This document shows positions 1-64,000 of a DNA stretch of 64,000 bases, piece after piece (within the stretch, counting starts at the first letter, position 1; each line of letters starts with the position of its first letter). This DNA is from Corallium rubrum. Its lineage: Eukaryota > Cnidaria > Anthozoa > Scleralcyonacea > Coralliidae. Under the pieces are notes generated by a model. It worked only from the letters and a program-made list of their open reading frames with translations. It ran no database searches and had not been told where the DNA came from. Location of the stretch: the NCBI GenBank assembly GCA_964035015.1, contig OZ036005.1, positions 15,709,625 to 15,773,624 of the forward strand, written 5' to 3'. Made by a program: the position numbers and the translations under genes.

Positions 1-434
1 GCGAAAATGGCCCTGGGATCGGCTGGTCACGTGACACCCAGAATTTTTGGGTGTTTTGGCAAGAAAATTTATGCGATCTTTGTGTTTCGTTTTTGTATAA
101 TACGTATACATGAATAATAAATAAGAATTATTTAACGCTCTGCCGAATCACTCATGTGAACCTTTATCATAAATGCAACTGGCTAGCATTATTCATCATG
201 ATACTCCCCACGATTATCCAGGATACATTTAAATGTCGGGAAGAAACATATATCTAATGTTGTTCTTGACTTTAACCAAAGCTATCGTTACAATTCTTTG
301 GATGAACTTCGCAGAGTGGATTTATTGCAATTCATATTTTGATGAATAAATTACACTGTATTTGAATTAATCAAGTTTTTAAACCGGCCAATCCGATTAT
401 AGAATCGACCAGCCGATGCCAGGGCCATTTTCGC
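1..434. mobile_element. Short TIR element (MITE-like)
   Basis: The first 28 bases and bases 407-434 are inverted copies of each other with one mismatch; the outer ends read GCGAAAATGGCCCTGG and its complement. The interior is AT-rich and has no open frame. The left flank is outside the window, so the target duplication cannot be tested. A second GCAAAATGCCCTGGGGAC-like end at about 452-470 suggests another related end next to it. Confidence 0.6.
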
Positions 435-914
435 CGACCTCCCAATGTGGAGGCAAAATGCCCTGGGGACGAGGTTGTGACGGGTGCATAATAACACTAT
501 AAAAAATTTTATTCTGCAAGTATCAAGACTAACATTTCGTTATATTTTTACAATTATAGTAGTAAACAATATTCGTAAAACTCTAATATTAAAATTATTT
601 ATTTTAAGTTGTTTTCCTTACATTATATATGATTATTTATATTATTAGGAAAAGTTTTACAAATTTTTTTACCTGTTTTTTCTTTTTTTTCATAGTATAC
701 AAATGCAGTGGTGATATGGCAACATGAACAATAAAGAAGAGTAAATATCTACTATGTGAGTTGTGGGCAAGAAACCAGGGCCTGGATTGAATAAATAAGA
801 CAGCTGAAAAGTCATTTTTATTATATTGTTTTATTTTTAATATATTGTTTGGGTTTTTTTCTCATTATGTAGCATCACTGCATCAGGCCTGGCAATGGGA
901 AATAATTATGAATT
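435..914. other. AT-rich stretch without gene
   Basis: No open frame, RNA gene or long repeat is seen. It holds poly-T runs and AT-rich sequence. Confidence 0.6.
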
Positions 915-1200
915 TATGATGACATCTAACAGGTGTGTATTTATAGCTCAGCATTTTTAAGGTTTAGAAATTAAGTTCCTTCTTTTCCTCTGTTTGTGTA
1001 ACTTGGCCTGGTAAGGAGAGATTATAACCACAATAAAACCTAACAGGTGTGTATTAGGTTAGCATTTTTAAGATTTAGAAATTCATGTCTTTTTTTTTTC
1101 TCTTTCTCCAAGCAAGGAGAAAATACAGGTGTATATACATTTGCTAGCATTTTTGAGATTTAAAAACTAATAGTAATATGCCTTTCTTTCTTTTTTTCTT
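915..1200. repeat. Degenerate tandem repeat, about 110 bp unit
   Basis: Three to four diverged units each contain ACAGGTGTGTAT, then GCATTTTTAAG or a close variant with TTTAGAAATT, then a pyrimidine-rich run. The units are old and of uneven length. The CAG/GTGTGT and polypyrimidine parts look like intron signals, but no exons can be assigned. Confidence 0.5.
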
Positions 1201-1470
1201 TATTTTATGGTGTATCCAGCTAGACAAAAAATTATACATTATTATAAACGCCAAATGGCTTAAGGGTTCGTATACTGTGTTGATATATATTTGTCTCCTC
1301 TAATTTATATAGTGTGGCCATGCAGAAGGAATTTAAGAAATATGGGCTGCCAAATGTAGATTTCAAGATTAACTCAGCAATGTTGTATTTAATATTTATA
1401 CATTATATAGTGTGGTAAACATTGACAAAAAGAATTCGAAAACTAATAAGATGTTTTTCTTCTTTCCTAG

Positions 1471-1640
1471 TTTTGGCTACATAATTTATACTTTGCATCT
1501 TCTCAAGCCTGGATTCGTAAGTAAAGATTATATGCATGACCATTTTTCTTTTCTTTTTGCAGTATTATATGTGGCTAAATTAGAAAAACGAAGTGTACAA
1601 AAATTGTTGGATTGTACGCTGTTCGCATTCGTCGAAAAAT
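1471..1640 (+). other. Possible exon pair of an unknown spliced gene
   Basis: A pyrimidine tract ending in TTTCCTAG (to 1470) is followed by 46 bases and a GTAAGTAA donor at 1517. A second tract ending in TTTTTGCAG (to 1562) is followed by an open stretch to the TAA at 1640-1642. These look like acceptor-exon-donor-acceptor signals. The peptide matches nothing I recognise, and short AT-rich sequence produces such signals by chance. Confidence 0.2.
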
Positions 1641-1739
1641 AAGAAGACTTATAGTAGTGAAATGCTCTTTATTTTTGTAAATCTTAGTTGATAGGCATGA
1701 AAAATAATAAAAACAGTTACCTGATGTTTCTGTCACGTA

Positions 1740-1867
1740 GTTTTTTTCCCCGAGCCGGGCGACGGGCCGAAGGCCCGGAGCCCGGTGAGGATGCTAATCT
1801 CGACACGCGTGGAGTCCACTTACATGCGAAATTACACGCGAGCGGGAAAGAAATTCTGCGAGATGTT

Positions 1868-1899
<32 letters not shown>

Positions 1900-1912
1900 T
1901 GTATATATATAT
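1740..1912. repeat. GC-rich hairpin and (ATGT)n microsatellite
   Basis: A GC-rich island at about 1748-1790 contains the self-complementary core GGGCCGAAGGCCC. It is followed at 1869-1905 by a run of ATGT units ending in (AT)n. Open frames here are products of the repeat. Confidence 0.7.
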
Positions 1913-2399
1913 CCATCAAATCGCCAACTTTCGCGGCTCAAGCGAAACAAAATCTTTGTCAGAAAAATTGGTTTACAAATGACCGAAAAAGGAAAGCCAA
2001 GAAGAGATGTTGCAGTGGGATGAACCAAACAATATTAAACACGACTAGAAACCATTGAAAAAGCATGAAAAATTGCGATAAAGATCGGAAACGATGCCGC
2101 CAAATGTGATTGAGAAAAAGATGTTTCTTCGTGTGTCTGTTCAAAGCCAGCAAAAGACTTATGCACTGGTATATCTTGCTCGAGAGAGAACAGTGAATTG
2201 AAAGGACCATCATCGCAAACAGCTTTTCACATTTTGAAGAGAATTGATTGCTTTTTACTAAGAACCGAACGAGAAAACCACGGAAACCAAACGCCGTAAA
2301 CCGTATGGCAGTGTTTGCAGCATCTGAGAAGAGCCCAAAGAAAATTTCACGGTAAGCAGTGATTCGTATTTAACTTACCAGCCGTTTCTTTAGCTGATT
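1913..2399. other. Unassigned sequence
   Basis: No supported gene is seen; the open frames are short and without recognisable domains. Confidence 0.5.
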
Positions 2400-3010
2400 A
2401 GAGTCGGTATATATCCGAAACCTTTTCAGTATTAATTAAACTCAGTTAAAACAGCAAAAATCTTGTCAAATAATATACATTTTCCCAGGCGTTTTTTTCC
2501 ATGGTTCGAGTAAAACTTTGCATTAAGTTATAGTTCTTCCCTGGTTAGTTTTTCCTCTCTTATACCTACAGTTTTCAGGCTGTTACCCACGTTTCTTTCT
2601 GTTCTGATGTTTTTCTTTGAGGTTCAACATTATATTTGGAACATGATGAATCATATTATTAAAACAGTTTAATAGGCACCTTGATATAAGCGTCTGTAAT
2701 TATTGTTTGTTTGTTTTTATTGTATTGTTTGTCAGTTTCTGGTGCTATTAAGTTAGGTCGTGACACAAGTTTTTCCTCAGCCACTGCTTTATTATTTTGG
2801 AATAAAACATTACTTAGGAAATTGGTCAATAATAGGAAAACTACATTCATAAAAGTGATAAAACAGGATGTAAAGGAGGCCAGGAGGGCAAGGGTGTTTA
2901 TATTTGTATAAAAAAACATCAGGTGCTTATTTTAATCGGGTGGGGGGGGGGGGGGGGTGGTGTATGTATATTTAATGTGTTAAAAGCGGGCGAGGGGGTT
3001 GCGTTTATGT
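2400..3010 (+). repeat. Dispersed repeat X, copy 1
   Basis: This stretch recurs on the opposite strand at 44510-45068 at high identity, from the GTCGGTATATATCC end through a poly-G run (2940-2957) to GGTTGCGTTTATG. Both copies include the same small frame with the residues NNRKTTFIKVIKQDV, which is probably fortuitous. The type of element is unknown. Confidence 0.65.
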
Positions 3011-3189
3011 ACTTCTAGTAGTCATAGTTACTTCTGTGCAAGTGTTTTCTCATTTTTTTCGCCAGCAAACGGGGTACACCCGGGGAATTTTTGTACCCGC
3101 ATTTTGTTTATCCACGCGTGGAATACACGGGAAAAACGCGTAAAAACGCGAAAAATTCTCGATTTAAACAGACAAAAACAGCATTGATA

Positions 3190-3450
3190 TCATGCCCGAA
3201 CAACCATGTCAGAACAACCATGTTCTAGCGTGTTACTTCATCCCACTAAAACAACGCTGTTATCATGCTTGAAACTTGCTGTTTCAACAACCTTGTTCAG
3301 GTCTGTTCCTTTGACAAGCCATGAACAGATTGCTCCAACATGCATGAATAAGCCTGTCAACAACTATGTTCAAGCTGGCCAGCTCAACCATGTTCAAGCC
3401 TGTCGACATCAATCATGTTCAAGCTTGTCAACAAGCAAAAACAAGCTGTG
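3190..3450. repeat. Imperfect minisatellite, roughly 20-25 bp units
   Basis: Many diverged copies of a motif like CAACCATGTTCAAGCCTGT occur in both spacing variants. The unit is poorly conserved. The long open frame over it is repeat-derived. Confidence 0.5.
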
Positions 3451-3657
3451 CGTTTTTACGCGTGTACATTTAAAGCTTTGTATAGCCTGCGTAGCAGGGG
3501 GGGGGGGGGGGGAGAAAAATTGGAAAGAGGAGTAGAGGGGAGGGCCTGCAACTAAACCCGTGTATTTTGCCATTTAACGTTCAGATTCTGAACGCTAAAT
3601 ACTGATTGGCTAACAGTAAATTTTCACCTTTTCGACGTCCGGTTATCTGGCTCACTG

Positions 3658-4497
3658 AGACCCCGTTTATACGATGCCGGTACAGTGGCGTAGCCAGGGT
3701 GTATATATTGGAGGGGCCGAGCGCCGAAGGCGCGAGGTAGCTAGGGTGGGTCCGGGGGCATGCCCCCCCGGAAAAATTTTGAATTCTGGGGCCTCTGCGA
3801 TGTGATTTCCTGCGTTTTGTGGGCTCGAATTAAAAGAATTTAGAACATAACAAGTAGTACACATAAAAAGATATTTTTATGGTTTCACAAGAAAGCTTAG
3901 CTAATATATCTTTGTGTATAAAGAAAAGTTACATTTGTAAAAACACATGTGGAGGAGCTTATGGTAATGGTACCATAAAACATAGTATTCACAGTACTTC
4001 ATGTTATACAAATATTTCAGATCGCACCCGTCATTGATACTTTCGAACAACCTCGGCAATTCTCGGCCAAAAAAAAATATGGTGTGCTTGACTGTCGAGT
4101 GATTGAAATAATACGCTTGTAATGTAAATTATTACTTGCAGTTAGTAAGACCCCAATTATATATATTGTCATCTATTAAAGCACTCACAGGAATGTTGGG
4201 AGGATCCAGCGATCATTTCGTACCCCCCCCCCCCCCCAATATTTTCTCCTCGGATTTGGGCTTTTCACAGGGGCTGTCTTGAAGACGATTGGGGGGGGGG
4301 GCAGAGCCCCCCTTGCCCCCCCTTGGCTACGCCACTATGCCGGTACAATTTGAAAACGGAACAAAATCATGCCGTTTAGGCCTTGCGTTTACACGAAACC
4401 GGCATAAAAATAACATGAAATGTTATACGCTGTATTTGCATACCGCCATGATTTTGTTCCGTTTTCAAAATGTACCGGCATCGTGTAAACGGGGTCT
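3658..4497. mobile_element. Small TIR element split by a hAT-like insertion
   Basis: The left end (AGACCCCGTTTATACGATGC, 3658 on) and the right end (to 4497) are inverted copies. After removing the insertion at 3683-4337, the inverted repeat continues through the GAAAACGGAACAAAATCATG stretch at about 4352-4373, giving a TIR of about 55 bases and an element of about 180 bp. It has no coding capacity. Confidence 0.65.
3683..4337. mobile_element. hAT-like non-autonomous transposon (655 bp)
   Basis: The ends CAGTGGCGTAGCC and GGCTACGCCACTA form a TIR. The 8-bp TGCCGGTA lies directly on both sides (3675-3682 and 4338-4345), a perfect target duplication. The 8-bp duplication and CAGTG-type ends are hallmarks of the hAT superfamily. 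The interior has poly-C and poly-G runs and no transposase. Confidence 0.8.
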
Positions 4498-4516
4498 GAG
4501 TCAAACACAGCAAATT

Positions 4517-4759
4517 ATGGACGCCATGACTCAACACGGAGATAGTTTCGAGCGACGTTTGATAGCTGTTTTACACTCGCCAGAAGGGAAAGGGTTCAAG
4601 TATGATTTAAGAGAGGAGCAGCGGTTGGGGGTCACGCAGTTATTCATTGGCAAAGATCTACTGGCTATTCTTCCAACTGGATTCGGAAAAAGCTTAATTT
4701 TCCAGCTATTGGCACTCCTATTACCAACGAAATCTGTGCTCGTTGTCACTCCTCTATAG
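4517..4759 (+). pseudogene. RecQ-like DNA helicase, N-terminal fragment
   Basis: The 80 codons encode the start of a superfamily 2 helicase. LREEQRLGV resembles the Q-motif region, LPTGFGKSLIFQ is Walker A (motif I), and SVLVVTPL is the start of motif Ia. The frame stops at TAG just after this, where full-length RecQ proteins continue for hundreds of residues. It may be an exon or a captured fragment. The longer upstream open frame belongs to the TIR elements. Confidence 0.6.
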
Positions 4760-5467
4760 TATATAGTTATTTAATGCAGGGCTGTGATATTTTGAACTCC
4801 GATGCCGATGGGCTTTCATGTTGACGACTTTTGAATGATTCCGAGGAGAAACGAGATGAGTGTGAATTGGCATGGCATAATATTTGCACACGGCATCTTG
4901 TCAGTTGTGGAACAAGATGGTTAGTCATTTCAGAACTACTCATCACTGAAATATATTGTGTGCGTATGTTATCACATGTTGAATGAGCTTTCATTTGATG
5001 TATAGTTCAAGTTTCTCCGTTAAGTAAAACTCGTTAAAATGTCCAAAATCTGCGAACTGCTGTTCGAAATATCAAATATTACAAATAAACAGTAAGTTGA
5101 CTTCTCACAAGTGTTAATAGAGAATTTTAGAATTTTTTAAATGATATAACAGATGAGATATATATCAAACAGAAGCTTATTGAAAAATACTATTTGGAGT
5201 AGAAATTTCTGGGGAAATATTCTTAAAATGGGGAAACGTCGGTCATTTGATTCATTGTGTGAATGTGTTTATATGAATCAGCCATATAAACACTAATGAG
5301 TGCAACAGTTGTTAATCGCGACTTCGACCTAGCTAGTATTTTTAGTCTTCAGATTTAGACCCCATTGTGAGTTATTTATCCATTGACAAACCAACCGACC
5401 TAAATGCAAGTAAGGAGTCAATTTTTTGAGTTGCTATTTATGATAAGATATAGGTGTATATATTAGT
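4760..5467. other. Unassigned AT-rich sequence
   Basis: No supported gene is seen. The last part precedes the relict Polinton-like genes and may be degraded sequence of that element. Confidence 0.5.
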
Positions 5468-5965
5468 ATGACACAGAGAAGGAAAACCGTTACATATGTT
5501 TCATCAGGTCTTAGTGAAGATGATTTGGCAATGCTCAATAATCTGTATGAAACTAATAAAATGAAAATGCATTGTTATAGGATGTTGGCTAAAAGATACA
5601 GAAGGTACATTTTGTCTAAAACAATGGCATCAGTTGTACTGACTACATCGGGTGTGATAGTGGGTACTGTAACTGCTAACCCAATTCCCATTGGCGTTCT
5701 ATCAGGCGTGGGAGTGTCGCTTCACACCTTTATACAGAAAAGTAGTTTAGCTAATAAGAAGCAGGCATGTGCAGAGGCGTATAGATTATACAGGGGTATC
5801 ACTGACAAAATGGTACAGACCATACAAGGCTTTGAGCCATACAATCATGATGTACTCTGTTCAGATATCTCTCTCATTGATGGAATAGTTAGTGGGTCTG
5901 ATGCAGTACCTATTAATGGTATTAGTGAAAAGTACTACAAAAAATACTTCCCCCAAAGCAAATAG
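5468..5965 (+). CDS. Glycine-rich membrane protein of the relict element
   Basis: An intact frame of 165 codons, homologous to the 170-residue product at 55144-55656. Both have a basic N-terminus, a helical region, then a hydrophobic glycine-rich stretch containing VTANP (about residues 55-85), then a second helical domain ending in an acidic LxDxIV segment. The pattern suggests a membrane-inserting or capsid-associated protein of unknown role. The start is ATG at 5468, preceded by ATATTAGT, similar to the start-codon motif of the large element. That the frame stays open while its neighbours are broken may be chance. Confidence 0.65.
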   Translation: MTQRRKTVTYVSSGLSEDDLAMLNNLYETNKMKMHCYRMLAKRYRRYILSKTMASVVLTTSGVIVGTVTANPIPIGVLSGVGVSLHTFIQKSSLANKKQACAEAYRLYRGITDKMVQTIQGFEPYNHDVLCSDISLIDGIVSGSDAVPINGISEKYYKKYFPQSK

Positions 5966-6011
5966 CTGTATTGGTATGGAAGCTATACCCTACTGAAGAA
6001 AAAGTCAGTGA

Positions 6012-6136
6012 GTCATCAATAATCATCTACATAGGTCATCTATAATCATCTACATAGGTCATCTATAATCATCTACATAGGTCATCTACAATCATCTACA
6101 TAGGTCATCTATAATCATCTACATAGGTCATCTATA
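6012..6136. repeat. 22-bp tandem repeat, about 5.5 units
   Basis: Units of GTCATCTATAATCATCTACATAG repeat almost perfectly between two relict genes. This looks like recent slippage in a non-coding spacer. Confidence 0.85.
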
Positions 6137-6157
6137 AAATATTATATAGACTACTGT

Positions 6158-6481
6158 ATGGAGAGTAATGAAGAAAAAATAACTATTGTAGTAAAGACTA
6201 AAGATCCTATGAGAGTAGAAGCAGGGAAAAAACTGGCAGCCCTCTCAAAAGCAGCCAGAGAAAGAAAGAAGGTACCAGTAGAAAAACCACCAGCAGAGGA
6301 GCACAGTAGTTGGAATGTCCCAATAGTAGTGGTAGGATTATTAATAGCAGCAGGTTCCTTATATTTTACTTATGCAACATATGCATTAAGTAGCACTGCT
6401 CCCAAACCAGTAGCCAAGGACATAACACAACACCTAGTAACCAAGGACCCTCGAACAACCTTCTTAGAAAGCCTAGACTAG
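6158..6481 (+). CDS. Small single-pass membrane protein of the relict element
   Basis: The 107 codons are homologous to 56726-57112. The shared N-terminal motif is KTKDPMRVEAGKKLAALSK here (KVKDPKRVAAGKRLAQISK there). Then come a basic linker and one transmembrane helix (about residues 50-72). The start is ATG at 6158 after TATATAGACTACTGT. Function unknown; the conserved basic N-terminus next to a membrane anchor could bind DNA or a capsid partner, which is only a guess. Confidence 0.65.
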   Translation: MESNEEKITIVVKTKDPMRVEAGKKLAALSKAARERKKVPVEKPPAEEHSSWNVPIVVVGLLIAAGSLYFTYATYALSSTAPKPVAKDITQHLVTKDPRTTFLESLD

Positions 6482-6502
6482 AAATATAATATCCATTAAG
6501 TT

Positions 6503-6725
6503 ATGGAGAAAAAGGTAATGAACAGTGTTTATGAATGTGTACTAATCACTAGAAGCAGTTGGCATTTCTATGGTAAGTAAGAAAATACTAAAGGAACCCC
6601 TAAATACACCTGAGTCACTAAAGGGTGCGGCTAAACTAGCAGTGGCAGTCGCATTAAGTAGTTGCCTTGTAAGTTACACACAAAACAAGAAGATTATCCC
6701 AGTTGATCCATTCAAATCTACCTAG
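6503..6725 (+). pseudogene. Small membrane protein, frameshifted (relict)
   Basis: Homologous to 57129-57365. The first part (MNSVYECVLIT) and the last part (ending PVDPFKST) match, but they lie in two different frames, joined by a one-base difference near 6550. An ATG at 6570 opens the second part only. In the intact counterpart the product is about 78 residues with one hydrophobic segment. Function unknown. Confidence 0.65.
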
Positions 6726-6736
6726 TAGTATAAATG
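6726..6736 (+). promoter_or_regulatory. TAGTATA start-codon motif (relict)
   Basis: TAGTATA at 6726-6732 lies one base before the ATG at 6734. The same heptamer touches several start codons in the large element (see 49851, 51092, 54344, 57122). Confidence 0.5.
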
Positions 6737-7168
6737 GCAGGTAGTCAAGCAGGTGGAGAAGTACAGACAGCTTTTGCAGCAATAAGTTTTGCAGGTGCTG
6801 GGTACCTCTTTAGTAAGCTAAATCATAACGGATATGAAGATGAATTAGAGCGACATAATCATTCATTAGAATAATTAGCAGCAAGTGAGGAAAAATTCTA
6901 TGAAAATGAAATAAAACATAAAGATAGAATTGCAATCCTAAGGACGGAACTAAGTGATGCTAATAGTGACATCAACCAGACTAATAAAGCGTTGGAAAGA
7001 TTACAGACATTCACTGCCGCAGATGGAAGGACTTTCTCACGCGAACCACTTCTTAGTGATTACTATACTCCCTCTAAGGAAATGCAGAAGTATCAGGAAA
7101 TAACAGTTGGCGTGATAGGTCTAGGCAGTGGATTTATAGCGCATAGAATATATGTACTTACCACTTAA
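6734..7168 (+). pseudogene. Coiled-coil membrane protein with internal stop (relict)
   Basis: The 144-codon frame matches the C-terminal part of the ORF at 57424-58440 (from the ATG at 58021). It has a hydrophobic N-terminus with FAGAGYLFSKLNH, a charged coiled coil, the motif SDYYTPS and a hydrophobic C-terminus. A TAA at 6872-6874 stands where the intact copy has a glutamine codon. The rest of the frame is open. Here the protein starts on its own with ATG, which shows that this domain exists as a separate gene. Confidence 0.7.
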
Positions 7169-7311
7169 AGAGATTTCCTGCAGTAATATTATGCATGATC
7201 CCCTTTGGTGTGATGGATATATGTCCCTTGATTGGAGGGGGGGGGCATGCTTGTATGAAATGCGGTTATATGGGAGAAGTAGCTTACTATGTCCAAGAGT
7301 ATGACCCTGAC
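7169..7311 (+). other. End of relict segment
   Basis: Short sequence with a poly-G run and one frame with a CxxCGY pair. In the intact element the next gene (58470) is a small zinc-ribbon protein, so this could be its remnant, but the similarity is too weak to claim. Confidence 0.25.
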
Positions 7312-7525
7312 CACTCACTCACTCACTCACTCACTCACTCACTCACTCACTCACTCACTCACTCACTCACTCACTCACTCACTCACTCACTCACTCACTC
7401 ACTCACTCACTCACTCACTCACTCACTCACTCACTCACTCACTCACTCACTCACTCACTCACTCACTCACTCACTCACTCACTCACTCACTCACTCACTC
7501 ACTCACTCACTCACTCACTCACTCA
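7312..7525. repeat. (TCAC)n array 1
   Basis: About 53 uninterrupted tetranucleotide units. The long Thr-His-Ser-Leu frame over it is an artefact of the repeat. It separates the relict Polinton from LINE copy A. Confidence 0.95.
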
Positions 7526-7940
7526 TGTGTGGATCCTACAAAATTCGAGGAAAACGTGTAGAAAATCCGAATGAATATACTGACTATTGTGACTTGTGTG
7601 AAAGAAACTATTCAAACACAGTAAATCATGCTTTGTTGTACTGTAGTGGATCTTATGATCAAAGAGAGAAGTTATGGTCTTGGATCAGCGATAGTTTACC
7701 TGCTTCGCTAAGTGTATACTTAGCTTGTTTGTCAGATATAGATTTTTTGTTTTGTATTTGTGGAGAAAAGAATGACATTCTTTGTTCAGACCTCGATGTA
7801 TGGACACTGCTTCTAATAGAATCAGCATGTTACATTTCATCGTGTTTTAAATGCACTATGCTAACTATTTAATTTTAATTATTTAATCAATTTTTTTTGT
7901 AAGTAACTCTTCAGTAATTGGAGGCAATAAAGATTTATAC
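7526..7940 (+). mobile_element. LINE copy A, 3' end only
   Basis: This segment is nearly identical to the 3' end of copy B (12172-12588). It holds the last 113 codons of ORF2 with a CxxC...HxxxxC zinc motif (CDLCERNYSNTVNHALLYC), a stop at 7870 and a 3' UTR ending GGAGGCAATAAAGATTTATA. It is 5'-truncated directly at a (TCAC)n array and followed by another. Confidence 0.85.
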
Positions 7941-8110
7941 TCACTCACTCACTCACTCACTCACTCACTCACTCACTCACTCACTCACTCACTCACTCAC
8001 TCACTCACTCACTCACTCACTCACTCACTCACTCACTCACTCACTCACTCACTCACTCACTCACAAAAATTCAGTCACTCACTCACAAAAATTCAGTCAC
8101 TCACTCACAA
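7941..8110. repeat. (TCAC)n array 2 with AAAAATTCAG spacers
   Basis: Pure TCAC units to 8064, then alternating blocks of CAAAAATTCAG and TCACTCAC. Confidence 0.9.
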
Positions 8111-8387
8111 AAATTCAGTCACTCACAAAAATTCAGCCATTTGAATGTTACTTCTTATTATTCCGGAAGTTTACCACAAAAGCAAAATGCTTATCTAAGG
8201 AGGTTCACATCCGATACCTTTTATTTTTAAATGTTACAATGTTACTTTAATCTAGAAAAGTTGGGAAAGTTAACACAGGCAAAATGGTATCTTGAGCAGG
8301 ATCCGATAAAAGAATCTTTAAGCTAGTCACTTTTTCCAAACACAATGAATAGGTATATTGAAAGTAGTTCGTAGGAACCGAAATATA
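8111..8387. other. Unassigned spacer between LINE copies
   Basis: No gene recognised. It ends in a short TCAC run (8388-8404) that begins LINE copy B. Confidence 0.5.
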
Positions 8388-8544
8388 TCACTCACTCACT
8401 CACTATCTTCAAACAGAAGTACAATTGATTTTGAATGCCCAATAGAACCTGAGGTTAGTCTTCGTACAAAGGCAAATTCGTATGCAAATACAACAAGACA
8501 AACTAAGTTGTTAGAGAAAATCAGTCAAGTGAAAAAAATTTAAA

Positions 8545-9043
8545 TTCAAGCCAAAGTAATTTCCAACTTAGCAGCAAAGAAAATAAGTCCAACTCGTCCA
8601 CTGTTGATAAACAAGCGCAAACCAGAGAACATGAAAATCAGAACATTGGCAACCATGTTGGCACAGAGATAGTAAACGATGCGCCAAGTGATCTCAGACA
8701 TGATCAAGTCGAAGACAGTGGAAGCTTCGTTGGCGTCGAGAGAAGAAGTATAAAACGAGTCTATCTTGGTGGTGTTCGAGAAGGCGTTAATTATGTGGGC
8801 TTAATAACAACGTTCATGGAGCGCAAGGGGACTTCTCCAACATTTGTCAGGTTATTTTCAAGCAAAAGAAAAGGAACCGTTGCCGTTAGAGTAAATGTAA
8901 ATAAGGAAGACTTTGATCGGGTGTTGGAAAACGGGTTTTGGCCCAAACATGTTTATGCCAGACCTTGGGTATCAAAACAAAATTGGTCTAAAAAGTCATC
9001 GGAAGCATCAGTAAACAAGAACAATCATTCAGAACAAGATTAG
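8545..9043 (+). pseudogene. LINE B ORF1b, RRM/CTD-like protein
   Basis: The frame has no clear ATG near its beginning. It encodes a charged N-terminus and then the domain shared with copies D and E: a KRVYLGGVREGV strand, FVRLFSSKRKGTVAVRV, and FWPKHVYARPW. This resembles the nucleic-acid binding C-terminal domain of CR1/L2-like LINE ORF1 proteins, where a similar FWPxGVxVRxW pattern occurs. Confidence 0.6.
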
Positions 9044-12000
9044 ACTAACGTTAGGGTGCTGGAACTGCGGAGGAATCTACGGAAGCTTCATCTATGTCAA
9101 ACGACTTTTGCGTGATTTAAACATATTTGCTTTGAGCGAGCACTGGTTATATCGAGATGAACTATCTTTTCTGGATACGCTCAATACTGACTTTCATGTT
9201 ATTTCATGTAGTAGCTCTCAAAATGATGTAAATCAGCGATGGAAGAGAGGTCAAGGAGGCGTCGCGCTGTTTATTAGAAAAGATCTAGTGGCACGAGAAT
9301 TGCACACGGCCAGTGATCGTATTGTTGCAGCAACCATAAGCATTGGGGAAATAATTTTAGTTATAGTAGCTGCGTATTTTCCTTCGACGAACTACAGTTC
9401 AGAACAATTTATCAATACACTGGATTCTTTGGAACAATTTTGCATTGAACAAAAAAGTCGCGGACAACATCTTGTATTATTGGGGGATTTTAATGCCCAC
9501 GTAAAAGAGCCAAGCCTTAGCCAGGATTGGAACAGTCGTGGTAAGAAGCTTAAACTATTTTGTGATAAACTTAATATAGTACCAGCTAATATTTCACCAG
9601 TCTGCGAATTTCCTCGGCTTACATATATTTCTCGTTTTGGCAACTCTGTTGTGGACTATGTAATTATTGAGAATGAGTTACTGAAATATGTTCAAGCAAT
9701 CGAAGTACTGAACGAACACCCAGACAATGTTGTGTTTCACCAACCGCTAAGTTTGGAATTATGTCTTCCGTTTATAGAAAAAACAACCCTAAAATCTGAA
9801 ACTAAATACCTTTATGAAAAGATATCTTGGAAACGTTGTACACCTGAAGATATAGAAAACCATCGTTCCAGATTAAGAATTTTCTAACAAGAACTTTTGG
9901 ACAAAAATCCTTCCGACGTAAATTTGTTTTGCGATGCTCTTGCTAACGCAATTAAATTTGCAGATTTACCTCTCCTGAGAGTCAAATTTAAAAGTGCCTT
10001 AAAACCTTATTGGACTGATAAACTGAAAAGTCTCAGGAAATTAGTCACGGCTGCACGCGCGGAATGGATAAGCTGGGGATCCCCTCGTGGTTGTACAAAT
10101 AACTTGTATAAACATTATAAGAAACTAAAATGTGAATATAGACGCGAACAAAGAAAGACTTCGTGGGAATTCGAGCAAAAAGAGTTTTCTAACATTGCTA
10201 ATTTAAATGAAACCGATCATGACATGCTTTGGAAACTGTTGAATAGCAGAGTAGGAAAAGGAAAACAAAATAAAAAATCAGATATCTTGGTTTTTAATGA
10301 TGAAACAGTTACGGATCCTCAGAAAATAGTCAATCTATGGGCTGATTATTATGAGTCACTATTTTCTCCTTTACATGAAGGATCGTTCAATTATGAATTT
10401 TTCTCAGAAGTTAACAAAAAAGTTGATGAAGTTTTGGAAGCATCTGCTTCGAACGTTGATTATACCTTCAGTACATCACTCACTGTAACAGAAATTGCGG
10501 CAGTAATACAAAGTTTGCCAAACGGAAAGTCTCCAGGCTACGATGGTATTACGTATGAACATTTAAAATACAGCGGAGAGATTATAACTCAAATTTTTCT
10601 GAAATTAATATAACTGTATTACTGAAATTGAAGAAATACCTAAGTCATTTAAGTTGGCAATTAAAATTCCAATTCCAAAGAAAAACAAAGAGGTTCGGTC
10701 TTTTGATAACCATAGAGGTATCAGCTTATTTACCAGTTTCAATAACGTTTTGGAAAGAATTGTTCTATCTAGACTACAAAAAAACCCAAATAACAGTCAT
10801 TATTCTCTTCAAGGAGGTTATCAAAAAGAGCAAGATGCACTAACAACTTGTTTCGTAATTGATGAAGTTATCAAGCATTGTTGCGAAGAAAATGAGAAAG
10901 TTTATGTTGCTTACATGGATATTAGTAAAGCTTTGACACAATGTGGATAAACGGTATGTTGTATAAATTGTATTACAACAAAAACATCTCAGGTAAAGCT
11001 TGGAGATTGATACGACATTGGTACCTGGATATGCAAGAGTTTGTATTCATAGAAGGAACTACGTCCAGAACCTATGAACTATTTCAAGGAACTAGACAGG
11101 GTGGGGTTTTATCTCCATGGTTGTTTCTGGTTTTTATTGATGACCTTATTCAAGAACTTGATCGAATTAACGCTGGCATTTCTTTTAACTCCATCTGTTA
11201 TGGTTCACCAATGTTCGCAGATGATCTGACCATGCTGTCAAGAATGAAACCAGGTCTCAACGGAATGTTGCAAACTGCGTGGAATTTTTGCCGAATGTGG
11301 CAATTTAATTTTAATTTAAAGAAAACTGTAATATTATATAACGTTTGGAGAAAGCAAAATGGAACACGATACAAATCGTGAAAGACGATTGTGGAAACTT
11401 GGCAGTAGTGCTTTATTAGAATTACAAGTTTGGTCTAACCTAGGAAAGACATGGCACATTTTCAAGGACAATTTGGTGTTTATTTCGAATGCATTACAAA
11501 AGGGAAGAGAAGTGTGCTACACACTTGTTGGCATGGGTGCTCGCCATGGGGGGATAAATCCTTCCATTTCGTCTAAATTGTGGAAAGTCATCGGCCTCTC
11601 AAGTTGCTATATGGTGCGGAACTTTGGCAGCTCAAAGGTCATCACATTACAGAGTTACAAAAGGTAAAAAATGTAACAGTTCGCATAATGCAAGGACTTC
11701 TTCCTGGAACTTCTGGTTCTGCTGCCTGTGGTCTGTTGGGCTTACTTAGTGTTGAAGTAGAAATAGATAAACGAAAACTTTATTTTTTGGGTCGATTGAT
11801 AAACATTAGACCAGGAACTCCTTGCAGACGGATTTTCTTAAGAAGGCTGATAAGATGGAAATGGAACAAAGATAAAAAGTTTACAGGATTCACCCCAGAC
11901 GTCATAAGAGTTCTTCAAAAATACGAACTAATAGAGTACATGGTTGAATTCGTTTTAACAGACCAGTTTCCTACAAAAAAGAACTGGAAGAAGATCGTGA

Positions 12001-12518
12001 ATTCTAACTTACGGAACTGGTACCAAGAGGCGTGGCATATTAAAATTAATATAAATAAACAACTGAGCACTTATGCAAGAGTTCATCCAACTCATGAAAC
12101 TTGTTTTTGGTGGCTATTAGCAAAAGCGAGGCCAGAATATTTACTACAAATAACAGATGTTATAAGAGTAATGTGTGGATCCTACAAAATTCGAGGAAAA
12201 CGTGTAGAAAATCCGAATGAATATACTGACTATTGTGACTTGTGTGAAAGAAACTATTCAAACACAGTAAATCATGCTTTGTTGTACTGTAGTGGATCTT
12301 ATGATCAAAGAGAGAAGTTATGGTCTTGGATCAACGATAGTTTACCTGCTTCGCTAAGTGTACACTTAGCTTGTTTGTCAGATATAGATTGTTTGTTTTG
12401 TATTTGTGGAGAAAAGAATGACATTCTTTGTTCAGACCTCAATGTATGGACACTGCTTCTAATAGAATCAGCATGTTACATTTCATCATGTTTTAAATGC
12501 ACTATGCTAACTATTTAA
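9044..12518 (+). pseudogene. LINE B ORF2: endonuclease-reverse transcriptase, multiply frameshifted
   Basis: An apurinic-like endonuclease domain comes first (ALSEHWLY, LLGDFNAH at about 9479-9502, VVDYVII). The reverse transcriptase follows (SPGYDGITYEHL, QGTRQGGVLSPWLF, SPMFADDLTM with the FADD catalytic pair at about 11214). A zinc motif CDLC...HALLYC lies near the C-terminus. The reading frame changes at roughly 9890, 10615, 10945, 11370 and 11600, so it cannot make a full protein. Shares its last 350 bases with copy A. Confidence 0.85.
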
Positions 12519-12587
12519 ATTTTAATTATTTAATCAATTTTCTTGTAAATAACTCTTCAGTAATTGGAGGCAATAAAGATTTATACT

Positions 12588-12920
12588 AACTCACTCACTC
12601 ACTCACTCACTCACTCACTCACTCACTCACTCACTCACTCACTCACTCACTCACTCACTCACTCACTCACTCACTCACTCACTCACTCACTCACTCACTC
12701 ACTCACTCACTCACTCACTCACTCACTCACTCACTCACTCACTCACTCACCCACTCACTCACCCACCCACCCACCCACCCACCCACACACCCACCCAAGA
12801 TCCACCCACCCACCCACCCACACACCCACACCCCCCCTCACCCACCAGATCCACCCACCCACCCACCCACCCACCTACCCACCCACCAACCCACCCACCC
12901 ATCCACCCACCCACCCACCG
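12588..12920. repeat. (TCAC)n passing into (CCCA)n
   Basis: Pure TCAC units to about 12756, then ACCC-type units with a few AGATCC interruptions. The change of unit suggests slippage with mutation of an originally TCAC array. Confidence 0.9.
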
Positions 12921-14297
12921 TTATTTACCGTTTTTGTCAACGACTTAATTTCAATTCTTCAAAGAACTGGATTAGGAATTGTCATACATGATATGTATTA
13001 TGGTTCACCAATGTTTGCTGATGACTTAACAATGCTATCACGATTAAAATTTGGTCTTGATCAGATGCTAAAGTCCCTTCATGATTATAGTTTACTTTGG
13101 AGAATAAAATTTAATCAAAAGAAAACGGTTGTTATGGTTTTTGGGGAAAAGAAAGCTGATAAACATAATTTGGGAAGTAGTAGAGTGTGGTCTCTTGGTA
13201 ACATGAAACTCAGTGAAAAGCTTGTCTGGAAAAATCTTGGTAAGACCTGGCATGTTGATCGAAAGTCTGTGGAACCTGTAGAAGATGCAGTTAAGAAAGG
13301 CTATATGGCAGGAGCAGAGCTTGCTGGAGCAGGATGTCGATGTCAAGGGGTGAATCCAGTTATTGCTTGTAGAATGTGGAAAAGAGTAGTCCTTACAAAA
13401 ATGCTGTACGGGTGTGAGTTGTGGCAATTCAACAAACAAAATATTTTACAGCTTGAAAAATGTCAGAATGTATTTGTTCGTATAATTGAAGGTCTCTTAC
13501 CGGGAACTTCTGCTTCCGCAGCCAGGGGTCTTCTGGGACTATGGAGTGTTGAAGGAGAGGTTGAAAAAAGAAAGTTGTATTTTCTTGAACGGCTCGTCAA
13601 TTCGTCTACTTATCTCGCGCACAGGAAGCTCTTGTTAATAAGATTTTTACGATGAAAATACAGACAGAAGGAAGCAACTGGCTTTGTTCCAGACGTTATG
13701 AATGCTGCTTGGAAACATGATCTTTGGACGTATATTGAAGAATTTCTAAACCATGGCACATTTCCTCCTAAACGCCAATGGAATCGGGCAGTGTTTGCAG
13801 CAATTCAAGCCACTGAAGAACGTTGCTGGCAGGAGAGACTTGCGTTAACGGGAATGGAAAGATACTTGCGAATTCATAGTAAGCTAAAGCCACTATGTTG
13901 GTTTACTCTTCTTAGACGATATTCAACTTTGAATGGGCCTATCACAACAGTGGTAAAGTTATTATGTAACTCGTTTATGGTTGGAGAACGAATGAATACG
14001 TGTTTGGCGCCTGGCTTATGTCATGGATGTAATCGTACATATCTGGATCCGGTTGCACATATCCTAAATTGTAGGAGAAGTCAAGATCAAAGAGCAAGAT
14101 TTTGGGATCGGTTATTAGACAGCATGCCACTGGAATTTTATTCATATTCTTTACAAATGGATGATGAAGATATGCTTGATGTTCTTTTTGGGAAAATTAC
14201 CGCACTATCCAATGAGTTTGTAGATGACTTCATGTTACGATCAGCCTATTATATAGACGGTTGCGTCCGAGATACTGTACTGATTATTGTTAGCTAG
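12921..14297 (+). pseudogene. LINE C ORF2 C-terminal part
   Basis: It encodes the FADDLTM catalytic block of reverse transcriptase (about 13016), the thumb region and the C-terminal zinc motif CHGCNRTYLDPVAHILNC. A TGA at 13653-13655 stands where copy E has TGG. The remaining frame (13656-14297) is open. It shows small length differences from copy E around 13980 and 14060. Confidence 0.8.
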
Positions 14298-14390
14298 TTT
14301 TGTTTTGTAATTTTATTTATTTATTTAATTTTGTTGTAAATTTACATTTTAATTAATCTCCCCCACGGAGGAGGCAAATAAAGAATTTAA
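12921..14390 (+). mobile_element. LINE copy C, 5'-truncated
   Basis: It begins abruptly inside the reverse transcriptase (TVFVNDLISILQ) after the repeat array and runs to GAGGCAAATAAAG and (TCAC)n. It is nearly identical to the corresponding part of copy E (22664-24134), so the two are recent relatives. Confidence 0.85.
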
Positions 14391-14765
14391 CTCACTCACT
14401 CACTCCCTCCCTCCCTCCCTCCCTCCCTCCCTCCCTCCCTCCCTCCCTCCCTCCCTCCCTCCCTCCCTCCCTCCCTCCCTCCCTCCCTCCCTCCCTCCCT
14501 CACTCACTCACTCACTCACTCACTCACTCACTCACTCACTCACTCACTCACTCACTCACTCACTCACTCACTCACTCACTCACTCACTCACTCACTCACT
14601 CACTCACTCACTCACTCACTCACTCACTCACTCACTCACTCACTCACTCACTCACTCACTCACTCACTCACTCACTCACTCACTCACTCACTCACTCACT
14701 CACTCACTCACTCACTCACTCACTCACTCACTCACTCACTCGCTCACTCGCTCACTCACTCGCTT
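14389..14765. repeat. (TCAC)n / (CCCT)n / (TCAC)n array
   Basis: A few TCAC units, then CCCT units (about 14405-14500), then TCAC units to 14765 with a few CTCG variants. LINE copy D starts at its right edge. Confidence 0.95.
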
Positions 14766-14783
14766 ATTATTATTTTTTCAGTC

Positions 14784-15812
14784 ATGGTGGATGGTCATGC
14801 AAACCATGGCTCCGCATGTACAAGAGATAATAGTCGTAATCTACCCGAATCATTGTCAAATTTAATAGCCAGTGATTCGGAAAGTGCTACTCGTGGTTCG
14901 ATTATTGAAACTGAACACGAAGAAACAGTGAAATTCATAAACTAACTGATAAGAGAATTGGCCACTACATCAAGTGAAGCAGTAATTAAAAAGATGGCTA
15001 AGGACAGTGTTAACATGCTCAACAATCTATGCGATAATATGCTGGCTTATTGCGTTGCCAAGTGGCCAGAATGTCCAAAAGAAAAACTGTGCCGAAGAAT
15101 AACTCGCACTGGTGGGAAAACAGCGGCTATGAAGCTCGCTTCTGACATTATTGTTCTGGCGAAGTATGGAAGTCGGGGAGAGCTGACAGATGATTTAGTC
15201 GAGGTTTTTCAAAAACAAAGTCAAAGGGGCGCTGGAAATGTCTTGTCTTCTCTATCGGCATCCTTATGCGAAAGCAGTCAAGCGACGGCGGAGCGGTTAA
15301 CATTAAGAACAAATATCCAGACAATGCTCGAGGAAATGGATCTAAAATTATGTGAGGCCAAAGAGAACTATCAACAGTCACTCGCTGATATGTCCACAGA
15401 GATTGTGCATCTCAAACAACGTCTCCTAGAAAAGGAATCAAATATTGCCGCATTGCAATCGGATGTTGCTTCTATCAAAAGCCGTTATAAAACAGATTAC
15501 CAGATTTTACGGACGAATTATGAAGATTGCAAACTAGAAGTCGGTTTATTGAGAGAAAGCCAAATAAAACTCGAACAGAAATATGCAAATTCAAAAAAAG
15601 ACGGTGATCGAAGAAGAACAAGATCATCAAAAAATCAGGAAAGGACAAAAGAATCTGATGACAACCGACGTCCCAGTGCACCTTCCGTAAACAATGGGAC
15701 TGATAGAACTATCGCAAACACAAATGATACGCATCTCGCGGTCGATGCACCGGAACAATTAAACCTAATCTGTGATTCAGATTCTGAAGGAAAGAAAACG
15801 GCAAAGCAATGA
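14784..15812 (+). pseudogene. LINE D ORF1, coiled-coil protein, one internal stop
   Basis: ATG at 14784 lies just after the TCAC array. The same frame reads through to 15812 except for one TAA at 14943-14945; after it an ATG at 14994 opens 272 codons. The product has an N-terminal globular part, a long coiled coil (heptad-rich, about the ELKQRLLEKESNIAALQSDV region) and a basic, then acidic, C-terminus. Coiled coils trimerise LINE ORF1 proteins. The TGA overlaps the next start as ATGA. Confidence 0.65.
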
Positions 15813-16240
15813 CCGATCATCAACCCCTGTTAAACGACACCGAAAACACGTTTAAGAGTTCGGCAGCTACAGCACAAAATCAGAAAGAGATGAAGACTAA
15901 CGACAATCAAGGCATAGTAAGAGAAGAAATAGAATTCGAAAGCGATTTCATCGGGGTTGAGAGAAAGTACACAAAACGGATATATTTGGGTGGTGTAAAA
16001 CAGGGTGTCGACGTTGAAAAAATAGATAAGTATATTACTGATAGGGGGGTTAATCCTTCCGTTATTCGGTTACTTGCGAGTAAAAGAATAGGAACAGTCG
16101 CCGTAAAAATAAATGTCCCAGCTAAAGATTTCGAAGCTTTACTAAAGAAAGATTTTTGGCCTGCGAATATTTATGTCAGACCATGGCTCTCTGTCAATAA
16201 ATGGTCTGAAAAACAAAAGCTTAGACAAGACAACAAATGA
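15809..16240 (+). CDS. LINE D ORF1b, RRM/CTD-like protein
   Basis: An intact frame of 143 codons. The N-terminus is acidic; then come KRIYLGGVKQGVDV, VIRLLASKRIGTVAVKI and FWPANIYVRPW, a fold seen in the ORF1 C-terminal domain of CR1/L2-like LINEs. It starts in the ATGA that ends ORF1 and ends in the ATGA that starts ORF2, so its translation probably depends on stop-start coupling. In most LINEs this domain is fused to ORF1; here it is separate. Confidence 0.7.
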   Translation: MTDHQPLLNDTENTFKSSAATAQNQKEMKTNDNQGIVREEIEFESDFIGVERKYTKRIYLGGVKQGVDVEKIDKYITDRGVNPSVIRLLASKRIGTVAVKINVPAKDFEALLKKDFWPANIYVRPWLSVNKWSEKQKLRQDNK

Positions 16241-19200
16241 GTTCCTTAAACTTTAAATGTTGGAATTGTTCGGGAATTTACGGGAATTATGCTTATGCAA
16301 AAAACCTTCTTGACACGTATGACGTTTTAGCACTTTCAGAACATTGGCTTTATGAAGACGAACTAAATTTTTTAGGCAATCTTGACGACAGATTTGACTA
16401 TTTTGCAAGTAGTAGCCACCTGAACAATAATTTGTACAGATGGAAACGCGGTCAAGGCGGCGTTGCAATATTTTGGAGGAAAAACTTAAAGATCAAGAAA
16501 TTATCGGCTACAGACAGCATGATTGCCATTAAGATTAAAACAGGTTGTTCGCGTTGGACTATGGTATGTGGTATTTATTTTCCCTCGACGAATCACTCTA
16601 TTTGTGACTACTGTGCCTTCGGGAGCGCGGTGATGACAACTTAGTAATTCTTGGAGATTTTAATGCCCACATTGCTGGAGCTAGATCTGTCAGCCAGGAA
16701 AACACGAGGGGGAGACTTGTTAGAGAGACGCTTCAAAAACTAGATTTGAATGTAACAAACTTACTTCCTAGTTGCGTTGGTCCGCGGCATACTTACAAAT
16801 CTTCAATCGCGTATTCTACAATTGACTATATTTGTGTTGACAGCAACCTACTGCAACAACTGAGATACTCTAAAGTTACTAACATGCACTCACATAATCT
16901 CACACATCATCTTCCAGTGGAAATCTCTATAGGATTTCTCGAAAAGTCGGTTTCCTGTGACGTAACTCAAAATATGACACGTCCTAAGATTGCATGGAGA
17001 AAGTGCACGGATGAACAATTAGGTAATTATCAAATGTGTTTAAATGAGAAACTCCAATCTCTTCCAGAGTTGGATGACAATCCAGAAAGTATTGAAAAGT
17101 ATGCCGGTGCAATTTCTGAAAGTATAGCTATCGCTAGCAACGTACTTCCTCATGTGAAATATAAAAGACACATCAAGCCTTATTGGAACAAAAACTTAAC
17201 ATTTCTGAAAAATATGGTTTCTGAAAAATATAGGTTATGGACAAATGAAGGTCGACCAAGAGGACGCAGCTATCAAACCTTTTTGGATTATAAAGATGCC
17301 AAACGTATGTTCCGGAAAGAACAAAGGAATTGCGTAGCAGCGCATGATGCAAAAGAGTACGAAGACATGGCAAGAGAAGCTAAACAGAATTACGATTCAT
17401 TTTGGAGGATGGTAAATTCACGAAAGCGAGGAAAGAAAGAACCATTGATTCTCGAAGTGAATGGGGAAATACTAGATGATCCGCAATGTATTGCTGAAAA
17501 GTGGGCAAATTACTTTGAAGACCTTCACAAGCCCAAACAACATGAACAATCTGATGACGTAAGACGTAAAGTGGAATCCATCGTTACTAGACAAAATGAT
17601 GATGAAGACATCCTCGACTCGAAAATCTCGATGACCGAATTAAAACAAGTGGTGACCAGCCTACCAAACGGCAAAGCGTCTGGTTTAGATGGGATATGCT
17701 ATGAGCATGTCAAAATGGGAGGTGAGATTCTGCTAAAACATCTCGAGCTGTTGTTCAATGCCATTGTAATACTAGAGTACATTCCAGCAAGTTTTAAATT
17801 AGCAATCAAGGTACCAAAACCAAAAGGTGGTAATAAACAATCCCGAACCTTTGATGATAGCCGCGGTATAAGTCTTCTACCAGTCCTTGACAAGATTCTG
17901 CAAAGAATAATCCTAAACAGAATATCAAAACGACCTAAATCAGTTATTCACTGCCTTCAGGAAGCCTATCAAAAGCAACAAGATGCTTTGACTACTGCAT
18001 TCATGATAGACGAAACAATAAAAAACTGCTGTGAAGAGGGAGATCAGGTTTATGCGTGCTTTGTAGACATCAGTAAGGCGTTTGACCGTATGTGGATTGA
18101 CGCAATGCTGTATAAACTTTAACATCATGCAAAGATACAGAGAAAATGTTGGCGTCTAATCAGAAATTGGTACATGGACATGAAGGAGGTGGTTCACATT
18201 AATGGTTTCTATTCTCGGGATTATACCTTATTGCAAGGTACACGGCAAGGTGGAATTCTTTCCCCTTGGTTATTTTTGGTTTATATAAATGATTTGATTA
18301 CTGAACTTGAACAAAGTGGTTGGGGAGTTTTCCTATATCGAAAGTTTTACGGATCTCCAATGTTTGCTGATGACTTAACCGCCTTATCTAGGATTAAATA
18401 TGGTCTTGAAAATCTATTGAAGTGTTTAGATGAATATGCTACAAAATGGCGGATTGTACTGAATATAAAAAAGACGGTCATACTGGTATTTGGGGAAAAG
18501 ATAAAGAACATTTTACCAAATAGGAACTGGCTCCTTGGCGATGCTCCTCTTAAAGAAAAGAAGATATGGAAAAATTTGGGAAAGATTTGGCATGTTGATC
18601 CCACCAATGCAGAACCAGTGGAAAGTGCCTTAAGAAAGGGGTTTGAAATTATAACTGCGTTAGCAAGAATTGGGTGCCGTCCTGGAGCGTTGAATCCTAA
18701 AGTTTCAGCAAAATTATGGAAAAGCATTGCCTTGCCTTACATGCTCTATGGGTGTGAGCTGTGGTATTTGAATGGACAACAAAGCAGGGACCTGGAAAAG
18801 GTCCTTAACATGTTTTGCAGAGTTGCACAATCCTTGCTTCCAGGTTCATCAGGATCAGCTGCGAGAGGTCTTTTGGGACTGCATAGCATTACAACTGAAA
18901 TCAACAAGAGAAAACTGTATTTTCTAAGTAGAATTATCAACTCTGACACTTGTCTTGCTCACAGAAAGTTATTTGTGCGCAGACTTATCAGATGGAAATG
19001 GAAAAGCACGAAAATGTCAGGATTTATTCCAGATATCATGAAAGCCTTAGAAGATTTTGACCTATTGGGCTACGTTACTGACTTTATAAAGAACGATTGT
19101 TTCCCTTCTAAAGCAAGATGGAAGTCGATCGTTATTAGTGCCATTACTAAGAAAGGGCAATTGGATTGGGTCGAGAAAATCAGACAGAAGTCGGTATTAC

Positions 19201-19667
19201 AACTATACTTGGCTGCTCATCCTTCGCTGGAACTTAGCAAGTTGTACGATTTATGGAATTACTCACCCTCAAAATCAAAAATGATAACTGACGTGATACG
19301 GCTTATCTGCGGTTCTCTTACTATCAGTAACAATAGATTGGGAAATGACGGTACATTGTCAGGTGTTTGTTCCGCCTGTGATGGACATTTCACCAATCCA
19401 GTGCACCATGCCCTCTTATATTGCGACAGAACAGAGGAAGCTAGAGAGAACTGGTGGGCATGGATTACCGATAATTTGCCCATTACGGTCTGCTATACAG
19501 TAAATTTATTGGACGAGGATAGATTTATTCAAACATTATTAGGGGAAATATCTGTGTTTAGTTCTGATGATATAAACGTTTTGAACAGTGACTATTGGGC
19601 ACAGTGTGCACACTATATATCATACTGTGTACAAAACTCGATTTTTGATCCTTTTAGAAAGGACTAG
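16237..19667 (+). pseudogene. LINE D ORF2: endonuclease-reverse transcriptase
   Basis: The endonuclease starts with NFKCWNCSGIYG and ALSEHWLY and has the GDFNAH catalytic block (about 16654). The RT has SGLDGICYEHV, QGTRQGGILSPWLF and FADDLT (about 18364). The zinc motif CSACDGHFTNPVHHALLYC ends the protein. The frame shifts near 16600 and stops at a TAA at 18120-18122, with the rest open from 18123 in a shifted frame to 19667. Only about two lesions separate it from an intact frame. Confidence 0.85.
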
Positions 19668-19767
19668 TTATGTAAATTAATTTTTATTCCTTAGCTTATT
19701 TTTTCCTTTTTAGCATTTAGTTAATTTGTCGGGTGTACTCTTCAGAATTGGAGGTTAATAAAGATTT

Positions 19768-20018
19768 CACACACACTCACTCACTCACTCACTCACTCAC
19801 TCACTCACTCACTCACTCACTCACTCACTCACTCACTCACTCACTCACTCACTCACTCACTCACTCACTCACTCACTCGCTCACTCACTCACTCACTCAC
19901 TCACTCACTCACTCACTCACTCACTCACTCACTCACTCACTCACTCACTCACTCACTCACTCACTCACTCACTCACTCACTCACTCACTCACTCACTCAC
20001 TCACTCACTCACTCACTC
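19768..20018. repeat. (TCAC)n array
   Basis: About 62 units with one CTCG variant, between LINE copies D and E. Confidence 0.95.
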
Positions 20019-20031
20019 ATGAGCTTAAAAC

Positions 20032-20596
20032 ATGAGCTTTAACACCAAAGTAAATTCAAATTCAGATCAGAATTCATCCAGCCGTAAAATATTGCACAAT
20101 CAAAGAGAGAACAGAGAACAAATTACGAAACCGGACAATAATTTGTTAGATTCTGTAGAGATAATTAAACATATCGGCCCTGTGGAAGCTAATATTACTC
20201 AGCCAAAAACAGCCCAAGACATTGCTTTGAGCGACAGCGAAAATGACAAACAAAACTGTAGTCCCGTTGAAAGTAATGATTCTGAATTTGTTGGGGGTCG
20301 TAAGACAAACAGTCAGACGCATTTTTCTCGGCGGTGTTAGAGAAGGTGTTAGTACAGAAAATATGGCGGAAAGAAATGTCAAACCAACCTTTATTCGTTT
20401 AATGAAAAGTAAGCGAAGAGGAACAATTTCTGTTCGTGTTAATGTTGTCGCAAAGGATTTTAGTACTGTAAAAGAGACGGACTTCTGGCCTGAAGGAGTT
20501 CATGCAAGGCCTTGGGTGTCATCAACTAAATGGCAACATCTCGGTAAGCCTAGGGAAGCAATTATTCAACCATTTATAACAACCAACGAGAAATAA
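20032..20596 (+). pseudogene. LINE E ORF1b, frameshifted
   Basis: The first frame (20032-20340) encodes the acidic N-terminus and the second (to 20596) the RIFLGGVREGV...FWPEGVHARPW domain. They are out of frame by one step in a run near 20300. Homologous to 15809-16240. Confidence 0.65.
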
Positions 20597-20598
20597 GG

Positions 20599-23500
20599 TT
20601 GACGTGTTGGAACTGCAGTGGTGCGTTTAGTAGCTTTGTTTATCTGAAGCGCTTATTGCAAACCACTGACGTACTGGCATTATCAGAACATTGGCTTTAT
20701 GACGACAGCTTATCTTTTCTAGACACTTTAGATTTCAACTTTGAATGTTTTGCAAAAAGCAGTAATTTAAATGATTTGAATACTCGTTGGCGGAGAGGAC
20801 AAGGTGGTGTCGCAATATTGTGGAGAAAAACAGAGTACTCTGCCAGACTTTGACTTTTAAATCTGACAGAGTAATCGGTATAAAACTAAAAGGGGATTTT
20901 GGTTTGGTAATTTGTTCGGTTTATTTCCCTTCAAGTAACAGATCTTTGTCAGAATTCAAAGAAACATTGCAGCAATTAGAGCAATTCTGTTACCAGCAAA
21001 AAGTAAATGGCGAAGACGTGGTAATAATGGGCGACTTCAATGCCCACTTGACTGTTTTGCGTTCAAATCAAACAATGAATGCTCGCGGCAGGCTATTACA
21101 GGACATGGTGTCAAGATTAAAATTGTGTGCTCTTAACACTAGTGAACTCTGCACAGGTCCAATAAATACCTATGTCTCCACTTGTGGTAACAGTGTAGTG
21201 GATTACATTATTGTCGATAACTGCCTTAAACCGCTAGTTCGTCAAATAGAAGTTGTGAACGAAGAGCCCGATAATACTGCGTTTCATCTCCCTATCGCGG
21301 CAACGATTAAAGTTGACAATTCCTGGGGAAAAGATCTGTTTTCCAAAGTTACAGATAAGCGTATAGCATGGTCTAAATGCACTTCTGATAACATTGCGAT
21401 GTACTGCAAAACTTTATCGGAATTATTACCTCCATGCAATGGGGAATTGCTTGATACGCCCACTAAAATTGATGATCAAGTCTTACGTTTAGGTCAAGCT
21501 ATGATTGCTGCTGATCGTTCCTTACCACGCATTGTGTATAATAATAAAATCAAACCTTATTGGAGCAAGAAATTAAATAGATTCAAAAAAATTTCCCGAG
21601 AGAAGTTCAGATATTGGAAAGCTGAGGGACGACCAAGGGGACTTCAATATCCAAGTTATGTTGAATATAAAAGGGCGAAGTCCACATATAGGAGAGAACA
21701 AAGGAACCTTGCACAAAGAAGTGAGCAGGATGAATTCGATGAAATAAGCAGGGCTAGCGAAATTGATAATGTTAGATTTTGGAGATACATTAACAGGAAA
21801 CGTAGTAAAGGTCGGAAAAAGAGTATGACTTTGGAGATTGACGGTAAGACTATTTCTAATCCAAAAGAGTTGTCAAGTTTATGGGCCAAATATTATGAAT
21901 CGCTTTTCACTCCGAGTGGTGCATTTAATGAAGCCTTCAAAGATCACATTGATAGTGAGGTTGAACGTCTAGTAGGCTGTGATGTGCCATATGATTTCAT
22001 TTTAGACGATCCTGTGACAGTTGAAGAGATCCGGTGTGTTCTTACGAAACTTCCTTCTGGAAAGGCTCCTGGACATGATGGAATATTCTATGAGCATATA
22101 AAACTTGCTGGAGATATCATGGTGACGTATTTGGTTCAACTTTTTAATATCATAATTAAAAGAGAGTATATTCCGTGGTCGTTCAAGTTGGGAGTGAAAA
22201 TTCCAATTCCCAAAGGCAGGAAGACTGGTGTGTATACTTTTGATGATTATAAGGGGATCAGTTTGCTTACATCCTTCAATAAAATTATGGAAAGGTTAGT
22301 TCTTTTAAGAATTCAAAAGAGACCTAAATGTACACTTCATAACTTACAAGGGGCATATAGAAGTGAACAGGATGCATTAACAACTGCTTTTATCACTGAT
22401 AAAACGATCAAGCACTGCTGCGAAGAAAAGGATAAAGTCTACGTATGTTATATTGATATTGCCAAAGCGTTTGATAAGTTATGGATTAACGGTATCCTGT
22501 ATAAATTGTTTCAGAGTGTAGGCATTAGTGGTAAATGTTTGAGAATTATTAAACTATGGTATACCGGCATGAGAGAAATGGTGTGTATTGATGGCAATTA
22601 CTCCAAATGCTATAATATATTACAAGGAACGCATCAGGGAGGGGTATTATCTCCATGGTTATTTACCGTTTTTGTCAACGACTCAATTTCAATTCTTCAA
22701 AGAACTGGATTAGGAATTGTCATACATGATATGTATTATGGTTCACCAATGTTTGCCGATGACTTAACAATGCTATCACGATTAAAATTTGGTCTTGATC
22801 AGATGCTAAAGTCCCTTCATGATTATAGTTTACTTTGGAGAATAACATTTAATCAAAAGAAAACGGTTGTTATGGTTTTTGGGGAAAGGAAAGCTGATAA
22901 ACTTAATTTGGGAAATAGTAGAGTGTGGTCTCTTGGTAACATGAAACTCAGTGAAAAGCTTGTCTGGAAAAATCTTGGTAAGATCTGGCATGTTGATCGA
23001 AAGTCTGTGGAACCTGTAGAAGATGCAGTTAAGAAAGGCTATATGGCAGGAGCAGAGCTTGCTGGAGCAGGATGTCGATGTCAAGGGGTGAATCCAGTTA
23101 TTGCTTGTAGAATGTGGAAAAGAGTAGTCCTTCCAAAAATGCTGTATGGGTGTGAGTTGTGGCAATTCAACAAACAAAATATTTTACAGCTTGAAAAATG
23201 TCAGAATGTATTTGTTCGTATAATTGAAGGTCTCTTACCGGGAACTTCTGCTTCCGCAGCCAGGGGTCTTCTGGGACTATGGAGTGTTGAAGGAGAGATT
23301 GAAAAAAGAAAGTTGTATTTTCTTGAACGGCTCGTCAATTCGTCTACTTATCTCGCGCACAGGAAGCTCTTGTTAATAAGATTTTTACGATGGAAATACA
23401 GACAGAAGGAAGCAACTGGCTTTGTTCCAGACGTTATGAATGCTGCTTGGAAACATGATCTTTGGACGTATATTGAAGAATTTCTAAACCATGGCATATT

Positions 23501-24036
23501 TCCTCCTAAACGCCAATGGAATCGGGCAGTGTTTGCAGCAATTCAAGCCACTGAAGAACGTTGTTGGCAGGAGAGACTTGCGTTAAAGGGAATGGAAAGA
23601 TACTTGCGAATTCATAGTAAGCTAAAGCCACTATGTTGGTTTACTCTTCTTAGACGATATCCAACTTTGAATGGGCCTATCACAACAGTGGTAAGGTTAT
23701 TATGTAACTCGTTTATGGTCAATGGAGAACGAATGAATACGTGTTTGGCGCCTGGCTTATGTCATGGATGTAATCGTACATATCTGGATCCGGTTGCACA
23801 TATTATCCTAAATTGTAGGAGAAGTCAAGATCAAAGAGCAAGATTTTGGGATCGGTTATTAGACAGCATGCCACTGGAATTTTATTCATATTTTTTACAA
23901 ATGGATGATGAAGATATGCTTGATGTTCTTTTTGGGAAAATTACCGCACTATCCAATGAGTTGTAGATGACTTCATGTTACGATCAGCCTATTATATAGA
24001 CGGTTGCGTCCGAGATACTGTACTGATTACAGTTAG
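20599..24036 (+). pseudogene. LINE E ORF2, nearly intact endonuclease-reverse transcriptase
   Basis: The first block (to about 20850) has ALSEHWLYDD and RWRRGQGGVAI. After one frameshift, a single frame of about 1040 codons carries MGDFNAH (endonuclease), APGHDGIFYEHI, SPWLFTVFVND and FADDLTM (RT), and the CHGCNRTYLDPVAHI zinc motif. A one-base deletion at about 23960, relative to copy C, alters the last 20-odd residues. No ATG starts the first block; only TTG is present after the ORF1b stop. Confidence 0.85.
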
Positions 24037-24134
24037 CTAGTTTTGTTTTGTAATTTTATTTATTTATTTAATTTTGTTGTAAATTTACATTTTAATTAAT
24101 CTCTCCCATGAAGGAGGCAAATAACGAATTTTAA

Positions 24135-24240
24135 CTCACTCACTCACTCACTCACTCACTCACTCACTCACTCACTCACTCACTCACTCACTCACTCACT
24201 CACTCACTCACTCACTCACTCACTCACTCACTCACTCACT
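24135..24240. repeat. (TCAC)n array
   Basis: About 26 units separating LINE copies E and F. Confidence 0.95.
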
Positions 24241-25979
24241 ACTTCTGAAGACGTTGAGAAATACCTTCTGAAGACGTTGAGAAATACCTTCAAATTCTTT
24301 GTACATCCATCAAATCCAGTGATCAATGTCTACCTCGTGTGGTTTATAAAAAGTTCATAAAACCTTATTGGAATGAGGAACTTGCTAATTTGAAGTCTAA
24401 GTGTATGGAGTGTCACAAGAAATGGATTTCAGATGGACGCCCAAGAGGCAATCAGTTTGAAAGCTTTCGTTTGTATAAAAATGCAAAACGTCTCTTTCGT
24501 AAGGAGCAACGCAGAATGGTATCACGTGCGGAGGAGAATGACTTTAAGGAACTTAGTGATACCTTTGAGATTGACAATAATAAATTTTGGAAATATGTAA
24601 AACGACGTCGAAAGAAAAAGATGTGTTCGGAGAATATGCTAACTGTCGAGGGAAAGACTGTCTCAGACCCTGAAAGAATTACAGAGTTGTGGGCTAAATA
24701 TTACCAGAACCTACTAACTCCTGAAGAAAACACAATGTTTGATAGCGACTTTAAGGAATATATAGAAAATAAGATCAAAGATATTTCAAACTTCTCAGGC
24801 GCTGACTTCGATGATATACTAAAAGATCCTATAATCATTCCGGAGTTGGAAAAAGTCCTCTCAACACTGCCGAAAAACAAAGCTCCTGGTGATGATGGTA
24901 TAACCTACGAACATGTTAAGTATTCCTCCGGTCAAATCTTAACCGAAAGACTCGTAATTCTTTACAACAAAATTATATACTCTTTACAACAACAGTATAT
25001 TCCAAAACAGTTTAAATTGGGGATTAAAATATCGATTCCGAAAGGAGGTAAAGCCAGTGCTTCAAAGTTTGATGATCATCGGGGGATCACTCTGCTTTGC
25101 AATTTTAATAAAATTTTTGAACGTTTGATACTCAATAGAATCCAGAGCAAGGTCATATGTCACCCTCATGGCCTGCAAGGAGCTTACCAAAGTGAGAAAG
25201 ATGCCCTGACAACATCATTTGTGATTGATGAGTCAATTAAGCACTGTTGTGAAGACAATGATAAAGTATATGTCTGCTATGTGGATGTCTCTAAAGCTTT
25301 TGATAAATTGTGGATTGATGGAATGTTATTTAAATTGTATTATAATTCAAAAATCAAAGGGAAAGCATGGAGACTTACTAAAAGCTGGTATTCAGATATG
25401 ACAGAATATGTTTTTATAACGGAATTCGCTCGAGGAAGTATGCTGTATTGCAAGGAACACGTCAAGGTGGAGTGCTTTCCCCGTGGTTATTCCTGTTATT
25501 TATTGATGATCTTATTAAAGAATTGGAAAGTTTATCGGCTGGGACAACAATTTATGACTCGTATGTTGGGACACCAATGTTTGCTGATGATCTCACTATG
25601 ATGTCGAGATTGAAAAATGGTCTTGACTGTATGTTTGTACAATTACATCATTACGGTTGCAAATGGAGGCTAACCTTTAATGAAGGAAAAACAGTGGCGT
25701 TAACATTCGGAGAAAAACCGAAGAAATCTTTGGCACAGAAAGAACGAAAGTGGTTCATAGGTGGTAAACAAATTGAGGAGAAAGAAGTCTGGTCTAATCT
25801 TGGTAAAGTATGGCATGTAGATATTAATAGCTTGCAGCCATACTTAGAGGCCGCTAGGGCAGGACAGAGTTCTGGGATCAGTTTAGTTAATATAGGCTGC
25901 AGGATAAATGGCATAAACCCACTAGTGGCTACAAAATTATGGAAAATAATTGCCCTACCAAAAATGTTATATGGTGCTG
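24241..25979 (+). mobile_element. LINE copy F, left part (split by the palindromic element)
   Basis: 5'-truncated LINE of a third subfamily. Its first bases contain a short direct duplication (CTTCTGAAGACGTTGAGAAA twice, 24242-24290). It continues at 41701 after the 15.7-kb insertion; the 6-bp GTGCTG is present on both sides. Confidence 0.85.
24300..25979 (+). pseudogene. LINE F ORF2, RT domain, part 1
   Basis: It encodes the RT finger and palm: APGDDGITYEHV, KFDDHRGITLL, VYVCYVDVSKAFDKLW, QGTRQGGVLSPWLF, and FADDLTMMS (about 25580). A frameshift lies near 25440. The reading frame runs to 25979 and resumes at 41701 with the next residues, showing that the insertion fell in a coding sequence. 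Confidence 0.85.
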
Positions 25980-26105
25980 AGTAGTGATACCCCCCCCATA
26001 TAGACCACAAAGGGGTGCCGCCTCATAAAATATTCAACTTATTATTTGGGTAGGGATAAAACGCGGATGCGGATGGCGGACGGCGGATGCGGATGGCGGA
26101 TGGCG

Positions 26106-26400
26106 GATGAGAAAAGGCGGATAGAGGATAAAACGCGGATGAGAAAAAGCGGATAGAGGATAAAACGCGGATGAGAAAAGGCGGATAGAGGATAAAACGC
26201 GGATGAGAAAAGGCGGATAGAGGATAAAACGCGGATGAGAAAAGGCGGATAGAGGATAAAACGCGGATGAGAAAAGGCGGATAGAGGATAAAACGCGGAT
26301 GAGAAAAGGCGGATAGAGGATAAAACGCGGATGAGAAAAGGCGGATAGAGGATAAAACGCGGATGAGAAAAGGCGGATAGAGGATAAAACGCGGATGGGG
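26106..26400. repeat. 32-bp tandem repeat in left TIR
   Basis: About nine near-identical copies of a unit containing GCGGATAGAGGATAAAACGC. The repeat reads open in all minus frames because 32 is not a multiple of three, which explains the three overlapping long frames. Confidence 0.9.
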
Positions 26401-26493
26401 GATAAAACGCGCATGGGCAAAATAACGTGGGAACATAAAATAAAATCATATTAGATATAAAACCCTAAGAACATTTTTCATGATGTCTTACAC

Positions 26494-26560
26494 TGCTAGC
26501 GGGATTTGAACTCGCACCTTCTGGATTCCGGTCCGCCGCTCTAGGAGGCGAGTTATATCC
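26494..26560 (-). other. tRNA-like sequence in the TIR
   Basis: Read on minus, it contains GCGAGTTCAAATCCCGC, an RNA polymerase III B box with flanking stem, and an A-box-like CTCGCCTCCTAGAGCGGCGG upstream. The anticodon arm does not fold as a proper tRNA, so this looks like a tRNA-derived (SINE-like) piece. A related piece lies at about 29311-29370. Confidence 0.45.
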
Positions 26561-26699
26561 AACATAAGTGCACGAGATATTCTCGGGACAACTTAACGCT
26601 TATATCCGTGAGGATGTGCAGTGTTTCTCGTACTTTATCTAGCTCTGTATTTCTCGTACTTTATCTAGCTCTCGTCCGTTACTCTGTTCCCATGAACTC

Positions 26700-27029
26700 G
26701 CTTACGCATCGCAAGTCTGGGCTCCACAGTCTGTCGACCTTATCAAGCGCACGGAACGCGTCCAAAGACGCGCATCAAAACATATAATGGATCTACCCTT
26801 CTTCTGTGACATCAGTTATAACCATCGTCTCTTAACGTTAAATCTACTTCCTTTATGTTACTGGCACGAATACCTTGACATGTTGTTCCTTTTCGAATCA
26901 AATCGTAACATTATTAACTTAAGCAGTGACATAGCTACTATACCAGAACCTCAAAATTCAAATAGACCCACACGATCAGCAAACCCAAACTGTTTACAAT
27001 TTCAGACAACAAAATGTAAAACATCTTAA
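26700..27029 (+). pseudogene. LINE reverse transcriptase, C-terminal scrap (different family)
   Basis: The frame includes CSQVW-like ASQVWAPQSVDLIKRTERVQ and then LNLLPLCYWHEYLDMLFLF, the conserved region after the RT domain in many LINEs and group II-like families. The rest is missing. It is captured inside the nested transposon. Confidence 0.6.
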
Positions 27030-28037
27030 CTATGAAATGTATAACTTTAAAAGACTTTAAAAAAGGACTATATAATTACTATATTTTAGCACTAGAACAC
27101 TGTTTTAATGCAGATGATCGACGGACATGGAAAATGCAACAAAGCGCGTGATCTAACTAAGTTATATTTGTTGTAATCTTTAGGGACCGCAGTAATTGGC
27201 GTAAGCTGTTGCGGTTGCCCTGCCAGTTGTTTCACTTGTTTGTGTCGATGTCTGTACGTATTGTTTGAGTATGGCAAAGCAAATAAAATAAAATAAATAT
27301 ATAACCCTGTAGATATAAAACGAAAGAGAAAGAGAATTTAAAATGTCGGAAGAATTCAAAGTTTAATACGCGTCACATGCCTAAAACATAACCCCAACTC
27401 TAAACATAACACATGTCCGTAGGTTGAAGAATCCTCCTGATTTACATAAACTTTAGCTTTGATTTTCTCGGCATAGACAACGTTATTTTTCAAACTTACT
27501 ACGCCAATCAACTTACCAAATGGGTCGTTTTTGAGGCTATTTAACTACATTCGCAGTACGTGTTTTATCAGATCTAAAACACTCGGCTATCGCCTCGTGT
27601 TTTTAATCTGATACAACACTGCTGCTCATATGTTTTAAATGATTACTTAAACAATCATATAAAATAAATGTACACATATACACACATACATGTAATGTTT
27701 ACAACATGAGCGGCCGTGTTGTATCGAATATACAATCACGAGCCGAAGGCGAGTGATTATATATTCGATACAACACGGACGCGAATGTTGTAAACAGCTT
27801 AAAACACGTCGAGTCTTTGATGTTAATATGAGTAATATTTGTTCAGATTAATTCAGAAAAAGCTCAATTTCAATGTTTTAGAACGGAGATAGTGACCTGA
27901 TATACAACCACTAGTGGTTGTATATGTGATACAACCACGTGTGGTTTGTATCAGATATACAACCTCCTTCACGGTCATGATTTCTTTTGTGTTTTCTTCA
28001 TGAATTATTAATGAGTGTTTTAATATGTATTTACATC
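27030..28037. repeat. Non-coding interior with short palindromes
   Basis: A near-perfect hairpin lies at about 27716-27777 (GTGTTGTATCGAATATACAA and its inverse around GAGCCGAAGGCGA). A cluster at about 27896-27985 has ACAACCACTAGTGGTTGT and related inverted repeats. No gene is seen. Confidence 0.6.
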
Positions 28038-28310
28038 AAGGAAACGACTTCTCTTTTCTCAAACTGCTACCTCTAAGTGCTCTAAGCTACTGGCATGAAT
28101 ATCTCGACATATTTTTCTACAAGATAACTCATGGTATCAACATTCTGAAAAAAAATATCCAAGCAACTCTTCAAAATCATGCACAGACAAACAAGATCAT
28201 CTAACACCTCTACCTATCAAAAATCCTGTACAATTCGGACAACAAGAATCTGGAACACACTACCCAAATCCCATTACAAGGAAAACTATCACACCAACTA
28301 ACTTTAAGCA
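28038..28310 (+). pseudogene. Second LINE RT C-terminal scrap
   Basis: A frame beginning near FLKLLPLSALSYWHEYLDIFFYK resembles the scrap at 26860 but is more decayed. Same orientation. Confidence 0.45.
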
Positions 28311-28521
28311 CTTACTATTCAAAATCATTACATCTTGGTATTGCGAAATACTTATAACATAGACAATCCACGGATATGGAAGAGCGTTTGTCTTACAAAC
28401 TCACTATCATGTTGTTTTTAAAATATTGCATGTCATATATGTGTAGGATGTATTTTGATGTCCGTCTTTACTACCGTCTTGAAGTTATTTACTGTAACTT
28501 CAAGATTTTTACAATCAATCA

Positions 28522-28555
<34 letters not shown>

Positions 28556-29140
28556 TTATAAATAAATATATCTATATATAGAAGAGACTTATGCCTATAT
28601 TAAATATACAGTTCATGATTCCGATGCAATAACAAAGGGAAAAGGTTTAAATTTACCACTTATATATAAACTTATTAACTTTCCGTTTGCATGCGCGTTC
28701 TTAACAACAAGAGGAAATGCAGAACTTTATTGATCAGTCTGATCATTCGAGAAATTTCTGGTTCTCACCGAAGGAAGTAACGGCCTAAACAGAACGCTGG
28801 CTACGAATGAAGCGTTGCCGGACGGACTCCCAATGCCATTATATAGCGACTTCACATTGAAACGTCGGCAAAACCACCAGCAAAAATAACACCGGATTAA
28901 AGCTAATTTGCCAAAAGCGGTCGATGACTGATAAAGTAAAGAACTACGAACAGTGCCATATTAAATGTGCGTGTTGTAAAAACCCTCTGATTCATGCCAC
29001 AATGAGAACAGTACTGTGCTTTCTAATCTACAATCTCGTAAATTCGTAATATTATTTGGGTCGTTAGCGATGTTTAGTCAGTAGATATAGACAAACTCTA
29101 AATTTTGAAAAACAGCTTGCCTTCGATAAACCGCACCATG
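28311..29140. other. AT-rich stretch with (TA)n
   Basis: A (TA)n run at 28525-28552; otherwise no gene or recognised repeat. Confidence 0.6.
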
Positions 29141-29762
29141 TAACGCGTATTAAACTTTGAATTCTTCCGACATTTTAAATTCTCTTTCTCTTTCGTTTTA
29201 TATCTACAGGGGTTTATATGAAACACTGCACGTCCTCACGGATATAAGCGTTAAGTTGTCTGTTGTCCCGAGAATATTTCGTGCACTTATGTTGGATAGA
29301 ACTCCGCTCGCCTCCTAGAGCGGCGGACTGGGATTTGAACTCGTACCTTCGGGATTCCGCTAGCAGTGTAAGACATCATGAAAAATGTTCTTAGGGTTTT
29401 ATATCTAATATGATTTTATTTTATGTTCCTCACGTTATTTTGCCCATCCGCGTTTTATCCCCCATCCGCCTTTTCTCATCCGCGTTTTATCCTCTATCCG
29501 CCTTTTCTCATCCGCGTTTTATCCTCTATCCGCCTTTTCTCATCCGCGTTTTATCCTCTATCCGCCTTTTCTCATCCGCGTTTTATCCTCTATCCGCCTT
29601 TTCTCATCCGCGTTTTATCCTCTATCCGCCTTTTCTCATCCGCGTTTTATCCTCTATCCGCCTTTTCTCATCCGCGTTTTATCCTCTATCCGGCTTTTCT
29701 CATCCGCCATCCGCCATCCGCATCCGCCGTCCGCCATCCGCATCCGCGTTTTATCCCTACCC
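29141..29762. repeat. Right TIR of nested transposon with 32-bp repeats
   Basis: Inverse of 26048-26640 plus about 27300-27370. The tandem 32-bp units lie at about 29460-29700. A tRNA-like piece at about 29334-29363 is not inverted relative to the left copy. Confidence 0.8.
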
Positions 29763-29771
29763 TTATTATTT

Positions 29772-30479
29772 ATTCATTCTCCTTTGTGACGTTCTAACCC
29801 TAATCTCATTATGCATACGTCATTATTTCTCATGTTCCTTTGGGACATAGTAACCCTAACTTTCCCCCTAACCCTAGATGTTACTTAACCCCCCCGTCAT
29901 TCCCGATTGGTCTCCGACTGATTTCCGAAGTTACGTAAAAGGCACTAGACTTATCTCTTTATAAGTGATAGTAATCACATTTTCATTTAAACCCTTAACC
30001 CGACTTATAGTCAACAGTTGTGGGACACGTATACGTACAGAGCATGCGTACAGTAAACTTTAACAAAATAGACGTTCTTTACAAGGAACTAAAGAGAAAT
30101 TGATAGAGGCACTTTATATTTTTTTATCTGAAACCTTGTCTCGATGAGTATAGAGAGTTTTGAGCAGCCTAAGTGTCTGAATTGGCAGAGCTCTATAGAT
30201 TTAGATTAGTAGCATATAATGAATATTATAATAGAACCTAAATATTCAATCATCCTAGAATCATTGCTGCTAAACCCTTGTTTATAAGTGAAGAAATCGT
30301 AAGAAGATAGAATGAGCAGTCAATTTTAAAAAACCATAAGAACGTTTTTTAAGTGTCGATATATAAAATGAAATATTATTTGGCTGCGGGGCGGCTGAGT
30401 ATCGACTTGAATTAATAGCAACATGAATATTATATTAGTTAGAACTTAAACGACCATCTTTACCTATTTACTTGGAGAT
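29772..30479. other. Non-coding outer part of left arm
   Basis: No gene recognised. It contains CCCTAACCCTAA-like degenerate bits (29860-29875), which are too few to be telomeric. Confidence 0.5.
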
Positions 30480-30647
30480 ATGTGCCGAATTGTCGCTTAT
30501 TTGGCTTTAGTGTATAAAGTAAACGATGCCTTGAATGAACAAACCGTTCGGCAAGTTGTTCGAAAGACATTGAATCATTTTCTTCAGAGGGATTTGCCAG
30601 AATATAAACTGTCAAGGGTTAAACGGCTGTCTGAGCTATTTTATTAA
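30480..30647 (+). pseudogene. Bcl-2-like protein remnant (left arm)
   Basis: The 55 codons match the second half of the Bcl-2-like product at 46130-46498: MCRIVAYLALVYKV aligns with FGRIVAYLAFVYRV, the BH1 core of Bcl-2 proteins, followed by a conserved TVRxxVRxTxNxF helix. The upstream helices are not recognisable, so this is a truncated relic. Confidence 0.6.
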
Positions 30648-30894
30648 CGTCGTCAAGCATCTTGTTAATGTTGCTACGGCTGATATTTGCGTATTTATGC
30701 TCAGTGCATGTGCAGGAGACAAAAGAGAAAACTCGTTAAAGTTACTAATGACCAAAACATAACAGGATTTGCATATAAGTAGAATATTTAATTCATTTTA
30801 GGGGTGATCATGAGTTTTGGGGGGATAATAAGGGGCATGAAGAGGTATTAATGCATGGGCAAGTTCAGGCGAGAAAGTCATTAGGACAGGTTCT

Positions 30895-30982
30895 GAAATT
30901 ACGAAACTAAAGAGACCGGCTTACGAGGAGTACCTTGTTGAAAAATATGGAAACGTTACGAACAAAAGAAATTTGAACTAAT
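30895..30982 (+). pseudogene. Remnant of the YEEYL-motif protein C-terminus (left arm)
   Basis: Encodes RPAYEEYLVEKYGNVT, matching the C-terminal AYEEYLLEKSRNLT of 34113-34595. Only the tail remains. Confidence 0.5.
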
Positions 30983-31880
30983 GTTGTATGTGTTATGAGG
31001 ACATAATCGAGTTAATCCGAAATAAACGTGTAGATTGAACTTGCTCATTTTTAATACATAAGTGAGGAAACTGTAGGAAGATAAAATGTGGAATCACTTC
31101 GAGAAGCCGTAAGAACGATTTTAAATATCGAAATATAAAGGCTAAGCGAATTATTACTTTGATATATAACTGAGATTCATCATGGTTACTAGGGATCGAT
31201 ATTAGAATATTCAAATTCGTTTGCAAGGCCACGTGCAGGAGACAAAAGAAAAACTCATTAAGGGTCATTAAGAGGATTAAGCGCTTAGGCAAGTCTAGGC
31301 GGGAAGATAATTAACATTGCTACCATAGCGAAACCGCGTCGCATCCTTCATTCGTCTCAGGCTCCTTGGGGACTCTCTACTGCTACTCAGCCCCCCGTGT
31401 AATACGTCATAATCGATACTCTCCGACTAATTCCTGAAGTTCCAAATGTTTAAAAAACGGTGTCTTTCACGTGTATACACCTCCTATTTTAAGTCTTTAG
31501 GCATTATGATAATATTTCGTTTGTATTCTTTCAGTGATTTGGTGGCTTTTAAAAGATTGTAATTTTTAAAATGTGATTTGTTTAAAGAAACGTTTTTATA
31601 ATAAGACTAAATAACGAAATAAAGTTTCAAAAATATGTAATTTCATATTTACCATCACACAAAGCTCCTAATATTTACAAACACGCAAAACGTAAAATCC
31701 ATAAGTATCACTGTTAATCGCATGCAGAATGATTGGAGAAAGTCTTTAGCGTTGGGCGTCTCTACGTGTAAACGATTATTTACAATGTTCGCAGATAAAC
31801 TTCTGCGTTAGCCCAGAAAAGGTACACAAAACACAAAACCGCTAAATTACTATTTTACAAACATATATAACCAAAGTTTA
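30983..31880. other. Non-coding, with an internal diverged duplication
   Basis: The GTGCAGGAGACAAAAG segment near 31226 repeats one near 30710, showing an old duplication inside the arm. No supported gene. Confidence 0.5.
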
Positions 31881-32440
31881 CTATTCTTCTTCTTCTTCTT
31901 CTTCTTCTTCTTCTTCTTCTTCTTCTTCTTCTTCTTCTTCTTCTCGTTTACTCTGTAACCATGCTCCATAGGCCTCGACTTCTACTTTTGCACAGTGATG
32001 ATACGCATTAGGAACTATGTGGTTACCGCATGTCTCTAACCATGTTAGTCTATCAAAGAGATAGCAAGCCTTTGGACAGTTATAGCTTTCCAAGTTTACC
32101 CAAGGGATATTGAGTCTGCTCAAGAGATCACGCTCGATATGTCCACCTTTGTATGCCATTGTAGACTTTTCGTTGATTTTTACGGTAGTAAAAAATTCTG
32201 TGACGATTCGATCAAGAGCTGTGATAGGTATAGCCTTCGCGGTCCGGGGTACGTCGAAAGGAAGTTTATGTATATGATTCTTCACATATGCACAGCTTCG
32301 TCTATCGTGTTCAGTTAAATCGTGCCAATTAATACCAATGTCGAAAAATATGAAGTAGCTTCGTTGTTCCCCACGGTTAACAGTCCGAGTTCTTTACAAA
32401 GGAATTTTTTATTTTTAGTAAATCCATCCATGTTTATAAT
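31881..32440 (-). pseudogene. Acidic-tail protein, frameshifted copy (left arm)
   Basis: Inverse copy of 38915-39514. A run of five A at about 32344 versus six T in the other arm shifts the frame, so the N-terminus is cut off and only a frame starting within the KNHIHKLPF region stays open. The poly-Glu tract is shorter than in the right arm. Confidence 0.65.
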
Positions 32441-33620
32441 TCCTACTATGTTTTCCATCTTATCCGCTAGCAATGTGATACGAGTGGGAACGTAATGAGT
32501 ACTCTCTTACATACCCTTTAGCCTAGGGTTTTGAAAGCCTGGCCAATGGTAAAAAAACAAAGAAAACAATTTGAGATGTTCCGACACATAATATGGTATT
32601 CTCTCATTGTATAGGGAGTTTCGGCGTATGATTCAAATTTGCCGCTCTTTTAAATTAAATGAATTCGGTAATTGATCAAGCCTTAAGAACACGCCGCACC
32701 CCAAATAAACATGAAGTAGCTTCGTTGTTCCCCATGGTTAACAGTCCGAGTTCTTTACAAAGGAATTTTTTATTTTTAGTAAATCCATCCAGGTCTATAA
32801 TTCCTACTATGTTTTCCATCTTATCCGCTAGCATTGTGATACGAATGGGAACGTAATGAGTACTCTCTTACACACCCTTTAGCCTAGGGTTTTGAAAGCC
32901 TGGCCAATGGTAAAAAACAAAGAAAACAATTTGAGATGTTCCGACACATAATAAGGTATTCTCTCATTGTATAGGGAGTTTCGGCGAATGATTCAAATTT
33001 GCCGCTCTTTTAAATTAAATGAATTCGGTAATTAATCAAGCCTTAAGAACACGCCACACCCCAAACAAATATGAAATAGCTTCGTTGTCCCCCACCGGTT
33101 AACAGTCCGAGTTCTTTACAAAGGAATTTTTTATTTTTAGTAAATCCATCCAGGTCTATAATTCCTACTATGTTTTCCATCTTATCCGCTAGCATTGTGA
33201 TACGAATGGGAACGTAATGAGTACTCTCTTACACACCCTCTAGCCTAGGGTTTTGAAAGCCTGGCCAATGGTAAAAAACAAAGAAAACAATTTGAGATGT
33301 TCCGACACATAATAAGGTATTCTCTCATTGTATAGGGAGTTTCGGCGAATGATTCAAATTTGCCGCTCTTTTAAATTAAATGAATTCGGTAATTGATCAA
33401 GCCTTAAGAACACGCCGCACCCCAAATAAATATGAAATAGCTTCGTTGTCCCCCACCGGTTAACAGTCCGAGTTCTTTACGAAGGAATTTTTTATTTTTA
33501 GTAAATCCATCCAGGTCTATAATTCCTACTATGTTTTCCATCTTATCCGCTAGCATTGTGATACGAGTGGGAACGTAATGAGTACTCTCTTACACACTCT
33601 TTAGCCGAGGGTTTTGATGT
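32380..33620. repeat. About 360-bp tandem repeat, four units (left arm)
   Basis: Each unit contains the promoter-proximal and first 30 or so codons of the acidic-tail gene (read on minus), followed by about 230 bases of spacer. Units start near 32350, 32710, 33070 and 33430. The right arm has three. Confidence 0.85.
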
Positions 33621-33763
33621 TTTCAATCTGTGTAATCTATTTTTAATTATAACATGCTTGCCTCTGTCTAATTGAACGTCTATTATTAAATATTCTCAAG
33701 CCTCTCGTATATAAAATCCCCACAAATTATAGTTCTGCTATCCTATAACCATCATTCAGAACG

Positions 33764-33896
33764 GGATGCTTGGGGGTATCTTGGGGGTGTTTGGGGGTGT
33801 TTGGAGGTGTTTGGGGTGTCTTGGGGTGTTTATGGGGTGTTTGGGGGTGCTTGGGGTGTTTGGGGGTTTCTAGGGGTGTCTTGGGGTAATCTTGGG
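33764..33896. repeat. G-rich minisatellite (left arm)
   Basis: Units of about 9-11 bases, variants of TTGGGGGTGT. It could form G-quadruplexes on this strand. Inverted copy at 37839-37972. Confidence 0.85.
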
Positions 33897-33921
33897 ATGT
33901 TTGGTAGTGCCTTATAAGTCC

Positions 33922-34110
33922 ATGTACACTATTGATGTTAATGACTCATTAGCAAATTTAAACAAAAGAATGAGTCTGGGCGAGTCTGGGCGACGTCAGA
34001 GCTTAGACAAAGAAATCCTAATTAATATGCTAGTTGCCATAGAAAAATTACGACGTCGTTTTGCTTGGTGTATCACTTGCTTACTATTTGCTGTTGGAGT
34101 AAGACCGTAG
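33922..34110 (+). CDS. Small helical ORF upstream of the CYGC protein (left arm)
   Basis: 62 codons from ATG at 33922, ending 2 bases before the next ATG. It has a helical, charged middle (DKEILINMLVAIEKLRRRF) and a short hydrophobic end. A similar helical stretch lies upstream of the GRF gene at 45288-45360. It may be a small protein, a regulatory upstream frame or an exon. Function unknown. Confidence 0.35.
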   Translation: MYTIDVNDSLANLNKRMSLGESGRRQSLDKEILINMLVAIEKLRRRFAWCITCLLFAVGVRP

Positions 34111-34112
34111 AG

Positions 34113-34595
34113 ATGGAGGGTTTATATGAAAAATTATTTTCAATGTTTGAGACTATTTACAATGAAACTTTGTGGGAAGAATATTCGAAGCTTTGTCGTG
34201 AAAAGTGCTACGGTTGCAGGACTAACCATTCTAGCCAGAAACAACATAGTTGCCTAACAGATGATGAGCAATGGAGATCGTACTACGAAGAGATCAGGAC
34301 AAACGTCGATGAACGAATCTGGAAAGAGTTCAACGAAGCTGGGCAGGCGTTGAAATTACGAAATCAAAGAGACTCTCAAAAAACTTCAGAGACAGTGGTC
34401 GAGCCGATGGAAATTGACGACTCGCCAAATATTCTTTCTATATTTGTTCTGTTTACCAGTCCATTAAAATATTTGTACGAAGTAAAAGACACTGGTGAAA
34501 TATTTACGAGTAGGATAAAGAATCCCCGAGAGGCTTACGAGGAGTACCTTCTTGAAAAGTCTAGAAACTTAACGACGAAAAGCAAGCTGAACTAA
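34113..34595 (+). CDS. CYGC/YEEYL protein (left arm)
   Basis: 160 codons. The N-terminal part has LWEEYSKLCREKCYGCRTNH, a likely zinc-binding Cys/His cluster, followed by a helical segment. The C-terminal part has YEVKDTGEIFTS...AYEEYLLEK, which also ends the GRF protein at 45368-46000. The shared tail links this element to the Polinton at 45069. The start is ATG at 34113; the longer frame upstream uses a TTG. Function unknown. Confidence 0.6.
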   Translation: MEGLYEKLFSMFETIYNETLWEEYSKLCREKCYGCRTNHSSQKQHSCLTDDEQWRSYYEEIRTNVDERIWKEFNEAGQALKLRNQRDSQKTSETVVEPMEIDDSPNILSIFVLFTSPLKYLYEVKDTGEIFTSRIKNPREAYEEYLLEKSRNLTTKSKLN

Positions 34596-34877
34596 TGTTA
34601 TATGTGTTATGAGAACATTATCAACTAAATCCAAAGTTAAATTATGTTTTAAGTTAAAAAAATTACTTGGACTATATAGTGTGTAAGAAAGCTGTGTAAT
34701 TTTATATGTGTGTAATTTTATCTGAAGAAAAAATAATAAAGGCATACGAGCAACATTATAATAGTTCTTTGTAGTTTATTTTTATATTTATAACAAATTA
34801 CAGTGTGCATATTGACAGCTAATTATTTACATAAACAAATGTTTTTAAATAAATCTGTCCTGCGTTTACGGTTTCTT

Positions 34878-35324
34878 CTAGCGCACCCACTTCTTAGAGA
34901 TATCGTTTGTTTCTCTATTGTCAAAACACTGCTCGCTCTTTATAGGGAATTTTGATATTTTCCGTTTTCTGCGTTGTTTATTGTTTACGGACTCCCCATG
35001 CTGCTCTCTTAGATAATTATTGAAGTTTGTTGCCATTTCCTCTTGTCTCCTTATAATGCTTTTCAAAGTTTTCTCCATATTTACTTCTGTGCTGTCTGCG
35101 ATAGTTTCTTTACTCTGTAAAGGTACACATATTCCAATTTTACTCCATTTTAGCCATTTAGCGCGTTCTTTATTATCCATGTGATGTACTTGATCAAGAT
35201 GATTTGCTAGCCTTGCAAGATTAGTGCTTCCGCAACCGAAGACAGGACAGTTTCTACGTGTGCGACCCATGTTTAGTTGTTTACTCAAGCAATGACAGAA
35301 AGCATTTGACATTTTTTCTGGCAT
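34878..35324 (-). CDS. C2H2-like zinc-finger protein (left arm)
   Basis: 148 codons. One finger: CPVFGCGSTNLARLANHLDQVHH, with Cys-Cys-His-His spacing near that of C2H2 fingers, then a basic and coiled C-terminal region with KQRRKRKISKF. Paralogous to the smaller product next to it. Likely DNA-binding. An identical gene with a few substitutions lies in the other arm. Confidence 0.6.
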   Translation of the reverse strand: MPEKMSNAFCHCLSKQLNMGRTRRNCPVFGCGSTNLARLANHLDQVHHMDNKERAKWLKWSKIGICVPLQSKETIADSTEVNMEKTLKSIIRRQEEMATNFNNYLREQHGESVNNKQRRKRKISKFPIKSEQCFDNRETNDISKKWVR

Positions 35325-35427
35325 GACAGATGCTTTTATTAGGCCCGTTTAGACCCTATTTGGCCTTTTTTGGCCCGTTTAGGCCTTTTGATCCGTTCAA
35401 AGATACCCTTACCACCACGGGGTGCCC

Positions 35428-35652
35428 TCAAAGATTACTCTTAAAAGAGCCTAGTTTTATGTACTTAGTATTTCGAATAAGTCTGTGTAATTCGTTTAAC
35501 AAAGTTTCTAAATCTATAGGAGAAGCTTTAGCTCGAATCAAATGAGATTGTCTTTCTTTTGAAGAGAGTTGATGAACATTGGATAAATGATTTGCTAATC
35601 TTAATAAAGCTTGCTTGCCGCAGACAGGACAATCCTTACGCCTTCGAGGCAT
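35428..35652 (-). CDS. Small C2H2-like zinc-finger protein (left arm)
   Basis: 74 codons. It starts MPRRRKDCPVCGKQALLRLA and continues NHLSNVH, giving a CxxC...HxxxxH finger with a basic N-terminus, then a helical tail. Separated from the larger paralog by a 100-base spacer made of repeated GGCCTAAACGGGCC-like words. Likely DNA-binding; role unknown. Confidence 0.6.
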   Translation of the reverse strand: MPRRRKDCPVCGKQALLRLANHLSNVHQLSSKERQSHLIRAKASPIDLETLLNELHRLIRNTKYIKLGSFKSNL

Positions 35653-35838
35653 GATAACAAATGAACGATTTGAAAATGGTACTCAAAAATAAATACTTTA
35701 TATGGCCCTGGGGGCCTTTTTCGTGGCCCTGTGGCCCTATCGCTTGAATACACTCCCTGTCCCCCTCGGCCCCTTGTCCCCTCCGACCCTCCACCCCCAC
35801 CCCTAAAGTTTCTGTAAACATTCCCAGTAAAATTGTAC

Positions 35839-35896
35839 ACGATCCTATAATCCTTAGTCTCGCTCTTAGTCACGACATCCTTATTCGTTCTATCGC
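35839..35896. other. Unique spacer at the palindrome centre
   Basis: 58 bases not present as an inverted copy. On both sides GTACAATTTTACT words mark the ends of the arms. This is where a hairpin would loop. Confidence 0.85.
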
Positions 35897-36081
35897 GTAC
35901 AATTTTACTAGGAATATTTACAGAAACTTTAGGGGTGGGGGTGGAGGGTCGGAGGGGACAAGGGGCCGAGGGGACAGGGAGTGTATTCAAGCGATAGGGC
36001 CACAGGGCCACGAAAAAGGCCCCCAGGGCCATATAAAGTATTTATTTTTGAGTACCATTTTCAAATTGTTCATTTGTTATC

Positions 36082-36306
36082 ATGCCTCGAAGGCGTAAGG
36101 ATTGTCCTGTCTGCGGCAAGCAAGCTTTATTAAGATTAGCAAATCATTTATCCAATGTTCATCAACTCTCTTCAAAAGAAAGACAATCTCATTTGATTCG
36201 AGCTAAAGCTTCTCCTATAGATTTAGAAACTTTGTTAAACGAATTACACAGACTTATTCGAAATACTAAGTACATAAAACTAGGCTCTTTTAAGAGGAAT
36301 CTTTGA
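36082..36306 (+). CDS. Small C2H2-like zinc-finger protein (right arm)
   Basis: Same as 35428-35652 with one substitution near the end (SFKRNL versus SFKSNL). 74 codons, one CxxC...HxxxxH finger. Confidence 0.6.
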   Translation: MPRRRKDCPVCGKQALLRLANHLSNVHQLSSKERQSHLIRAKASPIDLETLLNELHRLIRNTKYIKLGSFKRNL

Positions 36307-36409
36307 GGGCACCCCGTGGTGGTGAGGGTATCTTTGAACGGGCCAAAAGGCCTAAACGGGCCAAAAAAGGCCAAATAGGGCCTAAACGGGCCTAATAAAA
36401 GCATCTGTC

Positions 36410-36856
36410 ATGCCAGAAAAAATGTCAAATGCTTTCTGTCATTGCTTGAGTAAACAACTAAACATGGGTCGCACACGTAGAAACTGTCCTGTCTTCGGTT
36501 GCGGAAGCACTAATTTTGCAAGGCTAGCAAATCATCTTGATCAAGTACATCACATGGATAATAAAGAACGCGCTAAATGGCTAAAATGGAGTAAAATTGG
36601 AATATGTGTACCTTTACAGAGTAAAGAAACTATCGCAGACAGCACAGAAGTAAATATGGAGAAAACTTTGAAAAGCATTATAAGGAGACAAGAGGAAATG
36701 GCAACAAACTTCAATAATTATCTAAGAGAGCAGCATGGGGAGTCCGTAAACAATAAACAACGCAGAAAACGGAAAATATCAAAATTCCCTATAAAGAGCG
36801 AGCAGTGTTTTGACAATAGAGAAACAAACGATATCTCTAAGAAGTTGGTGCGCTAG
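36410..36856 (+). CDS. C2H2-like zinc-finger protein (right arm)
   Basis: Same as 34878-35324 with two substitutions (FARLANH for LARLANH; KKLVR for KKWVR at the end). 148 codons. Confidence 0.6.
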   Translation: MPEKMSNAFCHCLSKQLNMGRTRRNCPVFGCGSTNFARLANHLDQVHHMDNKERAKWLKWSKIGICVPLQSKETIADSTEVNMEKTLKSIIRRQEEMATNFNNYLREQHGESVNNKQRRKRKISKFPIKSEQCFDNRETNDISKKLVR

Positions 36857-37138
36857 AAGAAACCGTAAACGCAGGACAGATTTATTTAAAAACATTTGTT
36901 TATGTAAATAATTAGCTGTCAATATGCACACTGTAATTTGTTATAAATATAAAAATAAACTACAAAGAACTATTATAATGTTGCTCGTATGCCTTTATTA
37001 TTTTTTCTTCAGATAAAATTACACACATATAAAATTACACAGCTTTCTTACACACTATATAGTCCAAGTAATTTATTTAACTTAAAACATAATTTAACTT
37101 TGGATTTAGTTGATAATGTTCTCATAACACATATAACA

Positions 37139-37621
37139 TTAGTTCAGCTTGCTTTTCGTCGTTAAGTTTCTAGACTTTTCAAGAAGGTACTCCTCGTAAG
37201 CCTCTCGAGGATTCTTTATCCTACTCGTAAATGTTTCACCAGTGTCTTTTACTTCGTACAAATATTTTAATGGACTGGTAAACAGAACAGATATAGAAAG
37301 AATATTTGGCGAGTCGTCAATTTCCATCGGCTCGACCACTGTCTCTGAAGTTTTTTGAGAGTCTCTTTGATTTCGTAATTTCAACGCCTGCCCAGCTTCG
37401 TTGAACTCTTTCCAGATACGTTCATCGACGTTTGTCCTGATCTCTTCGTAGTACGATCTCCATTGCTCATCATCTGTTAGGCAACTATGTTGTTTCTGGC
37501 TAGAATGGTTAGTCCTGCAACCGTAGCACTTTTCACGACAAAGCTTCGAATATTCTTCCCACAAAGTTTCATTGTAAATAGTCTCAAACATTGAAAATAA
37601 TTTTTCATATAAACCCTCCAT
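37139..37621 (-). CDS. CYGC/YEEYL protein (right arm)
   Basis: Same as 34113-34595 with a few substitutions (SISVLFT for SIFVLFT; TGETFTS for TGEIFTS). 160 codons. Keeping both copies open supports a real gene or very recent arm formation. Confidence 0.6.
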   Translation of the reverse strand: MEGLYEKLFSMFETIYNETLWEEYSKLCREKCYGCRTNHSSQKQHSCLTDDEQWRSYYEEIRTNVDERIWKEFNEAGQALKLRNQRDSQKTSETVVEPMEIDDSPNILSISVLFTSPLKYLYEVKDTGETFTSRIKNPREAYEEYLLEKSRNLTTKSKLN

Positions 37622-37623
37622 CT

Positions 37624-37812
37624 CTACGGTCTTACTCCAACAGCAAATAGTAAGCAAGTGATATACCAAGCAAAACGACGTCGTAATTTTTCTATGGAAA
37701 CTAGCATATTAATTAGGATTTCTTTGTCTAAGCTCTGACGTCGCCCAGACTCGCCCAGACTCATTCTTTTGTTTAAATTTGCTAATGAGTCATTAACATC
37801 AATAGTGTACAT
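37624..37812 (-). CDS. Small helical ORF (right arm)
   Basis: Same as 33922-34110 with a few substitutions (MLVSIEK for MLVAIEK; WYITC for WCITC). Confidence 0.35.
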   Translation of the reverse strand: MYTIDVNDSLANLNKRMSLGESGRRQSLDKEILINMLVSIEKLRRRFAWYITCLLFAVGVRP

Positions 37813-37838
37813 GGACTTATAAGGCACCACCAAACATC

Positions 37839-37972
37839 CCAAGATTACCCCAAGACACCCTTAGAAACCCCCAAACACCCCAAGCACCCCCAAACACCCC
37901 CTAAACACCCCAAGACACCCCAAACACCTCCAAGCACCCCCAAACACCCCCAAGATACCCCCAAGCATCCCG
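37839..37972. repeat. C-rich minisatellite (right arm)
   Basis: Inverse copy of 33764-33896. Confidence 0.85.
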
Positions 37973-38124
37973 TTCTGAATGATGGTTATAGGATAGCAGA
38001 ACTATAATTTGTGGGGATTTTATATACGAGAGGCTTGAGAATTTTTAATAATAGACGTTCAATTAGACAGAGGCAAGCATGTTATAATTAAAAATAGATT
38101 ACACAGATTGAAAACATCAAAACC

Positions 38125-38915
38125 CTCGGCTAAAGAGTGTGTAAGAGAGTACTCATTACGTTCCCACTCGTATCACAATGCTAGCGGATAAGATGGAAAA
38201 CATAGTAGGAATTATAGACCTGGATGGATTTACTAAAAATAAAAAATTCCTTTGTAAAGAACTCGGACTGTTAACCGGTGGAGGACAACGAAGCTATTTC
38301 ATATTTATTTGGGGTGCGGCGTGTTCTTAAGGCTTGATCAATTACCGAATTCATTTAATTTAAAAGAGCGGCAAATTTGAATCATTCGCCGAAACTCCCT
38401 ATACAATGAGAGAATACCTTATTATGTGTCGGAACATCTCAAATTGTTTTCTTTGTTTTTTACCATTGGCCAGGCTTTCAAAACCCTAGGCTAAAGGGTG
38501 TGTAAGAGAGTACTCATTACGTTCCCATTCGTATCACAATGCTAGCGGATAAGATGGAAAACATAGTAGGAATTATAGACCTGGATGGATTTACTAAAAA
38601 TAAAAAATTCCTTTGTAAAGAACTCGGACTGTTAACCGGTGGGGGACAACGAAGCTATTTCATATTTGTTTGGGGTGCGGCGTGTTCTTAAGGCTTGATC
38701 AATTACCGAATTCATTTAATTTAAAAGAGCGGCAAATTTGAATCATACGCCGAAACTCCCCATACAATGATAGAATACCATATTATGTGTCGGAACATCT
38801 CAAATTGTTTTCTTTGTTTTTTACCATTGGCCAGGCTTTCAAAACCCTAGGCTAAAGGGTATGTAAGAGAGTACTCATTACGTTCCCACTCGTATCACAT
38901 TGCTAGCGGATAAGA
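38125..38915. repeat. About 360-bp tandem repeat (right arm)
   Basis: Two full spacer-plus-5'-end units before the intact acidic-tail gene, so three 5' ends in all. In the first two units the initiator-like ATG of ATGCTAGCGGATAAG is kept, while the third, joined to the intact gene, has TTG at that place. Confidence 0.85.
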
Positions 38916-39514
38916 TGGAAAACATAGTAGGAATTATAAACATGGATGGATTTACTAAAAATAAAAAATTCCTTTGTAAAGAACTCGGACTGTTAACCGT
39001 GGGGAACAACGAAGCTACTTCATATTTTTTCGACATTGGTATTAATTGGCACGATTTAACTGAACACGATAGACGAAGCTGTGCATATGTGAAGAATCAT
39101 ATACATAAACTTCCTTTCGACGTACCCCGGACCGCGAAGGCTATACCTATCACAGCTCTTGATCGAATCGTCACAGAATTTTTTACTACCGTAAAAATCA
39201 ACGAAAAGTCTACAATGGCATACAAAGGTGGACATATCGAGCGTGATCTCTTGAGCAGACTCAATATCCCTTGGGTAAACTTGGAAAGCTATAACTGTCC
39301 AAAGGCTTGCTATCTCTTTGATAGACTAACATGGTTAGAGACATGCGGTAACCACATAGTTCCTAATGCGTATCATCACTGTGCAAAAGTAGAAGTCGAG
39401 GCCTATGGAGCATGGTTACAGAGTAAACGAGAAGAAGAAGAAGAAGAAGAAGAAGAAGAAGAAGAAGAAGAAGAAGAAGAAGAAGAAGAAGAAGAAGAAG
39501 AAGAAGAAGAATAG
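38915..39514 (+). CDS. Acidic-tail protein of unknown function (right arm)
   Basis: 199 codons from ATG at 38915. A strand with NIVGIINMDGFTKNKKFLCK is followed by FFDIGINWHDL, YKGGHIERDLL, CGNHIVPNAYHHCAKVEVEAYG and a run of about 30 Glu encoded by (GAA)n. The spaced Asp, Glu and His residues look like a nuclease (RNase H or DnaQ-like) fold, but I cannot prove it. The Glu tail is a microsatellite extension and probably recent. The left-arm copy is frameshifted. Confidence 0.55.
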   Translation: MENIVGIINMDGFTKNKKFLCKELGLLTVGNNEATSYFFDIGINWHDLTEHDRRSCAYVKNHIHKLPFDVPRTAKAIPITALDRIVTEFFTTVKINEKSTMAYKGGHIERDLLSRLNIPWVNLESYNCPKACYLFDRLTWLETCGNHIVPNAYHHCAKVEVEAYGAWLQSKREEEEEEEEEEEEEEEEEEEEEEEEEEE

Positions 39515-40747
39515 TAAACTTTGGTTATATATGTTTGTAAAATAGTAATTTAGCGGTTTTGTGTTTTGTGTACCTTTTCTGGGCTAACGCAGAAGTTTAT
39601 CTGCGAACATTGTAAATAATCGTTTACACGTAGAGACGCCCAACGCTAAAGACTTTCTCCAATCATTCTGCATGCGATTAACAGTGATACTTATGGATTT
39701 TACGTTTTGCGTGTTTGTAAATATTAGGAGCTTTGTGTGATGGTAAATATGAAATTACATACTTTTGAAACTTTATTTCGTTATTTAGTCTTATTATAAA
39801 AACGTTTCTTTAAACAAATCACATTTTAAAAATTACAATCTTTTAAAAGCCACCAAATCACTGAAAGAATACAAACGAAATATTATCATAATGCCTAAAG
39901 ACTTAAAATAGGAGGTGTATACACGTGAAAGACACCGTTTGTTAAACATTTGGAACTTCAGGAATTAGTCGGAGAGTATCGATTATGACGTATTACACGG
40001 GGGGCTGAGTAGCAGTAGAGAGTCCCCAAGGAGCCTGAGACGAATGAAGGATGCGACGCGGTTTCGCTATGGTAGCAATGTTAATTATCTTCCCGCCTAG
40101 ACTTGCCTAAGCGCTTAATCCTCTTAATGACCCTTAATGAGTTTTTCTTTTGTCTCCTGCACGTGGCCTTGCAAACGAATTTGAATATTCTAATATCGAT
40201 CCCTAGTAACCATGATGAATCTCAGTTATATATCAAAGTAATAATTCGCTTAGCCTTTATATTTCGATATTTAAAATCGTTCTTACGGCTTCTCGAAGTG
40301 ATTCCACATTTTATCTTCCTACAGTTTCCTCACTTATGTATTAAAAATGAGCAAGTTCAATCTACACGTTTATTTCGGATTAACTCGATTATGTCCTCAT
40401 AACACATACAACATTAGTTCAAATTTCTTTTGTTCGTAACGTTTCCATATTTTTCAACAAGGTACTCCTCGTAAGCCGGTCTCTTTAGTTTCGTAATTTC
40501 AGAACCTGTCCTAATGACTTTCTCGCCTGAACTTGCCCATGCATTAATACCTCTTCATGCCCCTTATTATCCCCCCAAAACTCATGATCACCCCTAAAAT
40601 GAATTAAATATTCTACTTATATGCAAATCCTGTTATGTTTTGGTCATTAGTAACTTTAACGAGTTTTCTCTTTTGTCTCCTGCACATGCACTGAGCATAA
40701 ATACGCAAATATCAGCCGTAGCAACATTAACAAGATGCTTGACGACG
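39515..40747. other. Non-coding part of right arm
   Basis: Inverse of 30648-31880. It includes the YEEYL-tail remnant (about 40413-40500, minus). No other gene supported. Confidence 0.5.
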
Positions 40748-40915
40748 TTAATAAAATAGCTCAGACAGCCGTTTAACCCTTGACAGTTTATATTCTGGCA
40801 AATTCCTCTGAAGAAAATGATTCAATGTCTTTCGAACAACTTGCCGAACGGTTTGTTCATTCAAGGCATCGTTTACTTTATACACTAAAGCCAAATAAGC
40901 GACAATTCGGCACAT
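40748..40915 (-). pseudogene. Bcl-2-like protein remnant (right arm)
   Basis: Inverse copy of 30480-30647, same 55 codons with the RIVAYLALVY core. Confidence 0.6.
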
Positions 40916-41628
40916 ATCTCCAAGTAAATAGGTAAAGATGGTCGTTTAAGTTCTAACTAATATAATATTCGTGTTGCTATTAATTCAAGTCGATACTCAG
41001 CCGCCCCGCAGCCAAATAATATTTCATTTTATATATCGACACTTAAAAAACGTTCTTATGGTTTTTTAAAACTGACTGCTCATTCTATCTTCTTACGATT
41101 TCTTCACTTATAAACAAGGGTTTAGCTAGCAATGATTCTAGGATGATTGAATATTTAGGTTCTATTATAATATTCATTATATGCTATTAATCTAAATCTA
41201 TAGAGCTCTGCCAATTCAGACACTTAGGCTGCTCAAAACTCTCTATACTCATCGAGACAAGGTTTCAGATAAAAAAATATAAAGTGCCTCTATCAATTTC
41301 TCTTTAGTTCCTTGTAAAGAACGTCTATTTTGTTAAAGTTTACTGTACGCATGCTCTGTACGTATACGTGTCCCACAACTGTTGACTATAAGTCGGGTTA
41401 AGGGTTTAAATGAAAATGTGATTACTATCACTTATAAAGAGATAAGTCCAGTGCCTTTTACGTAACTTCGGAAATCAGCCGGAGACCAATCGGGAATGAC
41501 GGAGGGGTTAAGTAACATCTAGGGTTAGGAGGAAAGTTAGGGTTACTATGTCCCAAAGGAACATGAGAAATAATGACGTATGCATAATGAGATTAGGGTT
41601 AGAACGTCACAAAGGAGAATGAATAAAT
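40916..41628. other. Non-coding outer part of right arm
   Basis: Inverse of 29772-30479; shows the empty site (TTATTATTT region at about 41624) of the nested transposon. Confidence 0.6.
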
Positions 41629-41700
41629 AATAAGTTGAATATTTTATGAGGCGGCAACCCTTTGTGGTCTATATGGGGGGGGGGGGGGGGTATCACTACT

Positions 41701-42605
41701 GTGCTGAATTATGGAATCTTAATAGAACTAAATTACAACAATTAGAAAAAGTACAAAATTGTTTTGTTAGAATTGCTTTGGGGTTGTTGGGTGGTACTTC
41801 AGGATCTTCTGCACGTGGATTGCTTGGACTTTGGTCTGTTGAGGCCGAAATTAACAAACGTAAACTCCTGTTTCTGAGGCGATTAGTAACAGAAAATGAA
41901 TATTGCATTTATCGTAAAATGTTTATGTTACGATTGATAAGATGGAAATGGAATCCACATAAAATCACTGGGTTTATACCTGACATCATAACAGTTCTAG
42001 AGAAGTATGACATGTGGAGTCACATGGAGGAATTTTTAAGATCTGGACACTTTCCAAGTAAATCTGTATGGAGAAGGACAGTAACTGAAAATATTGGAAA
42101 TTTAGAGAATGCAACATGGTTGTTAAAGATACAAAGCAAACCTGGACTTCAACTATACCGGCGTGCTGTTAAAGAATTGTCACCCAATATGTGGCTAATA
42201 CTGGCAAAGGAAAGTAATGCAATGGTTGAACATGTGTCTACTATTGTCAAAGTCCTTTGTGGATCATTCCTTGCTGGAGGCGTGCGATTTAACGGAGATA
42301 AAGAGATGTTTTGTAATGCTTGCAGCAGGAATTACAAAAATCCTGTCAAACACTCTATGCTGTATTGTAGAGAAACAGTTGGAATAAGAGAAAGATTTTA
42401 TGATTGGTTGATAAATTGCCTACCCGTAGAAATTTCAGCTGATCTCAACATGCTAGATGATGACAGTCTTTTATATACTCTTTTTGGTGACATAGGGACG
42501 TTGCAAGAATACCCAAGTGATCTGTTAAAACAATTTTATCTCGGTGTAGCGGAATACATTTCTGAAACTATTAAAATAGCCAGTTATATTGACAGTTATC
42601 GATGA
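41701..42605 (+). pseudogene. LINE F ORF2, C-terminal part
   Basis: The frame resumes at AELWNLNR and runs open to 42605 with SSARGLLGLWSVEAEINKRK and the zinc motif CNACSRNYKNPVKHSMLYC. Apart from the insertion and the frameshift near 25440 it is undamaged. Confidence 0.85.
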
Positions 42606-42744
42606 TTAGTTAGTTTTGTTAATTATTTTCATTATTTTTATTATTATTATTATTTAAAAATTTCCAAAAAGATGTATTATATTTTTTTTTAACATTTTTA
42701 ATTTATTCATGTATCTTCAATTATGGAGGCAATAAAGAATTCCA
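41701..42744 (+). mobile_element. LINE copy F, right part
   Basis: Continues the LINE interrupted at 25979. Ends in GGAGGCAATAAAGAATTCCA followed by (TCAC)n, like copies A-E. Confidence 0.85.
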
Positions 42745-42880
42745 CTCACTCACTCACTCACTCACTCACTCACTCACTCACTCACTCACTCACTCACTCA
42801 CTCACTCACTCACTCACTCACTCACTCACTCACTCACTCACTCACTCACTCACTCACCCACCCACCCACCCACCCACCCA
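42745..42880. repeat. (TCAC)n passing into (CCCA)n
   Basis: About 28 TCAC units, then CCCA units, then ATATAC repeats to about 42902. Confidence 0.9.
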
Positions 42881-44509
42881 TATACATATATACATATATA
42901 CAGTATAACATATATAGCAACTGGATTGCTTTTACCTCACTGTACAAAAAACACGTCAAAATATTGAATTCCGTTTCAATGATGCAAATCTTTAATTTTT
43001 TATGAAAATTCAAAAGAAACAAAAAATTGTGATCAGTAATTCGAAATTGGAAAGGTTACAGTCAAATTTAGCAAAATTTTAGGTTGATTTTCTTCTAAGA
43101 AAATGGATTTCTTTGAGAAGTCATAGACTTGCATATGACATCAAAGCGGTCTATCTAAAAACAACATCAAAGTCCCGAGGTTACAATGGAGGAAATTATT
43201 AATAAAAATATTATAGTTTAGAAAATTTGTTACCAAGGAAATAAGTGCAAATAGTATATAGACCACTTGCACCTGTTCCGTTGTTGGAGGACAAATTGCT
43301 TATATATGAGCTAAAAAATGTCAGTGTTCGTCAGTCTTGGATATCAAATACCAGCAAGCAAGTTTAAGTTGCTATATTTAAAAATTATTTCGTGTTGGAT
43401 ATATTACTTTGCATCTACGGGTTATAGCCATGTGAAGCTTTTAATTATTGTTCAATTTACCAACATTTGCCTGACCTAATAATATTAACGATGCATGCAA
43501 ATAAGTTGCATATGACTTATGTGCATGCAGCAGCCTTATAATTAATATAAGTAACAACGTTTTGGCTAAGCAAGTATTGATTACGAGGAAAGAAAATTCG
43601 GAAGAGTGTAAGGAAAAGATGATTACTTGAAGTTAACAGCAAGCCTGTCTACATATAGATATCCGGGTAAGTGATTTTTTAGTGATCGCTATTTTCGTAG
43701 AATTCTTAATTAGAAACTGCAGTTTCATTGAAGAAATAATTTATTTGGAAGCCATATTCCAGGTATAACCCTTTTAGCTCGAAGGACGTGTATACACGTC
43801 GTCTTTAGTATTTACTCTGGTTAACACCAGACGATTTTATTGTAAATAGGAAACACCACGAGGTGCACGGGATAAGCTAGCCAGATGTTGCACTTTTTGA
43901 AATGGTCCCTGTTTGGCCTTAAGTGTATTATTTAAGAAATAGAAAACATTTTCCGTGTTTCTACAGAGTTATAGAAACAGGAAGGAAGGAAAATTTGGGA
44001 GACTATAACTTACAGTGGGAACATGAGCTCGCAGGGCGAGTGTATCTACATCATCTCTATAGTTTTTCCAAACTTCCACACCCGTTTTTATAGATCTTTA
44101 GCAACAACTATTTCCTTTACACTCCGGCACTTTATGCTTTTTACATTCAGTAACTGAACGGTTAGATTGCGATTAAAGGGCTTATTTCCCTGTTCGATTA
44201 CTCTTTGTAAGAAGTCAATAACCTTTTGTTGTGAAAACCAACGTCTCGACAATTTTACTATCCAAGCTAGGGTATATTTTCTCATTTTTATATACCATAT
44301 AGTTACAATCATATATACTTGGAATTAACAGTAACAATAGGCTTAAACCTGTTCCATTGTTTGCCTTGTTTTCATGCAGAGAGTGCTTCTTCTTTCTCTT
44401 TCCAAAAAAATTTTCCGCTGCGTTTTACTCCATGCTTCATCCAGAAACGGAGCACGCATGGAGCACGCACGGCAACTAATCAGAAACATCGTTGTAATAA
44501 ATCTGCTAC
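42881..44509. other. Unassigned AT-rich sequence
   Basis: No supported gene, RNA gene or long repeat was recognised. Confidence 0.5.
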
Positions 44510-45068
44510 TAGAAATACATAAACGCAACCACCCCTCGCCGCTTTTAATACGTTAAATATACATAAATACCCCCCACCCCCGATTAAACTGTTTTTGTAT
44601 ACAAATATAAACCCTGGCCTCCTGGCCTCCACATCCTGTTTTATCACTTTTATGAATGTAGTTTTTCTATTATTGCCCAATTTCCAAAGCAATGTTTTAT
44701 TCCAAAATAATAAAGCAGTGGCTGAGGAAAAACTTGTGTCACGACCTAATAGTACCAGAAACTGATAGCAAAAAGAAACAATAACTACAGACCTATTACA
44801 AAGGTGCCTATTAAACTGTTTGAATATGATTCCTCATGTTCCAAACATAATGTTGAACCTCAAAGAAAAACATCAGAACAGTAAAAAACGTAGGTAACAG
44901 CCTGAAAACTATATTTATAAGAGAGGAAAAACTAACCAATGGAAGAACTATAATGCAAAGTTTCACTCGAACCATGGAAAAGACGCCTGAGAAAATGTAT
45001 ATTATTTGACAAGATTTTTGCTGTTTTAACTGAGTTTCATACGGAGAAGGTCTTGGATATATACCGAC
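44510..45068 (-). repeat. Dispersed repeat X, copy 2
   Basis: Inverse of 2400-3010. It ends at GGATATATACCGAC, exactly where the AGTAGATCCC Polinton end begins, so the Polinton probably inserted at or next to its edge. Confidence 0.65.
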
Positions 45069-45367
45069 AGTAGATCCCCCCCCCCCCCCCCTCCCCCCCA
45101 AATACCGACACAAAGGGATGCTGCCTTATTAATATTCAGCGTGACTCACGTATGACTCACGCATGACTCACGCATGACTCACGCCTGTGACATGATTGGG
45201 CAAGACTAGGATAATTATAGTATACATGAAGCTATATAAGCTCGGAAATTACGATGTCAGCATTACACCTGGTCTGGTCAGCTAAGTTTGCTGGAGGAAT
45301 CTACACTTGTTCGAGACTTTAGAGAAGGATTGGAACGTTTGTTGAAAGCATTAGAAACCGTCGCACA

Positions 45368-46000
45368 ATGGAATGTTTACACGGTGAACCTGCATCTTCG
45401 ACAATTACAGAGAAGGGTACGTTTTGGTTCTGTGGACAGAAACCTAGTTGCGAGTTCTTTTGCCCAGAAGAAGATTGCTATATGTTTGGAAAAGCCGTAG
45501 CCTCCTTCCATGAAAGTGGATGTATACATCCAAGGTGCTATGGCCATGGACGACTAGCACACATGCGAATGGTTAAAGATAAAATGAAGCAGAGTTATGG
45601 AAGACCATACTTTGTCTGCTCCGAACGTGGAAATCCCTGTTCGTTTTGGCAATGGGCCGATGTCTTCGAGGGTATCAAACCAATGTGTCGACATGGTCTG
45701 ATTTGTCGTACTAGCAAAGTCAAGAAAGAAGGTGATAACCAAGGTCGTCTGTTTTACTCGTGTCCCAACGAGAGAGAAAACTGCTGTGACTTTTTAGAAT
45801 GGAAACCGGAAGAAGATCCCCTTGAACCATTCTCCACTGTTCTGTTTAGTATGCCACCATCTTACAGATATACAGTCAAAAAGACGGGAGAGACATTCAC
45901 GAGCCATAAAACTGATCATAAGAAAGCCTACGAAAAGTACCTTTTTCAAAAGTCGGTAGATGACTTGACTATAGACTTGGAAAAACTGAACATTTGCTGA
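45368..46000 (+). CDS. GRF-type zinc-finger protein
   Basis: 210 codons from ATG at 45368. Three GRF-like zinc segments follow each other: about residues 15-40 (FWFCGQKPSCEFFC), 50-95 (CYGHGRLAHMR...FVCSERGNPCSFWQWAD) and 105-150 (CRHGLICRTS...GRLFYSCPN...CDFLEW). GRF fingers bind single-stranded DNA in topoisomerase III and NEIL3. The tail with TVKKTGETFTS...AYEKYLFQKS is shared with the palindrome's CYGC protein. It is the first gene inside the Polinton terminus. Confidence 0.7.
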   Translation: MECLHGEPASSTITEKGTFWFCGQKPSCEFFCPEEDCYMFGKAVASFHESGCIHPRCYGHGRLAHMRMVKDKMKQSYGRPYFVCSERGNPCSFWQWADVFEGIKPMCRHGLICRTSKVKKEGDNQGRLFYSCPNERENCCDFLEWKPEEDPLEPFSTVLFSMPPSYRYTVKKTGETFTSHKTDHKKAYEKYLFQKSVDDLTIDLEKLNIC

Positions 46001-46129
46001 ACATGTATAATTTTGTATTCCAATTATCTATCTAATAAATATATGTTTATACCTGACTTTTTTGTGATTCATTTCTCTCCAACTTTTGTTGTGTGAACAC
46101 GAATTGTTATAGACCAATACGCATACGCT

Positions 46130-46498
46130 ATGGATACAATTTTTGATGAGTTGAAACAACATAACGTTGATGTTGATAAAGATACGTTATCATTTTATAT
46201 TCAGACATGTCTTGACGATCATCGACACCTGTTTGATAGTTTTAGCGATCAATTAGATCGTGTGAACCTTCATCACATCTATGAAGAAATGGATCTAAAT
46301 AATTTTGGAAGAATAGTCGCTTATCTCGCTTTCGTGTACAGAGTTAGCGATTCTTACGATAACCAAACGGTTCGAGAGGCCGTTCGACGAACGGTGAACT
46401 ATTTCCACACCGTAGATTTATCACACTACAAGAGGCGTAATTCGTTACGATTGCTTGGTCAACTGTTCCTGAAATTAATATATGAATATATCGCCTGA
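46130..46498 (+). CDS. Bcl-2-like protein
   Basis: 122 codons from ATG at 46130, intact. All-helical, with the core FGRIVAYLAFVYRV (about residues 58-71) matching the BH1 signature (NWGRIVAF) of Bcl-2 family proteins, preceded by an acidic helix and followed by a conserved helix. Bcl-2 family proteins act at mitochondria to control apoptosis, and DNA viruses often carry them to keep host cells alive. No C-terminal membrane anchor is clear. The call rests on the motif and helix order; a structure search would settle it. Confidence 0.6.
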   Translation: MDTIFDELKQHNVDVDKDTLSFYIQTCLDDHRHLFDSFSDQLDRVNLHHIYEEMDLNNFGRIVAYLAFVYRVSDSYDNQTVREAVRRTVNYFHTVDLSHYKRRNSLRLLGQLFLKLIYEYIA

Positions 46499-46561
46499 GT
46501 GTATATATGTTGCGTCCTTGCCCTTTTTCATTCATTTATCTCCGACCTTAATCGTGTGAAC

Positions 46562-46768
46562 ATGACTTGCTGTGGCGGTTTACCACAAATAGCCCTTCGT
46601 AATATTTTTCGAAAGATTCGCTGCATCTCGGCGTGCTGTGGGGGGAAAATTGTGATACAGGCATCCGAATTAGATGGCGGAACAGTATCTTCACGACCTG
46701 TACTACAACCCAAAAAGTCCGGCAAGTTTTGGCGGCGTAGATGCCTCATACCGTGTCGTAAAAAGTGA
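46562..46768 (+). CDS. Small Cys-rich protein (CCGG...CCGG)
   Basis: 68 codons from ATG at 46562. Two CCGG-type pairs about 22 residues apart enclose a basic helix (RNIFRKIRCISA). The second half overlaps the integrase start in another frame and is probably less constrained. I cannot name the family. Confidence 0.45.
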   Translation: MTCCGGLPQIALRNIFRKIRCISACCGGKIVIQASELDGGTVSSRPVLQPKKSGKFWRRRCLIPCRKK

Positions 46769-47123
46769 TGGTAAATTTCAGATATCCCGAAACAAGATAA
46801 AAACATGGCTTAGACAGCAAGATGCCTATACTTTGCATAAACCCATACGACATAATTTTAAGCGAAATCGTGTTATTGTTGGAGCGATGGACGAGGAGTG
46901 GGAGGCCGATCTAGTAATTATGAATTCGCTTAGTAAAACAAATAATGGTTATAAATACGCTTTGACTGTTATTGATGTACTGTCCAAATTTGCGTGGGTG
47001 GAACCATTAAAAACAAAGACTGCAGAGAGTTTGGTTAAAGCCTTTGAAAAGATACTAAAGAAAGGAAGGAAGCCCGAAACACTTCATACCGATAAAGGAA
47101 CTGAATTTACCAACAAACGCTAG
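46674..47123 (+). pseudogene. Polinton integrase, N-terminal half
   Basis: 149 codons from ATG at 46674. The zinc-free N-terminal region with YLHDLYYNPKSPASF is followed by the first catalytic Asp block (EEWEADLVIM) and the second (LHTDKGTEF). The frame ends in TAG where the next element begins, so the third catalytic residue (Glu) and the C-terminal domains are missing. Homologous to 51805-52902. Confidence 0.8.
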
Positions 47124-47164
47124 TAGTATAGAATATGAGGCTACCGGCGCTTTTTTTTTTTTTG

Positions 47165-47395
47165 CCAAAAACAGCCCCAAAATGTTAGAATTCGACGAGA
47201 AGGGTTGTTTGAAACGGTAAGCTGTTTTTTAAGAATTTTTGAAGTATAAGCAAAAGGGACGAAAAGGGACCCCAACCAAAAAAAAAAAATGTTGGAATTC
47301 ATCAAGAAAGGATGTTTGAAAGGGTGGGTTGTTTTCTCACTTTTCAAAGTATAAGCAGACGGGAAAATAGGTTTTTGGTGGCCCCAACCCCAGAG
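47165..47395. repeat. Two-copy 110-bp repeat near the left end
   Basis: AAAATGTTAGAATTC (47178) and AAAATGTTGGAATTC (47288) begin two similar stretches, each ending in AAGTATAAGCA. They lie between the terminus and the first gene and may be terminal regulatory repeats. No coding frame. Confidence 0.65.
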
Positions 47396-47410
47396 TGGTT
47401 TTGACACACC

Positions 47411-47998
47411 TCACTTACTCCCCGATTTCTGTTCAGATACTTTTGTTTTGTGTTGGTACACATGTTTTCCCACAGTTACACCACCAGATAACAGTCCGAG
47501 ACATGGTATATACGGTGTGATCATGGCTACAACTTTACCAACGTCACTTTTTAACAGTTTGTCTTTTTGTAATTCGTTGTCTAACGCCTCAGAGCTTTCT
47601 ACGGCATCCAGACCACCGAGAACATTAGAGAATCTACTGATTAGCATATCAGTCAGGAATTCATTAGCTCTTTCCATTCTTCTAGCCTCATACTCAGCGT
47701 ACAGCTTATCCACAACCTTTACCGACGCTTTTTTGATGTAGCTGACTGACTGAGTTATCTCACCATCCTCTGATAATTTTATCAGCTCACCTCTCTTCCT
47801 ATTGGTATCATCGGTTGGTGGAGGTGTTGGGCTGGTCTCCTCAGTCTTTTTCAGATCATTGACGAGCTCATCGACTAGGTTGGGGATCTCAGTAGGTATC
47901 TCCGTTTCCGACCTCTCAACAGATACCTCAGCTGGTTCTGCAGCGGATGCCTTGGTTTTTTTCCCAACTCTCACCGTTTTACTTTTCTTTTCGGCCAT
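47411..47998 (-). CDS. Unknown protein next to the packaging ATPase
   Basis: 195 codons from ATG at 47998. A Lys-rich N-terminus, an acidic linker with TPPPTDD, a helical middle (DKLYAEYEARRMERANEFL) and a C-terminal hydrophobic segment (MITPYIPCLGLLSGGVTVG). Only 4 bases separate it from the ATPase stop, so both are probably co-transcribed. It could be a membrane or scaffold component of the virion; I do not recognise a family. Confidence 0.6.
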   Translation of the reverse strand: MAEKKSKTVRVGKKTKASAAEPAEVSVERSETEIPTEIPNLVDELVNDLKKTEETSPTPPPTDDTNRKRGELIKLSEDGEITQSVSYIKKASVKVVDKLYAEYEARRMERANEFLTDMLISRFSNVLGGLDAVESSEALDNELQKDKLLKSDVGKVVAMITPYIPCLGLLSGGVTVGKHVYQHKTKVSEQKSGSK

Positions 47999-48002
47999 CT
48001 TA

Positions 48003-48611
48003 CTACAGACCAGATTTTGGGATGACCACCTTATACGCGTACGGATGCCTTAACATAATCTCAAGCCTAGCGTATTTGTTTTCTTTTAGCTTTTTAGTTA
48101 CCTCCATAACCTCATCACGGTCTAAGCCACCCAGGTAGTCATCAGTGATGACCTTCATATCGGTTTTGTTGGGGCGGTAGAACGTTACCAACTTACTGAT
48201 ATTCTCCCTATAAGGTTTTGTGATAGCTGTTAGCTGTTGTGTGATTACGATAGTTGACAGATTGTAGTGCCGGGCGCTGAAAGCTAATTTAACCAACTCA
48301 CTTGTTCTGTTCTTTACGGGTTGCCCACTGGCACAGTCGTCGAGGACTATCAGTGTTTTAGACCCCTTGAATATCCTAACAATATACTCTAGCACAATTT
48401 CAACGTCGTCCTGACTACAATCCACAGCGATGAAGTCCGGGTCGGGGGTATACTTCCAGGTACCATAGGTTTTGTTCCAGCTGAACGTTGGACAGAGCAG
48501 AACGATGTAATCAAAAAACCTGAGGTATTCATCTTCTAACATCCTCAGGAGATACCAGGTTTTTCCACAAGCCGTCATACCAACGATCAACATATTGAAT
48601 GGGTGATCCAT
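48003..48611 (-). CDS. DNA-packaging ATPase (A32/FtsK-HerA type)
   Basis: 202 codons. Walker A is GMTACGKT at residues 11-18, and Walker B is TLIVLDDCA at about residues 92-100. An SARHYNLSTIVITQQ segment follows, typical of the sensor region of viral A32-like ATPases. Such ATPases pump the genome into the procapsid in Polintons, virophages and large DNA viruses. The stop of this gene's upstream neighbour (capsid) and its own start are adjacent. Confidence 0.85.
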   Translation of the reverse strand: MDHPFNMLIVGMTACGKTWYLLRMLEDEYLRFFDYIVLLCPTFSWNKTYGTWKYTPDPDFIAVDCSQDDVEIVLEYIVRIFKGSKTLIVLDDCASGQPVKNRTSELVKLAFSARHYNLSTIVITQQLTAITKPYRENISKLVTFYRPNKTDMKVITDDYLGGLDRDEVMEVTKKLKENKYARLEIMLRHPYAYKVVIPKSGL

Positions 48612-49853
48612 TTAATACTGGATTGATTTTAGGTTTTTGTTTACCATGTTTACCAAACCATCACTCAGCACAAAGATTCGACAGACTACGTTAGCCACAG
48701 TCACCTTCTTAGTAATCTCAATCAGGACCCCAGACTGTGTGTTAACAATTCTTTTCCCAGTTCCAACACTGTCACGGTCCTCAAAACTTCTCAGATCAAT
48801 CGCCAGGGCGAAACCGTCCTTGTAGAACTTCTGGATTGTCATAAACTGATCCGTGTTTTCCTTTCCACCGAATAGTCTTTTAGCCTCATCATAGAACCGA
48901 CTCTTTGGGATTCCTTGACTGAAGACTCCGTTGGGTACACCCTCGATTGTTAGCTTAACACTTTCGATGTTTGGATAGACGTATTTCTCACTATCAGTCC
49001 GGGTCTTATTTGTGAACATCATCACAATACCTTTCATAGACTTTCGTGGGAGGTTAATGTGTTCGTTGATTAGGGTTGATCCAGCCAACCATTCAGTTGA
49101 CTTCATTAACGTGACGTGTTCGTAGGACAACGACCGGCCAGCTGTGTACAGCGACGTTATTTCACTGGCGATGTCGGTGTTATCAATCGTCTCATACTCC
49201 AGCTCAAGGTTTTCCAGTGTGTACCCGTCAACGGTCTCACTTGACTGGGCCACCATAACGTCACTCGCCTTTGGTAAACTAATAACATAGCGGAAGTTGT
49301 TGTACATCTCAAAGGGAGCATAAAGTCCGTGGTCCCCGAGGATCTTATCCAATCTCACCTTCATCCTCACTCCATGGATTGTGAGCATCAGAGCGTCAGC
49401 TACCTTCTCAGCGTCCCCAGAGGAGGCCCCACTGTCGTCCTTGGACATCAGCTTTCTCAGCTTTTCTGGACCGATTCCATACCCAACCATCTGATCTATC
49501 ACACTCTTCGGTAACCAGAGATCCCTGTACACACCGAGGACACTTTCACCCGTGTTGTCGTAAACAGTCTCGCCGGCTAGCTTAACAACCAGCCTTTCAA
49601 CAAGGAGTCTGGAGAGATTGTTTAGGAACCACGACTTGGTATTAGCGTTCTTAAAGTCGAACAATAGATGAAAGCTACCCGGGACCAAACAACTATCAGG
49701 TTTTAGCTTTGGTATGTTGATGTAGAGGTCCTCACCAGGGTTGACTTTGTTGGGGTTCATGGTGATTGTGTGTCTTGTCCTATTTCCCTTGATCTCCGAC
49801 ATTCTCGCCCGTCTGAATCCAGGTAACAGCTCTGTTTGACTTCTGTTGGTCAT
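48612..49853 (-). CDS. Putative double jelly-roll major capsid protein
   Basis: 413 codons, beginning at ATG 49853 immediately after TAGTAT. The sequence is beta-rich. The block with MNPNKVNPGEDLYINIPKLK and VPGSFHLLFDFK, then a WFLNNLSRLLVERLVVKLAGE strand, is what I know from major capsid proteins of Polinton-like elements of invertebrates. The length and the place between ATPase and minor capsid candidate fit. No disruption. The assignment is by pattern; structure prediction should show two jelly rolls. Confidence 0.65.
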   Translation of the reverse strand: MTNRSQTELLPGFRRARMSEIKGNRTRHTITMNPNKVNPGEDLYINIPKLKPDSCLVPGSFHLLFDFKNANTKSWFLNNLSRLLVERLVVKLAGETVYDNTGESVLGVYRDLWLPKSVIDQMVGYGIGPEKLRKLMSKDDSGASSGDAEKVADALMLTIHGVRMKVRLDKILGDHGLYAPFEMYNNFRYVISLPKASDVMVAQSSETVDGYTLENLELEYETIDNTDIASEITSLYTAGRSLSYEHVTLMKSTEWLAGSTLINEHINLPRKSMKGIVMMFTNKTRTDSEKYVYPNIESVKLTIEGVPNGVFSQGIPKSRFYDEAKRLFGGKENTDQFMTIQKFYKDGFALAIDLRSFEDRDSVGTGKRIVNTQSGVLIEITKKVTVANVVCRIFVLSDGLVNMVNKNLKSIQY

Positions 49854-49859
49854 ATACTA
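49851..49859 (-). promoter_or_regulatory. TAGTATA motif overlapping the capsid gene start
   Basis: On minus it reads TAGTATATG, with the last three bases being the start codon. Confidence 0.55.
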
Positions 49860-49870
49860 CATAACAGGTT

Positions 49871-51094
49871 TTATTTTCTGTTTTTCCAGTAGTCATACAA
49901 TAACCACGTCATAGCTATAGCCAAAACCCACAGATTGTTGGCTAACCATGCTATTCCTTTTGCTCCCCAAGTCAGAACCTGTGCTACCAAACTGAACAGT
50001 GGTGCCAACAGAGGTCCCAAACTCTTACCCAGATTAGCGAGTGCCTTAGCGAAACCACCAACAGCCCTCGCTCCCCCCGAGATAGTCTTTCTGGCGGCAA
50101 CAACTATTGTGGTTATGATTCCAGCTATGGTGATGGCTATGGCAGACAGACCAACCATATTTTTCTTAGCCCACCTCTTAAAACGTTCCAACCTATTTAG
50201 GTCGTTGTTTTCCACCTCATTCTCTAAGATAGACACGGCTTCCGTATGTTTAGGCCTCTCACCAATCCTAATTCTTATGCTGTCTGCCTTTAATTCCGCT
50301 GTCTCACTGACGCTCTTGTAGAACTGTTCCTTAACAGGGTCGGCCTCTTTTAATGCTTCTAATCTGTAGTAATCGGCCTGATCTTCAAGAGCCCCAATCT
50401 GTACCTCATCCGTACATTTTGGGTGGAGCGCCCCAGAGAATTCTCTTATTTCCTGCTCACTTAGGGATACTCCTCCCACCTCATCCTGTAGTTCTTCCTC
50501 TCTTTCTTCAACCCAACCGTCGATTACTGAACTGGCTTGTGAGATTATATCATCCACCACTTCTTCAGAAGGTAGTGTGTTGTCGTCAATCTCCTCAATC
50601 ATTCCCTTAGTCGTGTTGGAATGTTCAATTCTGGCTTTCTCTAACAGTTCTTTGAAAAGTATGACGGATTCGACTACACTTTTTGATTTGTTATTACTGT
50701 ACCTAATCCCAGCACGATCAGATACGAGAACTCTCACACCATTAAACCATGCTCCGATGACGCGACCCTTCTTATTAATAACAAACTCAGTCCATTCTAT
50801 TATGTTCTTAGGTGATATACCATCTTTTTTATTTATTACAGTATCTAACGTTTCGCGGAAGAGCTGCTTCTTATCACGTGTGATGGACCCTTTCATTGAC
50901 CCAACATTACTACCAATGTCAGGAACCCCATCTTCAATACGGGGTACATCTTCAGAAGGTTCTGACCTCAGGTCCTCCAGTTCGGAGTCCTTATCGTCAC
51001 CATCTATAAGACTCGTTTCGTTGATACCATCCTCTTCTCTCTCTCCATCTTCACCACGCTCATCCATTTCGATGTTGACTTCTCCATCAGCCAT
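49871..51094 (-). CDS. Acidic protein with C-terminal membrane segments
   Basis: 407 codons. The N-terminal 150 residues are very acidic, the middle is helical, and the last 90 residues have two to three hydrophobic segments (MVGLSAIAITIAGIITTIVV; LLAPLFSLVAQVLTWGAKGIAWLANNLW). It lies between the capsid protein genes and is intact. Probably an inner-membrane or capsid-associated structural protein; function unknown. Confidence 0.65.
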   Translation of the reverse strand: MADGEVNIEMDERGEDGEREEDGINETSLIDGDDKDSELEDLRSEPSEDVPRIEDGVPDIGSNVGSMKGSITRDKKQLFRETLDTVINKKDGISPKNIIEWTEFVINKKGRVIGAWFNGVRVLVSDRAGIRYSNNKSKSVVESVILFKELLEKARIEHSNTTKGMIEEIDDNTLPSEEVVDDIISQASSVIDGWVEEREEELQDEVGGVSLSEQEIREFSGALHPKCTDEVQIGALEDQADYYRLEALKEADPVKEQFYKSVSETAELKADSIRIRIGERPKHTEAVSILENEVENNDLNRLERFKRWAKKNMVGLSAIAITIAGIITTIVVAARKTISGGARAVGGFAKALANLGKSLGPLLAPLFSLVAQVLTWGAKGIAWLANNLWVLAIAMTWLLYDYWKNRK

Positions 51095-51103
51095 TATATA
51101 CTA
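51092..51103 (-). promoter_or_regulatory. TAGTATA motif before the 49871 gene
   Basis: On minus it reads TAGTATATAATG, ending in the start codon. Confidence 0.55.
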
Positions 51104-51790
51104 GCCTATGTACAGCTCAAGCAGAACAGCTCCAATCCCAACCGGTCGACCTACTGAATGATCATTATTTCCACGAACCCTAAAGGTCATCTTACCATAG
51201 ACACCCTTACGGATCTCAGCTTTCGACTCAATGTCTGTGTAGTGCTGTACGCTCCCTTTCAGACTCTGCTCAGAGGTTATCGGAAGAGTACCAATCAGAT
51301 TACTCCTCTTCCCATTGTCCAGACTTTTCTCACTCTCAACAGCGTCACACGAAATCCCGACGTACCTCAATCCTCTGTTAATGTCCACCTGGTTTGGACT
51401 GTTCGTCCACCCACCACCACCAGCAGTTATCACATCATTCTCACCAAAACCCAAAAGAAGACCCATCTTTCCAAGCTTTAGTTTTTCCGACGTTTTCACT
51501 TTAGAAGTTCCGTTGTAAACATTCTTTCCGAACTCAACCGCCCCACTGTGGGTTCCGGCTAAAGTCTTAACAAACGTTTCCAACGCGTCAAAGCCGAAAT
51601 AACCCTCAGGAGCGGATGCCTCCTTACCATCAAACGACACCAAATCGTTCAGACCTGACACCACATTGTTATAGTTCCAGTATACCGTAGCTTTCTTCAG
51701 CATTATTTGTGGTTTTGGACCTGTCACCATGATAGGTTGTTCGAAATAGACAGTCTTCTCACCGTTTTGAATGAATAATGTTAACCTCAT
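51101..51790 (-). CDS. Putative minor capsid (penton-like) protein
   Basis: 229 codons from ATG at 51790. Short, beta-rich, with many Gly, and an end reading GRPVGIGAVLLELYIG, as expected for a single jelly roll. It sits upstream of the major capsid candidate. Polintons usually encode one such penton protein. Assignment by size, place and composition only. Confidence 0.5.
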   Translation of the reverse strand: MRLTLFIQNGEKTVYFEQPIMVTGPKPQIMLKKATVYWNYNNVVSGLNDLVSFDGKEASAPEGYFGFDALETFVKTLAGTHSGAVEFGKNVYNGTSKVKTSEKLKLGKMGLLLGFGENDVITAGGGGWTNSPNQVDINRGLRYVGISCDAVESEKSLDNGKRSNLIGTLPITSEQSLKGSVQHYTDIESKAEIRKGVYGKMTFRVRGNNDHSVGRPVGIGAVLLELYIG

Positions 51791-51804
51791 TACTCAAGTA
51801 TATA

Positions 51805-52902
51805 TTAACCCAGGTTTTGTACGTCACTTTCGGGTATCCATGAGTTGTGTTTACTGTCATAACCCAACCACTTGACCAACACCATCTTCCTTCCCGCGAC
51901 TCTCTTCCTCCTCAACATCTTCTCCACCCTATAAACGTCGTCCTTCTTATCCACCGGCGACAACTCCTCCTCATAAAACTTTCCGATAATCGGCTCGCCC
52001 TCAGCGTCCTCAATCTCGTAAACGTTTGGATCACCACGGATGACCTTCGTAATCCTGAGGATTTCCTCAGTGAAGTTAGCCTCATAACCCTTTGTAAATA
52101 TGCTCTTATACTTTGACACCCTTACAGTGTCTCCAACCCGGAACTTGGGTAAGGGATGATCACCAAAATGGTGACCAAACAACGTATTCCAGACCTGATT
52201 TTCGTTTGACTTACCGACGTCCTTAGGCTTCAGCATAACGACACTGTGTTTTGTGTTGTTATAACCCTCAACGAGATCATCCAGGACATCAATCCACCTA
52301 TAAGTTCCCTTGGTGTAAAAGTACTTCCACATAGCAGTCTTAAGTGTTCTGTTGAACCGTTCGACGATCGCTGCTTTCTTGTCCGAAAACGTACTGAAGT
52401 ACTCAACACCACGTTCCTTCAGAAGACCTTTCACACCAACGTTATAAAACTCCTTCCCGTCGTCGAACTGAGCCAGGTTAGGGTAACCGCCAAATCGGTC
52501 TTTGAACTGTCCCAACAGCTTATCCACAGCCCCGGTCATGCTTTTCGTGTCCTTCCTGTAAATGGGAACGGCGAAAGCATACCTACTCAGAATCTCAACA
52601 GCTGTTAGGATCCAGTAATACCCCTTATTCTGGTTCTTATACTTCCCCATATCAACCAAGTCCATCTGTATCTGTTCACCAAGGTGGCTAACGAACGTCT
52701 GTCTGAATTTATGCTTTCTCACAACCGGCCTATACCTCGTGTATGTGTCCTGTGTTTTCAGCCAGTCCCTCACCACCTTCCTACTCACATCAAGACCTTC
52801 TCCCACCGCCTTCTGATACAGCCGTTCAGCCGATTGATATCCTGTTTTCGGATTGTAGTAAATATCTCTCAATTCCTGTTCCAGCCCAACCCCAGCGTCC
52901 AT
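51805..52902 (-). CDS. Polinton integrase with chromodomain
   Basis: 365 codons from ATG at 52902 (the frame extends 17 codons further only to a TTG). N-terminal helical region (YYNPKTGYQSAERL), then the RVE catalytic core with Asp at about 81 (QMDLVDM), Asp at about 147 (QFDDGKEF) and Glu at about 182 (IVERFNRTLK), then an SH3-like region (FRVGDTVRVSK) and a C-terminal chromodomain (VEKMLRRK...LVKWLGYDSKHNSWIP). The chromodomain may steer integration to marked chromatin. All three catalytic residues are present. Confidence 0.9.
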   Translation of the reverse strand: MDAGVGLEQELRDIYYNPKTGYQSAERLYQKAVGEGLDVSRKVVRDWLKTQDTYTRYRPVVRKHKFRQTFVSHLGEQIQMDLVDMGKYKNQNKGYYWILTAVEILSRYAFAVPIYRKDTKSMTGAVDKLLGQFKDRFGGYPNLAQFDDGKEFYNVGVKGLLKERGVEYFSTFSDKKAAIVERFNRTLKTAMWKYFYTKGTYRWIDVLDDLVEGYNNTKHSVVMLKPKDVGKSNENQVWNTLFGHHFGDHPLPKFRVGDTVRVSKYKSIFTKGYEANFTEEILRITKVIRGDPNVYEIEDAEGEPIIGKFYEEELSPVDKKDDVYRVEKMLRRKRVAGRKMVLVKWLGYDSKHNSWIPESDVQNLG

Positions 52903-52921
52903 ATAACCTAACCTATGATAT
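52903..52921. promoter_or_regulatory. 19-base divergent intergenic spacer
   Basis: The integrase start (52902, minus) and the next start (52922, plus) face away from each other with only 19 bases between. TATATGG and TATATGG-like words abut both starts. Any promoter must be very compact or lie inside the neighbouring genes. Confidence 0.5.
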
Positions 52922-54346
52922 ATGGATAAGACCCTGAGAGAGTTTTTCACCAAATACCCATACGCCGATAGAACTAAGCTTATAACTGATTCAGTCTTCG
53001 GTCAGTCAGAACCTGGTGTGTTCTTCGGACCTATCAACGGTACATACATCTACACTGGTGACGCGGAGTTTAAGAACAATAAAAACTACACCAAGTATTT
53101 AACAATAAATAAACCACCACCCAGATTTCCGAAGATATGGCTCGGTGGTGGTACGGTACAAAAAGTTCAGGGTAAGCGGCACTGGAAGAGTGACATTGAG
53201 GGAAAATACGACTTCTCGAAGTTCACGTATCTATCAGACAACGCCATAGACTACGACCTTAACAATTTCAGGATCTACGTTAACGGCCAGGACTTTTTTA
53301 TGGCAAAGTTACCAGTCCTGAATCCAGGGAACCGGACGGACATCGCGAAATGGTGGAATGATAATGAACCTTATTACCAACTTAGAACCGCTGTTTACCT
53401 CAGTTCGTACTGCTGTGGCGTTGGGGTAGAACACCTAAAATTCTCAGAAGACGTATATCCGGTGGTCTCCTCAATCATGCGTTTCCACCTCTATTTCACC
53501 ACGCGACGTATACTAAGACGTCTGATAACGGAAAAGAGGAGTGACCTAATGAGAGAGTTTGGCGTCGGAGATGATGTGATTGACAACATGGCGAACATAC
53601 CTAGGGAAAAAAAGTTCCTGATTAATCCGAAGTCTGGTTACAAACACAACCGTTCGTTCCATGAGTGGATGTGGCGTCTCAATAGCGACTATAAGACACA
53701 CTACAGAAGGTTCATCCCTTTACGGACAAATGGTTTTACCAGGGTAGGTCTGCAGTATCTGAATGAGTTCATCGAGGCTTATGTCTACGCCGTTCTCGGT
53801 TCACAGGCTAAAACAAGAGTCAGCGTTGTTAACAAAGGTGCTGGCAGTCTTGAGACACAGCAGGAATTCAGAGTCCTTGTAGAGGATGCCGTCGTTAACT
53901 ATTCCGTTAGTACTTGGATTCTGAACATGAACAGGGCAATATCAGATACTAACGTCACCCAGAACCTGGCCATAAGTCCTGACACGTGGTTAGTGCCGGG
54001 TTCACTGACGATACTGAAGGAAAAAATCATAGGGTACAACAACGTTCTCAGACGTGCGTCAGAGGGTATGAGGTTTGGTATTAATTCTGAAGTCAACTAC
54101 CAAGGTGTTCACAAACAACCACCAAAGACACACCAAGAAAGCGGTCCACACCTGGAAACACTAGACGACAGTGACGGACAGACCGACAAACCAACCGTCC
54201 ACACACCTGACAAACCAGCCATCCACACACCTGACAAACCAACCGTCCACACACCTGATAGGCAACCAAAGCCGGACAATGAGTTGGGAATCCTACTAGT
54301 CCTCACAGCTGTGTCTGGGTATCTGTTCAGTAAATACGTCTTATAG
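52922..54346 (+). CDS. Large protein with Thr-Pro repeats and C-terminal anchor
   Basis: 474 codons. A large globular domain of unknown type (residues about 1-390) is followed by a low-complexity stretch with three to four repeats like KPTVHTPD and then a hydrophobic C-terminus (LGILLVLTAVSGYLFSKYVL). This looks like a tail-anchored protein with a stalk, so a virion surface or fibre role is plausible (inference). No signal peptide is visible. It ends 3 bases before the next gene. Confidence 0.6.
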   Translation: MDKTLREFFTKYPYADRTKLITDSVFGQSEPGVFFGPINGTYIYTGDAEFKNNKNYTKYLTINKPPPRFPKIWLGGGTVQKVQGKRHWKSDIEGKYDFSKFTYLSDNAIDYDLNNFRIYVNGQDFFMAKLPVLNPGNRTDIAKWWNDNEPYYQLRTAVYLSSYCCGVGVEHLKFSEDVYPVVSSIMRFHLYFTTRRILRRLITEKRSDLMREFGVGDDVIDNMANIPREKKFLINPKSGYKHNRSFHEWMWRLNSDYKTHYRRFIPLRTNGFTRVGLQYLNEFIEAYVYAVLGSQAKTRVSVVNKGAGSLETQQEFRVLVEDAVVNYSVSTWILNMNRAISDTNVTQNLAISPDTWLVPGSLTILKEKIIGYNNVLRRASEGMRFGINSEVNYQGVHKQPPKTHQESGPHLETLDDSDGQTDKPTVHTPDKPAIHTPDKPTVHTPDRQPKPDNELGILLVLTAVSGYLFSKYVL

Positions 54347-54352
54347 TATATG
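54344..54352 (+). promoter_or_regulatory. TAGTATA motif overlapping a start codon
   Basis: TAGTATATG, with ATG at 54350; the TAG also forms the stop of the upstream gene. Confidence 0.55.
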
Positions 54353-55138
54353 AGTCTGTTTTATGGTTACAACAGACTGAACACAGTGACTAAGAAACAA
54401 CTCAGCGATAGGCTGAGAGAAGTCCTTAACACAAAGGTTCGTGACTACAAGGTCATCTTTGATCTGAACGTAACCAGATCCAGTAAAAACGCAGTCTCCA
54501 AACTCCATTTTGTTGATTACATAGAAGACAGGGATGGTGAAATCCACTCAGCCATGTTTTGGAGACCCCCTAGTATCAACCCACAGCTAAACACCACCGG
54601 TGACCACCACTTCCTTTACCCTGAGACAACGATAAGAACAGCCTTTCACGCTAACGTGCCCAGATTCATGTTCACTGATGTTTCAGTTTTCGTTGTGGTA
54701 AAGAGGAATAGTGTGAGATCGGCGTCGGGTACCTGGGAAACAATCGTTTCCAATGTCAATGTTAACGATGGTAGAAGCCTTGGGTTTAAAGCTGGGGTGA
54801 ATAACAAACTGGTTTTCGGTGGGATGACACCGTCTAGGTTTCGTGAGTGTACAATTCCAGCGAAGTTCATCGGAAAAAAGGTTCTGGTATCTGCCCACTG
54901 GCTATCTGGGCTTAGAGTGTCACACGTCAGGATAAATGGTGAGATACTGAGGGACTCATACACTATGTGTGACATCGAACAAATAGGGAAACCTTATCTT
55001 AATGTGTTTGGGGTAAACAGCTTAAAAAGTTTTTATTCAGACATCAACTTTTACGGTATGAAGATCGTGGAGGGTCGTCTGGGGGAACCTGAGATCGGGA
55101 GAATTTGTAAAGAGACCATGGTTGAATATGGTCTTTAA
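54350..55138 (+). CDS. Lectin-like (LamG/ConA fold) protein
   Basis: 262 codons. Beta-rich, with a pattern like LamG or concanavalin-type lectins: SLGFKAGVNNKLVFGGM in the middle and INGEILRDSY, then a final strand set ending FYGMKIVEGRLGEPEIG, which resembles the last strands of LamG-like jelly rolls. A receptor-binding role is an inference. It has no membrane segment. It lies directly after the anchored protein, with which it might form a surface complex. Confidence 0.5.
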   Translation: MSLFYGYNRLNTVTKKQLSDRLREVLNTKVRDYKVIFDLNVTRSSKNAVSKLHFVDYIEDRDGEIHSAMFWRPPSINPQLNTTGDHHFLYPETTIRTAFHANVPRFMFTDVSVFVVVKRNSVRSASGTWETIVSNVNVNDGRSLGFKAGVNNKLVFGGMTPSRFRECTIPAKFIGKKVLVSAHWLSGLRVSHVRINGEILRDSYTMCDIEQIGKPYLNVFGVNSLKSFYSDINFYGMKIVEGRLGEPEIGRICKETMVEYGL

Positions 55139-55143
55139 TTAGA

Positions 55144-55656
55144 ATGAAGAGAAAAAGAAAAAGCGTTATCACCTTCAACCACATTGGTAAAAACCTCCAA
55201 TCGGCTGAAGTGGACAAACTGCAGAGACTTTACTCGTATTACCATAAGCTAGCGACTTGTTACAAGTGGAAACACACCCGACTGAAGAGACTGAAGATGA
55301 TCCTTGAGACGGTCTCTATTGGGTTGACCGTGGTTGGGGGAATAGCTGGTGGTGTCACAGCTAACCCACTGATCCTCGGAACCATAGCCGGTCCTGGCGT
55401 CCTGATCCAAGGGTATATGACCAAGTCGGGGATGTCTGGCAGACTGGAGAACTGTGAATTCGCTCATATCAACTACCACAAGGTTTTGACACAGATCAGA
55501 AGCTTCCTACGTGGGGCTTCCTACGATGAGACTGTCTTCCTATCCGACGTCCGTGTACTCGACGACATTGTGACTGAGGTCTGTCCACACTTCGACAGTA
55601 TGATCACACGGTACCATAGGACTTACGACTCACCTGAGCCTGCCGGGCCTGGCTGA
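55144..55656 (+). CDS. Glycine-rich membrane protein
   Basis: 170 codons. Homologous to 5468-5965. Basic N-terminus, helical segment, then a hydrophobic Gly-rich region (TVVGGIAGGVTANPLILGTI, residues about 60-82), then a second helical domain. The 3' end overlaps the 3' end of the kinase gene on the other strand by about 50 bases. Function unknown; conservation in two diverged elements shows it is a real gene. Confidence 0.65.
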   Translation: MKRKRKSVITFNHIGKNLQSAEVDKLQRLYSYYHKLATCYKWKHTRLKRLKMILETVSIGLTVVGGIAGGVTANPLILGTIAGPGVLIQGYMTKSGMSGRLENCEFAHINYHKVLTQIRSFLRGASYDETVFLSDVRVLDDIVTEVCPHFDSMITRYHRTYDSPEPAGPG

Positions 55657-56347
55657 CGGTTCTGACTATCTCTGGTATGTAAACGTCCCGGTCACCCACA
55701 CGAGCCATCCAACCGTGAAATCCGCTAGGGATTCCGTGGAGGGTATTGACTACCTCCGACTCATCCGGACCGAAGTCTTCCCAATCGAGGGTAATCACCT
55801 TAGTTCCCTTAAGGGCTATGTCCTCAGTCATCTCCCTCATATACCTCTCTATACACCCAAGATAGTCCTTAGTCACACCGACCTCACATTCCCGACCTCT
55901 CCTGAGCATTCGGCCGTGACAGGTGTCAACCGAGGCTTCTAGGAATAGTAGAGCGTCAGGGGCCGGAAGTAGATTGTTTAGTGGGTGGAAGACCTGGGAA
56001 TACTCAGAAAACTGTTTGTCGGTTATCCACCCATTACGTCAACAGTTCTTAGTAAAAACCATACAGCTGTGATGTGTTCGCTCTACAATCACATTCTTCC
56101 ATTCGTTGATTAACTCCAGAGCCTCTAGGTAGACGCCGATCCTTTCATTGAGGAACCAGGTCTCCATTTCGTACGCCCAGGTCTTAGGGTCGGCGTAAAA
56201 CCTTTCGAGGTATGGATTGTCGTCAACTGGCTCCTCAGCAAGGTAATAACCATTTCTTACAGCGAATGGTATAGCGAACGTTGTCTTTCCCACACCGATG
56301 TTTCCGTCGAGGGTGATCAGCCGAGCACCGGGCTTTGGGTTGGTCAT
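55604..56347 (-). pseudogene. Deoxynucleoside kinase (thymidine kinase-like), one internal stop
   Basis: The frame starts at ATG 56347 (MTNPKPGARL). P-loop LDGNIGVGKTTF at about residues 10-21; EEPVDDNP and WFLNERI are typical of the dNK family; VIVERTHHS is the ER[ST] motif; LRRGRECEVGV is the lid. A single TGA at 56039-56041 interrupts it, and the frame is otherwise open to 55604. It would phosphorylate nucleosides for DNA synthesis. Such kinases are common in DNA viruses. Confidence 0.8.
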
Positions 56348-56392
56348 TATACCCCAGGTATACGGTATGATCCTAGACCTCCCGTATTTTAT

Positions 56393-56713
56393 ATGAAGAT
56401 TCCAAAGAGACTTAGACGACCCATACTGATTATCTTCCACGCCCTAAGAAGAGCTATCGGGGTGATGAGACATTGTGTTAGAAGAAACCATAGGGGAGAG
56501 TACTACGTGACTGAGTCTGTTGTTGTCTGGCCGACGGTCTCAGAGATTCCTATAGATGACCTCACAGACTTCCTACAAACAGCCTCAGAGATTCCTACAG
56601 ATGGTCTCACAGATTCCTCAGAGACGGCCTCAGAGATTCCTACAGATGGTCTCACAGATTCCCCAGAGACGACCTTAGAGATTCCCACAGATGACCTCAC
56701 AGATGAAACATAG
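56393..56713 (+). CDS. Basic-then-acidic protein with 14-residue repeats
   Basis: 106 codons from ATG at 56393. The first 40 residues are basic with one possible membrane or amphipathic helix (LIIFHALRRAIGVM). The rest is four tandem repeats like SEIPTDGLTDSSET. It lies divergently from the kinase with about 45 bases between starts. It is absent from the relict element. Function unknown. Confidence 0.5.
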   Translation: MKIPKRLRRPILIIFHALRRAIGVMRHCVRRNHRGEYYVTESVVVWPTVSEIPIDDLTDFLQTASEIPTDGLTDSSETASEIPTDGLTDSPETTLEIPTDDLTDET

Positions 56714-56725
56714 ATTAGTGTATAG

Positions 56726-57112
56726 ATGGCTGACGAAACATCTGAGAAAACCTTGGAAGTCCCTAAAATAACATCAGCGGTCAAGACGGAGAAAGTTAAG
56801 GATCCGAAACGGGTGGCTGCTGGTAAACGACTGGCTCAGATATCAAAGACAGCCAAGGAGAGAAAAGCCAGGGAGCGGTTGGCGGCTGAGATTGGTCCTG
56901 GGGTTGGTGGGGGCCGGTCAGCTTATTACGGATATCTAATCGGGACCGTTGGGTTGGTTATCGGTGGGGCCTCACTTTATTACACTATGAGGCAGGAGAG
57001 AAGGGAGGTTCAGAGACTGAAAACCGTTGATGAGGAGAAGGTAATGGATGGAACTGTCGAACCACAGAACCCCGTTCGGACTTCCCCGGTTTTAGACACC
57101 TTCGATGAATGA
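56726..57112 (+). CDS. Small single-pass membrane protein
   Basis: 128 codons. Homologous to 6158-6481; shared KDPKRVAAGKRLAQISK basic motif (residues about 25-41), then a transmembrane helix (about 72-93, YLIGTVGLVIGGASLYYT). TAGTGTATAG lies just before the ATG. Its end overlaps an upstream ATG of the next frame. Confidence 0.65.
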   Translation: MADETSEKTLEVPKITSAVKTEKVKDPKRVAAGKRLAQISKTAKERKARERLAAEIGPGVGGGRSAYYGYLIGTVGLVIGGASLYYTMRQERREVQRLKTVDEEKVMDGTVEPQNPVRTSPVLDTFDE

Positions 57113-57121
57113 AATATGTGT

Positions 57122-57131
57122 TAGTATAATG
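57122..57131 (+). promoter_or_regulatory. TAGTATA motif abutting ATG at 57129
   Basis: TAGTATAATG. It decides the start of the next gene in favour of 57129 over the in-frame ATG at 57105. Confidence 0.55.
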
Positions 57132-57365
57132 TCAACCACCGACCGAAAAGAACTGATGAACGAGCTCTACGACGCCCTCCTGATCACAAGCGGAGCTGTG
57201 GCGGTCTCCATGGTTTCGAAGAAGGTCCTGAGGGAACCTTTGGGTACTCCTGAATCTGTAAAGGGTACCGTCAAGCTGGCTCTAGCCGTTGGAATCAGCA
57301 CAGTTGGGATTAAGTATGCCCAATCGAAGGGGTATTTACCGGTTGATCCGTTCAAAACAAAGTAA
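57129..57365 (+). CDS. Small membrane protein ending VDPFKTK
   Basis: 78 codons from ATG at 57129. Helical N-terminus, KKVLREPLGTPESVKG, one hydrophobic segment (KLALAVGISTVGIKYA) and the tail LPVDPFKTK. Homologous to the broken gene at 6503-6725. Function unknown. Confidence 0.6.
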   Translation: MSTTDRKELMNELYDALLITSGAVAVSMVSKKVLREPLGTPESVKGTVKLALAVGISTVGIKYAQSKGYLPVDPFKTK

Positions 57366-57423
57366 ACACTCATGGGTTGGACTGACTCAGAGGGTTTAGG
57401 GAAAAGTTGGGACCGGAAGTTAA

Positions 57424-58440
57424 ATGAATTGTGGGATCTGTGGAAAAAAATTTAGTTCTAAGGGAAATCTTACCCAACACGTCAGACAAATCCACAACAG
57501 GGAAAGAAATTACAGATGTGAGGACTGTGGGAGGACGTTCACGAGGGGGAATGATATGAGAAAACACCGTGGGAGAGTACACGGAGTACGTGGATTATAT
57601 GGAGTACGCGAATCCGTCACAACATACACGAAGATTGAAACAACTGAAATTAGGTACACAACCGAAATAAAAGTTGTCACCAAGAAAAGTCGTGAGTCTA
57701 AGGGGGAAAGAGACGTTGAGAATACCCTACGCGGTTACACGATCGGATACATTAGGGAGAAGACGTTTGATGGGTTAACCGGGTTGGGTGGTGGTCCCCT
57801 ACGGTATGACTTCGCGGTACCTGTGGGTTGTACCGCGGAAGAGGCTGAAAAATGTTTTGAGAAACTAAAACAACACGACCAAATGAAAAACGACTACGCT
57901 AGGTTACATGGTTATCCCCTACTCAGGATCCCATACTATAGAAGTTATAAAATTTACGATATAGTCAGAAAATTCCTGGTGGATAACGGACTGATTCACT
58001 CAATATCCATTAGTTTATATATGGCTAGTGTAGTTGCTGGTGGACTGTTTAACGCCTTGGCCTTCGCGGGCGCTGGATTCCTGTTCTCAAAGTTAAATCA
58101 CACCGGATATGAAGCTGAGATTAAGAGACACAATCACGCCCTTGAGCAGCTGGCCAGGGCAAAGGAGAAATGGTATGAGAGTGAGGTGGATAAGAAGGAT
58201 AGGATACAGAGGTTAAGACAGGAACTGTCTGACGCCAACGCTGACATCAACACAACGAATCACGCTCTGGGTCTGCTGAAGGGTAGGTTAAGACAGGCTG
58301 AGGTCGTTGGGTTGTCCCAACCAAAGCCTGAGTTGTCTGACTATTACAAACCATCGGGTGAGATGAAAGAGTATCAGACCCTGTTTATCGGGTCTGTTGG
58401 TTTGGTTGGTGGGTATCTGATGTCTAGGTTTGTTTTGTAG
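57424..58440 (+). CDS. Zinc-finger/nuclease-like protein fused in frame to a coiled-coil membrane protein
   Basis: 338 codons. Two C2H2 fingers (CGICGKKFSSKGNLTQH; CEDCGRTFTRGNDMRKH) at residues 1-55. A middle region with LRYDFAVP and, later, YPLLRIPYYRSYKIYD resembles small PD-(D/E)XK-type endonucleases. From residue 200 the sequence matches the separate gene at 6734-7168: hydrophobic GLFNALAFAGAGFLFSKLNH, a coiled coil, then a C-terminal hydrophobic segment. The internal ATG at 58021 is preceded by TTAGTTTATAT, so two products from one frame are likely. Confidence 0.6.
   Translation: MNCGICGKKFSSKGNLTQHVRQIHNRERNYRCEDCGRTFTRGNDMRKHRGRVHGVRGLYGVRESVTTYTKIETTEIRYTTEIKVVTKKSRESKGERDVENTLRGYTIGYIREKTFDGLTGLGGGPLRYDFAVPVGCTAEEAEKCFEKLKQHDQMKNDYARLHGYPLLRIPYYRSYKIYDIVRKFLVDNGLIHSISISLYMASVVAGGLFNALAFAGAGFLFSKLNHTGYEAEIKRHNHALEQLARAKEKWYESEVDKKDRIQRLRQELSDANADINTTNHALGLLKGRLRQAEVVGLSQPKPELSDYYKPSGEMKEYQTLFIGSVGLVGGYLMSRFVL
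58009..58023 (+). promoter_or_regulatory. TAGTATA-like motif before internal ATG at 58021
   Basis: TTAGTTTATATATG inside the fused frame, similar to the motif before separate genes of this element. Confidence 0.4.
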
Positions 58441-58469
58441 GGCTTAGGAGGTTCTGAAGACTTGTTATA

Positions 58470-58751
58470 ATGTCTGTCTCCTGGTCGGACTTACCGGAAG
58501 GGCTTAAGGATTTATCGTCCTCAGGCGTTGGGTGGGTCTGTAAGCAGATGGGGATTGAGTTAGTAACCCCAACCTGGGACCCACCCAGACGTAGTACGAA
58601 GTTGTGGTGTGAGGATTGTTCCAGATTCCGTGTGAAGGTGAGAACTGAGATGTATTCCTGTCCAGGATGTGGTGATACGAAGTATGGATATGTTGTCGGG
58701 AGATATCGGGCGGCTCTTGGTCGTAGAAGTGAGCATTCGAGAAATCATTAG
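58470..58751 (+). CDS. Small zinc-ribbon protein
   Basis: 93 codons. CEDC at about residues 47-50 and CPGC at about 64-67 form a four-Cys zinc ribbon; the C-terminus is basic. GTTATAATG contains the start. Such proteins can be transcription or replication factors; the role is not known. Confidence 0.55.
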   Translation: MSVSWSDLPEGLKDLSSSGVGWVCKQMGIELVTPTWDPPRRSTKLWCEDCSRFRVKVRTEMYSCPGCGDTKYGYVVGRYRAALGRRSEHSRNH

Positions 58752-59204
58752 ATGAGGAAGAGACTCACCAGAGTCGTCAGGGATACAGCCGTTGATATCA
58801 TCCTAGCCGACTTTTCCAAGGTTCTCCAAGTGATGAGAAGTAAGGGTCTGATAAGAGGCCGTAACCTATCCAGATACAATTATTACATCATCAGATTGTG
58901 CTCAAGAAGAGGGATTGGGTTACTGAGTGGTTTGAAGGATCTTAAAAAGGGGAAAACAAAGGATCTGTTTGATAACAATCTGTTCGGGATTGTGTATAAA
59001 GAACTTGGTTGGGACCGTACCCCGGACAAGTTCTACACCAGGTGGTTGAGACGACACCTAACGGAATGTGATCACCCCTGTTATAACGATGAGCTCAGGT
59101 GTTATGATCCACCAAGACGACGACTATTCCGGCGAAGACCTCCGTCTCTACGAAAGGTTAATCGGTTACGACATAAATCAGTTAGACAGAGCCCTGAGGG
59201 GTAA
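58752..59204 (+). CDS. Basic protein overlapping PolB
   Basis: 150 codons beginning directly after the previous stop (TAGATG). Helical, with a strongly basic C-terminal tail (PPRRRLFRRRPPSLRK). Its last 100 bases overlap the PolB start in another frame. It could be a DNA-binding or terminal-protein-like factor; unproven. Confidence 0.5.
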   Translation: MRKRLTRVVRDTAVDIILADFSKVLQVMRSKGLIRGRNLSRYNYYIIRLCSRRGIGLLSGLKDLKKGKTKDLFDNNLFGIVYKELGWDRTPDKFYTRWLRRHLTECDHPCYNDELRCYDPPRRRLFRRRPPSLRKVNRLRHKSVRQSPEG

Positions 59205-62200
59205 GACCAAGTCGTTCAGTTGTGCTGTTGTGAGTCAGGACCCACTGGAACAGGTAAACGCCCTCAGGAATGATGTGGTACGGTTACTACGTCGGGAGCT
59301 GACTGAGATGAGGGGGCTGAAGTTCGCTGAAACGCTGGTCGTGACGCTTGAAAAGGAGGTGTCCGGCGGAACAACTTATAAGACGGCCCACTTCAACAGC
59401 CACATCAAGACTATAATCAACGGTAATGAGATCGGTCAGGACGTTGACACCGCGAATGAGGAGGTGGTGGCTAGAATAGCCCGATGGATAAGCGAGGGAT
59501 CTGGCTGGACAGTAAACTCAGTAGACGGTCACTACGTTAATCTGACTGTCTACAGTCCACTGGAAGGCTCCAGTTATGTCGACCTCCCTAAGGAGCTGAA
59601 GAATAGTCGGAAGGGGTTGATCAACGTTAAAAATAACGATGATAGGTGTTTTATGTGGTGTCATCTGGCTGATAAGTTTCCTGTCCCAAAAGACCCACAA
59701 AGGGTCACAAAGTACCGGGACCATGTTGACGACTTGGATTATGGTGGAATCAGCTTCCCTGTGCCTCAAAAACAGTACAACCGGGTGGAGAAACAGAATG
59801 AGATACGTATCAACGTCTATGGTTATGAGGATGGGTTAACCTTTCCAGTTTATGTGTCAGAGGAAAGGTTCTCCGACCTCATGAATCTCCTGATTATAAC
59901 CAACGGGAACAACAAACATTACGTCCTCATCAAGGACTTTGATAGGTTTATGTACAACAAAACAAAACACAAGAGGAGAAAACACTTCTGTGTTTACTGT
60001 CTCCAATGTTTCAGTTCAACGGAGGTTCTGGATAGGCATAAGGTTGTGTGTATCAGTGTAAACGGTAAACAGGCTGTTAGGATGCCTGACCCCGGTAAGA
60101 ACGTGCTGAGGTACAGTAATTTCCACAAACAGTTAAACGTTCCGTTTGTTGTGTACGCTGACTTCGAGGCGATCACGGAAAAGGTCAACAGACCGGAGGT
60201 GTCGGAGTCAGACCGAGAGGAGAAAGAGAAAAATCCATACATGGAGAGGTACCAAAAACATACTGATTGTGGTTATGGGTATAAGGTTGTCTGTTGTTAT
60301 GACGACAGATACAGCAAACCTGTTCAGGTGTATAGAGGCCCTGGTGCTGTCAACAAGTTTATTGGAAAGATGTTGGAAGAAGTGGAGTACTGTAAGGGTA
60401 TTCGGAAAGAGCACTTCAACCAGGATATGATTCTGACTGATTCCGACAGGGCGGACTTCAGAGACGCTGTAGGGTGTCACATCTGTGGTCGGGAGTATGG
60501 GGAAAGGGATGTTAGGGTCCGGGACCACTGTCATGTGACGGGAAAGTATCGGGGATCGGCCCATCAGCTTTGTAACAGAAATCATAGATTAACTGATAAG
60601 ATACCAGTCATCTTACACAACCTGAGGGGTTATGATAGTCATCTCATCATGGGGGAGATCGGAAAGTTCGGACAGGAGATTAACGTCATTCCGAATAATA
60701 TGGAGAAGTACATGGCCTTCATGTTAGGTAAAAACCTTGTGTTTCTGGACAGTTTTCAGTTCATGAGTAGTTCATTGGAAAAATTGGTGGGAAATCTCCC
60801 GAGGGACGCCTTTAGATACACAGCCGAAGAATTTGGTGAAAGGTCGGACCTGATGGGGACGAAGGGTGTTTACCCCTATGACTACATGGACAGCTTCAGT
60901 CGGTTTGAGGAAATGAGGTTACCACCAAAGAGTGAGTTTTATAGCGTGCTAAACGATGAGGAGATATCAGACACCGATTACCAACACGCTCAGAAGGTTT
61001 GGGGGTCGTTTGGAATGAGAACGATGGGGGACTACCATGACGTGTACCTGAAATCGGATGTGTTGCTGTTAGCTGACGTCTTTGAGAACTTTAGGAAGAC
61101 CTGTGTTCAGTACTATAAGCTAGACCCCTGTCACTACTTCACTTCACCTGGGTTGGCATGGGACGCTATGCTAAAAATGACTGGGATTGAGCTGGAGCTG
61201 ATGACTGACATCGACATGTTCCAGTTTATCGAGAAAGGATTGAGAGGTGGCGTTAGTTACATAGCCAACAGATATGGGAAAGCAAACAACCCATATATGA
61301 AGGGGTATAGTGAGGACGAGGCTGTGAAGTATATAATGTATCTGGACGCCAATAATCTGTATGGTTGGGCCATGAGTCAGTGCCTTCCGACTGGTAAATT
61401 CAGGTGGATGAGTGAATCTAAGCTGAAAAACCTAGCCTGGGAACTTCCGGAGAATGACAGTCGGACTGGAATGATACTTGAGGTTGATCTTGAGTATCCT
61501 GATGAATTTCACGACCTACACAACGACTATCCGTTAGCCCCTGAAAAGATGGGAATACGGGAAGATATGTTGTCGGAGTATTGTTTTAAGATTAAGGAAA
61601 AGTTCGGAGTCAGCGTTGATGGTGTCAGTAAGTTGGTAACCAACCTGATGGGAAAGGAAAGGTATGTCGTCCACTACAGAAACCTACAGCTGTACGTCAG
61701 ACTTGGGATGAGGGTGAAAAAAGTTCACCGAGTTTTGTTTTTTAATCAATCCCCTTGGCTGAAGCAGTACATCGACTTCAACACGGTGAAGAGAACCGCC
61801 GCCAGGAACGCCTTTGAAAAGGACTTCTTCAAGCTGATGAACAACAGCGTCTTCGGTAAAACAATGGAGAATTTGAGAAAGCGCGTAGATGTTCGGTTGG
61901 TCACGTGTGAAGAAAAGCTGTTGAGGCTGGCTTCCAAACCAACCTTCGTATCCGCTAAAATATTCAACGAAAACCTTGTTGCCGTTCACAAAATTAAAGA
62001 AGTTCTTACGCTAAACCGACCGGCTTACGTTGGTATGTGTATTCTCGATCTGTCAAAAACACTAATGTATGATTTCCATTACAACTATGTGTTAGAGAAA
62101 TATGGAAGTAAGGCTAAGCTACTGTTCACGGATACGGACAGTCTGACATATGAGATTGAAACAGAAGACGTTTACAAAGACTTCTGGGCTGATAAAGGTA

Positions 62201-62607
62201 TCTTTGACAATTCGGACTATCCAGAGAGCTCGAAGTATCACAATAAGTCAAACAAAAAAGTCATTGGAAAGATGAAGGATGAAGCGGCTGGTGTTCCCAT
62301 AACCGAATTCGTTGGTCTTTGAAGTAAGATGTATTCATATTTAAAAGACAACGGAACAGGTGACAAAACCGCGAAGGGAATCAAAAAAAGTGTTACGGAG
62401 AAACAAATAAGACATGAGAACTACAAAGACACATTATTTGGTAAGAAGCAACTGTTCCAGAAAATGAAAACAATCCAAAGTGTAAATCATGAGTTAGGTA
62501 GTTATGAGATAAATAAAGTGACACTCTCATGCTTTGACGATAAGAGATACCTGCTGGAAGACGGGATTAGTTCCTATGCGTACGGACATAAAAGCATCAT
62601 TTCGTAG
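59104..62607 (+). pseudogene. Protein-primed family B DNA polymerase, one internal stop
   Basis: About 1167 codons from ATG at 59104 (another ATG at 59089). Exonuclease motifs: YADFEAI (about residue 352), NLRGYDSHL, YLKSDVLLLADV. A zinc-like insert CHICGREYGERDVRVRDHCH lies near residue 458. Polymerase motifs: YLDANNLYGWAM (A, about 745), KLMNNSVFGKTMEN (B, about 909), FTDTDSLTYE (C, about 1007). These fit polymerases of Polintons and adenovirus-like replicators. A TGA at 62320-62322 precedes the last 95 codons. All catalytic residues lie before it. Confidence 0.85.
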
Positions 62608-62732
62608 AGTCGTTTCGGCTGATATCAAGCCTCATCAGAACACCTAACTAAATAGTGGGTGTTTACGACTCCACGAAAGTCACGAACGCGCTTCCTCTCG
62701 TGGAGAAGGACCGTCTCAGATCACAGTCAAAA
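62608..62732. other. Post-PolB region with inverted repeat
   Basis: CGTAGAGTCG (62604) and CGACTCCACG (about 62667) can pair with one mismatch around a loop of about 50 bases, possibly a terminator. No AG...CT terminus was found. Confidence 0.35.
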
Positions 62733-62940
62733 CTATAGTCCCAATTCTGTCCGAACATGGGGAGTCATCTCCTTCATGTTCATTCTTATCTGATTGAGGT
62801 TGGCCTCCAGACAGCGTTCCTTTCTCTCCAGAACAGCCTTCTTCTCCCTCACATCACTAAGCTGTCTCAACACCTTTGCCTCCTCATCCTTCTTCTTTTG
62901 GTACAGTCTCAGAATGTGCGGGCCAAAGTTTTGGCGGACG
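62733..62940 (-). CDS. Coiled-coil ORF, incomplete, unknown
   Basis: Reads on minus to a TAG at 62733-62735. It encodes QNFGPHILRLYQKKKDEEAK, then a long charged coiled coil, then a PHVRTELGL end. No ATG is found at the 5' side, so it appears truncated at the junction near 62940. It may be the last minus-strand gene of the inner element. Confidence 0.45.
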
Positions 62941-62949
62941 TCTGGTTGG

Positions 62950-63225
62950 ATGGTAGTAAAAGACGTTGGTCAAGATGTTCTGGCAGGGAAGAATGTAAAG
63001 CAAGCGATAAAAGTGCGTGGTTCTGAAGCCGTGAACGATCTTGCTCAAAAAGGGGTCCGTCAGATTACAAACCAATCAGGAGCCGGTCGAAAACGCAAAC
63101 GGGTGAATTCTCCTATAAAAGGCAACACAAGACGTAAAACCATCAGTCGTTCGCAAACTGTGAAGAAGAAAACATCTGTGCCTACGGAAGCAAAGATTGG
63201 ACCGTTTATAAAATACAAATCATGA
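62950..63225 (+). CDS. Small basic capsid-associated protein (Polinton type)
   Basis: 91 codons from ATG at 62950. A DVLAGKNVKQAIKVRGSEAV helix is followed by a strongly basic, Ser/Thr-rich segment (RKRKRVNSPIKGNTRRKT). A protein of this kind commonly stands just before the capsid gene in Polintons and may package DNA like a core protein. Its stop overlaps the next start as ATGA. Confidence 0.5.
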   Translation: MVVKDVGQDVLAGKNVKQAIKVRGSEAVNDLAQKGVRQITNQSGAGRKRKRVNSPIKGNTRRKTISRSQTVKKKTSVPTEAKIGPFIKYKS

Positions 63226-64000
63226 GTCAAGCTTTTAGTGCCTTACATAAAGATTCGTGCGAGTGTGGAAAATCAGAATTAGATTCATTTGTAATGCCTG
63301 CTACACAAGTAGAAATGAATAAAGGATTTTGGGAAGATATAGATCCAGTGTCGAGTATTGGAGATTCAGACACCATCGAGTTTCTGTGTGCTGCAAATTC
63401 TGATGTGTATACCGATTTAGCAAACAGTTACCTACACGTGAAAGCAAAAATAACCAACAACGACGGATCTAATCTCAATGAAAATGTTCAAGTCGGACCT
63501 GTAAGTGTGTTTACCTGTTTACCAAGTTTACCTGAATAATAAACTTGTCACACCGTCGAGCACTGCTTATCCCTACCGATCATATATGGAGACTGTACTG
63601 AACTTTAGCAAAGACGCAAAATCATCTCATCAAACCTCAGCGTTGTTCTATAAAGATCAAGCTGGTCGAATGGATGTCGTGAACCCTGTAGCAGTAGATG
63701 CCGATGCAAACAAGGGTTTGAAAAAGCAAGTCTGTGGCTATGGAAGGAAGAATCCATTCAGACCTGTTTGCACAAGACGGCTATATTCTTGGTTCTGTAC
63801 CAATCAAACTCAAATTAGTGCGTTCGAGAAACCCATTTTCACTGGTATCGCCAGCAGATCATCCTGACTTTAAAGTGGTTTTGGAAGAATGTGTATTTCG
63901 AGTTCGACGTGTTAACGTCTCCTCTACCGTTATGATGGCTCATACCCATGCCCTTCAACGTGTCACGGCCAAGTACCCTATCAATCGTGTCAGTTGTAAA
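63222..64000 (+). pseudogene. Polinton capsid protein (F54H12.2-like), frameshifted, runs off the window
   Basis: It begins AFSALHKDSCECGKSELDSF and continues DTIEFLCAANSDVYTDLANS, a pattern of the F54H12.2-like Polinton capsid family. The frame changes near 63505 and again near 63840, and it goes on to the window end with HTHALQRVTAKYPINRV. At least two frameshifts make it non-functional. It is clearly different from the capsid candidate at 48612-49853. Confidence 0.7.

Follow-up and report, generated by a model that had tools for sequence, protein, structure and literature searches.

A palindromic Polinton derivative in the genome of Corallium rubrum and its probable origin by snap-back replication

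A stretch of 64,000 nucleotides from Corallium rubrum (hereafter the window) contains an element with Polinton ends which consists almost entirely of two mirror-image arms. This raises the question of how such a structure was formed, and how it was inserted without genes for its own replication and integration. We conclude that it is very probably an integrated snap-back (copy-back) Polinton genome which was inserted in trans, and some relatives of which propagate as palindromes.

Anatomy and gene content of the palindrome

Positions 25980–41700 of the window represent a palindrome with Polinton ends, starting with AGTAGTGATACCC at 25980 and terminating in GGGTATCACTACT at 41700, which lies inside a LINE and is flanked by a 6-bp target duplication. 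AGTAG...CTACT ends and a GTGCTG duplication restoring the LINE frame had been predicted for this locus, and both were confirmed: joining the flanks with a single GTGCTG copy results in 476 codons without an internal stop. Only the left arm contains a later insert, which is MULE-like by its anatomy and flanked by a 9-bp duplication (TTATTATTT, 26039–26047 and 29763–29771). Because this insert of 3,715 bp is included in the 15,721-bp span, the element proper measures 11,997 bp (~12.0 kb). The near-identical arms of about 6 kb around 58 unique bases, which were also part of the original prediction, were recovered as well. Compared up to the centre, the arms show 48 mismatches in 5,706 aligned bases (0.84%), some of which fall within a tandem repeat and may represent unlike repeat copies aligned together, and 392 gap columns, chiefly accounted for by a single 360-bp copy of the tandem repeat and by 21 bp of microsatellite. 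The centre is unique over exactly 58 nt (35839–35896), bounded by ATTGTAC and GTACAAT. The features are as follows (strand given where assigned):

25974..25979: target duplication GTGCTG, left copy
25980..26047, plus strand: left terminus, AGTAGTGATACCC..., severed from the remaining arm by the MULE-like insert
26048..29762: later insertion, confined to the left arm; a repeat of 3,715 bp, each end of which carries tandem arrays of 32-bp units
29772..35838, plus strand: left palindrome arm
30471..30641, plus strand: match to the Bcl-2-like ORF of the adjoining Polinton (right-arm copy 40787–40924)
32346..33617: 361-bp tandem repeat, 3.5 copies, holding the start of the exonuclease ORF (right-arm repeat 38117–39027, 2.5 copies)
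34065..34595, plus strand: 176-aa ORF (right-arm copy 37139–37669, minus strand)
34878..35324, minus strand: 148-aa cysteine/histidine-rich ORF (right-arm copy 36410–36856, plus strand)
35832..35838: ATTGTAC, 7-nt microhomology at which the second strand switch (J2) took place
35839..35896, minus strand: unpaired 58-nt centre, consisting of 3'-terminal codons of a Polinton PolB gene
35897..35903: GTACAAT, 7-nt partner at J2
35897..41700, minus strand: right palindrome arm, terminating in GGGTATCACTACT
35929..35932: TTAG, first strand-switch junction (J1) in the right arm, breaking the PolB frame
38900..39514, plus strand: 204-aa ORF, predicted exonuclease (left-arm copy about 31884–32473, minus strand)
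41701..41706: target duplication GTGCTG, right copy
45080..64000: adjoining Polinton-type sequence from about 45.08 kb onward, with GRF, Bcl-2-like, ATPase and integrase (with chromodomain) genes

The 204-aa ORF is predicted to adopt a 3'-5' exonuclease fold of the DexA type, with a modest TM-score of about 0.5, and no relative was found in the viral contigs searched with it. The 176-aa ORF is similar in its C-terminus to the GRF-zinc-finger protein of the adjoining Polinton, whose matching Bcl-2-like ORF we take to be such from a motif. A Pfam search with the 148-aa ORF gave nothing. Between lineages, the ORFs of the palindromes show restrained protein change.

Protein queries for Polinton capsid, integrase and polymerase yielded zero matches within 25980–41700, and neither the integrase of the adjoining Polinton nor the integrase C-terminus of the related locus L011 matched there. 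Capsid, protease and packaging ATPase genes were likewise not matched in the element, the ATPase-query matches in this interval being so weak (E 0.37 or worse) that they represent noise. The predicted lack of polymerase, integrase and capsid genes agrees with these unmatched queries but has to be amended for the centre, which is a remnant of a polymerase gene: about 33 codons from the 3' end are all that the element contains of a protein-primed PolB gene. ATPase matches occur in other palindromes, including an intact 270-aa frame in one arm of L016.

Two strand-switch junctions and their unswitched relatives

The centre of the window element is the 3'-terminal part of a DNA polymerase gene from a Polinton, and none of the seven loci read with this PolB 3' end contains either junction. 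Five of them read straight through the J1 position (CTTTAG followed by CAGG), while the other two, an inverted pair on contig 1, carry a short variant there which keeps the frame. The reading common to the window element and the loci L010 and L011 is CTTTAG followed by GGGTGGGG. L010 and L011 carry only J1, whereas the window element carries J1 in both arms (with the left-arm mirror at about 35803–35806) plus J2. Because both arms carry J1, they were both copied from one molecule. About 0.37 kb present in L010 and L011 is missing from both window arms, and the idea that these arms retain a piece of an ATPase gene was dropped after this alignment. L011 has a Polinton core on one side and therefore represents a recombinant, not a plain precursor. 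A search of the whole genome with the window centre returned 27 matches, only the window itself matching from base 1; of the other 26, 17 start precisely with ATTGTAC at base 3, and nine are weaker and start further in. The turns coincide with inverted microhomologies of 4 nt at J1 (TTAG) and 7 nt at J2 (GTACAAT/ATTGTAC), two cases of which the 4-nt one is weak. A 7-nt microhomology at J1 was ruled out, as the unswitched sequence gives 4 nt.

At the level of sequence, we regard it as shown that two successive strand switches, not one, made the window palindrome. Both of its ends come from one parental end, and in the parent one arm continues directly into the loop, as belongs to a snap-back genome; judged from these comparisons, formation by snap-back appears close to shown. 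The copy-back origin put forward in the original prediction gains nucleotide-level support from the junction-free sequences and the relatives with J1 alone. It has to be amended in that the number of switches is two and the centre consists of polymerase sequence.

As the sequences show, J1 was created when a molecule derived from a Polinton, with one terminus, the accessory genes and the last part of the PolB gene, changed strands at TTAG. A strand bearing J1 then switched again within the PolB 3' end, at GTACAAT/ATTGTAC, and the result was the window palindrome, in which J1 and a private 0.37-kb deletion are common to both arms. The switches probably occurred during protein-primed strand-displacement synthesis, when a nascent or displaced 3' end may snap back and copy its own strand to the terminus, resulting in identical ends. 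Finally, a Polinton integrase acting in trans would have inserted the palindrome with a 6-bp duplication. Integration in trans, as already predicted, is supported because the element has Polinton-type ends and 6-bp duplications and no integrase gene.

Related palindromes and candidate helper Polintons in the same genome

The terminal motif occurs 347+347 times in the genome (control 0+0) and is common to palindromes and capsid-gene Polintons. Further copies with the same centre and ends, which the original prediction had proposed to look for, were sought genome-wide: the ends recur at the 347+347 motif sites, but the window centre is single-copy and thus gives no sign that this particular palindrome has multiplied. 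A sample made up of the first 12 end-pairs along contig 1 comprises eight clearly palindromic elements, one partly palindromic, two capsid-gene Polintons and one unresolved case. Sampled pair p2 shows inverted similarity over 86 bp only at 0.5–0.8 kb and none at 1–1.5 kb; in pair p7 it is limited to 64 bp at a depth of 1 kb and to 279 bp (89%) around the middle. Exact 6-bp duplications flank 11 of the 12 sampled pairs and all six separately selected palindromes; other palindromes have the duplication on both sides and different flanks. Among 20 loci fetched by arm similarity, six lack an inverted repeat of more than 400 bp within the stretch fetched. An asymmetric 115-bp centre is identical (115/115) at 16 places, and the three copies read have the target duplications TACATG, TATATA and CATCTT. 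A mobile palindrome can be recognised for this 115-bp centre, but not for the single-copy centre of the window. The window element thus belongs to a large population, part of which appears to propagate as palindromes.

Arms of the same element have been homogenised: informative columns are mirrored between the arms in 66 of 75 cases in a count that left out L009 (random pairing: mean 2.3, maximum 50), a value attained in none of 2000 shuffles. Three elements with one common centre have 15 of 17 columns mirrored, and mirroring in class 3 alone is modest (8/10 columns, equalled in 30 of 2000 shuffles). Structural changes are mirrored too. In the arm tree, same-element arms are sisters in seven of nine two-arm elements, three with strong support, the exceptions being L015 (arms unresolved) and L021, whose arms do not group as sisters. 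Measured by plain distance, L009 (0.69%) is closer to one L012 arm than the partner arm is (1.08%), and L015 is closer to each L022 arm than these arms are to one another. The arm copies of L009 belong to different subfamilies (6%), and the arms of L014, L018 and L022 diverge by 2.0–2.4%. We infer that some palindromes multiply as palindromes, probably via a hairpin in which one arm templates its partner, because a hairpin intermediate copying arm from arm would account for both the identical centre at many places and the mirrored arm changes.

Judged by sequence, the genome contains the capsid, protease, ATPase, integrase and polymerase genes of candidate helper Polintons. The terminus of the adjoining Polinton resembles that of the palindrome by eye, and the capsid-gene region of a second Polinton begins at about 62.9 kb in the window. 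We found at least 95 capsid-protein matches in the genome (94 of 379 candidates scored), at least 59 of them full-length by hand count, with a 449-codon frame free of stops. One capsid-gene Polinton is flanked by the 6-bp duplication AGCGTT. PHROGs gave polymerase matches for L020 as well as zinc-finger and endonuclease matches, and left capsid, protease and integrase pieces unmatched; capsid and protease were also unmatched in Pfam, and a capsid-protein profile gave nothing significant against PDB sequences. The palindromes may use the polymerase, integrase and perhaps the capsid of these coexisting Polintons.

Alternative explanations and comparison with known systems

An ordinary non-autonomous DNA transposon, formed by deleting the core from an element with already-long terminal inverted repeats, would fit the ends and 6-bp duplications common to palindromes and capsid-gene Polintons, and long inverted repeats are known in other superfamilies, e.g. 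Galileo. The original prediction had named a core between the arms of other copies as the sign of such a history; however, the two capsid-gene Polintons sampled have no inverted similarity at 1–1.5 kb depth, and that of p1 mainly covers 237 bp (86%) at about 0.24–0.74 kb. Core deletion would also not yield PolB 3'-end sequence folded on itself with J1 in both arms, and we consider it improbable. Big perfect palindromes are a classic assembly artefact arising from inverted read chimaeras, but such an origin is scarcely credible here in view of the unlike flanks with matching 6-bp duplications (seen also in 17 of the 18 other elements examined), the differences between the arms (0.84% mismatches, one 360-bp repeat copy and an insertion on one side only), and the empty LINE site being in frame. 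A chromosomal event of the ODIRA type, which likewise gives rise to linear palindromic fragments where short inverted repeats occur (PMC10766183), should have duplicated or inverted one flank. Since the window flanks are unlike and carry a target duplication, the palindrome predates its insertion, making this route very improbable. Core deletion, artefact and chromosomal event are thus all unlikely.

Snap-back could also be true and hairpin replication false, with gene conversion after insertion equalising the arms and end-to-end replication copying the centres. Mirrored changes by themselves do not date the homogenisation, and the modest class-3 value would fit this course. Against it, structural changes are mirrored as well, and the divergence of the L014, L018 and L022 arms means that post-insertion conversion was at best slow. 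We find this explanation rather doubtful as a whole, although arm identity could partly reflect such conversion. Our preference leans slightly to self-perpetuating palindromic Polinton satellites which, after their birth by snap-back, would combine hairpin half-genome replication, arms equalised in each cycle, selected accessory genes and machinery borrowed from Polintons; the accessory genes would then plausibly comprise those for the exonuclease and small cysteine-rich proteins, joined in one class by a packaging ATPase.

The palindrome shares AG...CT ends, 6-bp target duplications, the terminal motif and GRF-like and Bcl-2-like accessory genes with Polintons/Mavericks (polintoviruses). Polintons of the same genome have genes for a double-jelly-roll-type capsid, protease, ATPase, chromodomain integrase and PolB, whereas the palindrome lacks polymerase, integrase and capsid genes, and its terminal inverted repeats make up half of the element, with both ends from one parental end. 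With Polinton termini, a 6-bp target duplication and a candidate autonomous partner in the genome, it qualifies by sequence as a non-autonomous Polinton derivative. Foldback elements, long-inverted-repeat transposons and MITEs are also non-autonomous, with long inverted repeats and a target duplication, and are mobilised in trans, but differ from a palindrome born by a replication strand switch and containing ORFs with restrained protein change.

Protein-primed replicons are already known to produce defective palindromic forms. Adenoviruses produce palindromic defective genomes, including symmetric recombinants, in which a protein-primed linear replicon likewise becomes a palindrome with the same end twice; those are products of cell-culture passage, in contrast to the many related insertions in an animal genome described here. 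Negative-strand RNA viruses form copy-back defective genomes, in which switching of the template close to one end likewise leads to complementary ends and a short loop that stays unpaired, but with an RNA polymerase and an RNA genome. A deletion derivative of the Neurospora plasmid kalilo is reported to exist as hairpin and duplex (Vierula and Bertrand 1992, cited in PMC11071308). Palindromic derivatives are also known from the yeast plasmid pGKL1. Both resemble our case as protein-primed PolB replicons with a deletion derivative in the form of a hairpin and a palindromic duplex, but they are plasmids in fungal cells. We know of no integrated forms of these plasmid derivatives with a target duplication. 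Among the titles and abstracts listed in a limited library of papers, we found no report of palindromic Polinton derivatives or of an integrated lineage of such palindromes in animals.

Evidence for self-replication of Polintons by a protein-primed polymerase has mostly been gene content. The strand-switch junctions preserved here beside unswitched relatives and an intermediate are traces consistent with extrachromosomal strand-displacement synthesis of a Polinton in an animal. They also point to a kind of mobile element which is readily masked as a repeat or missed by short-read assemblies. Apparently, engine-less mirror-image forms were inserted repeatedly in this genome, living off their intact relatives, which points to a parasite-helper relation between a Polinton and a palindromic satellite. 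If true, this would represent an animal counterpart of defective interfering genomes turned into a heritable mobile lineage.

Structure and gene content of the window element

The palindromic element, whose termini are AGTAGTGATACCC and GGGTATCACTACT, lies in a genome of 312 contigs and 474 Mb. As originally predicted, its 6-bp target duplication (GTGCTG) restores a LINE frame, and joining the flanks with a single copy gave 476 codons with no internal stop. The near-identity of the arms was also confirmed: their 5,706 aligned bases contain 48 mismatches, and the gaps are mainly one additional copy of a 360-bp tandem repeat and 21 bp of microsatellite. A repeat of 3,715 bp, flanked by a 9-bp duplication, breaks the left arm only; removing it and one copy of its duplication leaves an element of 11,997 bp. 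A 601-bp piece of the repeat had 109 genome matches, many of them short AT-rich pieces. Two LINE ORFs of the window, at 7195–7872 and 12564–13655, contain long THSL tandem repeats in frame.

Features of the window element
25980–41700: whole element
26048–29762: MULE-like repeat (3.7 kb), also at loci L001–L008, tandem arrays of 32-bp units at its two ends, 9-bp duplication
29772–35838 and 35897–41700: arms
35839–35896: centre

Each arm contains three main ORFs and a fragment which, from its motif, we take to be Bcl-2-like. ORF 1 codes for a predicted 3'-5' exonuclease (structure model pLDDT 94), for which all four PDB matches with E ≤ 0.001 were DexA (best E 9e-5, TM ~0.5), followed by RNase T and oligoribonuclease (E 0.001–0.002). 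ORF 2 codes for 176 aa with a C-terminus resembling the GRF protein of the neighbouring Polinton, and ORF 3 for a cysteine-rich protein of 148 aa. The neighbouring Polinton (in the Polinton-type sequence of 45080–64000) has a terminus, AGTAGATCCCC..., resembling that of the palindrome. By eye, the ORFs at 5468–5965 and 55144–55656 are of similar length and contain a similar stretch (..VTANPI../..VTANPL..), and the one at 5.5 kb is perhaps a stray Polinton gene.

Two strand-switch junctions at the end of the PolB gene

The 58 unique centre bases of the original prediction are present, and they and their surroundings read as codons of the protein-primed DNA polymerase PolB; this amends the accompanying statement on the lack of a polymerase gene in the arms, since the centre is the PolB 3' end. 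The search for further copies of this centre, which had been proposed as a check, was run with a 76-base query against the whole genome and gave 27 matches. Only the window matched from base 1, 17 matches start at base 3 (35832), where ATTGTAC begins, and nine weaker ones start further in.

Neither of the two junctions described below was present in any of seven PolB 3'-end loci read over ~250 bases each. Five read on as ...AAACTTTAG CAGGATC..., including one on contig C86 where integrase-like sequence begins ~40 bases beyond. The other two form an inverted pair on contig 1; they have a short variant where the first junction would be and keep the polymerase frame. The window and two relatives, L010 and L011, instead read ...AAACTTTAG GGGTGGGG..., the latter being inverted upstream intergenic sequence, with an overlap of 4 nt (TTAG, 35929–35932) at this first junction, J1. 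The second turn, J2, where GTACAAT is folded on ATTGTAC, was found in the window only. Because both window arms contain J1 together with the 32 bases that separate it from J2, and because both lack ~0.37 kb of L010 and L011 and have private substitutions in common, one J1-bearing strand was the source of both arms.

The inverted PolB pair (G000:C1:92849579, + strand, and 92854884, − strand), whose members are separated by 5.3 kb and share one private variant, is perhaps a deeper palindrome including much of PolB. The join of integrase-like sequence to the PolB 3' end at G000:C86:162540-162790 (L091) is another product of strand switching or recombination.

A population of palindromes, some probably multiplying as such

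An arm piece had at least 40 genome matches (the best 40 of 224 candidates), many as inverted pairs. Twenty loci were taken from this list, and 14 contained an inverted repeat of >400 bp within the fetched stretch, among them the single palindromes L012 and L016 (9.7 kb each) and L015 (7.5 kb); none was found in the stretches of L010, L017, L020, L024, L025, which stands at a contig end, and L026. Six elements picked from end pairs were end-to-end palindromes of 5.6–6.65 kb with 95–99.6% identity, all six with perfect 6-bp duplications. Because these had been picked as pairs, we also sampled by terminal motif alone. The motif AGTAGTRATACCCCCC occurs 347 times in forward and 347 times in reverse orientation in the genome (control, 0 and 0). 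The first 100 places listed, all on contig 1, gave 43 inward pairs less than 25 kb apart (4,976–15,877 bp, median 7,397) and 14 singles. Exact 6-bp duplications flank 11 of the first 12 pairs, p9 having a 5-bp match shifted by one base; eight of the 12 are clearly palindromic, one is partly so and two contain a capsid gene.

Inverted matches in the first 12 end pairs of contig 1
p3, p5, p8, p9: clear palindromes; 99.6–100% over 423–501 bp at 1–1.5 kb depth
p4: clear palindrome; 100% over 251 bp at 1–1.3 kb
p10, p11: clear palindromes; 96–98% over 1.2 kb in the middle
p12: clear palindrome; 83% over 1.1 kb in the middle, inverted arm matches at 2.8–2.9 kb
p7: partly palindromic; 89% over 279 bp in the middle, 64 bp at 1 kb
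p1 (13.9 kb), p6 (14.7 kb): capsid gene present; not inverted at 1–1.5 kb
p2 (5.2 kb): 86 bp inverted at 0.5–0.8 kb, none at 1–1.5 kb

Strand switching predicts several distinct turns, often in foldable sequence, and the centres of the classes agree with this. The window palindrome turns in PolB. The turn of L012 lies in a tandem repeat (GAATCCTAAGATTGAATCATT) that is found in a single orientation in the non-palindromic relative L020, located between its ATPase and PolB genes. For the L015/L016 class, the turning point is a self-complementary tandem repeat lying upstream of the ATPase gene; the flank of this repeat, GACGCCGCCTCTAA, is also present in L029, L030 and L032. L020 contains accessory genes, ATPase and PolB in this order, with PolB in three broken pieces (two with Pfam DNA_pol_B_2, E 5.9e-22 and 6.1e-25; the third with PHROG DNA polymerase, E 1.9e-13). 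A tRNA-like sequence, its anticodon called as an odd four bases, lies between its ATPase and PolB (L020:5264-5337).

L029, L030 and L032 have one identical asymmetric centre and three different duplications. A 115-base query around this centre matched at least 16 places at 115/115 identity and many similar ones (best 40 of 126 candidates); two of these, on contig 123 and separated by 4.5 kb, may stem from a single event. The recurrence of the identical centre implies that a palindrome, once formed, spread to several sites. Of the 17 informative columns in these three elements, 15 are common to both arms of one element versus the others, and two split arm A from arm B; of 90 further columns private to a single arm, 88 come from one arm of L030, probably a misaligned low-complexity stretch. 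When nine elements with two arms each were compared, 66 of 75 informative columns were mirrored in every element (random arm pairings: mean 2.3, maximum 50). Same-element arms were sisters in the tree for seven of the nine, strongly supported for the window, L014 and L018 and with bootstraps of 83–94 for L012, L016, L019 and L022; the L015 arms lacked resolution and those of L021 were dispersed among near-identical copies. Measured by plain distance, another element is closer than the partner arm for one arm of L012 and for both arms of L022. Since arm-arm divergence is 2.0–2.4% in L014, L018 and L022 and 0.2–0.4% in L015, L016, L019 and L021, the arms appear to be alike at insertion and to drift afterwards.

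Proposed mechanism and relation to helper Polintons

Genes for polymerase, capsid and integrase exist in the genome, and protein-primed synthesis would displace a single strand. The 3' end of this strand would then snap back at short inverted homology, as seen at the junctions, and be extended to the terminus. Carrying the same terminus at both ends, the product can be inserted by an integrase acting in trans; the window element has the duplication and no integrase gene. In later rounds, a strand may fold into a half-length hairpin, and replication from its single open end would yield a new palindrome in which arm mismatches vanish, consistent with the mirroring and the shared centres.

Among protein-primed replicons, deletion derivatives in the form of palindromes or hairpins are known for adenovirus and pGKL1 and reportedly for the kalilo plasmid, and the window element resembles them in this respect. 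A class of Polinton palindromes that is integrated and multiplies did not come up in our searches of the open-access literature.

L011 (G000:C22:14418000-14427999) joins a J1 arm to a chromodomain integrase end and capsid, protease and ATPase genes, so that it appears to have arisen by recombination between a palindrome, the satellite, and a full Polinton, the putative helper. Its protease matched the ASFV protease S273R in the PDB (E 4.9e-5). The capsid protein (448 aa, model pLDDT 79) had no sequence match in PHROGs, Pfam or a PDB profile search, and its model best matched double-jelly-roll capsid proteins of PBCV-1, an iridovirus, mavirus and Sputnik (E ~1e-15 to 5e-15, TM 0.5–0.6). A second, capsid-bearing Polinton type, 91% identical to L011, begins at ~62.9 kb of the window, with capsid matches in different frames. 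Among homologues listed with an organism's name, those closest to the Polinton capsid protein of the window come from two octocorals, Paramuricea clavata and Dendronephthya gigantea (73% each), which makes an octocoral the probable host; one further homologue reaches 82%.

Between lineages, dN/dS was mostly 0.2–0.5 for the 148-aa ORF and the 176-aa ORF (160 codons); close pairs of the former, at very low divergence, gave 0.68, 0.71, 1.40 and 2.10. For the ATPase, in a set including L025 and L026, which may not be palindromes, values were 0.06 (L016 vs. L025), 0.09 (L025 vs. L026), 0.11–0.13 (all vs. L020) and 0.80 for the near-identical L016 and L026. This selection may have acted in the parents. 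The retention of a packaging-type ATPase in a capsid-less palindrome at least hints that a helper may package it.
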